Virus record (IMG/VR): IMGVR_UViG_3300021425_000070
Coordinates: 1-41,263 of that record
Reading direction: 5' to 3' (one strand)
DNA from: a virus
DNA length: 41,263 nt
Made by a program: the position numbers and the translations under genes. The stretch's first letter is position 1. Each line of letters starts with the position of its first letter. The notes beneath the pieces are model-generated. The model ran no database searches. It was given only the letters and a program-made list of their open reading frames with translations, and was not told the DNA's origin. Of the stretch, positions 1 to 41,263 are shown piece by piece.

Positions 1-1488
1 ATCACCTTGGATACCTTGATCACCCTGGACGCCCTGGTCTCCTTGGATGCCTTGATCGCCCTGTATTCCTTGGATGCCTTGATCGCCCTGTACACCTTGA
101 TCGCCCTGGATGCCCTGAACACCTTGCTGACCTTGGTTACCTTTAACACCAACTGTACCTTGGACGCCCTGGATTCCCCTTTCTCCTTCAGTTCCTTGTA
201 CTCCTTGTTCGCCTTGGTTACCTCTTAATCCTTGAGATCCCCTTTCTCCCTGAACACCTTGTTCACCCTGAATACCTAGATCACCCTGGATACCTTGGTC
301 ACCCTGAATACCTTGATCACCCTGGATACCCTGTTCACCCTGTTGACCTTCATCACCCTGGACACCCTGGACACCTTGTTCGCCTTGAGGACCATCTTCG
401 CCTTGGATGCCTTGTTCTCCCTGGACTCCATCGTCGCCTTGGATACCTTGCTGACCTTGGGGACCATCTTCGCCTTGGATACCCTGAATACCTTGGTCTC
501 CCGCCCCCTGGATACCTTGTTCGCCTTGAATACCCTGACTAGCTTGTGGACCTTGGAGACCCTGAGTTCCCTGGTCGCCAACACCTTGTCCACCCTGAAT
601 ACCTTGTTCACCTTGAATACCTTGTTCACCTTGGTTACCAGTTCTACCTTGGGCTCCCTGAACACCTTGAATACCTTGATCACCCTGAATACCTTGATCA
701 CCCTGTACACCTTGATCGCCCTGGATGCCCTGAACACCTTGCTGACCTTGGTCTCCTTGATCACCCTTAGTTCCTTGAGAACCCTGGAAACCTTGAATAC
801 CTTGGTCACCCTGAATACCTAGATCACCTTGGATACCTTGTTTACCTTGGTTACCATCATTACCCTGGATACCTTGGTCGCCTTGAGCACCATCAGCACC
901 TTGGACACCTTGAGGACCTACAATTTGTCCTACATTGACCCAAGTAACACCGTCATATACCCAAAGCTCTCCGGTTAATTCATCAATAACACCATCGCCA
1001 ATAACGGCAGCTGGGAATTCAAAGGACAATAATCCTTCGGGATCATTAGGTCCTCCGAGACCACCGTTGTAAGTCGCATTAACGTTTAGAACAGATCCAA
1101 TAATGTTTACAGACTTACCATCAGCACCCTGAATACCATCGCCCTGGATACCCTGAACACCCTGATTACCTTCGCCTTGAACACCCTGAAGACCTTGAAC
1201 ACCTTGTTCACCATCACCCTGGATACCCTGAGTACCCTGAGCTGCTTGCTCACCTTGAATACCCTGAATACCTTGTCCGCCTTCATCAATTAAAAGCCAT
1301 TCTCTAAGACCATTTTCATCCGATTTTAAAACATAAACTTTTCCTTCTGGTGGAGGACCAGGAGGCGCATCCAAGTTCGGTTCAGCTTCTTCGAGCGCCA
1401 AATATTCGTATCGATCATCACCCAAAGAAGGATCTACAGGGGATTTGACCTTTACTCTATTACTAAGGAGTCTGCTAATCTCGGACAT
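1..1488 (-). CDS. Collagen-like tail fibre protein (3' end outside window)
   Basis: The frame is open for 496 codons from an ATG at 1488 to the left edge with no stop, so the C terminus is missing. An in-frame TAA lies directly upstream, so this ATG is the first possible one. Residues 1-65 are a non-repetitive head. Residues about 66-120 are Gly-X-Y triplets, mostly GIQ, GVQ and GDQ. Residues about 121-185 form a compact non-collagen module (GKSVNIIGSV... WVYDGVTWVNVG), a linker often seen in phage collagen-like fibres. From about 185 to the edge the protein is again collagen triplets (at least 100), nearly all with Gln or Asp and very little Pro. It is the last gene of the baseplate/fibre block, where T4 carries short-fibre genes. 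A trimeric fibre contacting the host is inferred. The 9-bp periodicity gives misleading open frames on both strands. Confidence 0.9.
   Translation of the reverse strand, partial: MSEISRLLSNRVKVKSPVDPSLGDDRYEYLALEEAEPNLDAPPGPPPEGKVYVLKSDENGLREWLLIDEGGQGIQGIQGEQAAQGTQGIQGDGEQGVQGLQGVQGEGNQGVQGIQGDGIQGADGKSVNIIGSVLNVNATYNGGLGGPNDPEGLLSFEFPAAVIGDGVIDELTGELWVYDGVTWVNVGQIVGPQGVQGADGAQGDQGIQGNDGNQGKQGIQGDLGIQGDQGIQGFQGSQGTKGDQGDQGQQGVQGIQGDQGVQGDQGIQGDQGIQGVQGAQGRTGNQGEQGIQGEQGIQGGQGVGDQGTQGLQGPQASQGIQGEQGIQGAGDQGIQGIQGEDGPQGQQGIQGDDGVQGEQGIQGEDGPQGEQGVQGVQGDEGQQGEQGIQGDQGIQGDQGIQGDLGIQGEQGVQGERGSQGLRGNQGEQGVQGTEGERGIQGVQGTVGVKGNQGQQGVQGIQGDQGVQGDQGIQGIQGDQGIQGDQGVQGDQGIQGD
86..137. repeat. 52-bp perfect direct repeat, copy 1 (collagen region)
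   Basis: Bases 86-137 are identical to 701-752, 615 bp (205 codons) away and in the same reading frame of the collagen-like gene. This exceeds the general 9-bp triplet similarity and suggests a recent duplication or a recombination substrate. Confidence 0.85.
701..752. repeat. 52-bp perfect direct repeat, copy 2 (collagen region)
   Basis: Second copy of the repeat at 86-137. Recombination between the copies would remove 205 codons without shifting the frame, changing fibre length. Confidence 0.85.
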
Positions 1489-1497
1489 TTAATTATA

Positions 1498-1842
1498 TCA
1501 AGCGGATGTTTCTAGAATACTTGCAATAAACTGTAGATCATTGGGGTCAAGGTTATTGTCTGATCCAACTACTTTAATGTAGTCGTCAGTCTCTAACACC
1601 AATTTACCAGTTAATAAATTCAAGGTATCATTTGGAGGAATAGTGAAGTTTGAAACAATATCGGTTTCAATTCCACCTCTTCCGAATTTGAATGATACCT
1701 GCTCATTAGTGTCACCGGTATTTGTAATCTGTGCTAATAAGAATACAGACTTAAATCCAAGAGGTGCTGTATAAACAGTTTGCTCTACGGTATTTACTAC
1801 TGATGTAATTGTTTTAAAATTATTTAGGGGTAAACCAGCCAT
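1498..1842 (-). CDS. Small putative virion structural protein (114 aa)
   Basis: 114 residues, starting ATG-GCT (MAGLPLNNFKTITS). The composition is that of an all-beta protein: alternating hydrophobic and polar stretches, few charges, and a run FTIPPNDTLNLL in the middle. No catalytic motif, signal peptide or membrane segment is visible. It sits between the large beta-helix protein (10-bp gap) and the collagen-like fibre (9-bp gap), so it is probably co-translated with them. By position it could be a fibre adaptor or a baseplate-fibre connector. Similar small beta proteins occur in cyanophage tail clusters, but I do not recognise a named family. Coding status is secure; function is inferred from neighbours only. 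Confidence 0.8.
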   Translation of the reverse strand: MAGLPLNNFKTITSVVNTVEQTVYTAPLGFKSVFLLAQITNTGDTNEQVSFKFGRGGIETDIVSNFTIPPNDTLNLLTGKLVLETDDYIKVVGSDNNLDPNDLQFIASILETSA

Positions 1843-1852
1843 TGTTTTTTAG

Positions 1853-4800
1853 TTATGATAGGGCGAGAATGAAGGGGGTTACTGTAACGAAGAGCGATCT
1901 TTGGAATGAATCTCCAGACAACGTACCAGTGTTCTGGTTAATCTGTAGACCCTGACCGATTCTAAAGTTACCTAGGTGGTCGGTACTAGTGAAAGCAACT
2001 TTACCACCGTTAAGTTCAACAACCTCTCTTGTCTGAATAGGAACACCACCCCGAGCAGGGATAGCTTCTTGAATCTTAGTTCCAGCTCCTACATATTCCA
2101 TACAATGAGAGTTGGCGATAATCTTAGTTAACTGGAAGAAGTAAACCTCGTCGCCATCATTCAAGGTAAAAGCAATGTTTTCATCAGTTGTGATGGTTGC
2201 TTTACCATCTACCACATCGGTAGAAGTTAGGATACTGTAGTATTGCGGATACATTTCTGGAACCGCTACTGCTCCAACACCGCCACCACCAATTAATTGA
2301 ACGTTAGGTGGATCAATAAACTGAGAACCACTGGAAACAATGGTAATCTCGGTAACTGAACCATTTTCAACGGTAGCAATAGCTTGAGCGGGAATACCGC
2401 TTGGACCTGTTGGAGAATCAATTACAACACTAGGAGAACTGGTGTAACCAGTTCCACCGTCAGTTATATTTATCGTCTGAACAAAGTAATAAGGTTTGCC
2501 GTTATTGCCAATTGTAATTCCCTGACCTACGTATGGTTCTCTTGGAAGATCCTTGAGATTAAACTCAGCGCCAGGAGCTTGTGTTCCATCTACTTTACAA
2601 GTGTATTGTAAAGGTCCAACACCATCAGCGACTAGACCAAAGTTACCAAAGTCAGTGTTGGAGTTTGTAATCGAGCATGTAGAACCAGCAGTTAGATACA
2701 CAGCACGGTCACAACAAATCTCGAAGATAGAAACTAACTGAGTGTATCCTCCGTTGACAATAACAATACCGTCTCCACCTTGGTTGTACTGTGTATAAGA
2801 GTCAAGAACGAAGGAAGCTGTTCCCTCAGCAAGGTTACCATCCACAATCAAACCACTACCTGTAGTAGTTAGAGAGGTACAGTTCTGTACATATGGAGAT
2901 CTAGTAATATTACCAGCAGTTCCAATATAGTATTCGAAGGTTAGTTCTTGATCAGTAAAGTCAGCACCATTAGCAGTGCTTAAAGTAATTACCTTGTCCT
3001 GGATCTTTTGGACAACTGCTGCAGTTGCTACACCATTGCCAAGAACATACATTCTTTCTTTAATACCCTGGGTATTATCGAGGGTAATCTCATAAGATCC
3101 CTTAACACCACTACCGGTCTTAGTGAAGTTATCTCCAATCTTAACTTTGGGGAAAGAACAAGTGTAAGATGGTGCTAGGTGACCCGAGAATGTAACGTTC
3201 GTAATGTATCCACCATTCTCACAGTAGATTAGATTCTTAGTAGGATCATCTGGATAGATGCTAACATCACGGAGGTTATCACCAAAGATACCTGTGTTTG
3301 GAGGTAAGGTAATAGGAGTCTGCTCGGTGTATACACCAGACTTAACAAACACAGTTGTTTTGAAGGATGGTAACTGTGCTGGTACAGAGAAAGGACCATC
3401 GTAAATTAGCATATCTTCAATGATGTTCCAGTAGTTATCAATTGATGATAGAACGTCTTGACAATATGGGTAGTCGAAGTCAGGAATTACTTCTGGATCA
3501 GTGTAAAGTGGTTCGAAACTATACTTGGGTTCATATAGATCATTAGAAGCAGAAACAATCCATTGATTTGCTGCTTTCTTCATGATGTCTCTAGCAGTAC
3601 GATAAGCAAGGATGGACTGCTCTAGTTCGCCATCAATGTAAATCAACTTACCTGTCTTGTTGTCGAAGTAGAAATTGGCAATATCAGTTGTGTTAACGTT
3701 ACCACCAACCTTGAGGTCAGTAGCAATTCCTACAACAATGTATCCAGTATCACGGAAGCATAGTGATTCAGTCTTCTTCCAACCTGTTCTGCCTCTATTT
3801 TCCTTAACTGTATCTAGATAAGCTAGACTCTTATCTGTAAGTACTTTTTCTAGAATAGCGGATAGGTTATCAACAGCATACTGAACATCAACACAAACCT
3901 TGTCAGAACCAGACTTAGTATAATCTCTTGCTACAAAGTTTAGACCATACTCTTCAGGACCACGGAATAGTTCTAAATCTTTAGTGTATAGTTGGTTTGT
4001 AAGAGCTTTCTTTGCCCACTTAGCAGCTGCCTTGAAAGCAACAATAGATTGTACTTCCTCTTCAAAGAGTCCGTTAGGCAAGAAGGTTCCCTCGGTATCA
4101 AAGTATGCTCTGGCAACTGTAATTGTGTGGATGTTACCGCCACAATACAAGTCTTCAGCAATTGCTCTTGCTACATAACCAATATCTCTACGGCACTTGA
4201 CTTCATTTACCCCAGGAGATCCTGCTGATACAGATGGTAGGTTGGTGTTATTTCCATCTGATAAAGTAGTAGTAACGATAGCAACCAAAGCATCAATCTC
4301 TGTTTGAACATCTTGACACTTATTTGGATAAACCTGTCCGTCATCTGTAACGGTAAGGTCTCTCTTATAAAGAACATTTTGAATAGCGTCCTTCATTACT
4401 ACCGCTGCTTTATTGAAAGCGGTGAGCGTCTGAGGAACTTCGGCAGCGATAACATCAATTAAAGCATCTCCTGCTTCGGTTAGATAAGATACAGCAGCTT
4501 CAATACTGCTGGTATTCTTTCTTCCCTTGAGGTCTGCCATTACAGCATCGACAATGAATCCAATATCTCTACGGCATGTCTTACCACCTGGAGTGAGGAG
4601 AGAATCTGTATCTAAGAATACGCCTTCATCTAGACCAGGGAGATTTAATGTGTAATTAACATCAGCAGCTCCAGCAGTAATTTCGTCTACCTTAATGGCG
4701 GTTAGATTGTCAATCAGTGTTCTGACATTAGCACATGATAATGGATCGATATTACTCTTAGTAACAGGATCTGGCGTGAGAGTTAAATCTTTATAATATC

Positions 4801-7800
4801 CTGATAGATCAGCAGTTAGATAAGCAGCACCACCTGCTAGGTCTTCTGTGAATGTAAAGGAATCTTGGTTTGTAATAGATGCCTTCATCAACTCAGCAGC
4901 ACATCTGAATACAAACAGAGACTCTTCAGTAGCACCAGATGGATGGAAAATATTTGGGATAAACTTTCCATCGGCATCAAAATAATATTCTGTGTTATAT
5001 CTAATGTATCTGTTGCCTTGAGTGAAGACATCTAAAGATACAGCATCGATGAAATATCCAGTGTCTCTCTTACACTTATCAATCTGTGTTGATGTTAGGG
5101 CAGTGAAGAAAGCAGCATAGAGTGGGTTAGCAGCAGCAGCATCAAAAGCGTCATCGGTAATGAGTGCCTTGTTATTAATGATAAGGCGATATGAATCGAA
5201 GAATCTGCTGTTAAGTGTAGATGTATCATCACCTTGGAAAACATAATCTGGATGCTCAATAGCAATCTGTGCTAGTGATCTATCTAGGATTTCATTCTTG
5301 TTAAGACCGATTAGATTAGCAGCATCGTCAAAACGATCCTCGCGGAACTTTGTTTCTACTGGTAAGCTATTTAAGTTACCAGCAGTGATGGAATCGGTGA
5401 TGATAGCAGTTAGCGAAGCAATAGATGACTGTACATCTACACAAGAATCTTCATTGCCAGACTCAAGAACAGGTCTGATAACTGTGCCTAAATTACTACC
5501 AGATAAACTTTCATTTGCGCCAGCATTAGTATATGTAAATGTATTAACACCAGTGACAATGATTGTACGATCAGCAGCGTCAAATGCTGTTCCAGTGCCA
5601 ACAATGCTAACAACATCGTTAGTTTCCAAATCATGATCTACAGAAGTGGTGACAGTTGCAACGTTGCTGACTCTATCTAAACCAATAATCTTTTCAGCAA
5701 AAGTAGCAGGACCAGCAGAGATAGTTAAATCTTTGACATATAACTGGTTAGTTACTGCCTTCTGCATCATATCCCTTGCTTTATTAAATCCAGTTACTGA
5801 CTGAGATTCTTCGCCAATTAATCCTGGATAGATGGGGACATCAGGAGTAATGAAATAATTTTGAGCAAGTTTACGAGAGTAAGTATTACCAGCACCTAGG
5901 AAGATATCTAGAGAAATGGCATCCACAAAATAACCAATGTCTCTTCCACACTTAGACTCGTTAGCAACAGGGTTGCCGTAGTTGAGAGGAGTAGCATTTA
6001 AAGTATTATATGCTACTACAGGATCTGTAATTGCTGTGTTGATAGCATCCTTAGTCAAACTAACCAGAGTTTGAATAGTTGCTCTTACATCAGCACAGTT
6101 AGTTGGATCTTGGTTGTTGACTCCGCCGTCATTGAGAATCGTTAGATCTTGCTTGAATAGATTGTTAGTTACTGCTAACTCCATTTGATCAGCAGCTTCT
6201 TGGAAAGCAACTACTGATTCTGCCTCTTCTCCGATGTCATTGTAGACACCACCAGGGAAGTAAGCGAGAGCATTTTGTACAGACTTGATGTTAGCTTCGT
6301 TGTATAGATCAGAAGAAACAGCATCAACTAAGTATCCAATATCACGCTTACACTTACCAGCACCAGCATTGTACTGACCGTTGTTTAGATAAGGTAGAAG
6401 ATCTACATCATCGTTCTCAAACACGTCAACAATCATTGTTACAAGAGAGTCAACTGCCGACTGAACATCAGAACAAGCAGTGGGATCTGTATTAGGAACA
6501 TCGCCACCAGATCCACCAAATACAGTAGGACCTACTACAACAGAAGGATCTGTAAAGAGGTATTGGTTAGAAACAGACAATCTCATTAGATTGCCAGCAA
6601 AGTTCCAAGCAAACACAGATGCTTTTTGCTCTTCGTCACTTAGTTCTGCTAGTCTTACACCATATTCATCAAAGTATTTTAAAGCAAACTCTCTGGAATA
6701 TCTGTTGCCTCTGGTGAAGATATCTAGAGCAACAGCATTGACAAAATAACCAATGTCTCTACGGCACTTAGTTTCGATAGCAGCAAGGTTATCTGCAACC
6801 CCAGCACCAGCATGAAACTCCGGATACTCAGCTGGATTGTTTGTAATTTCTGATGCTGTGTTAGCATAAGTCTCGTTCTGAATGTCTCCAAAATTACCGA
6901 TGATTAAACGATAACCATCATAGTAACGATAGTTTTCTACATTGCTTGCTGGATCACCAGGGAATACAAAGTTTGGATTAGCAATAGCAATTGCTGCTAA
7001 TGCTCTATCAGCAATTTCATTCTTGTTAGCAAATACAAGGTTCGAAGCATCTTGATACTTACCTTGAGGAACATTGTCTACTTCAGGAATAACAGCAAAT
7101 CCACTATCTCTTGAGGCAATCTCAGCACTAAGAACATCTCTTGCTAATGTAATTAAAGTATTGACTGTAGATCTTACATCAGCACAGGAGTTAACGTCTG
7201 TATTTGTGGCAGTATCGCCAGCTTCATTTCCGGCATTGTAAGTTGGGTTTCCGACTTTAATGTTTAAATCTTGATACCATGTCTCGCCATAGCTGGTTGC
7301 TTCTGTGGTTAGTGTGTACGTACCATTAGTTAGAGTAGCAGAAGTTTGGTTACTAATAGCAGCTTCCATGATAGCTTCGATATTATTGAAGCAAATAATA
7401 GTTGCTTGTTCTTCTCCTTCTAATCCGTTTAACTTAAATTCATTGTTTGAATCATAATACTGTAATAGATATTCTCTGGTATAACGTACAGCACTACCCA
7501 AGAACATATCTAAGGAAATAGCATCAACAAAGTATCCTAGGTCACGCTTACATTTATTGGGATTGCCAACAGGACCAGGAGGTGATACCGCCATATCATC
7601 ATAAGCAAGATTAATAATTGTAGTACGGTTCTTTTGAACTAGACGATATGCATCTTTATATCTTGACTGTGGTGTCTCTACAGGATCTCCTGGATAAGAG
7701 AAGTTTGTACCGTCAGCTGCTGTTTCGGAAGTCAAAGCAATCTCAGCAAGAGATGTGTCTACAATCTCTCTACGGTTTTGTTGGATGAGACGATGTGAAT

Positions 7801-10084
7801 CCTTATATCTTGAGAATCTATTTGTTTGATTGTCATTGGGGAAGTAGAAATCAGGATACTCCAAAGCAATCTCGGAGAGTGCTCTGTCCTGAATCTCATC
7901 CATGTTGGCATAGATTAAGTTTCTGGCATCTTTCCATCTACCAGACTCAGCAGGAGAATCTGGGAATACGAAACGGTTGTTGCTAGTTCTAGTAATGCCA
8001 TCTAAGTTACCAACACCACCAGCATCAGTTCCGATTGCTTGGAAGTAAATCTCGGAAAGAGACCAGATAGCAGAGGCAACGTCATAGCATCCTTTGCCGT
8101 ACTCTGTCGCTACAGGTGGTGTTGTTCTAGTAATACCAGTAATATCTCCAGCACCACTAGTGTCATCACCGACACCAAGGAGGACAAGTTCGAATAGGTT
8201 AGCAATGGTAAATCCAATGTCAGAACATCCTTCTCCATATGCTACAGCGGGAGTTGGCTCTGTTCTGGGGACAGCAATAGAACCAGCACCATTTAACTCA
8301 TCAATGCCATCCCAAACCGCTCCAATGACAATTTGCATTAGAGAGTCAATAGTTGAAGCAACAACAGCACAATCAGGATCGGCAAGATCTGGTTGGATAT
8401 CTGGATTGATTGCTTGGGTGAATGTATTGTTAGTTCCGCTTACTGGAGTAACAGCAATATTTCTCATCACATCGATTGCTACTAAAGAAGCATATTCAAA
8501 TACCTTAGCAGCTTCTTCTCTTTCCTCATTTTGTAGAGTTGTAACAGGGGTTCCTGGTGGGAACTCTCCAGTTACATAAACGTTAGCAGCATCATATACT
8601 CTGTCGTTGCCGCCATAGACTAAGTTATATTGAATAGCGGAAAGAATATCTTTTACGTCATCAATACAATCTTGTGGTGTAGTACCAGCGCCAACAGGTG
8701 CAAATCCGGGGAAGTCAACCAACATACGGTCATATGCTTCGGCGGCAATGAAGTCTTTGTTTGCTTCGATTGTTCTGTAAGCATCTGCCTCATTGTTACC
8801 AATAAGAGCAAGAGGATCTAAGATAATCTTATCGCTAATATACTGAGTAAATCCATGAGTACCAACAATCTCAGCAGAAATATCTCTCTGTCCAATAATA
8901 TCCCAGATTAGATATTGTGCCTCAAGGAAAGCATACTTGGTTTCATCACGCTCATCATCAATAATATCTCCAACATTTACACCTTCGAAAATACTTGTAG
9001 AGTATACGTTAGCAGCATCATATGTTTTATCGTTGCCACCGTAGAGCATATTGTATTTGATAACTTCGATGACATCTTTAATATCATCAATACAATCTGC
9101 TTCTGTAGTTCCAGCAGGAGGTGTGTGAGAAAGATCAGCTGCCATTCTGGCATATGCTTCAGCAGCAATCAACTCTAAGTTTTTGTCAATTAGTAGAGCA
9201 GCATCCCATGCCTTTGAGTTCTCTACTGCTAAAGGATCCAGAATAACTCCTTGTTTGAAAACTGGAGTAAGACCATGAGTTCCTACAATAACAATATTAG
9301 GATCATGTCTCATTACCTCCATCATCAGATAAGCAGCTTTCTGATAGATGATTTGAGATTCATCTCTCTCGCCATCAATCGTGGTAGTAAAGTTAATGTA
9401 GTATTCAGCAAAATCATATACCCTGTTGTTGCCATCATACTTGACGTTAAATGCTACAGCATCAACAAACAACTTAACATCATCAATACACTCTTGATCA
9501 CCATTTGGAATAGTAAATAGTGGATCTACTGCTAAGATGTCAACAAGTCCTCTTGCTACTGCTTCGGCAGCGATAAAATCTTTATTAGCAATGATATCAT
9601 CGTAGGCATCAATCCATCTGTTGCCTCTGGCATAATCTTTGTTCTCGGATAGAAGTGTTCCTACAACTTCATCTTGAATGAGTTTTTTGTTTAGAAGAAT
9701 GTTATTAGCAGCGTCACATAGTTTACCGTTAAATCCTCTTTGTGCTGCTCTTAAAGCTGACCCAATGGATGCCTTTGCTGTCTCCTGACTTAAACCATCA
9801 TTAGTATCATCACCGTCTTTCGATACCCATAAAACGTTCTCAATAGAAAGAGATTTCCAAATAATCTTTCCATCTCTAGTTTTCTTTAGAAACTGACCTT
9901 CTTCACCAACATTTCCTTCAGAATCTTCAATCGCTGCTGGAACAATCGCTTGATCAACACGTAATCTATCAATTGGTGTTACACCAGTCGAAATATCAAA
10001 TAGATCTTTAGCTGTCTCATTGATCTTTACCCTTTGCTGCTCAAAGGTGTCTGATCTAAAAACTTCCTTACGATTAATTGCCAT
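1853..10084 (-). CDS. Giant virion structural / tail fibre protein with split beta-helix and helical repeats (2,743 aa)
   Basis: Residues 1-80 are an attachment-like head (EGQFLKKTRDGKIIWKSL). Residues 86-112 (LWVSKDGDDTNDG... then SIGSAL) are the usual opening of a phage pectate-lyase-like beta-helix. The expected continuation (VFVKSGVYTEQTPI..., NTGIFGDNLRDVSIYP) appears only at about residue 2246. Between them lie about 2,100 residues of predicted helical repeats. One type has the core C-x-x-D-(I/L/T)-G-Y-x-V-D-A (11 copies counted by eye); the other has C-A-D-V-(R/Q)-S-x-(V/I)-x-x-L (11 copies). The end carries a GxGYTSSPSV-type beta module and a conserved-looking tail (STDHLGNFRIGQG... 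then TPFILAL). The start overlaps the end of the upstream 66-aa gene by 11 bp. It lies in the T4 gp9-gp11 region, but I see no direct similarity to those proteins. A role in the baseplate rim or fibre is inferred. Confidence 0.88.
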   Translation of the reverse strand: MAINRKEVFRSDTFEQQRVKINETAKDLFDISTGVTPIDRLRVDQAIVPAAIEDSEGNVGEEGQFLKKTRDGKIIWKSLSIENVLWVSKDGDDTNDGLSQETAKASIGSALRAAQRGFNGKLCDAANNILLNKKLIQDEVVGTLLSENKDYARGNRWIDAYDDIIANKDFIAAEAVARGLVDILAVDPLFTIPNGDQECIDDVKLFVDAVAFNVKYDGNNRVYDFAEYYINFTTTIDGERDESQIIYQKAAYLMMEVMRHDPNIVIVGTHGLTPVFKQGVILDPLAVENSKAWDAALLIDKNLELIAAEAYARMAADLSHTPPAGTTEADCIDDIKDVIEVIKYNMLYGGNDKTYDAANVYSTSIFEGVNVGDIIDDERDETKYAFLEAQYLIWDIIGQRDISAEIVGTHGFTQYISDKIILDPLALIGNNEADAYRTIEANKDFIAAEAYDRMLVDFPGFAPVGAGTTPQDCIDDVKDILSAIQYNLVYGGNDRVYDAANVYVTGEFPPGTPVTTLQNEEREEAAKVFEYASLVAIDVMRNIAVTPVSGTNNTFTQAINPDIQPDLADPDCAVVASTIDSLMQIVIGAVWDGIDELNGAGSIAVPRTEPTPAVAYGEGCSDIGFTIANLFELVLLGVGDDTSGAGDITGITRTTPPVATEYGKGCYDVASAIWSLSEIYFQAIGTDAGGVGNLDGITRTSNNRFVFPDSPAESGRWKDARNLIYANMDEIQDRALSEIALEYPDFYFPNDNQTNRFSRYKDSHRLIQQNRREIVDTSLAEIALTSETAADGTNFSYPGDPVETPQSRYKDAYRLVQKNRTTIINLAYDDMAVSPPGPVGNPNKCKRDLGYFVDAISLDMFLGSAVRYTREYLLQYYDSNNEFKLNGLEGEEQATIICFNNIEAIMEAAISNQTSATLTNGTYTLTTEATSYGETWYQDLNIKVGNPTYNAGNEAGDTATNTDVNSCADVRSTVNTLITLARDVLSAEIASRDSGFAVIPEVDNVPQGKYQDASNLVFANKNEIADRALAAIAIANPNFVFPGDPASNVENYRYYDGYRLIIGNFGDIQNETYANTASEITNNPAEYPEFHAGAGVADNLAAIETKCRRDIGYFVNAVALDIFTRGNRYSREFALKYFDEYGVRLAELSDEEQKASVFAWNFAGNLMRLSVSNQYLFTDPSVVVGPTVFGGSGGDVPNTDPTACSDVQSAVDSLVTMIVDVFENDDVDLLPYLNNGQYNAGAGKCKRDIGYLVDAVSSDLYNEANIKSVQNALAYFPGGVYNDIGEEAESVVAFQEAADQMELAVTNNLFKQDLTILNDGGVNNQDPTNCADVRATIQTLVSLTKDAINTAITDPVVAYNTLNATPLNYGNPVANESKCGRDIGYFVDAISLDIFLGAGNTYSRKLAQNYFITPDVPIYPGLIGEESQSVTGFNKARDMMQKAVTNQLYVKDLTISAGPATFAEKIIGLDRVSNVATVTTSVDHDLETNDVVSIVGTGTAFDAADRTIIVTGVNTFTYTNAGANESLSGSNLGTVIRPVLESGNEDSCVDVQSSIASLTAIITDSITAGNLNSLPVETKFREDRFDDAANLIGLNKNEILDRSLAQIAIEHPDYVFQGDDTSTLNSRFFDSYRLIINNKALITDDAFDAAAANPLYAAFFTALTSTQIDKCKRDTGYFIDAVSLDVFTQGNRYIRYNTEYYFDADGKFIPNIFHPSGATEESLFVFRCAAELMKASITNQDSFTFTEDLAGGAAYLTADLSGYYKDLTLTPDPVTKSNIDPLSCANVRTLIDNLTAIKVDEITAGAADVNYTLNLPGLDEGVFLDTDSLLTPGGKTCRRDIGFIVDAVMADLKGRKNTSSIEAAVSYLTEAGDALIDVIAAEVPQTLTAFNKAAVVMKDAIQNVLYKRDLTVTDDGQVYPNKCQDVQTEIDALVAIVTTTLSDGNNTNLPSVSAGSPGVNEVKCRRDIGYVARAIAEDLYCGGNIHTITVARAYFDTEGTFLPNGLFEEEVQSIVAFKAAAKWAKKALTNQLYTKDLELFRGPEEYGLNFVARDYTKSGSDKVCVDVQYAVDNLSAILEKVLTDKSLAYLDTVKENRGRTGWKKTESLCFRDTGYIVVGIATDLKVGGNVNTTDIANFYFDNKTGKLIYIDGELEQSILAYRTARDIMKKAANQWIVSASNDLYEPKYSFEPLYTDPEVIPDFDYPYCQDVLSSIDNYWNIIEDMLIYDGPFSVPAQLPSFKTTVFVKSGVYTEQTPITLPPNTGIFGDNLRDVSIYPDDPTKNLIYCENGGYITNVTFSGHLAPSYTCSFPKVKIGDNFTKTGSGVKGSYEITLDNTQGIKERMYVLGNGVATAAVVQKIQDKVITLSTANGADFTDQELTFEYYIGTAGNITRSPYVQNCTSLTTTGSGLIVDGNLAEGTASFVLDSYTQYNQGGDGIVIVNGGYTQLVSIFEICCDRAVYLTAGSTCSITNSNTDFGNFGLVADGVGPLQYTCKVDGTQAPGAEFNLKDLPREPYVGQGITIGNNGKPYYFVQTINITDGGTGYTSSPSVVIDSPTGPSGIPAQAIATVENGSVTEITIVSSGSQFIDPPNVQLIGGGGVGAVAVPEMYPQYYSILTSTDVVDGKATITTDENIAFTLNDGDEVYFFQLTKIIANSHCMEYVGAGTKIQEAIPARGGVPIQTREVVELNGGKVAFTSTDHLGNFRIGQGLQINQNTGTLSGDSFQRSLFVTVTPFILALS

Positions 10085-10274
10085 TTTCTATTAGCTGCCT
10101 GAGTAAACGTTTGATTTCTGACACGTCTTCTTTTAAGTTATTTATGTCAGTAGTGATTGTAGTGAACCTACTTGCAATAGTGTTTCTTGTAGGAGTTTCA
10201 GTGTTTATAATGGCACCAGTACGAGGGTCACGATATAAGTTTTCGTGACCCTCTACTTTAATATAATTATTCAT
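10074..10274 (-). CDS. Small coiled-coil protein in baseplate cluster (66 aa)
   Basis: 66 residues. The N-terminal part reads VEGHENLYRDPRTGAIINT, a motif I associate with small proteins in cyanophage structural clusters. Residues about 40-63 (NNLKEDVSEIKRLLRQLI) have a heptad pattern and should form a coiled coil. The ATG follows the stop of the DUF4815 gene by one base (TAATATG), and the last 11 bp overlap the start of the 2,743-aa gene, so translation is probably coupled on both sides. No Shine-Dalgarno sequence is evident. A small adaptor or chaperone for the neighbouring fibre protein is possible but is not shown by sequence. Confidence 0.8.
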   Translation of the reverse strand: MNNYIKVEGHENLYRDPRTGAIINTETPTRNTIASRFTTITTDINNLKEDVSEIKRLLRQLIENGN

Positions 10275-10275
10275 A

Positions 10276-13200
10276 TTAGTAAGAAGCTACTGCTCTTAGA
10301 TCTTGTACTTTAGGTGGATACGCTGGATCGTCAGTCTTCATGACAATCTTAATGGCATAAGAAGAGAACTCTGCCAAGTTACTTACCGTATATACAAATT
10401 CTTGGTAAGATGATTGTGATTCATAATTACCAGAAATTGTATTTGTTGTAGTAGCAAGATCATCATTATCTGGATTTCCATCTACATTAAATGGAACCCA
10501 GTTAAGATCATCAAAGTTTTCTTGACTTGAAGATTTCTTAGTCTTGTAGTAAACTTTAATGTCTTCGGTATCAACAACATTTGCTGTGATTCTGGTGTCA
10601 ATAGCTGTTGCTGGACTATTGATGAATACCTCTTTGGTTACATACTTAGCAGCAGCAGAACTATTCTTGGAACTTGTCTCTGCCACGTAGTCTACGCCAT
10701 CAGCAAAGGTCATTTGACCAACAGTTAAGTATCTGTCATCTAGAGACTTGATAACATCTCCTTTTCTAAAGATATCCTGTCCTTGTTCTGAAGCATCTGC
10801 CTTTCTAACAAAAGCGCTACCAGCAGTAATTTCACTAGTAAAGTCATCGTTTAATGGGGTGTAAGGACTGTCAACAATTAAAACTTTATCCTTAGAATCC
10901 CATTCAACAACCTTACCATTAATAACATTATCATAAGAAACGGTGAGGTCTAAAGGATAGTAAGCAACAACTGTGCTTCCTTCGCTAAAATCAAAATTAA
11001 GTTCTTCTGTTAATTGGATAGAGATAGAAGCAGAAGTAATCGTTTCGCCTGATGGTAGTACAGCAGTAATAGATTCTCCTACAATAAAGTTAGAAGTGGT
11101 AGAAAGATTTACAACGGCAACAGATGTTCCATCCCATTCAATAATCGAACCAATAGCACCAGAGGTTTGACCAGATAATACAGATCCTTCGATAATATCA
11201 TCAGGTGTGCCAATAATAAGAAGAGTTAATTGATATGTTGGTAAGAACTTAATTTCCTGATACTTCTTACCGTATCTTTTCTCTTGTCCAGTAGCATTTT
11301 CTACTCTGTTAGAAACAAGTTTTACAGAAGCTGTATTCAAGTCAATAACAGGAGATAGAGAAGACTTGCTAGAGCTCAAATTAAGTGTATACTCTAGAGA
11401 ATTATTAATTCCATTTAAAGTCTCGTTGATTCTAGATGCAACTACTTTCTGATTAGTGAAATAGTGTTGCTCATTTAAGAAAGTCTTCTCATACACACTT
11501 TCCTGATAGGAAAGATAATTTTGTGTATTGGAATCTACAGGAACGATATTAGTTGTCTTGACATTTGCTTCGATATTTGTATTCTCTACTTGAATGTAAG
11601 GAATCTGAGCAAATAGTTTCTCATACTTTCTGTTGTATGTGGCAAGAACTCTAGATCCTCCCCCGATAACATTAGATCCCGCTCTGCTAGGACTTGTAAT
11701 AGTGTAAGTATCAATACCAACCGAGTCAACTTTGAATAGTTCTCCTTCCAGAGTTACACTTGGAATTCCTCCTACGTCTTCTGTGTTGGTAAAGTATACA
11801 TAAGAATTTCCTAAATCTTCAAAACCATTGTCTCTGTGAGTTAATTTAACAATTGCGTTGTTACCTTTAAACAATGAAGATGTGGCATTTACTGGTGATC
11901 TTACGCTAGTCTCAAATGGAGAAGCATCTAGAAGCTCATAACCTAAATTCTCATTCGTTAGTTTTAGTTCTCCGACGCCATCGGTATAGAATTCTGCTCT
12001 ATAAAGAGTAAACTTAAGATCTTCAAATAGATCTTCTGACCAAACATCAGTGTTTTGTGATTTATAAAGAGATCCAAGCGAAGGTTGTGTTGTTACAGAA
12101 ACGTTGGAAGTAACCTCTTGCTCTCCTAGTTTAGAAGACCACAATTCATAATCAATTGAATCTGTTTCAATTGTCAAAGCATACTCAGTATTGTTTCTTA
12201 GATAAACAGGATGCTTAAACTTAAATCTAGAAGGAGTAACCGAATTAGATGCAGATAAGGCAGAATCAGTAGCAACTCCCATAATAACGGCAGGAGTATC
12301 AATCTCGATAACAGAATCGATAACAGCTCCTGCTGCTCCTGTTCCAATTCCTTTGATAACAACTGAAGGTGCTTCTGTATATCCACTACCGTTCAATACC
12401 AGCTCGGTGTTATAAACCTGACCATTTGAAACTTTGATATTTGCCGAAGCAATACTTCCGCCGGGAAGCTGTGGACTTTCGATGGTGATAGAAGCGCCGT
12501 TATATTTTTCTCCGACATTTCTGATCTTAAGATCAACAACTCTACCGGAATCTTTGGCAATAACTAAAGAAGCTTGCTTGTTATTAACAGCATTATAATT
12601 AGTAACGGAGGGAAGTTCTAATCCTTCATCAGCAAGGAACGAAGAACCATTATGGTTGTCTAGAACTAATGTGTAAGTTTGATCTTTGCTCAGTGTAAAT
12701 GTTGTGCTTAATTCATCCCCGAGAGAAATACCATTCTTATCTAGAACATCTTTTAGAGGTCCAATAGCACCAGATAGTAATCCAGTAATATTTTCTCCTT
12801 TGGTGATAGTAATACTGTCTACATTTCCGGTGAGGAATGACTTTAATTTTGTTTGGGAATATAAAGTGGATACTGTACCAGGAATAATGTACTTGCCAGG
12901 AACTCCAGACTCTGTATTTGTTAGATAAACTCTAATGGGAACTTCATCACTCTTCTTGGAGAAATATAAGTCTACACCAGTAGCAAATACACCTTCTTCG
13001 AAGTTCTCGATTTTAAAGGTCTGTGCTAAAGGATTTGGTTTAACTGGATTATCGGTATTGCTATCTCCTAGTTGTACACCTTCATTTGCTTTGAAGTAAG
13101 AAACTCCCGTAGTAACAATACTCTGGGGATTTCTTGGTATAATACCTGTGGCATAGAAGTTAACTTCACTGTAGGTATCTAATTCATCCTTAGCTTCATT

Positions 13201-16200
13201 TGTAGCACTGGAAGTAAAGATGATAGTCTTAGATCCTTCGGTGAATCTTACTTCTTCGGAAACTTCATCATATAAAACAGTCTTCACATCTCCAGTCCAC
13301 TTGGTATTAAGTAGAGGAGCGTATCCCGCAGGGATTAAGATAATACCACTTAAGCTACCACTGGAATCCGTAACTAACTCATTACCGAAAGTTGTCAACG
13401 AGTTACCAGCAATTCCTGTATAGATCTTATCAGGGACAACCCAACGTCCAATATCTCTGCCTTCCATATAGACATAGATCTTGGTATTAGACTTCAATCT
13501 ATTAATAGTAAATTTAACAGGGATAGATCTAGCAAAGAATTGAATTCCTGTCGAAACGGATTTACCATTAACGATTTTTGAATTTACTCCTTTGCCTAGC
13601 TCATTGTTTTGTGGACTAATGTTAGAAGAGCTAGAAATACTAGCAGCAGAAGTCGAAGAAACAATTTCTTGTGAATTTATTTCTGATAGAGATTGAATAT
13701 TAAATAGAGACTTATCTGTACCAATCCAATTTACAATAAATGAATCAGCAAGAGATGCTAGTGATTCTTTCGGATTATCCTTAGCTAGTAAGATTGAATT
13801 TAGTTTAGTATTTGTATCAACAACTAGTGGTTCAATAGAGGTATCATACCATTGATCAACTGTTGGTGATAAAGCAACATCTCCGACATATTGAATAACA
13901 ACAAATGGATTTGGATTAATAGTACCAGTAGCGTTATTATTGCCAAGTAGATCTACATCAGTAAATGGAAGTGTGACAATGCCATTGTTATTGACGTATC
14001 CAGATAGAACTCTTTGATCTTGTCTTGTATTAACTTCTTTCAAGAGGAAGTTATCTTCTTTTGTTTGTGGTCTGAGAACAGATTGCTGAGAATCAATACC
14101 ACATTGATAATCTAGAGAAGTTAAATTGCCAACAGAGTGTGCCTCGAAAGCATCTACAATAAATCCAGATTTAAATCTATCAAGACCAACATCATCTTTG
14201 ATCTGCATATTTAATGCTTGCTGCTCTAAGATGCTTAGTGTTGTATAAAACTCCAGTCTTTCAATACGCTTCTCTAGTTTACCGATATCTCTCATCGTGT
14301 AACGCTTATTGTCAACACTAATGATTCTTACATCCTTCGAAGTAGCAGTAAAAGCAGGGATGTGTAGATATCCAATAGCAATAGCATCATCAATCATTTC
14401 TGGTTTAGAAGGATTGAGAGAAGGATTTCCTTTCTTAATAAGAACATCTCCTTTCTTAGATAAGAAAACGGCATCCATTCTATCCAAGTATTGCTTCTCG
14501 GTAAATTGGAATGTGTATTCTAGATTCTTATCTGGAGCTGGCGTTAGAGTAGGAATACCAGAGGAACCTGTGAAGCTTGCTCCGGCACCAGCATCAGTCA
14601 AGATAGAAGTATCCTGGAATCCAGTAATTGTAGAACTGTCGTCAACTTTAGGTCTAAAATCAATTACATCTTTTAGATTTACGGTTCCGTATACAGAGGA
14701 ATTGAAATTAGGAATATCACTAGCAGGTACACCTGCCTGATGTACATAAGAGTCAACTGTAGAGAAGTCTCCTAAAGAGTGCTCAAAATAATCAAAGGCA
14801 ATTAGTAACTGACCAGTTGGTGGTTCAAATCCTGGTTTTAGTACAATTCTAGAAACATCATAGAAAGTATCTCTTTGTCCATTATCAAAAGTATACTTGT
14901 ATGTAATATCAGTACCATTTACCAATACACCATCAGCATCAGCTTCGGGTGGATTAGTAGAAGTTCCTTCATAAACATATCTTAGTTTATAAACATCAGA
15001 ATAAGTTAAAACTTCAATAGTATTTTCGTCATAATCTGTTCCTCTTAGAGGAATCACTCTATCGCCACTGGAGATTACATTAATTCTCTTGTTAGTGATA
15101 GATGTCTTTAGTCTTGGTCTTGCCTTGTCAATCTCAATAGTAGCTGTTAACTTGAGTTTAGGGAAGACAGTTAATTGACCTTGACCAGGACCATTAAAAT
15201 AATCATTTGGTAAGGAGATAATTAATGATCCTGATGTTACAGTAGTATCTGTAATTGATCCCGAATTGATATCAACATACTCGGGTGGAATATAGACAAT
15301 ATCTCCTGTATCTACAGCAGTAGAATCTCCGGCATCTAGTACTGTTACAATGAAATTCTCTTCATTGTACCTAGCAAATCTTTGTGTTCCGGAAGTTAGC
15401 TGAGCACTGAAGGTAATAGTAGCACCGCTAGCAGCAAGATCAGTAACAAAATCTTTTCTGATAAAATATTTAAACTTAGTATCGGATGTGTCATTAACCA
15501 AAGAAGCTACTTGCTTACTGCCAGTTGGGAAGATAAGACTAGACTTAGCAGCATTTTCAATAATAGGTCTTACTTTTACAACAGTAGCATTAGTTACATT
15601 TGAACCTAAAGTATAATCTAAATAAATTCTAGACTTAACAACTCCTTCCGAATCAGTAATTGTTTGTACGATGTTCTTAATTGTAACTCCGGAATCATCA
15701 GTATATTGAATCAAATCACCAGGAAGTAATTCTCTTGTTAGGTCTGTAGCAAATCCGTTACAAGTAAGATATTTTCTTCCGCTTTCTCCAGAGAAAGTAA
15801 AGGACGTAATCTGAGTGGAAGTAGAATACAATGCCGACGAGGTATCAATATCAGCTGAGAACTTATAGTTATCGTATGTAGAACTAAAAGATTTTACTTG
15901 CTGATTAGAGTAGTCAAGAACAGTATTTTTATTTAATACTGCTGTAACTCTCGCTCTAGTTGACTCTCCGGTATCTGGGGTAAATGTGATTGTTGGAGGA
16001 GATACGTATTGTTCTTGTACCGAATTTGAGTTGATAATATCAACGGCATAAATCTCACCACCAAAAACTTTTGCTTCGATTACGGAAGAATCATACTCTC
16101 TTCCGTTAATTACAATCTTTGCTCTACTTGATCCAACATCTGTGTATCCACCGCCTTTATAGTTAACGATGAAGTGGGAAATAGTGTTCTCGGCAGAAAT

Positions 16201-18357
16201 CTTTGCTGTATTTCCTGCTTCGTCAATAATTGTTTCTCCTGGCTTGAATTTACCAGACAATGTTGTTACAAATAAATTCTTACCAAATGTATAATTTAAA
16301 GTAGGATCTGACTCGATTACACCGTAAGCTTTACTGTTACGTCCTACGATATACTTGCCTGGTTGGAAACCGGTCTGTGGAGCAGTATCTAATTTAATCT
16401 TTGTGAAGAATCTTGGATTAAAATACGAGAATGCAAAAGTAGCATCGTAAGGAGAAGATCCATCTGCTGCTCTTCCTTTAGAGAGAATCTTATCAAGGTC
16501 TGGGTTAAATCCATTAGCTCTTTTGACAAGACTAAAGTTCTTTGGTTTTGCTACACCAATAACTGGATGAAGGGTTTCGTTATAGTCAGCAACAAATCCA
16601 TATGGATCATTATTAAAAGCATCCGCTTCTGTCTGCCACAAGTATCTTAACTTTGTAGGAGCGTTATCATCATACTCTTTCAAATATGTTTCTAAAAGTG
16701 ACTTCTTACCCAGTACAGTATACTCAACATATACTTGAGCAGACGATGGATTTACTTCGGTTCTATTTACAATAGAAGTAGCAATTACATCTACAGAATC
16801 AACAGTTGTAATTACTCCGCTATTAATAGTTTTGGAGAACCATAACTTAGTGGGGAAATCATCATCTAGTGTAGGAATAACGTCCAGAAGCTGTACATAG
16901 ATTGTTTTAATTCCTAGATCAAGACCGAACTCTTCAGATCTTCTTGCTAAAGTATTCTTGAAGTATCCATCTTCTTCTCCGCCATTTAAACCAATAGTTC
17001 CATCATTAAAAACAGAGTTAAGATAAATGGTTGGATATGAAGTAATTTCGCCCCCAATAGTATTTAAAGGAAGAGAACCAAATACATTAGTAATCTTATA
17101 ATTTGCTAAACCTGTAGTTTTGAGAGTTCTATTTTCTCTTGTAATAGTATCTCTTGCTTTATCTACAACAACAGTTGTATTGGATTTGTTTACAATTTCG
17201 TATCCTCTAACATAAGCTTTACCCGATCCAATGTTTAGGATCATCTTACTATCTGCTTCTGCTTCGGTGAGACCGTTTACAGTTCCATCGGTAGTTTTAC
17301 GGTAAAGACCAGAGTTTCCATTTCTCTGGAAATATTCTCTAATATCGAGAGTAAAATTATCTACGACATAATCACCAGACTCATCGTATGTTCTTCTCGC
17401 TAAAGTATCTTCTAATACAGAATATTCTGTTGGTTTTACTTCTCTTTCAACTACACCTTGATTAATTTTTAATAGTTGAACAAAGTTAGAATCAGTTTTT
17501 GCTGTATATCCAACTTTAACTAAGTCTAAGACAATTTGTAGTCTATGTGCTCCTGGAGCAGATTGGTTTGAATATCCTCTTGCATTATCAAACAGAGAAG
17601 CATCTTCCTCTGGTGTAACAAGACTTTCTACAATATTAAAACCAACCTTAGCAGAAGGCTTACTTGAATATTTTTCAATAACTAAAATACTTTTTTCATT
17701 CTGTACAAAGAATCCATTGATAAAATAAATTCCTTTTTCTACTTCGACGGCACTTCCGTAACCTAGTGCTCCACTAGATTCTACGGTAACGTTTCCTGTA
17801 ACAGGATCTTCTACTTCAATAAATGTTGGGAGAACGCTTCCATCTACACCAATAACTAAAGTAGGAGTATTAACTCCGTTAACTACTTCTAAAGTTTCAC
17901 CTTGCCTAAATGACCTTTCATTATTATCATTTCCACTACTTGTGTAGTTTACAAATAATGTATTTGACTCTGTTGTAGAAGCATACGAAGCTTCTACAAC
18001 AGTAGCAATAACGCCAGAAGAAATACCTCTTAATTGAGATCCAATCAAGAGTTTAATATCATACGTTTGATACACAACAGTACCATCTTCCTGAGCAACC
18101 CCAACCTCAGAAACAGATGATAGTTTTACATAATCTAATTTTGTATTAAGACCTACTTCACCAGGAATTACCTGCTGACCTTGCTTGAAAGAATATTTTC
18201 CTAGACTCTCAATTTGACTTTGTAAAATTGATTGAAGAGTAGTTAACTCTCTAGACTGAATAGAATAACCCGGTCTAAAAAGAACTTTATAGAAATTCTT
18301 ATCTCTATCAAAGTCATCAAAATACGGAGTCGCATTAATGTTTGTCTTCTGTGGCAT
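10276..18357 (-). CDS. Giant baseplate/virion structural protein, DUF4815 family (2,693 aa)
   Basis: The N terminus (PYFDDFDRDKNFYKVLFRPG, then SIQSRELTTLQSILQSQIE) is what I recognise as DUF4815, known from baseplate-associated phage proteins. A conserved region near residues 1300-1400 contains EKQYLDRMDAVFLSKKGD and then a charged helix (RDIGKLEKRIERLEFYTTLS) likely to form a coiled coil. Residues about 740-800 and 1930-1980 hold GGGYT/GSGYTEAPSV beta modules shared with neighbouring giants. A later segment (TGVDLYFSKKSDEVPIRVYL) looks like a jelly-roll or carbohydrate-binding-like beta domain, though this is not certain. It lies directly after gp8 and its terminator, in the T4 gp9-gp10 region. 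A baseplate rim or fibre-attachment role is inferred. No frameshift or internal stop was seen. Confidence 0.88.
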   Translation of the reverse strand: MPQKTNINATPYFDDFDRDKNFYKVLFRPGYSIQSRELTTLQSILQSQIESLGKYSFKQGQQVIPGEVGLNTKLDYVKLSSVSEVGVAQEDGTVVYQTYDIKLLIGSQLRGISSGVIATVVEASYASTTESNTLFVNYTSSGNDNNERSFRQGETLEVVNGVNTPTLVIGVDGSVLPTFIEVEDPVTGNVTVESSGALGYGSAVEVEKGIYFINGFFVQNEKSILVIEKYSSKPSAKVGFNIVESLVTPEEDASLFDNARGYSNQSAPGAHRLQIVLDLVKVGYTAKTDSNFVQLLKINQGVVEREVKPTEYSVLEDTLARRTYDESGDYVVDNFTLDIREYFQRNGNSGLYRKTTDGTVNGLTEAEADSKMILNIGSGKAYVRGYEIVNKSNTTVVVDKARDTITRENRTLKTTGLANYKITNVFGSLPLNTIGGEITSYPTIYLNSVFNDGTIGLNGGEEDGYFKNTLARRSEEFGLDLGIKTIYVQLLDVIPTLDDDFPTKLWFSKTINSGVITTVDSVDVIATSIVNRTEVNPSSAQVYVEYTVLGKKSLLETYLKEYDDNAPTKLRYLWQTEADAFNNDPYGFVADYNETLHPVIGVAKPKNFSLVKRANGFNPDLDKILSKGRAADGSSPYDATFAFSYFNPRFFTKIKLDTAPQTGFQPGKYIVGRNSKAYGVIESDPTLNYTFGKNLFVTTLSGKFKPGETIIDEAGNTAKISAENTISHFIVNYKGGGYTDVGSSRAKIVINGREYDSSVIEAKVFGGEIYAVDIINSNSVQEQYVSPPTITFTPDTGESTRARVTAVLNKNTVLDYSNQQVKSFSSTYDNYKFSADIDTSSALYSTSTQITSFTFSGESGRKYLTCNGFATDLTRELLPGDLIQYTDDSGVTIKNIVQTITDSEGVVKSRIYLDYTLGSNVTNATVVKVRPIIENAAKSSLIFPTGSKQVASLVNDTSDTKFKYFIRKDFVTDLAASGATITFSAQLTSGTQRFARYNEENFIVTVLDAGDSTAVDTGDIVYIPPEYVDINSGSITDTTVTSGSLIISLPNDYFNGPGQGQLTVFPKLKLTATIEIDKARPRLKTSITNKRINVISSGDRVIPLRGTDYDENTIEVLTYSDVYKLRYVYEGTSTNPPEADADGVLVNGTDITYKYTFDNGQRDTFYDVSRIVLKPGFEPPTGQLLIAFDYFEHSLGDFSTVDSYVHQAGVPASDIPNFNSSVYGTVNLKDVIDFRPKVDDSSTITGFQDTSILTDAGAGASFTGSSGIPTLTPAPDKNLEYTFQFTEKQYLDRMDAVFLSKKGDVLIKKGNPSLNPSKPEMIDDAIAIGYLHIPAFTATSKDVRIISVDNKRYTMRDIGKLEKRIERLEFYTTLSILEQQALNMQIKDDVGLDRFKSGFIVDAFEAHSVGNLTSLDYQCGIDSQQSVLRPQTKEDNFLLKEVNTRQDQRVLSGYVNNNGIVTLPFTDVDLLGNNNATGTINPNPFVVIQYVGDVALSPTVDQWYDTSIEPLVVDTNTKLNSILLAKDNPKESLASLADSFIVNWIGTDKSLFNIQSLSEINSQEIVSSTSAASISSSSNISPQNNELGKGVNSKIVNGKSVSTGIQFFARSIPVKFTINRLKSNTKIYVYMEGRDIGRWVVPDKIYTGIAGNSLTTFGNELVTDSSGSLSGIILIPAGYAPLLNTKWTGDVKTVLYDEVSEEVRFTEGSKTIIFTSSATNEAKDELDTYSEVNFYATGIIPRNPQSIVTTGVSYFKANEGVQLGDSNTDNPVKPNPLAQTFKIENFEEGVFATGVDLYFSKKSDEVPIRVYLTNTESGVPGKYIIPGTVSTLYSQTKLKSFLTGNVDSITITKGENITGLLSGAIGPLKDVLDKNGISLGDELSTTFTLSKDQTYTLVLDNHNGSSFLADEGLELPSVTNYNAVNNKQASLVIAKDSGRVVDLKIRNVGEKYNGASITIESPQLPGGSIASANIKVSNGQVYNTELVLNGSGYTEAPSVVIKGIGTGAAGAVIDSVIEIDTPAVIMGVATDSALSASNSVTPSRFKFKHPVYLRNNTEYALTIETDSIDYELWSSKLGEQEVTSNVSVTTQPSLGSLYKSQNTDVWSEDLFEDLKFTLYRAEFYTDGVGELKLTNENLGYELLDASPFETSVRSPVNATSSLFKGNNAIVKLTHRDNGFEDLGNSYVYFTNTEDVGGIPSVTLEGELFKVDSVGIDTYTITSPSRAGSNVIGGGSRVLATYNRKYEKLFAQIPYIQVENTNIEANVKTTNIVPVDSNTQNYLSYQESVYEKTFLNEQHYFTNQKVVASRINETLNGINNSLEYTLNLSSSKSSLSPVIDLNTASVKLVSNRVENATGQEKRYGKKYQEIKFLPTYQLTLLIIGTPDDIIEGSVLSGQTSGAIGSIIEWDGTSVAVVNLSTTSNFIVGESITAVLPSGETITSASISIQLTEELNFDFSEGSTVVAYYPLDLTVSYDNVINGKVVEWDSKDKVLIVDSPYTPLNDDFTSEITAGSAFVRKADASEQGQDIFRKGDVIKSLDDRYLTVGQMTFADGVDYVAETSSKNSSAAAKYVTKEVFINSPATAIDTRITANVVDTEDIKVYYKTKKSSSQENFDDLNWVPFNVDGNPDNDDLATTTNTISGNYESQSSYQEFVYTVSNLAEFSSYAIKIVMKTDDPAYPPKVQDLRAVASY

Positions 18358-18384
18358 TTTACATTAGTTCTTTTGGGGTTAGAA

Positions 18385-18408
18385 AACGGTCCCCCTAGGG
18401 GGACCGTT
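18385..18408 (-). terminator. Palindromic rho-independent terminator after gp8
   Basis: A perfect 24-bp palindrome (arms AACGGTCCCC / GGGGACCGTT around a CT-AG centre). Read on the minus strand it lies 14 bp past the gp8 stop and runs into TTTTCTAA. This is consistent with a terminator separating gp8 from the DUF4815 gene. Confidence 0.7.
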
Positions 18409-18422
18409 ATATTATATGTAGA

Positions 18423-20513
18423 TCAGAATTCGATAACTAGTTTGATATCTTCAATCTGGTCGATAGCACGAGTGATGAGACGACGGTTCTCTTGGTAGAG
18501 AATATCGCCAGTTTCATCAACGAATTCACTACCGGCAACACCATTGGTGAAACCAGTGATCGAGAGCTCGTTGCCAGCAGAAGTAGCAGCAGTACCGTCA
18601 ATGAGGTTGGACTCACCGGAAGAAGCACCTACGACTGGAGTGCCGGCAAGGCCATCAAATCCTCTTACAACACCGAAATCTTGGTGCTCGGCAAAGCTCT
18701 GGTAATAAGTGAGAACTTGCTTACCAGCGTCACCACCTGAAGTTAGGGTATATACCGAAACTACACGAGCTTTAGCAGTAGCACCACTGCCTAAGTCCTG
18801 AGTGATTAGTTCATCAGGAACATAGGTTGCTGTTGGTACTGCAACGATCAACTTACCTAGATTGTTGAGGGTGTTAGCCTCAGCAGGATTTAGTCCACCA
18901 TCGGAAGCATTAGTGTTAGAAGCAGGATCCTTGAGAATACCGATTCTACGGAAGTCGTTATCAACTGGGAAGTCACCTTCGCCCTCGTTGTAGGAGAGGC
19001 GGATGTTAGTCATAACACGCTTAGCGTTTAGTTCACGCTCGATGTTCTTCTCGTTGTTGGGGAATGGAGTTGCGTCAGCAGCACCATGACCACCTCTTGG
19101 CGACATAATTGGTTCGATAACACCAGTATCAACACCACCAGCAGCTAGAACAGCATCACCAGCAGCGATAGTTAAAGTAGAATTGGTGTAAAGACCTGTT
19201 GGTACACCGCCAACTGTCTGACCGGCAATCATTGGAATATATCCATAAGTGTAACCACTACCTACAGTGATTAGAGCAACTTCGGTAATACTGCCACCAG
19301 CTAGACGGAAACGGACTAGAGCACCTGATCCATCACCAGAAACTGGAGCGAAGTAATCAGCACCGTTAGCTAGACTCGAAGGGGCACTCTTGATGAAGTA
19401 AGAGAAGATACCACCATCAACTGCCTTGGATTCGGTGCTACCTCTGTTGCTCTGTGCTCCAGCAGTCGTAGCGACAGGCATGAAGTCAGTAGACAAGAAG
19501 CGAAGAACGTCGTTAATAGGAAGTGTGAATAGATACTTCCAAACGTATCCAGTGGCGGGGGATAGCATGTAAGCTTCGTTGGTGAAAGCACCCTTGAGGA
19601 TGGCATCATCACCGGATCTATCTTCTACGAAGATACCGTTATTACCAGAAGCACCATAGTAATTACCACTGTCAATGTCAACACCAGATCCACCTGTTGT
19701 TGGTTGAACAGAAGCAGTTGGAGCAGCAATACCGTCAGCAGAACCGTTATAGAGGCACTTGAATACTTCGTAGTCCTGGTTCATGACATAGAACTTAGAA
19801 GTACCTAAACTGGTAGCACCAAGTTCGGAAGGTTGACCTTGACCATTATCGCTTGGCGATAGGTCAGGACGATACATGTCATAGACTTCAGGAGTGGCGA
19901 TTGGCCAGTTATAACGTCTAACAACCTGTCTGGTGTAGGCGAGGGTCATACGCTTAGCAGCGATGATATCGTCATAGACTTCAGTGAACTCTTTCTCGTT
20001 ATCCCAGGAATCAGGTGCCTGGTTATCTTCGTTAGCAAAACGATAGAGACCAGTACGAGCTGTTACACCGTCGGCATCTGGATTAGTAGAACTAACGATT
20101 AGGAAGTTACCAAGAGTTGGCTTGGAGTTGAGGTTAGCATCACCACCAAGGTTGGTTGGGTTTAGAAGGAGGTAATCCTCATAAACTTCTACAATTGTGG
20201 CGGTGAACTGAGTATCGGGAGTGACTCCATCAGGCGAGGATGTTACTGTATCGCCAGGAGCAACATGACTCCAGGATGAAGTACCACCAGCAGCATTAGG
20301 GATGTTAGGTGTCTTAGCGTAGACTTCTACGGTAGGATACCAAGTTTGAGGTCTACCGACAAAGAAGTACATTGTATGGCGCTCTACTTCGGGAGTAGTG
20401 GGCTCTTCTACTAGATTACCTTCCTCATCATAAAAGTCGTCACCAATAGCATTAATGAAGTTTTCTGCGTTAAAAATTCTGAACCTGTCAGAAATGATTG
20501 ATGTGGTGGCCAT
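18423..20513 (-). CDS. gp8: Baseplate wedge protein gp8 homologue (696 aa)
   Basis: The two ends match T4 gp8. N-terminal TTSIISDRFRIFNAENFINA followed by TMYFFVGRPQTW parallels T4 'VTSKFRTEKMLNFYNSIG...IFITFGRSEPW'. The C-terminal GDILYQENRRLITRAIDQIE...F parallels T4 'GEMIYMENRPPIIMAMDQTEEINILFTF'. The internal GYVWKYLFTLP near residue 321 matches T4 'GYVWEYLFEIP'. These parallels are from memory, not from an alignment run here. T4 gp8 is 334 residues, so this protein is about twice as long; the extra residues look like beta-rich insertions, including a VGSGYTYGYIP module. gp8 is part of the baseplate wedge. An AAGGAG Shine-Dalgarno lies about 11 bp before the ATG, behind a late promoter. 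Confidence 0.9.
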   Translation of the reverse strand: MATTSIISDRFRIFNAENFINAIGDDFYDEEGNLVEEPTTPEVERHTMYFFVGRPQTWYPTVEVYAKTPNIPNAAGGTSSWSHVAPGDTVTSSPDGVTPDTQFTATIVEVYEDYLLLNPTNLGGDANLNSKPTLGNFLIVSSTNPDADGVTARTGLYRFANEDNQAPDSWDNEKEFTEVYDDIIAAKRMTLAYTRQVVRRYNWPIATPEVYDMYRPDLSPSDNGQGQPSELGATSLGTSKFYVMNQDYEVFKCLYNGSADGIAAPTASVQPTTGGSGVDIDSGNYYGASGNNGIFVEDRSGDDAILKGAFTNEAYMLSPATGYVWKYLFTLPINDVLRFLSTDFMPVATTAGAQSNRGSTESKAVDGGIFSYFIKSAPSSLANGADYFAPVSGDGSGALVRFRLAGGSITEVALITVGSGYTYGYIPMIAGQTVGGVPTGLYTNSTLTIAAGDAVLAAGGVDTGVIEPIMSPRGGHGAADATPFPNNEKNIERELNAKRVMTNIRLSYNEGEGDFPVDNDFRRIGILKDPASNTNASDGGLNPAEANTLNNLGKLIVAVPTATYVPDELITQDLGSGATAKARVVSVYTLTSGGDAGKQVLTYYQSFAEHQDFGVVRGFDGLAGTPVVGASSGESNLIDGTAATSAGNELSITGFTNGVAGSEFVDETGDILYQENRRLITRAIDQIEDIKLVIEF

Positions 20514-20551
20514 GTGTTATTTTTCTCCTTTTTGGGGATTATATTTACTCT

Positions 20552-20559
20552 TATTTATA
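20552..20559 (-). promoter_or_regulatory. T4-type late promoter upstream of gp8
   Basis: An exact TATAAATA on the minus strand, 38 bp before the gp8 ATG and just after the stop of the 4,615-aa gene. This is the T4 late promoter consensus, recognised in T4 by gp55 with gp33 and the sliding clamp. I found no other exact match in the intergenic spacers. Confidence 0.75.
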
Positions 20560-20564
20560 CAGGA

Positions 20565-23500
20565 TTAACCAATGGTTCTTACATAAATTGACTGGTCAAT
20601 ACCGTCTCCTGGAATCTCAGCTGGGATAATGTGATCAACTTCGGAACTTCTGACACCCCTTGTAACACCAGTGAATGTGTTTCCAGAAATTCCAGTATAA
20701 GTAACTTCTTCAAGATTTCCATTGGTCTCATTACCAATCAATAATGTTCCTGATGTTGGCCATAGAGAGTTTGGACCATCTAGAACAGTAGAGACTGTAA
20801 TTGTAGTTTCTCCAATCAATAGATTAGATTGTAGTTTTGTTCCTAATTCGTTGATTGATGGGAATCCAAGGTTAAATGGTTCATTCTCTACGTTAAGACT
20901 TGAATCTAGTCTAGAGACGAAGTTTTCAATTTGCTCGGAACCAAGTAGTTCAAATAGTGAACCATTAATGTTTAGAGAACCATTAGAAACAAAGGCATTT
21001 TCCTGGAACATTTTAAACGTCATTCCTAGTGTGGTTCCTAGATACTTGCTATCAGGAACGAACGAATCAGCAATACCAGTTACAAATTCACTTACTCTCT
21101 TAACTTCAGCTTCTAGGGTGAGAGATTCTAGATCCTTATCATTTCTATGGAAGACAACTGTTTCTGTCTTGTCAGTCTCAAAGGTGACGATAAATTCATC
21201 CAACCAGAAGTATCTGGTGTTATTGTATCTAAAGTCAACTGTTTCAAGTCTGTTCTGAATTTCGATGTCTTCTTTTCTGACAATTTCACGCTTAACAGCA
21301 ATGATACCACCATCGTTGACGCTAACAAACTCAGTGAAGACTGCTGGATCCTCAAGGAAGAATGTCTTGGGAAGCTCGGATTTCTTGACGTAATCATTGA
21401 AGTTAGTAATGATACTAACCATTCCGGTGTCGCCATAGAAACCTTCGGTTGGATCTGGGGTATCGCCAAGGAGATGCTGGTTAGGATAGAATCTAGTAAT
21501 ATCCTTTCTGACAGTGTAGTCAGTGTAGCTGATTCTGATCGTGTTGTAACGATCAAGAGTTTCAATTTCAACGTTGACGATAGAAACATCAACTTCACTG
21601 AGGAACTCAACGAATAGTGGTGGATCGGGAGTTGGGGATTCTGGATCTGGGATTTCATCCAAGTTAATAAAGACTTGACCAGACATTGTGGCAAATCCAT
21701 AGAAACCTTCTGTTGGATCTGGATCACCATTGTCAAGTAGATGCTCGTTAGGATAGAAGCGTGTAACTTCTTTAACAATCTCAAAGTCTGGATAATCTCT
21801 CTGGATTTGATCTTCTTTTCTTCTCCAGAATTCAACATTAGTTTCATTGCCAGCTAAAGGAGTATCTAAAGACCAAGGTTCTAGAGTAACAGGATCTCTC
21901 ATTACATAACCCTCACGGGTTACGGAACCACCAGACCAGTGATACTTGTACTTAAACGCTTCGGTTTGATCAACAGTAGTGATCGAAGTAGAAGCAATTG
22001 CTCGGACCCAAACATTATTATCAGAATCAAATTCTAATGTAGGAGCTACTACGGCAAATTGTTCAGCAGAATCTGGAGAAAGAGCAAAAGCGTAGAAATT
22101 ACCTTGTGCTTCATTAATTGGTTGATCAGCAAGGATGAAAGTTCTGATATCAATTACAGAATCAACAAAAGGTTCTGGTTGAAGTTCTCTTCTCTGCCAG
22201 AAGTTACCCTTAGTTAAATCACTAACTGAAGGAGTATCGAAAGACCAGTTCCTGAACTGGAAGACTTCAGTCTCATCCCAAATTACTGCTTCAGCAGGAT
22301 TTTTACTTGCTACAACATATTCACCATTTACACGTATTAGTGGGAGGTGTAGTTGATTTCTTGTGTTAGATTGTAGTTCTGTGCCAGCATTTGTCTCATA
22401 TCTAATGGTAAAGATAGACTTATCTTCAATATCAACGAGGAGAGGACCTACTAGATCACTGAATACTTCACCACCAATAATAGTAACATTCTCGACAGGA
22501 TTAATAATTGAGGTAATAAATCCTCTATCAAAGTTCTTGGTTATTCCTGTACCAGCATTTGTATAGAACTTATCATAGATGCGGGAATATTTGTATTCAG
22601 CAGATTTTACCGAATCAATAATGCTTCCTCTCCAGAGTTGAGTAACTCCAGTAAATACTGGTTCTACGAAGTAAACAGTAAGAGTCTCTGGAGATTCTGG
22701 ACCTTCGAAGTAGACTCCTTCAATATTAACAAGAGCTTCTGGTTGAAGAATTAGAGTAATAAATCCTCTATCGAAATTCTTAGTTAGTTCAGTGCCAGCT
22801 TGTGGAGACTCTAGAGATGTTGGGGTTGGATCTCCCTGAGCATAAAGCATTACACCACCCTGAAGGTCTCTAGATCCACCAGACCACCAGTTCTTAATTA
22901 AATTAATTTCTGATTCTTGGAAAGATACTGGAACAGTGCCTGGTTTAGCAACATATTCCCCGTTAACTAACTCTAGACTTGGGTGGAATCTTGTCGCTAG
23001 ATTAGAAACCTGACTGTTGAAGATTCCTTGTTCTTGATATTCAAATCTATTGTTAAATGTGACCTTAGCAATTTCATAATCAATTTCATTCCAGACGTTC
23101 TTAGTCCGGAAGCTTTGATCTGAAGTAACGCTAATATCATAAACAACAGTTTCAGGTCTGATGATAAGAGTAATCTGCTCGGATTCAATGTCTACTGCCG
23201 AAACATTAGCGTCAAATCTCCAAGTGATGATGCTCTTATCTTCAACATCTACAACTACAACATCAAGACCATCGTAAATAAACTCAGCGCCAACAATAGT
23301 GACATTCTCAACTGGAGAAATAATTGAGGTAATAAATCCTCTATCGAAGCTTCTGGATAGTTCAGTGCCAACTTCAAGGTCCTCTGGTCTGATGATTACA
23401 GTATGTTTCTGTTCTACAAGAACTACAGAATCAAGGAATCTATCATATTCAATGAGATTAACAAGTTTAGAATCAGTGTCTGTAATTAGAGTATCAACAA

Positions 23501-26500
23501 TATCGTAAATAAACTCTCCACCAACAATAGTGACATTCTCAACTGGAGAAATAATCTTCGTATACTTAGTATCAAAACCAAGAGTTGCTCCTGGATTAGC
23601 ATCTGGTCTGAGAATGAGACTATACTTCTTCTCTACGAGTTGTACAGAATCAATAATGCTTCCTCTCCAGAGTTGAGTAACTCCTGTGAATACTGGTTCA
23701 GCAAAGTAAACAGTAAGAGTCTCTGGAGATTCTGGACCTTCGAAGTAGACTGCTTGGAGATCAGCAACACTATAAGGTTGGAGAATTAGAGTAATAAATC
23801 CTCTATCAAAGTTCTTAGTTAATCCAGTTCCGACGTTGATATCGTCTAGTTCTAATTCAGATCTTACTTTACTGAATTCTTCTACTTCTAATACACTGCT
23901 GCCAATAAAAGGAGCACGGGCATCATCGTCTTTAACAATCTTAGTCCATCTGAGGTAGACAATAGCTTCAACGAGTAAGTCAATGTCTTCTACCTTGGTA
24001 ATCTGGAGATAATCTTCTTCTAAGGTAGGTGTTGCTGTACGTAATTGAGAAGCAATAAATGCAGAACCTATAGGATTAGGATCAACATCAGCAACAGTTT
24101 CTATTGGAGCAAAAGATCTAATTTCTGTGGCACCGCTGATCTTATCAGCAAATGGCCAAGATTGTTCTGTTGGTACTTTAGCACTGCTGCCAGAGAAGGT
24201 AGCAAGAGCATCATCGTCTTTAACAACCTTAGTCCATCTGAAGAAGACATTAACTGGTAGTTTGATTTCTCTTTCTGTTCTAATAACAAAAGGAATGAAA
24301 TCAACTGAGAATTGAACAGAAACAGGAGATCCCATAAAGATCTCAAGTTCAATAGGAACAATAAGACCAGGAATAGTGTAGACAGCACCGGCCTGGAATT
24401 CAGCAGTAATTCTTCGGATACCAGCGTCTATTTCTAGTATGAGATTTTCTGTAAAGATATCTAATACTTCAATATCCTTAATTCTAGCTTCTGTCTCTTC
24501 TGGTCTAATCCAGTTAACCAGAGGTTGGAAACTAATAGTAAAATCAGAAAGATCAATCTTATTGAATTCAAAAGCTTGGATATATCTGGTGTTGTTATAT
24601 CTAAATGCTTGGTCGATATTATCCCAATAATCAAATGGTCTAATAATCTTTTGAGCTTGATAATCAATAGAAGCAACAGTACCATCAGTTCCTAATGGAA
24701 CATAAGTAACTGGAAGATTCTCTTCGTTAGTGAAGGAAGTTAGAATCCATCTAGAGGCATTACTAATACCGACATCTTCTAGTAATAGAGAAACAATGAT
24801 AGAGATAGATTCAGATTCTACATCGACAACATCAGCACCCAACCATTCGATATCGATACGCTCTAGAGCGACCATTTCATATGGTTCTAAGAATAGAGTA
24901 ACCTGTGTTCTTTCGTGAGCAATAGAAGTTACATCTGCTACTTCTGGCTCGAAGAAAGCAGTAATAAATCTTTCGACCTTCTGTGTTCGAACATCATATA
25001 CTTCATCGAATAGAGTTTCAATTGCTTGCTCTACATCTAGATCACGAACAAAGACACTAATGTCAATATATCTAGCAAATGTAGGAGCAAAGTGATCAGC
25101 TTCCACAGTTCCAAAAGAACCTCTTTCGGTAATGAAGAAACGATCAGTTTCTACCGAATCATATTTTACTGTTTCGTAATCAACTTGTAGATAACCGCTG
25201 GTAGGAATTCCTTGGGTATTTGTTACAAATAAGATGGTATCTCCAATTAAGAAATCAGATTCAAGAGGTAGGAATAGATCAGAAACAGATCCGGATGCAA
25301 CACTACCGAAGAATCTTTCCGTGGTAACAAACTGATATTGGTAATTAACTTCAGTATCATCGGCATTATCTACATAACTTACATTTTCATAATTTTCAAT
25401 TGTTGTTTCTAGAACAAATTGATTCTTATCAAGTGTTTCGAAAGCACGTTCTTCGAATAGTAACGTGACAATATCACGTTCAATCTTAGAAACAACTTCT
25501 TCTTGGAGTTCAACAAATACTAAATCTGGCCAGATATTCTGGGTGATGACAAGCTCTTCGTCGCCACTCATCTCAACCTGAACAATGGTGATTAGTTCAG
25601 GAGAAAGAATAGTAAGATCAGAAACAGAATTAATAAGAGCTATGATACTAGTGACAGATGTATCAATAGAAATAGTGTTGAGTCTAGCAACAGAAACAGT
25701 GTCAATAACTCTATTTTGATTCTTATAATGAGTATAACCTTTTGCTACCACTACAACAGGTGGTAGTTCATATCCAATACCACCATTTAGCAATTCAATG
25801 GAGAATAAACCATTAATAAAGTGAACTACCGCTTTAGCACCGTATCCAGCATTTGTTTGTGGGATGAAGTATAATTTTGGAGCTGCTTTGTAACCTTTAA
25901 CTGTAGTATATCTTGTAGCTTCTGCAGACCATTCTGGTTTGTTCCAGATTAGTTCAGTTACTGTTCCGTTACCATCAATCAGGGCAGCAATACTTAGTCC
26001 TTGACCAGACGCCGGATTTCCATTATATTGGGAAGTTGTAATATTTCCAAAATACTTCTCGGTAATTAAACCGTCTTCATACTCATAAGATTCTACTGTC
26101 GAAGGAACATCTAAAATTCTTCTTCTGCTGGTTTCGCCATCAATAATAATTTCGTCACCAGGATGTAAGAAAGGAAGTGCTTTAGTTCTCTTATAGAAAG
26201 CTTCTTTACTCTTCTTTTTAAACCAAGGAATCTGTGGAATTGAAAGTTGTTTCTCGCCTAAACCATTTTGTGGTTCAGAATATGATAGAGTATAATCACC
26301 ACGGAAAACAAACTCATACTCCTGTTTAGTGTAAGGATCAATCTTTGTATATGTAATAACTCTGTTGTCTAATGCTGTTTCTTGACTCCAGATTTCGTTA
26401 GTAGTAACTTCAAATCTAACAGATCCATCTGGACTTGGTAAAACAGATCTAACTAAACCTAATGTACGTTTTGTACTTTCATCATAAAAATATCTTGTTT

Positions 26501-29500
26501 TTGGTTCTGGTCTAGTAAGAGTAATCTGTACATTACCGTCGCCATTGCTTTCAAGTGCTAGAAGCTCAAGATCGTCAGCATTAGAACCAACAAAGTCAGG
26601 GTTTACAAGAACATCCCCTGGTTTAAATCCATTGTAAGTAAAATCAGGTCCTGTAGGGATAGGAGTGTATCTGAATTTGTCGATTGCTCCTCCTATAAAG
26701 GAGTCAGCACTGTCTTCCTGTTGAGCATAGGTAACTACAAATGGATATCCATATCCACCTTCTGGACCATCAATAACATTAACAGAACCTGTAATAGCAC
26801 CACCACCCATGATTGAATCATAGTAAGTGAATGTCTGACCTAAAGCTTCTGGTTTAATGATTAACCATACACTGGCATAGTCGAAACCTTCTACCCCAGA
26901 TCCTGCTCTCACGACGTTAGCATAAGTTCCATCTAAAGGAATGTTATTAGCAATAGCAGGATCTAGAACTGTAATAGTTCCTAACATATTGGAATGAATA
27001 CCACACTGATAGTAGTATACTCCAGCTGACCCTGGACCGGGAGTCCAGGATACAAAATTAGTTCCTTCGTTAACTGGAGGTGGATTACTTACACTAACGT
27101 CATTAGGAGCAACCCTAATAAACATAGGGTGGTTAGTAAATGTAAGGTCATTACCAAAGGCAATTGTATCACCTTCAAAAATAGTAATGTTTGGATCTTC
27201 TTGATCAACGAAGCTAGTTTGTCTATCACCACCAGTTACCAAGAAGTTATTTGTATCGATATTAGATGTTGATACAATGAATGTTTGTGGGTTAGGTGGT
27301 ACTTCTGATTGTCTTGTAAAGATAAGAGACTGACCAAAAACACTTGGATCACTAATAATAAATCTATAAGTATTACCAGCAATCAAATCCAAATCAGGCA
27401 TTGCTACGCCATCAATGAGGAATTCACCCATGACGCCGCCATTTGTTACATTAAACGTTTGAGTTGGTTGTGGGAAGAATGGAATATCTGTAAACCAACC
27501 TGAGTTTTTCCAGTATCCAGCACCACCATTACTAATAACTGGTACTAGCTCTCCATATACTTGTGATTCTCCCGTTTTTACATACGTTTTAATATTATTG
27601 CCGGAGAAACGACGTTGGTCACTTTGTATATTATCAGTCAGTACAGAAGAATAGAACCAACTAAACTCTTCTCTATCTGGAGTATCAATATTAACAGTAA
27701 TATATCTGCTATACGTATTAGATGGGTTGAAGTTATATGCTGTTAATGTAGCTTCTTCTGTTCTACCAAACAAATAGATAATTTCTACAGTAGGAACAAC
27801 TAAAGTTCCATCTGATAGGAACTCATATGGTAATTGTTCCTTAAAGGTAAGTAAAGATCCAATAATATCATATGAAGTATATGGATTTTGTAAGATATTA
27901 TTAACAAAAACCAGAGCATAGATAGGATCAGGAACATTAATAACTTTTTGATTATCTGTCTTATCTGTTGTTAGGAAAGACTGTCTAGTATAGTTAAATG
28001 GTCCATATGGTCTGGTTGGAATTTGTTTAGTATCAATAGTAGCAGTAAAGTAATTACCTACAGAGTAGATAAAACATTTAGCACCAACACGTACTACGTC
28101 TTCTTCTCTTGGATCTTCATTATCATAGATCTCATCTTGTAATCTTGGTTTTTCTGTAAATAGAATTCTATCTGGTGTTGTGGGGTCTTCAAATCTTTCA
28201 ATTGTATAAGCTTCTCCCCATCTTTGCTTAATACCATCGATTACGACAATTAGGTTCTCATTTTCATCTGTTTTAGTAGGTGAACCGTCTTCCCAATATA
28301 AATCAAACGAAGTCTTGATACTATCAAATTCAGGACTAATATCTTTAACTTTTTTGAAATATTGTTCGTTATAAGTATCACTAATAAATCTTAGATGCTT
28401 ACCATAGAATTTCTGTGGGGGAACATCTTGCCCTTCGGCAACTCGTGGACCAAATGGGGGTTCAGCAAATGTAATTTGAGTGCCATTAGTGGTATAAGAA
28501 ATTCCTGGTTCTTGGATAACACCATCTAACGTAACGAAAATTTGTTCGTCATTGTATGCAGAAATAAGTCCACCATTTCTGGCAACCATAAAGAAAGTAT
28601 CTGTTCCGACTCGTTGTCCAGTATTGGGATCAAGATCTCCATCAAAGTCCGGAGTTAAGTAAAAATCTTGGAAGAATGTCTGAGTTAGATCTACATCAGA
28701 AATGGCAATAGCGCCCTGACCTGTAGTAGCATTGAAATCATCAAATTTAATAATAGAAACAGTGACAACTCTCTTAGCTGTGTAAGTATCAATACCTTGA
28801 ATAAAGGATTCAATTCTAGTGACACTTTCAGACTCGCCCTGAACTGCCTCTGGCATGTGGACAATATTGTCACTGAAAATATTCTTTTCGCCAAATAGTT
28901 GGAAACCAGCTGGGTGAGTAGTTCCTAGAACTAAATCTCTCCACTCTACAATATCAGTCTTTGATTCTACTACATAAGAGTAATCCTGATAGAAGTAAGA
29001 ATCTTGGATTTTGTTTAGATCTTCTCCAATAAAACCTTTAGATGTAGCAAATCTTCCAATATTTTTAATACTTCTAAGTTCTTCTGTAAAATCTGTTACC
29101 AGAACTTCCCTTACGATAGCAGACTGATTACCATTAGTAATTGGTTGACCTACTACAAAAGATCCAGATACATTTTCTACTACTAGTAGATTTCTTCCAA
29201 GTTTCCAACCGCCATCAGATAGTTTTGCTGTAGCTCCACTAAATGGTTGATAAACATCAGCAGCTGGTCTAAAATTACCAATGTCAGACAGAACAAGAAC
29301 TGTTTTACTGCTAAACTTAGGTGTGATAGTGTAGTCGTCGGTAAATCCAAAACCAGATTCGTAAACAGTTACATTCTTAGGACGACCAATAGTTGTTGAT
29401 TTAAAATAAGCTGTTACATCAGACTCTACGATTGTAACATCAGCATAAGTATATCCACTACCAGACTTAATAACATTAACACTAACAAGTTCATTATTAT

Positions 29501-32500
29501 TGCTATATGCTACGGCAGCTGCTCCAGTGCCATCTCCTTCAATGAGAACAAGAGGCTTGGAAAATCTTTTAGCATCACCAACAACAATATTAAAAATTTG
29601 TCCATCAGAAATTATGACGTTTAATTTTGGTTGAAATACTGATGCTGGTCTAACACTAGTAATAATAGGTAAGTTTAATAATGATGATGAACTATTTGTA
29701 ATAGAAATAGCATCAATAGATCCAATAGCAGACTTGGATGTGGTGGTATATGTAATTTCTCCACTACCATCGTACTCTGGAGTGGAATCTAGATTATAAA
29801 TGAATTTAGTAGGTGTGACATAAGTAACTTTTTTCTTTCCGGTTAATGGATCATTAACAATATTAATTTTTGATCCCGAAGTGTCTACACCAAAAGCTTT
29901 AATGAAATAATAGAAAATACTATATCTCAAATCAATTCTTTCTGGATCTTCTGATGGATCTACATCTGGAGCAAAACCAAATCTAATTCTAACAAAAGAG
30001 TTAGGTTGTCCTGGTTCAACGGTGCTAACTTCTTTACCATCTACTAAAATATTATAATTAATACTTGGGGAAATATCCAAGTAGGTATTTGTCATCGAGA
30101 AGTGTGAAGTATCAAACTTATACGAATAGAACTTCTGTACGTCAAGAGTTGGATTTACATCAAAATTATTTTCATTACCTTTAGAAATTTCTAATTTATA
30201 GGCAGGTTCGGTAACATCTACTAAAGTAACAACTTTCTTTGGAACACTCTGGTCAAAGAATACACTATTGTTTTGAAGCTGATTAACTAACGATAAAGTA
30301 TCGTTGTAATCATAGGAAATGATCAAATCTCCTGTTACTTGATCGTAAGAGAAAATATATGGTTGGTTTGCCCCTGTGCCCAGAGGTCGATAATCAGCAT
30401 TTAATCTAAAAGGTGCTTCGTTGAGAGTTACTGGGTTTCCTGCGTAGTGGTTAACTGGTGTTGTTCCCTTTCTACCTCTAACTACTGTTACTGACTTGGA
30501 AATCAAGTTAACAGTTGTAATTTCTACAATTTCAGGACCAACCTGTAAATAATCACCTTGAGATAAATTATTAACATTACTTAGGTATAATACGTTGTTC
30601 TCTGCAGCAAATCCAACATGATCAACTACAAAAGAAAATCTTTGTGTGCTTCCAGGATCAATATTAGTAATTTCTCCACCAGATTCAATAATAGCAAGAA
30701 TATCTTGTGATCTATATCCACTACCTTTATTTGTAATGGTGACAGAAGAAATAGGACCGAAACCACTACCAGATGGGTTACCAACTACAATAGTAGCACG
30801 AGCGTTACCAGGATCCCCAGGAAGACCAATACCTTGTCTTGCTTGTGTAGAATCACGGAATACTAATTCTACATTTTCGTATGTTCCAGAAATATAGGAT
30901 AAACCTGTAGTTAAAACATCACCACTACCAATACCAGTATCTGTAATAATTGAGTTGTGAGATACTGGAACAGTCTTAAGAGTTTGATAAATTCTTTTTC
31001 TTACAAAGAATGTTGTCTCTGTTGTGGATGCATCAGGATTGATATCTACAATAACATCATCACTTACAGAGATACCATGTGGTACTGTTGTTTCCAACAA
31101 AGCAACCTTATCATTGATTTGGAAAATTTCAATATTATCAGACAGGGATGTAATAGTAATAATTTCTGATCTAGAAGTATCAGATAAAGTATTACTCTTG
31201 AGATAGTAATTACTTCCACTCTCAAACGTTCCTGAAATAACTTTAACAGTAAGTGAGTTCTGTCTGTTTGTTGATTCTAATACTTCTCCGGAAGCAACGA
31301 TTGCCTCGGCATCAATATCGATAAGATCAACAGTAGATCCAACAGTATATGTTGATGATTCATCTAAAATAAATTTTAGAACTTTTATATCAGACTGAAT
31401 TACCTCATCTGTGGAAAACTCACCAGAAACATCAGTAAGAATAAATCTATTAGTATTTGAGGCATTTTCTAGAACTATTCCAGTAGCTCCAGTTTCTGTT
31501 TGAGTAATAGTGTCACCACCAAAGAAGTATACTGTATTAACCGTAGAGACATCTAAAACTACTGTCTCTTGTGATTTAATAGAAACAACATCTTTTCCTT
31601 TCAGTGATGATACTGTCGAATCAACTGCTTGCTTGGTATATACCTTACTTCCCACAGCAAAAGTATCAAAAGAATCTTCAACAATAGCACTACTTACAAA
31701 TCCAGATGTAACATCTTTGATTTCTGCTGTTACAGAAGATCCAGCAGAAGTAAAGTCAGCTGACTTTAATCTCTTTACATTTGCTGGAAGATCTTTTTGG
31801 TTAATTGGTGTTCTGTAGTTAGAATCTACAGGAAGTGAGTAGAAGTTTTCTCCTAGGATATATGGGAATTGAGAAACGTTATCAGCATCAATAGTAACGA
31901 AATAAGCGTATACACCTTCTGGATAGTCTGGAGTTACACAGAATCTTCCGTTATTAGCATCTAGCTCGGTTTTTTCGCTATTAATACTTGGAATCCATGT
32001 ATAGTCATCAACAAAAGTTCCTAAAGGATATGTAATAATAGATGGTCCATTAGGTCTGTTTGAATTTAAATTATATCCAGATTCTAATCTAACAATAGCA
32101 CTAGTGGCATCTAGAGGATTTGTGTATCCATAAGGACCATAAATGGGATTGCCATCATAAGCATATCCTAAAATAGGAGAGTGGGCAATAGTAGCAGTCT
32201 CTTCATAGATTCCATTAATACTATCATTTAATCTTCTTCTTAAAGCTTTTGGATTACCAACAACGCCATATCCATATCCATTGTAAGACTCAAATACATA
32301 AGAATTGTTTATATCTACTTTATTTTGAAGTTCCCTAAATCTATTATATGTCCAACGTCTAACACTAGCAGATGCTGTGGCACCAGATCCAGCAGGTAAA
32401 GCAATAGCAGTGGTAAACTGAGAATCGTATAACTTACCGCCTGAAATTTTTACACACTCTTTAATCTGACCGAAATTATCAATGATAGCTTCATACTCAG

Positions 32501-34412
32501 CAAAATTACCTCTTCCTGAAATATCACCAATTACAATAGTTGGTGGAGATGTGTAGTATCTTCCTGGATCATCTACAAGAATACTTGTAATTTCTCCATT
32601 CGTAACAATAGGTCTTAGCTTAGCATTTTCACCCGAAGTAATTCTAATAGTTGGATCTTCTTCGTATAATGTATCGTCCGTAATAACAATACTTCCAACT
32701 GTATTACCACTCAAAATAGCGTAAGCTTTGTTTTGTTCTTCGTTAACTAGAACCGTAGGGGCAATAGCATAATTTTTTCCTTTGGAGGTGACTTTAATGG
32801 ATTCTAGTTGACCATATACAATTTCTTTTGTAGATCTATTACTGTATACTGGAGATCCATCAACTAAGATACCAACGTCCTTGTTACCAACAGAATAAAT
32901 TTCTGTAATGGTAATAGGATTCTTTCTGATTAGTTTTAGTAATTCTTGATCCTGTAAATCTTCAGTAACCGAAGATGTTAGCAATTCTTGTACTGATGGA
33001 TATGAAGAAGAACAGATATAGAAATATTGATCATCTTCATAAATGGCAGATACATCAGCAACAACATCAGTCAATTGATTACTAATGTTGGAGTAAATGC
33101 TATTCACACCTTCATAGGTGCTATTTACTTTCCATCTATTTTCATTATTAGTATTTTTAATAATAGGACTAGAACTATCTACACCGTCCCTTAATACCTG
33201 AATTTTATCTCCAGTCTTAGCATATGGTTGTGGATTTTGAGGTAAAAGGTTATAAACAACACTATCCACGAGAAATTCTACACCAACACCAGATGCAGTG
33301 ACACTATTGTACAGAACAGTTCCGTAACTATAGTTTGTATTAGTAGCCTCTCTAGTCTCGATAGTAAACTGATTTACAGTTTTTTTACTGTAGGTGAACT
33401 TATTTGTTCCAATAATTACCGTTCCTTTCTGTGGAAAACCTTCTGTGGAAAAAACAGTTACCTTGTTTCCTTTCTGAGCAGTCGCTTGTAGAGATTTTCT
33501 TAATTCTGTTCTAGCAGCAGACTTAAACTCTCCCTCGATTGTATCTGGAGCTAAAACTAAAGTAACAACTTGTCTTCCGTTTTTTGTTCCACCTAATACA
33601 ACATTGTCAACAACAGCACGAGCACTATCTTGAGTAATGAAGTTTCCAATTAAATTAGTTGGATCACCAGAAATAACGGTAGCGGATAGAGTGTAATCTG
33701 TGTACCAGTCAGACGTAGAGGACTTTAAAGTATAATCTTTTGGATTGTATACAGAGACTTCATCTGGTTCTCTGCTAATTAGAGTATTGAAAAGAAACTG
33801 GATAGATCTCTCAGTACCTTTTGCTTTGTAGAAATCTCCAATATTTTTGATAAGTGTTCTCTTATCAACCTCATCCTTGAGATATTTCTCTGGGAATGCT
33901 GCCAGATACTCTTTCTCAAAATTCCTTACAAATGCATATAAAAATAAATTACTGACGTTTAGAACTTCAGAATTTACAGAATGATTTGCTGCCTCTGTTG
34001 ATACAAACTCGGACTTAGTGTAAAGATCACCTAGAACGGTATTTCCACTTACACCTCTAGATACTTCTAAAAATTCTGTATCTGTTCTCTCTTTATAGAA
34101 ACAGATCTCATCATTAATTTTAATATAACCATTCTCCTCAGGGAATGAGGATGCATCCTGAACTGTAATGGTTGTAGCGCTGCTTACAATTGAGGAAGAT
34201 AATGTAGTTTTTTCTCTAAGGATAGTCTTATCGTAAAAATCAATATTACGATAAGTGGTGATGTTATGAATAATGTCAAGAGGCTGCCCACGTAATTCCT
34301 GCTGTTCATAGTATTTTTCTATGAACGTTTTGAATTTACTATAATCTTGTAGAATGAATCCAGGTAACTGGCTTTCAATCAGTGTCGAAATATTTCTTGT
34401 CTTAGCAGCCAT
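20565..34412 (-). CDS. Giant baseplate protein in the gp7 position, with YHYH and cupredoxin-like domains (4,615 aa)
   Basis: It lies between gp6 and gp8, exactly where T4 has gp7 (1,032 aa), but is over four times longer. Residues 1-240 form a helical N-terminal domain (LPGFILQDYSKFKTFIEKYY, then FVRNFEKEYLAAFPEKYL), probably the wedge-contacting part. Residues about 735-850 resemble a YHYH domain (GYAYDGNPIYGPYGY, then VYAYFVTIDADN). Residues about 2317-2487 are cupredoxin-like with His2428, Cys2470, His2473 and Met2476 in copper-ligand positions. At least five modules ending in 'RG...H' and several 'GxYxxxPTI' beta modules are scattered through it. The last third has duplicated units (TKNFDRGFIT..., FTGVTQLWRGSIIDSV). 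The start is 6 bp after the gp6 stop. Homology to T4 gp7 itself is not visible; the assignment is positional. Confidence 0.87.
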   Translation of the reverse strand: MAAKTRNISTLIESQLPGFILQDYSKFKTFIEKYYEQQELRGQPLDIIHNITTYRNIDFYDKTILREKTTLSSSIVSSATTITVQDASSFPEENGYIKINDEICFYKERTDTEFLEVSRGVSGNTVLGDLYTKSEFVSTEAANHSVNSEVLNVSNLFLYAFVRNFEKEYLAAFPEKYLKDEVDKRTLIKNIGDFYKAKGTERSIQFLFNTLISREPDEVSVYNPKDYTLKSSTSDWYTDYTLSATVISGDPTNLIGNFITQDSARAVVDNVVLGGTKNGRQVVTLVLAPDTIEGEFKSAARTELRKSLQATAQKGNKVTVFSTEGFPQKGTVIIGTNKFTYSKKTVNQFTIETREATNTNYSYGTVLYNSVTASGVGVEFLVDSVVYNLLPQNPQPYAKTGDKIQVLRDGVDSSSPIIKNTNNENRWKVNSTYEGVNSIYSNISNQLTDVVADVSAIYEDDQYFYICSSSYPSVQELLTSSVTEDLQDQELLKLIRKNPITITEIYSVGNKDVGILVDGSPVYSNRSTKEIVYGQLESIKVTSKGKNYAIAPTVLVNEEQNKAYAILSGNTVGSIVITDDTLYEEDPTIRITSGENAKLRPIVTNGEITSILVDDPGRYYTSPPTIVIGDISGRGNFAEYEAIIDNFGQIKECVKISGGKLYDSQFTTAIALPAGSGATASASVRRWTYNRFRELQNKVDINNSYVFESYNGYGYGVVGNPKALRRRLNDSINGIYEETATIAHSPILGYAYDGNPIYGPYGYTNPLDATSAIVRLESGYNLNSNRPNGPSIITYPLGTFVDDYTWIPSINSEKTELDANNGRFCVTPDYPEGVYAYFVTIDADNVSQFPYILGENFYSLPVDSNYRTPINQKDLPANVKRLKSADFTSAGSSVTAEIKDVTSGFVSSAIVEDSFDTFAVGSKVYTKQAVDSTVSSLKGKDVVSIKSQETVVLDVSTVNTVYFFGGDTITQTETGATGIVLENASNTNRFILTDVSGEFSTDEVIQSDIKVLKFILDESSTYTVGSTVDLIDIDAEAIVASGEVLESTNRQNSLTVKVISGTFESGSNYYLKSNTLSDTSRSEIITITSLSDNIEIFQINDKVALLETTVPHGISVSDDVIVDINPDASTTETTFFVRKRIYQTLKTVPVSHNSIITDTGIGSGDVLTTGLSYISGTYENVELVFRDSTQARQGIGLPGDPGNARATIVVGNPSGSGFGPISSVTITNKGSGYRSQDILAIIESGGEITNIDPGSTQRFSFVVDHVGFAAENNVLYLSNVNNLSQGDYLQVGPEIVEITTVNLISKSVTVVRGRKGTTPVNHYAGNPVTLNEAPFRLNADYRPLGTGANQPYIFSYDQVTGDLIISYDYNDTLSLVNQLQNNSVFFDQSVPKKVVTLVDVTEPAYKLEISKGNENNFDVNPTLDVQKFYSYKFDTSHFSMTNTYLDISPSINYNILVDGKEVSTVEPGQPNSFVRIRFGFAPDVDPSEDPERIDLRYSIFYYFIKAFGVDTSGSKINIVNDPLTGKKKVTYVTPTKFIYNLDSTPEYDGSGEITYTTTSKSAIGSIDAISITNSSSSLLNLPIITSVRPASVFQPKLNVIISDGQIFNIVVGDAKRFSKPLVLIEGDGTGAAAVAYSNNNELVSVNVIKSGSGYTYADVTIVESDVTAYFKSTTIGRPKNVTVYESGFGFTDDYTITPKFSSKTVLVLSDIGNFRPAADVYQPFSGATAKLSDGGWKLGRNLLVVENVSGSFVVGQPITNGNQSAIVREVLVTDFTEELRSIKNIGRFATSKGFIGEDLNKIQDSYFYQDYSYVVESKTDIVEWRDLVLGTTHPAGFQLFGEKNIFSDNIVHMPEAVQGESESVTRIESFIQGIDTYTAKRVVTVSIIKFDDFNATTGQGAIAISDVDLTQTFFQDFYLTPDFDGDLDPNTGQRVGTDTFFMVARNGGLISAYNDEQIFVTLDGVIQEPGISYTTNGTQITFAEPPFGPRVAEGQDVPPQKFYGKHLRFISDTYNEQYFKKVKDISPEFDSIKTSFDLYWEDGSPTKTDENENLIVVIDGIKQRWGEAYTIERFEDPTTPDRILFTEKPRLQDEIYDNEDPREEDVVRVGAKCFIYSVGNYFTATIDTKQIPTRPYGPFNYTRQSFLTTDKTDNQKVINVPDPIYALVFVNNILQNPYTSYDIIGSLLTFKEQLPYEFLSDGTLVVPTVEIIYLFGRTEEATLTAYNFNPSNTYSRYITVNIDTPDREEFSWFYSSVLTDNIQSDQRRFSGNNIKTYVKTGESQVYGELVPVISNGGAGYWKNSGWFTDIPFFPQPTQTFNVTNGGVMGEFLIDGVAMPDLDLIAGNTYRFIISDPSVFGQSLIFTRQSEVPPNPQTFIVSTSNIDTNNFLVTGGDRQTSFVDQEDPNITIFEGDTIAFGNDLTFTNHPMFIRVAPNDVSVSNPPPVNEGTNFVSWTPGPGSAGVYYYQCGIHSNMLGTITVLDPAIANNIPLDGTYANVVRAGSGVEGFDYASVWLIIKPEALGQTFTYYDSIMGGGAITGSVNVIDGPEGGYGYPFVVTYAQQEDSADSFIGGAIDKFRYTPIPTGPDFTYNGFKPGDVLVNPDFVGSNADDLELLALESNGDGNVQITLTRPEPKTRYFYDESTKRTLGLVRSVLPSPDGSVRFEVTTNEIWSQETALDNRVITYTKIDPYTKQEYEFVFRGDYTLSYSEPQNGLGEKQLSIPQIPWFKKKSKEAFYKRTKALPFLHPGDEIIIDGETSRRRILDVPSTVESYEYEDGLITEKYFGNITTSQYNGNPASGQGLSIAALIDGNGTVTELIWNKPEWSAEATRYTTVKGYKAAPKLYFIPQTNAGYGAKAVVHFINGLFSIELLNGGIGYELPPVVVVAKGYTHYKNQNRVIDTVSVARLNTISIDTSVTSIIALINSVSDLTILSPELITIVQVEMSGDEELVITQNIWPDLVFVELQEEVVSKIERDIVTLLFEERAFETLDKNQFVLETTIENYENVSYVDNADDTEVNYQYQFVTTERFFGSVASGSVSDLFLPLESDFLIGDTILFVTNTQGIPTSGYLQVDYETVKYDSVETDRFFITERGSFGTVEADHFAPTFARYIDISVFVRDLDVEQAIETLFDEVYDVRTQKVERFITAFFEPEVADVTSIAHERTQVTLFLEPYEMVALERIDIEWLGADVVDVESESISIIVSLLLEDVGISNASRWILTSFTNEENLPVTYVPLGTDGTVASIDYQAQKIIRPFDYWDNIDQAFRYNNTRYIQAFEFNKIDLSDFTISFQPLVNWIRPEETEARIKDIEVLDIFTENLILEIDAGIRRITAEFQAGAVYTIPGLIVPIELEIFMGSPVSVQFSVDFIPFVIRTEREIKLPVNVFFRWTKVVKDDDALATFSGSSAKVPTEQSWPFADKISGATEIRSFAPIETVADVDPNPIGSAFIASQLRTATPTLEEDYLQITKVEDIDLLVEAIVYLRWTKIVKDDDARAPFIGSSVLEVEEFSKVRSELELDDINVGTGLTKNFDRGFITLILQPYSVADLQAVYFEGPESPETLTVYFAEPVFTGVTQLWRGSIIDSVQLVEKKYSLILRPDANPGATLGFDTKYTKIISPVENVTIVGGEFIYDIVDTLITDTDSKLVNLIEYDRFLDSVVLVEQKHTVIIRPEDLEVGTELSRSFDRGFITSIISPVENVTIVGAEFIYDGLDVVVVDVEDKSIITWRFDANVSAVDIESEQITLIIRPETVVYDISVTSDQSFRTKNVWNEIDYEIAKVTFNNRFEYQEQGIFNSQVSNLATRFHPSLELVNGEYVAKPGTVPVSFQESEINLIKNWWSGGSRDLQGGVMLYAQGDPTPTSLESPQAGTELTKNFDRGFITLILQPEALVNIEGVYFEGPESPETLTVYFVEPVFTGVTQLWRGSIIDSVKSAEYKYSRIYDKFYTNAGTGITKNFDRGFITSIINPVENVTIIGGEVFSDLVGPLLVDIEDKSIFTIRYETNAGTELQSNTRNQLHLPLIRVNGEYVVASKNPAEAVIWDETEVFQFRNWSFDTPSVSDLTKGNFWQRRELQPEPFVDSVIDIRTFILADQPINEAQGNFYAFALSPDSAEQFAVVAPTLEFDSDNNVWVRAIASTSITTVDQTEAFKYKYHWSGGSVTREGYVMRDPVTLEPWSLDTPLAGNETNVEFWRRKEDQIQRDYPDFEIVKEVTRFYPNEHLLDNGDPDPTEGFYGFATMSGQVFINLDEIPDPESPTPDPPLFVEFLSEVDVSIVNVEIETLDRYNTIRISYTDYTVRKDITRFYPNQHLLGDTPDPTEGFYGDTGMVSIITNFNDYVKKSELPKTFFLEDPAVFTEFVSVNDGGIIAVKREIVRKEDIEIQNRLETVDFRYNNTRYFWLDEFIVTFETDKTETVVFHRNDKDLESLTLEAEVKRVSEFVTGIADSFVPDSKYLGTTLGMTFKMFQENAFVSNGSLNINGSLFELLGSEQIENFVSRLDSSLNVENEPFNLGFPSINELGTKLQSNLLIGETTITVSTVLDGPNSLWPTSGTLLIGNETNGNLEEVTYTGISGNTFTGVTRGVRSSEVDHIIPAEIPGDGIDQSIYVRTIG
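22612..22716. repeat. 105-bp near-identical in-frame repeat, copy 1
   Basis: About 105 bp matches 23647-23751 with five mismatches by my count, exactly 1,035 bp (345 codons) apart. It encodes the FTGVTQLWRGSIIDS segment and the FEGPESPETLTVYF segment of the giant protein's C-terminal third. Confidence 0.8.
23647..23751. repeat. 105-bp near-identical in-frame repeat, copy 2
   Basis: Partner of 22612-22716. Shorter shared stretches flank it, for example the 'aataaatcctctatc' runs near 22517, 22758, 23332 and 23799. The whole 22.3-23.9 kb segment therefore appears built by duplication of a module of roughly 100 residues. Confidence 0.8.
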
Positions 34413-34418
34413 TTACGA

Positions 34419-36221
34419 TTACTCGGGATATGTATTAAATGTACTCTTTGAAATATCAACGTCTAAGTAAACATTACGTAGAGCATTTAAATCTTTAGAA
34501 AGGGGAGTTACCCTTACTTCAATTTTGTTGTCTATAAAGGATCCTTTAATAATGGTAAGGTTATCAATCATAATCTCACCTTTTTCATAATCAACCTTTC
34601 CGATACCTTCTTTCAAAGTGACCTTGACATTACCAGATCCAATGGTATTTAGGACGATTTCGCCATCAATATCTTCAAAAAATACTTTCGTATTTGGAAA
34701 TTCACTGATGTAAAAATCTGTTGATTTTACAATAGGTTGACCACAATACTCAGCAAAAGCATTTTGATAACAAAGCTCATAATATGACTTAGAATTGATT
34801 TGTGGATAGAAATCTTTTCTCATCGTCACTGAAGTATCATTAGAGTTAATCGCTCTATCAGACTTATCAATTACAGAGACATACTTACTGTATCTAAATT
34901 TACCATTAAACTTCTCTGTATCAGATTGAGCAAGGTAATCTTCAATGGTCTTGATTACTTTCTTCTTGATATCCTCAGGTTTTGCTGTAGTGATACTCTT
35001 ATTGTAATAAATGTCAGATCTTAACTCTACAAATAGAATAGAAGGATCAACTAGTACAGGAGTCACAGATGCAACCATATATGGTTTTAGTGCATCTTGA
35101 ATCTTCTTCTTAGTGAATGAACTTAGTAGAGCAGAGTTCTTGGGTTTAATTACAATCTTAACTACACCATATTCGGGGTTTACTTCTTCTTCACCACCAT
35201 ATACAATGATATCAGCAATAGCTTCGTAGATTCCTTTGGTTGTAATGATAGAAGCAAAGTCATCAGCAGTTACTGCTCTATCCTGTGTACCAAAATACTT
35301 GGGAGCGTTGTATTTAATGGAACTGATAGATTCCATATCTTCGCCGCCGTCAGAAGTAACGACGAGACTTTGAGTAACGTTAAAGACAAAATTAGTCTGT
35401 CCAAGATCATTCTGTAAGACACCATTAAATGTGAACGTTCTGGCACCATTGGTAGCAGGTCCGTTAGTAATAATATAAGAGATCTCAACTTTGTTGCCAT
35501 TGTCTAATGCAACACCAAGTGCTCCATCACCAAAGAAAACTTCATATCTTTCATCAGCAATCTCTTCAAGGAAGAAAACAACACTATCTGATCCTACTTT
35601 AAGAATATTATCAGCATACTCATAGTCAATGTATGAGGTTGAATTCTCACTTTCATAAACACGAACTCTAATCGTGTTGGTATCTACATTAGCGTTGTCA
35701 ATAATAAAACGTTGATTTTCATCAGCATCAAACGTAAATGTATTAACAACCTGTTTCCCTTCATAAAAAGGAACTTCAGTGAATGAAGCAAATCCAGATG
35801 ATACAGGTACAGTAATATCGTCTGGAGTGATATATTGGTATAATACATCATCAAATACGGTAGTGAACCCTGTACCTCTCTTTAAATTAACTGTAGAGGG
35901 GATATTGAGACCTGTAAAGTTTACACCAAAACTGATGTAAGAAATAGGTGCTCTCCTTGACTTTGGTTTGTATCCAATATTCTTCGCTAAGGATACTACG
36001 TTCTCTCTTAGAGATGCAGAATCAAGGAACATCTCATTTGCCACCATATTGGTGTTAAATGCCGTATAATACGTATTGTATGATAATACGTCCAATAAGA
36101 CATTAATAGCCGAACCTTCGAAATCGTAATCTACGAAATCAGTCTGAGACCTAAGGTATTCCTTTAATGTAGTTTTGATTTCAGCAAAATCTAAATTTGC
36201 TAGCTGTACATAAGATGCCAT
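34419..36221 (-). CDS. gp6: Baseplate wedge protein gp6 (Baseplate_J-like, 600 aa)
   Basis: 600 residues, close to T4 gp6 (660). The N-terminal region has the family pattern: AEIKTTLKEYLRSQTDF, DYDFEGSAINVLLDVLSYNT, then NEMFLDSASLRENVVSLAKN and GYKPKSRRAP. Near residue 315 is DRAVTADDFASIITT, the 'RAVT..DY/F' motif shared by gp6 and P2 gpJ-type baseplate proteins. gp6 forms the ring that links baseplate wedges together. The start is 2 bp beyond the gp25 stop (TAA-AA-ATG) and the stop is 6 bp before the giant gene, so the three are translated as one block. Nothing appears truncated. Confidence 0.95.
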   Translation of the reverse strand: MASYVQLANLDFAEIKTTLKEYLRSQTDFVDYDFEGSAINVLLDVLSYNTYYTAFNTNMVANEMFLDSASLRENVVSLAKNIGYKPKSRRAPISYISFGVNFTGLNIPSTVNLKRGTGFTTVFDDVLYQYITPDDITVPVSSGFASFTEVPFYEGKQVVNTFTFDADENQRFIIDNANVDTNTIRVRVYESENSTSYIDYEYADNILKVGSDSVVFFLEEIADERYEVFFGDGALGVALDNGNKVEISYIITNGPATNGARTFTFNGVLQNDLGQTNFVFNVTQSLVVTSDGGEDMESISSIKYNAPKYFGTQDRAVTADDFASIITTKGIYEAIADIIVYGGEEEVNPEYGVVKIVIKPKNSALLSSFTKKKIQDALKPYMVASVTPVLVDPSILFVELRSDIYYNKSITTAKPEDIKKKVIKTIEDYLAQSDTEKFNGKFRYSKYVSVIDKSDRAINSNDTSVTMRKDFYPQINSKSYYELCYQNAFAEYCGQPIVKSTDFYISEFPNTKVFFEDIDGEIVLNTIGSGNVKVTLKEGIGKVDYEKGEIMIDNLTIIKGSFIDNKIEVRVTPLSKDLNALRNVYLDVDISKSTFNTYPE

Positions 36222-36223
36222 TT

Positions 36224-36616
36224 TTAGATATTAGTTCGACTTAAAAAATAATCGGCAGTGAACCTTTTCTGGTCACCTTTAATACTATATTCTAACTCTA
36301 CATCATATCCATCATCACTAAAGTTAGGTTCTACTTCTAATGTAGTAACATTGATCCTTGGTTCATAACGTGCTAATACATCCTGGATCTCATCAAATAA
36401 AAGACTTGATGTAGCATAGTCAATTGGTTCAAACAATAAATCATTTATTCTAGTACCTAGATCGCTATTAAATAACCGCTCGCCCTTGTTGGTTAACAAC
36501 AAAGAACGAACGGATTGTTTGATTGCAGCTTCGTTTTTTACGACTAGTAAATCATTCGTAACCGGATGAGATTTAAAAGTCAGATTAAAGTCTTTGAAAG
36601 ACGGAAGCTGAGGCAT
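36224..36616 (-). CDS. gp25: Baseplate wedge protein gp25 (GPW/gp25 family)
   Basis: 130 residues against 132 in T4. The core NKGERLFNSDLGTRINDLLF followed by EPIDYATSSLLFDEI (residues about 42-78) is the GPW_gp25 signature. Members sit in the inner baseplate wedge, contact the sheath and gp6, and are conserved in all contractile injection systems. Older literature calls the family lysozyme-like, but no catalytic site is evident here. It is followed by gp6 after 2 bp, as in many T4-like cyanophages. The ATG has no clear Shine-Dalgarno (TTTTGTTTTTATG). The 59-aa gene lies 30 bp upstream. Confidence 0.95.
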   Translation of the reverse strand: MPQLPSFKDFNLTFKSHPVTNDLLVVKNEAAIKQSVRSLLLTNKGERLFNSDLGTRINDLLFEPIDYATSSLLFDEIQDVLARYEPRINVTTLEVEPNFSDDGYDVELEYSIKGDQKRFTADYFLSRTNI

Positions 36617-36646
36617 AAAAACAAAATCGCTTTTATGTATTTAGCA

Positions 36647-36826
36647 TCATTCATGCCACCTTTCAACATAATCATCGAACCCACCTTTACCACCACAAGG
36701 ACGACTTAAGCGATTTGTCGGAGGAATATTCCTCTTTTTTAAATAACGATCTGATGCTCGATCAGTAATTAACGTCATTCCTGATTCTATAAAATCTTGA
36801 CTCTTGTCTACGGGTGATTGTGCCAT
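36647..36826 (-). CDS. Small hypothetical protein (59 aa)
   Basis: A short gene beginning MAQSPVDKSQDFIESGMTL and ending GGFDDYVERWHE. The case for coding is a strong Shine-Dalgarno (TTTAGGAG, then AAACAG, then ATG), a position on the coding strand directly upstream of gp25, and a soluble charged composition. Residues about 22-45 are basic (RASDRYLKKRNIPPTNRLSR), which could contact nucleic acid or act as a structural linker. It has one Cys (RPCGGKGG) and no membrane segment. I do not recognise the family. It may be a virion-associated small protein, given that it shares the gp25 transcript. Confidence 0.75.
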   Translation of the reverse strand: MAQSPVDKSQDFIESGMTLITDRASDRYLKKRNIPPTNRLSRPCGGKGGFDDYVERWHE

Positions 36827-36882
36827 CTGTTTCTCCTAAAAGGTAAAACAGAACTTTTTAAGGGGTTGCTATCCCTTCAATA

Positions 36883-37026
36883 CTATTTACCCTGTCCCCG
36901 ATATGCTTTACGAGCTTTGTTACGACTTGTAGCAGCATACTTGGTATTCTTTGAATTACCCTGACGAGTCAGCTTGGGTTTGCCTTCAAGATGAACGTTA
37001 CCAGTAAACGAAGGACGTTTTGCCAT
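36883..37026 (-). CDS. Small highly basic protein (47 aa)
   Basis: MAKRPSFTGNVHLEGKPKLT, continuing with Arg/Lys/Asn-rich sequence and ending ARKAYRGQGK. It has about 14 Lys/Arg and only one acidic residue. A good Shine-Dalgarno (AAAGGAG, 6-7 bp before ATG) and an extended -10 promoter sit in front. Similar very short basic proteins ending in YRGQG are, as far as I recall, conserved in cyanomyoviruses without known function. Nucleic-acid binding is plausible from charge. The 56-bp gap to the next gene holds only a weak inverted repeat (AAGGG/CCCTT) without a U-tract. Confidence 0.8.
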   Translation of the reverse strand: MAKRPSFTGNVHLEGKPKLTRQGNSKNTKYAATSRNKARKAYRGQGK

Positions 37027-37054
37027 TTTGTGCTCCTTTGTGATTAACTTGAGT

Positions 37055-37063
37055 ATTATACCA
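37055..37063 (-). promoter_or_regulatory. Extended -10 (sigma70-like) promoter
   Basis: On the minus strand TGG-TATAAT, i.e. TGn plus a perfect -10 hexamer, centred about 30 bp before the ATG at 37026. No well-spaced -35 is visible (CTGACA lies 26 bp upstream, too far). It is consistent with host RNA polymerase reading the 47-aa, 59-aa and gp25 genes. Confidence 0.55.
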
Positions 37064-37100
37064 CACTCAGCGCCTTTTTCTCAGAGTGTCAGAAAAATTT

Positions 37101-37520
37101 TCAGGGCTTTTTCTTATATGCCCCTATACGTACAGTAGGCATCTGTATAGGTCCTGGAATGCCCCGTATAGGACCTGTAATACGTGTTGAAGTACCTGGG
37201 GTGATCGCTGGTAGGGTTTTCTCGAAATAAACTGAATCATTGCCAGTTGCTCCCGCTACTACCTGGCGAGGTTTAGGCAGAGCACAGAGTATAGCGACAA
37301 TACCTGTAGGATCTGGTACAGCAACACTACCAGTTACCGAAGTACACGGAAAGTCATTCACAACAATTCTATTTGTGAAAGCTTTCCCCTTAATTGTAAG
37401 TACTGGTTTAGTTGCTAGGACTCCTAAAGGTTTACCAGCAACTAAACACCCAGGAGCTTCAATCGATTGTAAGTCAACTGAGTTCGCTGTCAGTATCTGT
37501 GGTCCTTTCGGTAATGCCAT
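37101..37520 (-). CDS. Hypothetical virion-associated protein, possible PAAR-like spike tip (139 aa)
   Basis: MALPKGPQILTANSVDLQSI..., rich in Gly, Pro, Val and Thr with short beta-like repeats (LVAGKPLGVLATKPVLTIKG; GPIRGIPGPIQMPTVRIG). It has three Cys (PGC, FPC, ILC) and no long helix or membrane segment. The spacing of G-x-P and KP turns and the C-terminal PTVRIG recall PAAR-like/DUF4280 tip proteins, which cap the central spike of contractile tails. This is only a resemblance by eye and no PAAR motif proper is present. A Shine-Dalgarno (AAGGAAAC/GGAAG) precedes the ATG. The first 47 bp overlap the end of the upstream 76-aa gene. Confidence 0.75.
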   Translation of the reverse strand: MALPKGPQILTANSVDLQSIEAPGCLVAGKPLGVLATKPVLTIKGKAFTNRIVVNDFPCTSVTGSVAVPDPTGIVAILCALPKPRQVVAGATGNDSVYFEKTLPAITPGTSTRITGPIRGIPGPIQMPTVRIGAYKKKP

Positions 37521-37704
37521 CTTCCAGTTTCCTTAGACGAGCGTCAATACTATCTAGGTATTCTACTAAGTTCCAATGAATATCCTCACCAGGAGGTTTG
37601 TACATGAACTTAAAAGGCATTGGAATTTTATTTAATTTTTCTTTGATTCCTTGCAACTCAATCTTGAAGGAATTCAACTCCATTTGAATTTGTTGATTGA
37701 TCAT
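37474..37704 (-). CDS. Small coiled-coil protein (76 aa)
   Basis: 76 residues: a helical N-terminal part (QMELNSFKIELQGIKEKLNK) with heptad character, a central PMPFKFMYKPPGEDIHWNL segment, a second helix (VEYLDSIDARLRKLEDGI) and an acidic tail. The composition is that of a real protein, not a shadow frame. It overlaps the genes on each side by 47 bp. The start at 37704 has no good Shine-Dalgarno; an internal ATG at residue 8 is an alternative. Function unknown. Its place before the 139-aa protein suggests tail association, but this is inference. Confidence 0.65.
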   Translation of the reverse strand: MINQQIQMELNSFKIELQGIKEKLNKIPMPFKFMYKPPGEDIHWNLVEYLDSIDARLRKLEDGITERTTDTDSELS

Positions 37705-37888
37705 TTGTTACTTTCTCAGTTACTTTAAACCCATCGTCGAATTTTGTCTCGACCTCAATGTTCGGACGAAGACCATTATAATATTGCTGAGCAACCTGAT
37801 CAATGCTATCAGCAAACTGATCAAAATCATTGAACCGGACTTCTTGTAATGTGCCGTCTGGGTTCTTGTAGGTGACTTTGTGTTCCAT
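37658..37888 (-). CDS. Small acidic hypothetical protein (76 aa)
   Basis: MEHKVTYKNPDGTLQEVRFN, then DFDQFADSIDQVAQQYYNGL, ending NGVEFLQD. Strands alternate with one amphipathic helix and the charge is acidic. The pattern (a beta hairpin 'VTYKNPDGTLQEVRF' followed by a helix) looks like a small folded domain. Its last 47 bp overlap the next gene in another frame. The 5' part lies within a longer overlapping basic reading frame (37720-38007). I do not recognise a family, and coding is supported by composition and tight packing only. Confidence 0.65.
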   Translation of the reverse strand: MEHKVTYKNPDGTLQEVRFNDFDQFADSIDQVAQQYYNGLRPNIEVETKFDDGFKVTEKVTNDQSTNSNGVEFLQD

Positions 37889-38007
37889 TGTTTCTTTTGA
37901 GTCTTATAACTACTTATCATTCTAGCACGTTTCTTGTTTTCTTGGTATTGTGCTGTCCATGGTTGAAGCTGCTTGTAACGGTTATTGTAACGACGCTTTC
38001 TGGGCAT
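37720..38007 (-). CDS. Small basic protein with overlapping 3' half (95-aa frame)
   Basis: The first 45 residues (MPRKRRYNNRYKQLQPWTAQ, then YQENKKRARMISSYKTQKKQ) are strongly basic and look like a genuine small nucleic-acid-binding or structural protein. They occupy DNA used by no other gene. Residues 46-95 overlap the 76-aa gene at 37658-37888 in another frame and look like its shadow. Either the protein is 95 residues with a dual-coding tail, or only the N-terminal part matters. An AGG (CCCAGGTAAAAAA-ATG) gives a weak Shine-Dalgarno. Function unknown. Confidence 0.45.
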   Translation of the reverse strand: MPRKRRYNNRYKQLQPWTAQYQENKKRARMISSYKTQKKQWNTKSPTRTQTAHYKKSGSMILISLLIALIRLLSNIIMVFVRTLRSRQNSTMGLK

Positions 38008-38136
38008 TTTTTTACCTGGGAAATTTTTTTATATGAGAGGGACCCGTTTTCGATAATTCGAGGGCGCTGGGAAACGTTTATAGCTTAGAAAGACGGTACT
38101 TTTTTAGGGTAACCCGCTCGGCGCGCCTAAGTATAA
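38008..38136. other. Non-coding spacer with a late-promoter-like site
   Basis: About 130 bp with no credible gene. On the minus strand TATAAACG at 38075-38082 is a partial match (6 of 8) to the TATAAATA late promoter, about 68 bp before the ATG at 38007. An 8-bp GGCGCGCC palindrome lies at 38120-38127. Neither is firmly assigned. Confidence 0.35.
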
Positions 38137-38162
38137 CAAAAAGGGGCATAATAACTGCCCCT
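38137..38162 (-). terminator. Rho-independent terminator
   Basis: On the minus strand AGGGGC, a 9-nt loop, GCCCCT, then TTTTTG. It lies 16 bp past the stop of the 66-aa gene at 38179 and ends the small-gene cluster before the tail block. Confidence 0.85.
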
Positions 38163-38178
38163 ATGTATAGCTAACTGT

Positions 38179-38379
38179 TCACCCGTTACCCATAACAACA
38201 GCGTATGCAGATGGTGAGGAGATGTGAGCACGATCACGCCATTGTTGTGAACCACGTTTAGTCTTAAAACCAACTTGTTCACAGATTAGTTCACCCTTAC
38301 GTGGGCGACGCTTACGTACACTTTTGACTGTGTATCCTGCTGCCAATAGTTGTTCTTTGGTAGCGGTGGCGAAGTTCAT
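38179..38379 (-). CDS. Small basic hypothetical protein (66 aa)
   Basis: MNFATATKEQLLAAGYTVKS followed by VRKRRPRKGELICEQVGFKT. A short N-terminal helix of SAP/HeH type ('ATKEQLLAAGY') precedes a basic beta-like region with one Cys, ending SPSAYAVVMGNG. The N-terminal helix recalls small DNA-binding helices, but the match is too short for a firm call. A strong terminator lies just downstream. Upstream 46 bp are a TGAG/GT-rich low-complexity spacer without a clear promoter or Shine-Dalgarno. Confidence 0.7.
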   Translation of the reverse strand: MNFATATKEQLLAAGYTVKSVRKRRPRKGELICEQVGFKTKRGSQQWRDRAHISSPSAYAVVMGNG

Positions 38380-38425
38380 TTAGTGTTGAGTGAGTGAGTG
38401 TTAGTTAGTGTGTGTGGTTAAGTGA

Positions 38426-38686
38426 TCACAACTCTGCCATCATTTCGTTCATCTCATCGGCATCAATGTTCACGTTGTCCCACTCAACACCGTCGCCAGT
38501 TTGACCGAGGAACTTACCCACTTGCCCCTCCATCATACAGCGGACAAACTTATCCCAAGGGGTCTCATCTTCGGAGCAATACTCTACACATGCCTTGGCA
38601 GTGTTGTAGAGAAACTCATCATTACCAACCCAGAGGGCAGCATTCCAAGTTTCGAAGTTTGCCCAACCGTTGTAGTTGCTGATCAT
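38426..38686 (-). CDS. Conserved phage protein with NGW-ETW motif (86 aa)
   Basis: MISNYNGWANFETWNAALWV opens the protein. The 'YNGW.N.ETW..ALW' motif is widespread in small phage and plasmid proteins, currently treated as a family of unknown function; T4-like cyanophages often carry one. The rest is helical and acidic (residues about 30-86, ending DADEMNEMMAEL). There are no catalytic residues I can name. The spacer in front is a GT-rich low-complexity tract (tgtgtgtttgtgtgttgtgt on the plus strand), and no Shine-Dalgarno is seen. Confidence 0.85.
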   Translation of the reverse strand: MISNYNGWANFETWNAALWVGNDEFLYNTAKACVEYCSEDETPWDKFVRCMMEGQVGKFLGQTGDGVEWDNVNIDADEMNEMMAEL

Positions 38687-38729
38687 GGTGTGTGTTTGTG
38701 TGTTGTGTGTATCCTAGTCGGTCAGTGCC

Positions 38730-38903
38730 TCAGTGGCGGTCGGAGATGTTCCAGACTCCCCACTGTCCACTCTCAGGGGCAGGGGTGAGGATCTCGGTGC
38801 CAGCGGCAACGTCTGCCTTGGCAGCGGCAGACCGTGCCATCATGGCGTTATGCTCACGGGTGTACTGGGCGAGGATGGACTGCATTTGCTTTTGATTGAT
38901 CAT
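38730..38903 (-). CDS. Small hypothetical protein (57 aa)
   Basis: MINQKQMQSILAQYTREHNA, continuing AAAKADVAAGTEI and ending SGQWGVWNISDRH. The frame is open further upstream (to 38969), but that extension runs through a repeated leader element and the end of the previous gene. I therefore place the start at 38903, where the leader shared with the 39666 gene ends in ATG. The N-terminal 35 residues form an Ala-rich amphipathic helix. The stop is followed by GGCACTG, as in other spacers of this cluster. No family recognised. Confidence 0.65.
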   Translation of the reverse strand: MINQKQMQSILAQYTREHNAMMARSAAAKADVAAGTEILTPAPESGQWGVWNISDRH

Positions 38904-38956
38904 GCTCTTAGTATGGCAGGTCTTGAGGCGCTTTGGGGGAAATGGTGGACAGTGCC
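38904..38956 (-). promoter_or_regulatory. Repeated leader element, copy 1
   Basis: On the minus strand GGCACTGTCCACC, a CCCCCAAAGCG core, then TGCCATACT and ATG. It is closely similar to 39667-39722 and ends immediately before the start codon of the 57-aa gene. A TG-CATACT resembles an extended -10. Its 5' end overlaps the last 3 bp of the preceding gene only if the stop is counted. Confidence 0.55.
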
Positions 38957-39109
38957 TCAGTTGGCACAATTTCTCTTTGCTTTCAGTTGCTGAAGTGGGG
39001 TCATCTCATCAACAATCTCCACCTTACATCTGAACTGAGGTGTAACAATCTTGCCTGTAGATTTCAACTCTTTTGCTTTAGTTTGTTGAGCAATCAATGC
39101 GTAGTTCAT
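38957..39109 (-). CDS. Small hypothetical protein (50 aa)
   Basis: MNYALIAQQTKAKELKSTGK, then IVTPQFRCKVEIVDEMTPLQ and a basic tail ending KRNCAN. The start is 1 bp after the stop of the upstream 66-aa gene (TGACATG), so translation is probably coupled; no Shine-Dalgarno is present. A helix followed by two strands and a helix is plausible. Two Cys are present. Composition and tight junction support coding. Function unknown. Confidence 0.65.
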   Translation of the reverse strand: MNYALIAQQTKAKELKSTGKIVTPQFRCKVEIVDEMTPLQQLKAKRNCAN

Positions 39110-39110
39110 G

Positions 39111-39311
39111 TCAGTTAAGGACCACACGGTAGTCTATACTCCTCACACAATATCCTGCTGCCGATGTAATCTCTTCTACGAGATCATCACCATCATCTGC
39201 CTCCCAAAATGTGCCCACGTAGTCATCATAAAAGTCCTCACATTCTTGCTCAGTCATGGGATACAAATCATCCTCAAAATCAAACTCGATGTAGGTAACT
39301 TGGAATTGCAT
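39111..39311 (-). CDS. Small acidic hypothetical protein (66 aa)
   Basis: MQFQVTYIEFDFEDDLYPMT, then EQECEDFYDDYVGTFWEADD and a C-terminal AGYCVRSIDYRVVLN. It is very acidic in its first 45 residues. The beta strand - acidic helix - beta strand arrangement is of a kind I associate with small cyanophage proteins, and acidic small phage proteins sometimes mimic DNA, but nothing here proves that. It lies 5 bp after the 54-aa gene and 1 bp before the 50-aa gene, within a compact operon. Confidence 0.75.
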   Translation of the reverse strand: MQFQVTYIEFDFEDDLYPMTEQECEDFYDDYVGTFWEADDGDDLVEEITSAAGYCVRSIDYRVVLN

Positions 39312-39316
39312 TTGTA

Positions 39317-39481
39317 TCAGTCAAGCAAAGGATCTTCTTTCTCGATATCCTCTTGCATGTCCAGAGGCATCATCTCACGATCATCAATGTCCAGGTCGAA
39401 GATCTCACCTGGCATGTCCATAATTTCATCCCACATTAGTTTATCAAAGCGAAGGGCGATTGTACAGGGGTCAGTATACAT
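39317..39481 (-). CDS. Small acidic hypothetical protein (54 aa)
   Basis: MYTDPCTIALRFDKLMWDEI, then a Met/Asp-rich stretch (MDMPGEIFDLDIDDREMMPL) and acidic tail. The ATG overlaps the stop of the 61-aa gene (TGATG), and the stop is 5 bp before the next ATG. This exact operon packing is the main evidence, together with sensible amino-acid composition. Acidic residues (about 17 Asp/Glu) greatly outnumber basic ones. Function unknown. Confidence 0.7.
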   Translation of the reverse strand: MYTDPCTIALRFDKLMWDEIMDMPGEIFDLDIDDREMMPLDMQEDIEKEDPLLD

Positions 39482-39666
39482 CACAGACCGTTGAGGAAGT
39501 CAGCAAGTGCCTCATCGTACTCCTCTTGAGTATCAAAGACACGACCGTGAATGTTAAGAGGAAAGGTCTTCTTAACACCAGCAGATGCTACCACTCGGCA
39601 GTCTGCCTCATCGTATCCCATTTCGATGAGAGTGTTGACGTAGGGGTTGTTGGTTTTGTTTGTCAT
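39481..39666 (-). CDS. Small hypothetical protein (61 aa)
   Basis: MTNKTNNPYVNTLIEMGYDE, then ADCRVVASAGVKKTFPLNIH and a C-terminal helix (DTQEEYDEALADFLNGL). It is a balanced, foldable alpha/beta composition. It is the first gene of the run 39666 to 38957, which has only 1-5-bp gaps or overlaps. The ATG follows the repeated leader: TATAAT lies only 6 bp upstream, so a transcript from this -10 would be nearly leaderless. No family recognised. Confidence 0.75.
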   Translation of the reverse strand: MTNKTNNPYVNTLIEMGYDEADCRVVASAGVKKTFPLNIHGRVFDTQEEYDEALADFLNGL

Positions 39667-39722
39667 GTAGACATTATAGGCACGGGTGGGGACGCTTTGG
39701 GGGGATTAGTGGACAGTGTGCC
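39667..39722 (-). promoter_or_regulatory. Repeated leader element, copy 2, with TATAAT
   Basis: On the minus strand GGCACACTGTCCACTA, CCCCCCAAAGCG, then TGCC-TATAAT-GTCTAC-ATG. It parallels 38904-38956. A perfect -10 hexamer at 39673-39678 ends 6 bp before the ATG; there is no recognisable -35. The right part forms half of an 8-bp-stem hairpin (AGTGGACA/TGTCCACT, 39708-39733). Confidence 0.55.
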
Positions 39723-39732
39723 TATTGTCCAC

Positions 39733-39744
39733 TCGCGGCCGCGA
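39733..39744. other. 12-bp GC-only-core palindrome containing a NotI-type site
   Basis: TCGCGGCCGCGA is a perfect 12-bp palindrome in an otherwise AT-rich sequence, followed by ACTAGT. It lies between the stop of the 36-aa gene and the leader of the 61-aa gene. With no loop it is a poor hairpin, and its role is unknown. Confidence 0.6.
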
Positions 39745-39762
39745 CTAGTTCAAACGTATGCT

Positions 39763-39873
39763 TCAATCAGCAGTGGTATATTCAATGTCCACTATACATT
39801 CCCATGACACATCCTCTTGCTCGTTATCATCTTGTTCTGAGAGTTCTTGTTGATAATACTCGGCAAATGTCAT
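39763..39873 (-). CDS. Very small acidic protein (36 aa)
   Basis: MTFAEYYQQELSEQDDNEQE, then DVSWECIVDIEYTTAD: an acidic helix followed by a short strand, with one Cys. It is the first frame after the terminator at 39917-39958 and the only candidate in the 230-bp gap before the 61-aa gene. No Shine-Dalgarno is seen (ACTCATCAA-ATG), but this is common in the cluster. A CTATATAG at 39898-39905 could be a weak -10. Coding is likely but not certain at this length. Confidence 0.5.
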   Translation of the reverse strand: MTFAEYYQQELSEQDDNEQEDVSWECIVDIEYTTAD

Positions 39874-39916
39874 TTGATGAGTTGTCGTTTGATCCCTCTA
39901 TATAGGCGAGGTGCAT

Positions 39917-39958
39917 AAAAAAAGAACCATACGTGGAAGTATGTAAACTCCACGTATG
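39917..39958 (-). terminator. Strong rho-independent terminator
   Basis: On the minus strand a perfect 10-bp stem (CATACGTGGA/TCCACGTATG) with an 11-nt loop, followed by GTTCTTTTTTTATG. It lies about 20 bp past the stop of the 121-aa gene at 39980. Confidence 0.9.
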
Positions 39959-39979
39959 ATTGCTCTTTGTATATAATAC

Positions 39980-40345
39980 TCAAACCAACAGGTCCTTAGT
40001 AGCAAGGGCACCAAGTTTCATACCATCACGAAACTCAGTCACAAAGAATTCAGTGCCATTGTAGAGACGAATGAACCACTGATAGTTCTTTTGAAAGATA
40101 CCCTCACCAGGGATACCATGCTCACTCAGAATAGCATTGAGGCGAGACTTAGTGGTGTTAGACTGCCAACCACCATCATACAATTTGATGCCCTTCTCAT
40201 CAACCATGGCGATCAGATTGCCATGGAGATATACAAAAGAAATATCCTCTCCCATATTGTTGAGAGTGATAACTTGAGTGTTATCGAGTTTGAAATCTTC
40301 GCCGTTAGTGATAGCGGCGTTCATAAGACGTTCGATCTTACGCAA
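39980..40345 (-). CDS. Conserved phage protein of unknown function (121 aa, TTG start)
   Basis: The signature is DGGWQSNTTKSRLNAILSEH (residues about 57-76), preceded by VYLHGNLIAMVDEKGIKLY and followed by GEGIFQKNYQWFIRLYNGTE. I recognise this as a phage protein widespread across T4-like and unrelated phages, with no assigned function. The frame begins with TTG (LRKIERLMNAA); GGAG lies 7 bp before it (ACGGAGTCAATT-TTG), and the first residues match the usual start of the family, so I accept TTG over the later ATG at residue 8. A strong terminator follows. The 44-bp hairpin repeat lies just upstream. Confidence 0.85.
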   Translation of the reverse strand: MRKIERLMNAAITNGEDFKLDNTQVITLNNMGEDISFVYLHGNLIAMVDEKGIKLYDGGWQSNTTKSRLNAILSEHGIPGEGIFQKNYQWFIRLYNGTEFFVTEFRDGMKLGALATKDLLV

Positions 40346-40372
40346 AATTGACTCCGTTTGGTTGACTTAACT

Positions 40373-40416
40373 ACAATACAGGATCAGGGGGCATTTACAA
40401 CCCCCTGTGTGCCACT
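40373..40416. repeat. 44-bp intercistronic hairpin repeat, copy A
   Basis: Matches 41176-41219 with one mismatch. Contains a perfect stem CAGGGGG/CCCCCTG (40385-40391 with 40401-40407) around a 9-nt loop. On the minus strand it follows a stop codon by 11 bp and ends in CTGTATTGT. No U-tract follows, so it is not a classic terminator. Confidence 0.85.
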
Positions 40417-40427
40417 AGTCCAACTGT

Positions 40428-40631
40428 CTACAGGTTGCCCCCGATAACACCTGCCAGGATATCTTCATCATAGTGAGACAAGACTTCCTCTTTCATCTCA
40501 TCTTCAGTGTAAAGTTCAAACGATTCCATGATAACATCGTAGACCATTGCTTCCATGGTTTTGTAATCCATGCCTTCGATAATCATCTCAGCATAGTTAG
40601 ACTTGAATTGGGCAAGTTGAGTGTCGTTCAT
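40428..40631 (-). CDS. Small acidic helical protein (67 aa)
   Basis: MNDTQLAQFKSNYAEMIIEG, then MDYKTMEAMVYDVIMESFEL and an acidic tail ending GVIGGNL. It appears all-helical, with a pattern seen in small phage proteins with no known role. The frame is open upstream to 40703, but I start at 40631 because this ATG overlaps the stop of a 20-codon frame (ATGA) and the upstream extension would run through two other genes. The gene is followed by hairpin repeat A. Confidence 0.75.
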   Translation of the reverse strand: MNDTQLAQFKSNYAEMIIEGMDYKTMEAMVYDVIMESFELYTEDEMKEEVLSHYDEDILAGVIGGNL

Positions 40632-40690
40632 TTGTTGAGTGGAGTGAAGAACCAGAGAATGATTAAAGAACCGATGATTACAGTTGTCAT
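40628..40690 (-). CDS. Candidate 20-residue membrane micropeptide
   Basis: A 20-codon frame whose centre is TVIIGSLIILWFF, a single hydrophobic segment, flanked by Thr and a C-terminal Pro-Leu-Asn-Lys. Its ATG overlaps the stop of the upstream gene as ATGA, and its own stop overlaps the ATG of the 67-aa gene as ATGA. The two couplings at exact positions suggest it is translated, although there is no Shine-Dalgarno. It could act as a membrane peptide or simply carry ribosomes to the next start. A chance frame remains possible. Confidence 0.5.
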   Translation of the reverse strand: MTTVIIGSLIILWFFTPLNK

Positions 40691-40917
40691 AAAGAAGGGA
40701 CAACCGAGACAGTATAACGTTTGAACTCTACACGGTAGTAGTTAAGTTCCTCTGCAATCCTGTTCACCATGTTGTTAAGTTGGCGATCAGATCCTTTGAT
40801 AGTTTTAGGTTTGGGCATCTTACGATACTCTACCAAATGGGTGATAGATTGATCGGGATTGATACGATCAACCTCGATTCGGTAAGTTCTCAAAAGAGGC
40901 AATTCCTGACGACTCAT
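40687..40917 (-). CDS. Small hypothetical protein (about 76 aa)
   Basis: MSRQELPLLRTYRIEVDRIN, then a basic middle (YRKMPKPKTIKGSDRQL) and ending FKRYTVSVVPSL. Likely strand-helix-strand. The start is uncertain: the ATG at 40917 lies inside a repeated leader whose other copy is non-coding, whereas a TTG at 40893 (LRTYRIEVD) lies at a fair distance from the AGGA in that leader. The stop overlaps the ATG of the 20-codon frame. Family not recognised. Confidence 0.7.
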   Translation of the reverse strand: MSRQELPLLRTYRIEVDRINPDQSITHLVEYRKMPKPKTIKGSDRQLNNMVNRIAEELNYYRVEFKRYTVSVVPSL

Positions 40918-40931
40918 TAACAATACAGCAT
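40900..40931. repeat. 32-bp leader repeat, copy C
   Basis: 29 of 32 bases match 41156-41187. On the minus strand it reads ATGCTGTATTGTTAA and then GTCAGGAATTG. Next to it is a hairpin (GTGCCAGT/ACTGGCAC, 40942-40949 with 40969-40976) directly after the stop of the 57-aa gene. Confidence 0.8.
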
Positions 40932-40977
40932 TTTGGGCATCGTGCCAGTTTAGTGTGCCACTAGTCTGACTGGCACA

Positions 40978-41151
40978 TCAGTAGTGATCATAAATCGCTG
41001 CATGTTTGCTATGGTTGATGTTGCCCAACTCCAGCATGAAATCAACATAATCTCTCCAAAGTTCAGAAATTTCTTGATAGTCTGTCTTGAAACAATATCC
41101 TTCGATATCCATCATGTGACGAAATCTCATAGCAAGATCTTTTCTAGACAT
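40978..41151 (-). CDS. Small hypothetical protein (57 aa)
   Basis: MSRKDLAMRFRHMMDIEGYC, then FKTDYQEISELWRDYVDFML and ending HAAIYDHY. It has an aromatic- and His-rich helical composition. An AGGA lies 8 bp before the ATG (GTCAGGAATTGATTC-ATG), within the 32-bp repeat shared with the next gene. It begins MSR, like its downstream neighbour, because of related leader sequence or chance. A hairpin follows the stop by 1 bp. Function unknown. Confidence 0.75.
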   Translation of the reverse strand: MSRKDLAMRFRHMMDIEGYCFKTDYQEISELWRDYVDFMLELGNINHSKHAAIYDHY

Positions 41152-41155
41152 GAAT

Positions 41156-41187
41156 CAATTCCTGACAACTTGTTAACAATACAGCAT
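41156..41187. repeat. 32-bp leader repeat, copy of 40900-40931
   Basis: Here the repeat is entirely non-coding leader and supplies the AGGA of the 57-aa gene. It overlaps the left end of hairpin repeat B. Confidence 0.8.
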
Positions 41188-41219
41188 CAGGGGGCATTTA
41201 CAACCCCCTGTGTGCCACT
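41176..41219. repeat. 44-bp intercistronic hairpin repeat, copy B
   Basis: Matches 40373-40416 with one mismatch and has the same stem (41188-41194 with 41204-41210). It is 2 bp beyond the stop of a partial gene at the right edge and leads into the 57-aa gene. Confidence 0.85.
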
Positions 41220-41221
41220 TC

Positions 41222-41263
41222 TCAGACCATCACAAGGTCAGGCGACTTCTTTACACTGAAGGA
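41222..41263 (-). CDS. C-terminal end of a gene continuing beyond the right edge
   Basis: Thirteen codons in frame to a TGA (SFSVKKSPDLVMV). The hairpin repeat follows the stop just as it follows other genes in the cluster, which is the main reason to call it. Too short to identify. Confidence 0.3.
   Translation of the reverse strand, partial: SFSVKKSPDLVMV

Follow-up and report, generated by a model that had tools for sequence, protein, structure and literature searches.

Nested phycobiliprotein-like modules in the split, probable beta-helix of a giant cyanophage tail fibre

The window, that is, the whole stretch of 41,263 nucleotides of viral DNA analysed here (IMG/VR record IMGVR_UViG_3300021425_000070), carries a large gene whose 2743-residue product is covered over much of its length by the PHROG 4527 'short tail fiber protein' profile. 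Profile searches also located the baseplate genes gp25, gp6 and gp8, the gp6 product being 57% identical to those of Synechococcus phages, and a Kyanoviridae-specific protein is encoded in the window as well. Judged by its family-profile match and its baseplate-gene neighbourhood, the 2743-residue protein is the tail fibre of a T4-like cyanophage. Family, modules and genomic setting are common to the PHROG 4527 fibres of S-PM2 (p091) and S-RSM4 (SRSM4_214), from which the window protein differs in having all of its 11 modules in one beta-helix loop, including a three-deep nest. Three other frames lie on the minus strand: an adjoining one cut by the contig end (1-1488), which contains collagen triple-helix repeats (PF01391, E=5e-50) and encodes a second fibre-like protein; one of 2693 residues (10276-18357) with DUF4815 (PF16075) and a match to PHROG 358; and one of 4615 residues (20565-34412), encoding a giant virion protein that has a YHYH domain and matches a baseplate wedge weakly.

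The fibre is divided by a long insert made of helical units of two types, named E (C-x-x-D-x-G-Y) and V (C-A-D-V). The motif WVSKDGDDTNDG is found at residue ~86, and VFVKSGVYTEQTPI picks up again at ~2243. Fetched viral loci were searched with two queries, the first 122 residues of the fibre and its C-terminal part, and in four natural homologues (L099, L114, L125 and L130) the residues matching 117 and 2243 of the query are immediate neighbours, the uninterrupted junction in L099 being VYVSKYGNDENSGRTEGDAKLTIGAAAAVANPGDTIYIRSGVYAENNPIG; the insert is therefore defined as residues 118-2242. A further locus, L088, has a shorter array at the identical insertion site, and single E-V modules stand in different loops of the same beta-helix domain in L125 and L130, so that insertion has proceeded by whole modules. 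From these comparisons the split between residues 117 and 2243 is taken as established. The sequence-only reading had placed the opening and the continuation of a beta-helix on either side of a helical arm duplicated within one loop, and had proposed comparison with homologues lacking the array as a check; the direct junctions, and the single modules in other loops of L125 and L130, support this arrangement. It had named separate domains for the terminal segments, or unconserved cysteines, as findings that would refute it; both checks went in its favour, the two halves being contiguous in the homologues and the cysteine being retained in 22/22 units of the window.

The beta-helix nature of the domain is likely, given the motif, the first turn and the homologue profile, which over the opening weakly matches the start of the GH120 xylosidase 3vst (E=0.003); Pfam gave no match. 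The opening WVSKDGDDTNDG...VFVKSGVYTE is that of homologues without interruption and resembles right-handed beta-helix fibres and tailspikes, whereas in the window protein 2,125 residues stand between the opening and the first turn.

Profiles derived from homologues located 11 E units (Cys 199, 331, 473, 845, 1107, 1245, 1379, 1671, 1837, 1964 and 2109) and 11 V units (Cys 572, 620, 666, 967, 1204, 1330, 1548, 1784, 1923, 2064 and 2208), in the order EEEVVV followed by eight EV, which gives the array EEEVVVEVEVEVEVEVEVEVEV (Table 1). These are exactly the numbers and the order described from the sequence alone, as is the near-universal cysteine. Against the family profile the E-values are 1e-16 to 1e-34 for single E units and 4e-279 for the protein as a whole, a repeat signal far above chance. 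The CIDD and CxRDxGY 'types' of the C-x-x-D unit belong to one family. Five lone helix-B half-units precede some of the modules, and 5/8 of the alternating modules miss their own helix B.

Table 1. Features of the tail-fibre gene, in the order of the protein
Feature	Residues	Position	Strand	Basis
Tail-fibre gene	2743 aa	1853-10084	-	match to PHROG 4527, E~0
N-terminal region up to beta-helix opening	1-117	9734-10084	-	joined to C-terminal part in L099, L114, L125, L130
Insert of 11 E-V modules	118-2242	3359-9733	-	homologue comparison and unit profiles
Lone helix-B half-unit	123-152	9629-9718	-	profile match
E unit 1, CIDD, opens outer bracket	156-260	9305-9619	-	profile match
E unit 2, CIDD	292-398	8891-9211	-	profile match
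E unit 3, CIDD; best Phycobilisome match (PF00502 best stretch 428-494)	433-542	8459-8788	-	profile match
V unit 1, closes E3	568-594	8303-8383	-	profile match
V unit 2, closes E2	619-653	8126-8230	-	profile match
V unit 3, closes E1	665-699	7988-8092	-	profile match
Lone helix-B half-unit		7823-7939	-	profile match
Lone helix-B half-unit		7721-7810	-	profile match
Module 4	E 808-913, V 961-988	7121-7663	-	profile match
Lone helix-B half-unit		6953-7060	-	profile match
Module 5	E 1053-1174, V 1198-1232	6389-6928	-	profile match
Module 6, truncated E	E 1239-1308, V 1324-1353	6026-6370	-	profile match
Module 7, truncated E, extra ~90 residues between E and V	E 1358-1447, V 1546-1578	5351-6013	-	profile match
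Extra residues of module 7	1448-1545	5450-5743	-	
Lone helix-B half-unit		5222-5335	-	profile match
Module 8 (1627-1815 modelled by AlphaFold2)	E 1627-1740, V 1778-1808	4661-5206	-	profile match, model
Module 9, truncated E	E 1827-1903, V 1920-1952	4229-4606	-	profile match
Module 10, truncated E	E 1947-2031, V 2060-2094	3803-4246	-	profile match
Module 11, truncated E	E 2088-2173, V 2202-2233	3386-3823	-	profile match
Resumed beta-helix and C-terminal fibre domain	2243-2743	1856-3358	-	homologue contiguity; PHROG 17885 tail fiber

The Pfam family Phycobilisome (PF00502) matches the fibre with 40.5 bits, the curated cut-off being 22.2; several units match it independently, and it is found in 21 of 25 related viral contigs at E<=10, four of which exceed the cut-off. 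In profile-profile comparison the phage family is matched to phycocyanins over helices B and E (probability 95.7%, P = 8.6e-9), reversed-profile controls giving 0.3-0.5%. When PDB sequences were searched with an E-V profile, only phycobiliproteins appeared among the 60 matches listed (best 7.5e-6). Structure prediction of fragments, also proposed at the outset, was done with AlphaFold2 for the E and V of module 8 (pLDDT 95.5, pTM 0.92) and for one E unit (pLDDT 93.9). For both models every one of the best 50 Foldseek matches in the PDB was a phycobiliprotein or an engineered derivative of one (prob 0.94-1.00), with modest E-values, about 0.015 and up, and the case for the fold is therefore based on this uniformity and on the sequence profiles rather than on those E-values. 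The E-V model could be aligned with beta subunits over 176-185 columns (TM about 0.5-0.6), which puts V where helix H is.

It might be argued that helical bundles with cysteines have converged on this form with no shared ancestry, since the sequence similarity lies mostly in helices B and E and the Foldseek E-values are weak. This is very improbable in view of the profile-profile match with its null controls, the curated Pfam match, the unanimous fold matches and the motif K-C-x-R-D-I-G-Y held in common. Sequence profiles and models together establish the E-V modules as homologues of phycobiliproteins, with a predicted globin-like fold of that family. Helices X and Y of phycobiliproteins serve alpha-beta pairing. 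The similarity to phycocyanin starts at helix A/B (residue ~36) and these two N-terminal helices are absent, so the phage domain is classed as a family homologue and not as a phycobiliprotein proper. It shares helices B and E by sequence and the overall fold by model with phycocyanin and phycoerythrin subunits, together with the Cys84 and Asp87 positions and probably those of Cys155 and Asp39; in contrast to them it is split, nested and repeated in one giant virion protein, and its bilin is putative. Among the papers searched, none assigns phycobiliprotein domains to structural proteins of phages; databases may contain automatic annotations of this kind.

The order of the units follows a bracket grammar. 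Perfect balance is seen in 41 of the 57 arrays read from viral contigs, and most of the others begin at a contig end; EEEEEVVVVV and EEEEEEVVEEVVVVVV are examples. In independently fetched named phages the V count is never above the E count anywhere along the array, and 11/15 complete frames with >=2 units are balanced, the others being one detectable V short. Serial (first-in-first-out) pairing was rejected, nested pairing explaining the co-variation of E and V better in 30/38 related arrays, including every five-deep array; the scores for the window itself, 0.238 nested and 0.261 serial, do not discriminate. Independent repeats are ruled out by the balance of the brackets and by the folding of the E-V model as one phycobiliprotein-like domain, and a relationship between V and E was also discarded, the profile comparison being negative. 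On this evidence from sequences and models, it is established that an E and a V together make up one domain, each contributing a half, and that modules are nested like brackets. Each module is a split domain that takes helices B, E, F and G from E and helix H from V, and the simplest reading is that whole modules have entered other modules in the gap from E to V. The sequence-only reading was right about helical units of two types, both of which are present; the homology with phycobiliproteins and the union of E and V in one nested domain had escaped it. In module 7, ~90 residues of beta-rich appearance lie between E and V, which suggests that this gap takes unrelated inserts too.

Asp87 and Asp39 are bilin ligands in phycobiliprotein structures. 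The cysteine and aspartate of the E units align with the bilin-binding Cys84 and Asp87, and conservation across the phage family, with as many as 387 different sequences in a column, is 94% for the Cys84-like, 98% for the Asp87-like, 96% for the Asp39-like and 99.7% for the Asn47-like position. In the window the Cys84-like residue, the Asp87-like residue and the V cysteine are each present in 11/11 units, and the Asp39-like and Asn47-like residues in 6/6 E units having helix B. The truncated modules, 5/11, have no helix B and miss these last two positions, which was counted against the binding of bilin. Two further points against it are that Asp takes the place of Arg86 in 3/11 units of the window and in about half of the family's full-length units, and that helices X and Y are missing. 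The V cysteine is probably at the Cys155 position. A forced global profile alignment places it on Cys153/155 of beta subunits, as does a second, weak stretch found by HMMER; the local score is low. T-type lyases put bilin on Cys153/155 (PMC10452541).

The modules could instead be a structural spacer, a captured phycobiliprotein fold serving as a stiff and expandable arm, in which the cysteines serve packing, metal binding or disulfides between chains, and bilin is absent. The tandem architecture fits a rod, and the five window modules without helix B still keep their Cys and Asp. On the other hand, the Asp87-, Cys84- and Cys155-like positions are 94-98% kept in modules that often share no more than 20-50% identity, and the cysteine losses are uncoupled: 331 modules of the phage family keep both, 10 only that of V, 13 only that of E and 1 neither, which is evidence against an obligate E-V disulfide. 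The disulfide cross-linking suggested earlier is thus not supported as an obligate pair, and the two cysteines correspond to bilin sites that are separate from each other; disulfides between chains are possible.

Using one E unit as query, 297 of 50,697 phage records were matched, all of them Synechococcus or Prochlorococcus phages, and an HMM search found no modules in T4, pelagiphage HTVC008M, podovirus P-SSP7, siphovirus P-SS2 or Microcystis phage Ma-LMM01; the restriction to cyanophages is established within the phage collection. This restriction, and the location of modules in loops of the fibre beta-helix, would also suit receptor-binding or mimicry domains directed to the host surface or to a phycobiliprotein partner, the homology serving for binding and not for colour. 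Nevertheless, phycobilisomes are cytoplasmic and are absent from Prochlorococcus (PMC2984593), whose phages retain modules, and the most invariant positions include those of the bilin site, not of the surface; such a function is improbable.

The partner proposed for the modules is the T-type lyase CpeT/CpcT (PF06206, including phage phiCpeT, PDB 5hi8), which is the product of a separate gene; its natural target is Cys155 of beta subunits, and its action on the fibre is hypothetical. In work by Gasper from 2017, purified phiCpeT reportedly failed to transfer bilin to a host beta subunit. Among 26 T4-like cyanophages, classified by HMM searches, a Syn19 E-unit match and the published cpeT table (PMC3037559), 21 have modules and cpeT, 1 modules only, 0 cpeT only and 4 neither (p = 3e-4; like the p values that follow, this overstates independence because the phages compared are related). 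With HMM searches alone (25 phages) the counts are 18, 3, 0 and 4 (p = 0.003), and in the 15 phages of Table 3 of PMC3037559 whose module status is known, cpeT agrees with it throughout if the HMM-found Syn1 copy is counted (p = 0.002), the other genes of that table giving p of 0.08 or more. The cpeT gene lies about 1-4 kb upstream of the giant module-bearing gene in S-RSM4, S-MbCM7, S-PM2, Syn1, S-WAM2 and S-H9-2. CpeS lyase is absent from 22/22 phages tested.

That CpeT presence follows the modules is a further point against a mere spacer, whereas the E-bearing S-SKS1, in which an HMM search detected a module and no CpeT, favours it, as do pebS and ho1, which do not follow the modules and were rejected as their partners. 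P-SSM2 and S-SSM7 encode pebS and ho1 but no cpeT (PMC3037559 Table 3) and have no modules, so the fibre modules leave the bilin-synthesis genes of phages unexplained. Taken together, a purely structural arm is a serious, if somewhat doubtful, explanation. There is nearly an even chance that the fibre carries an 11-module phycobiliprotein-like arm with bilin attached by CpeT or host lyases, the response to light being the weakest part.

This bilin-bearing model starts from what sequences and predicted structures show: the first loop of the fibre beta-helix holds a long arm, whose 11 modules are homologues of phycobiliproteins. During assembly in the host, phage CpeT, or host lyases, would attach bilin at the Cys84-like position of E and the Cys155-like position of V, so that the virion fibre would become a biliprotein. 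Attachment of bilin to the fibre is likely though putative, with the phage CpeT as candidate loader, and the retained pigment-binding cysteines suggest a pigment on the fibre that could link infection to light. More weakly, the bilins might make fibre deployment or receptor binding light-responsive, which would agree with the light-dependent adsorption known in some cyanomyoviruses. Several marine cyanomyoviruses have been reported to adsorb in this manner (PMC2984593). Adsorption of P-HM2 in the dark is near zero, whereas that of P-SSP7 is not light-dependent (PMC7112961). P-HM2 has modules and P-SSP7 none, a correlation of two phages that is only a lead, and light sensing or light-dependent adsorption through the fibre is speculative.

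Nesting of whole domains, up to five or more deep, is an unusual way of making a fibre. Light-dependent adsorption of cyanophages is still without a mechanism and the role of phage-encoded cpeT and bilin genes has been described as unresolved (PMC3037559); the modules, with their conserved cysteines, are a candidate substrate for CpeT. The fullest form of the proposal, in which the virion fibre is a biliprotein, CpeT loads dozens of cysteines with bilin and adsorption is gated by a pigmented, light-sensing arm, is rather unlikely; if true, such a fibre would account both for the light-dependent adsorption of cyanomyoviruses and for their carriage of cpeT.
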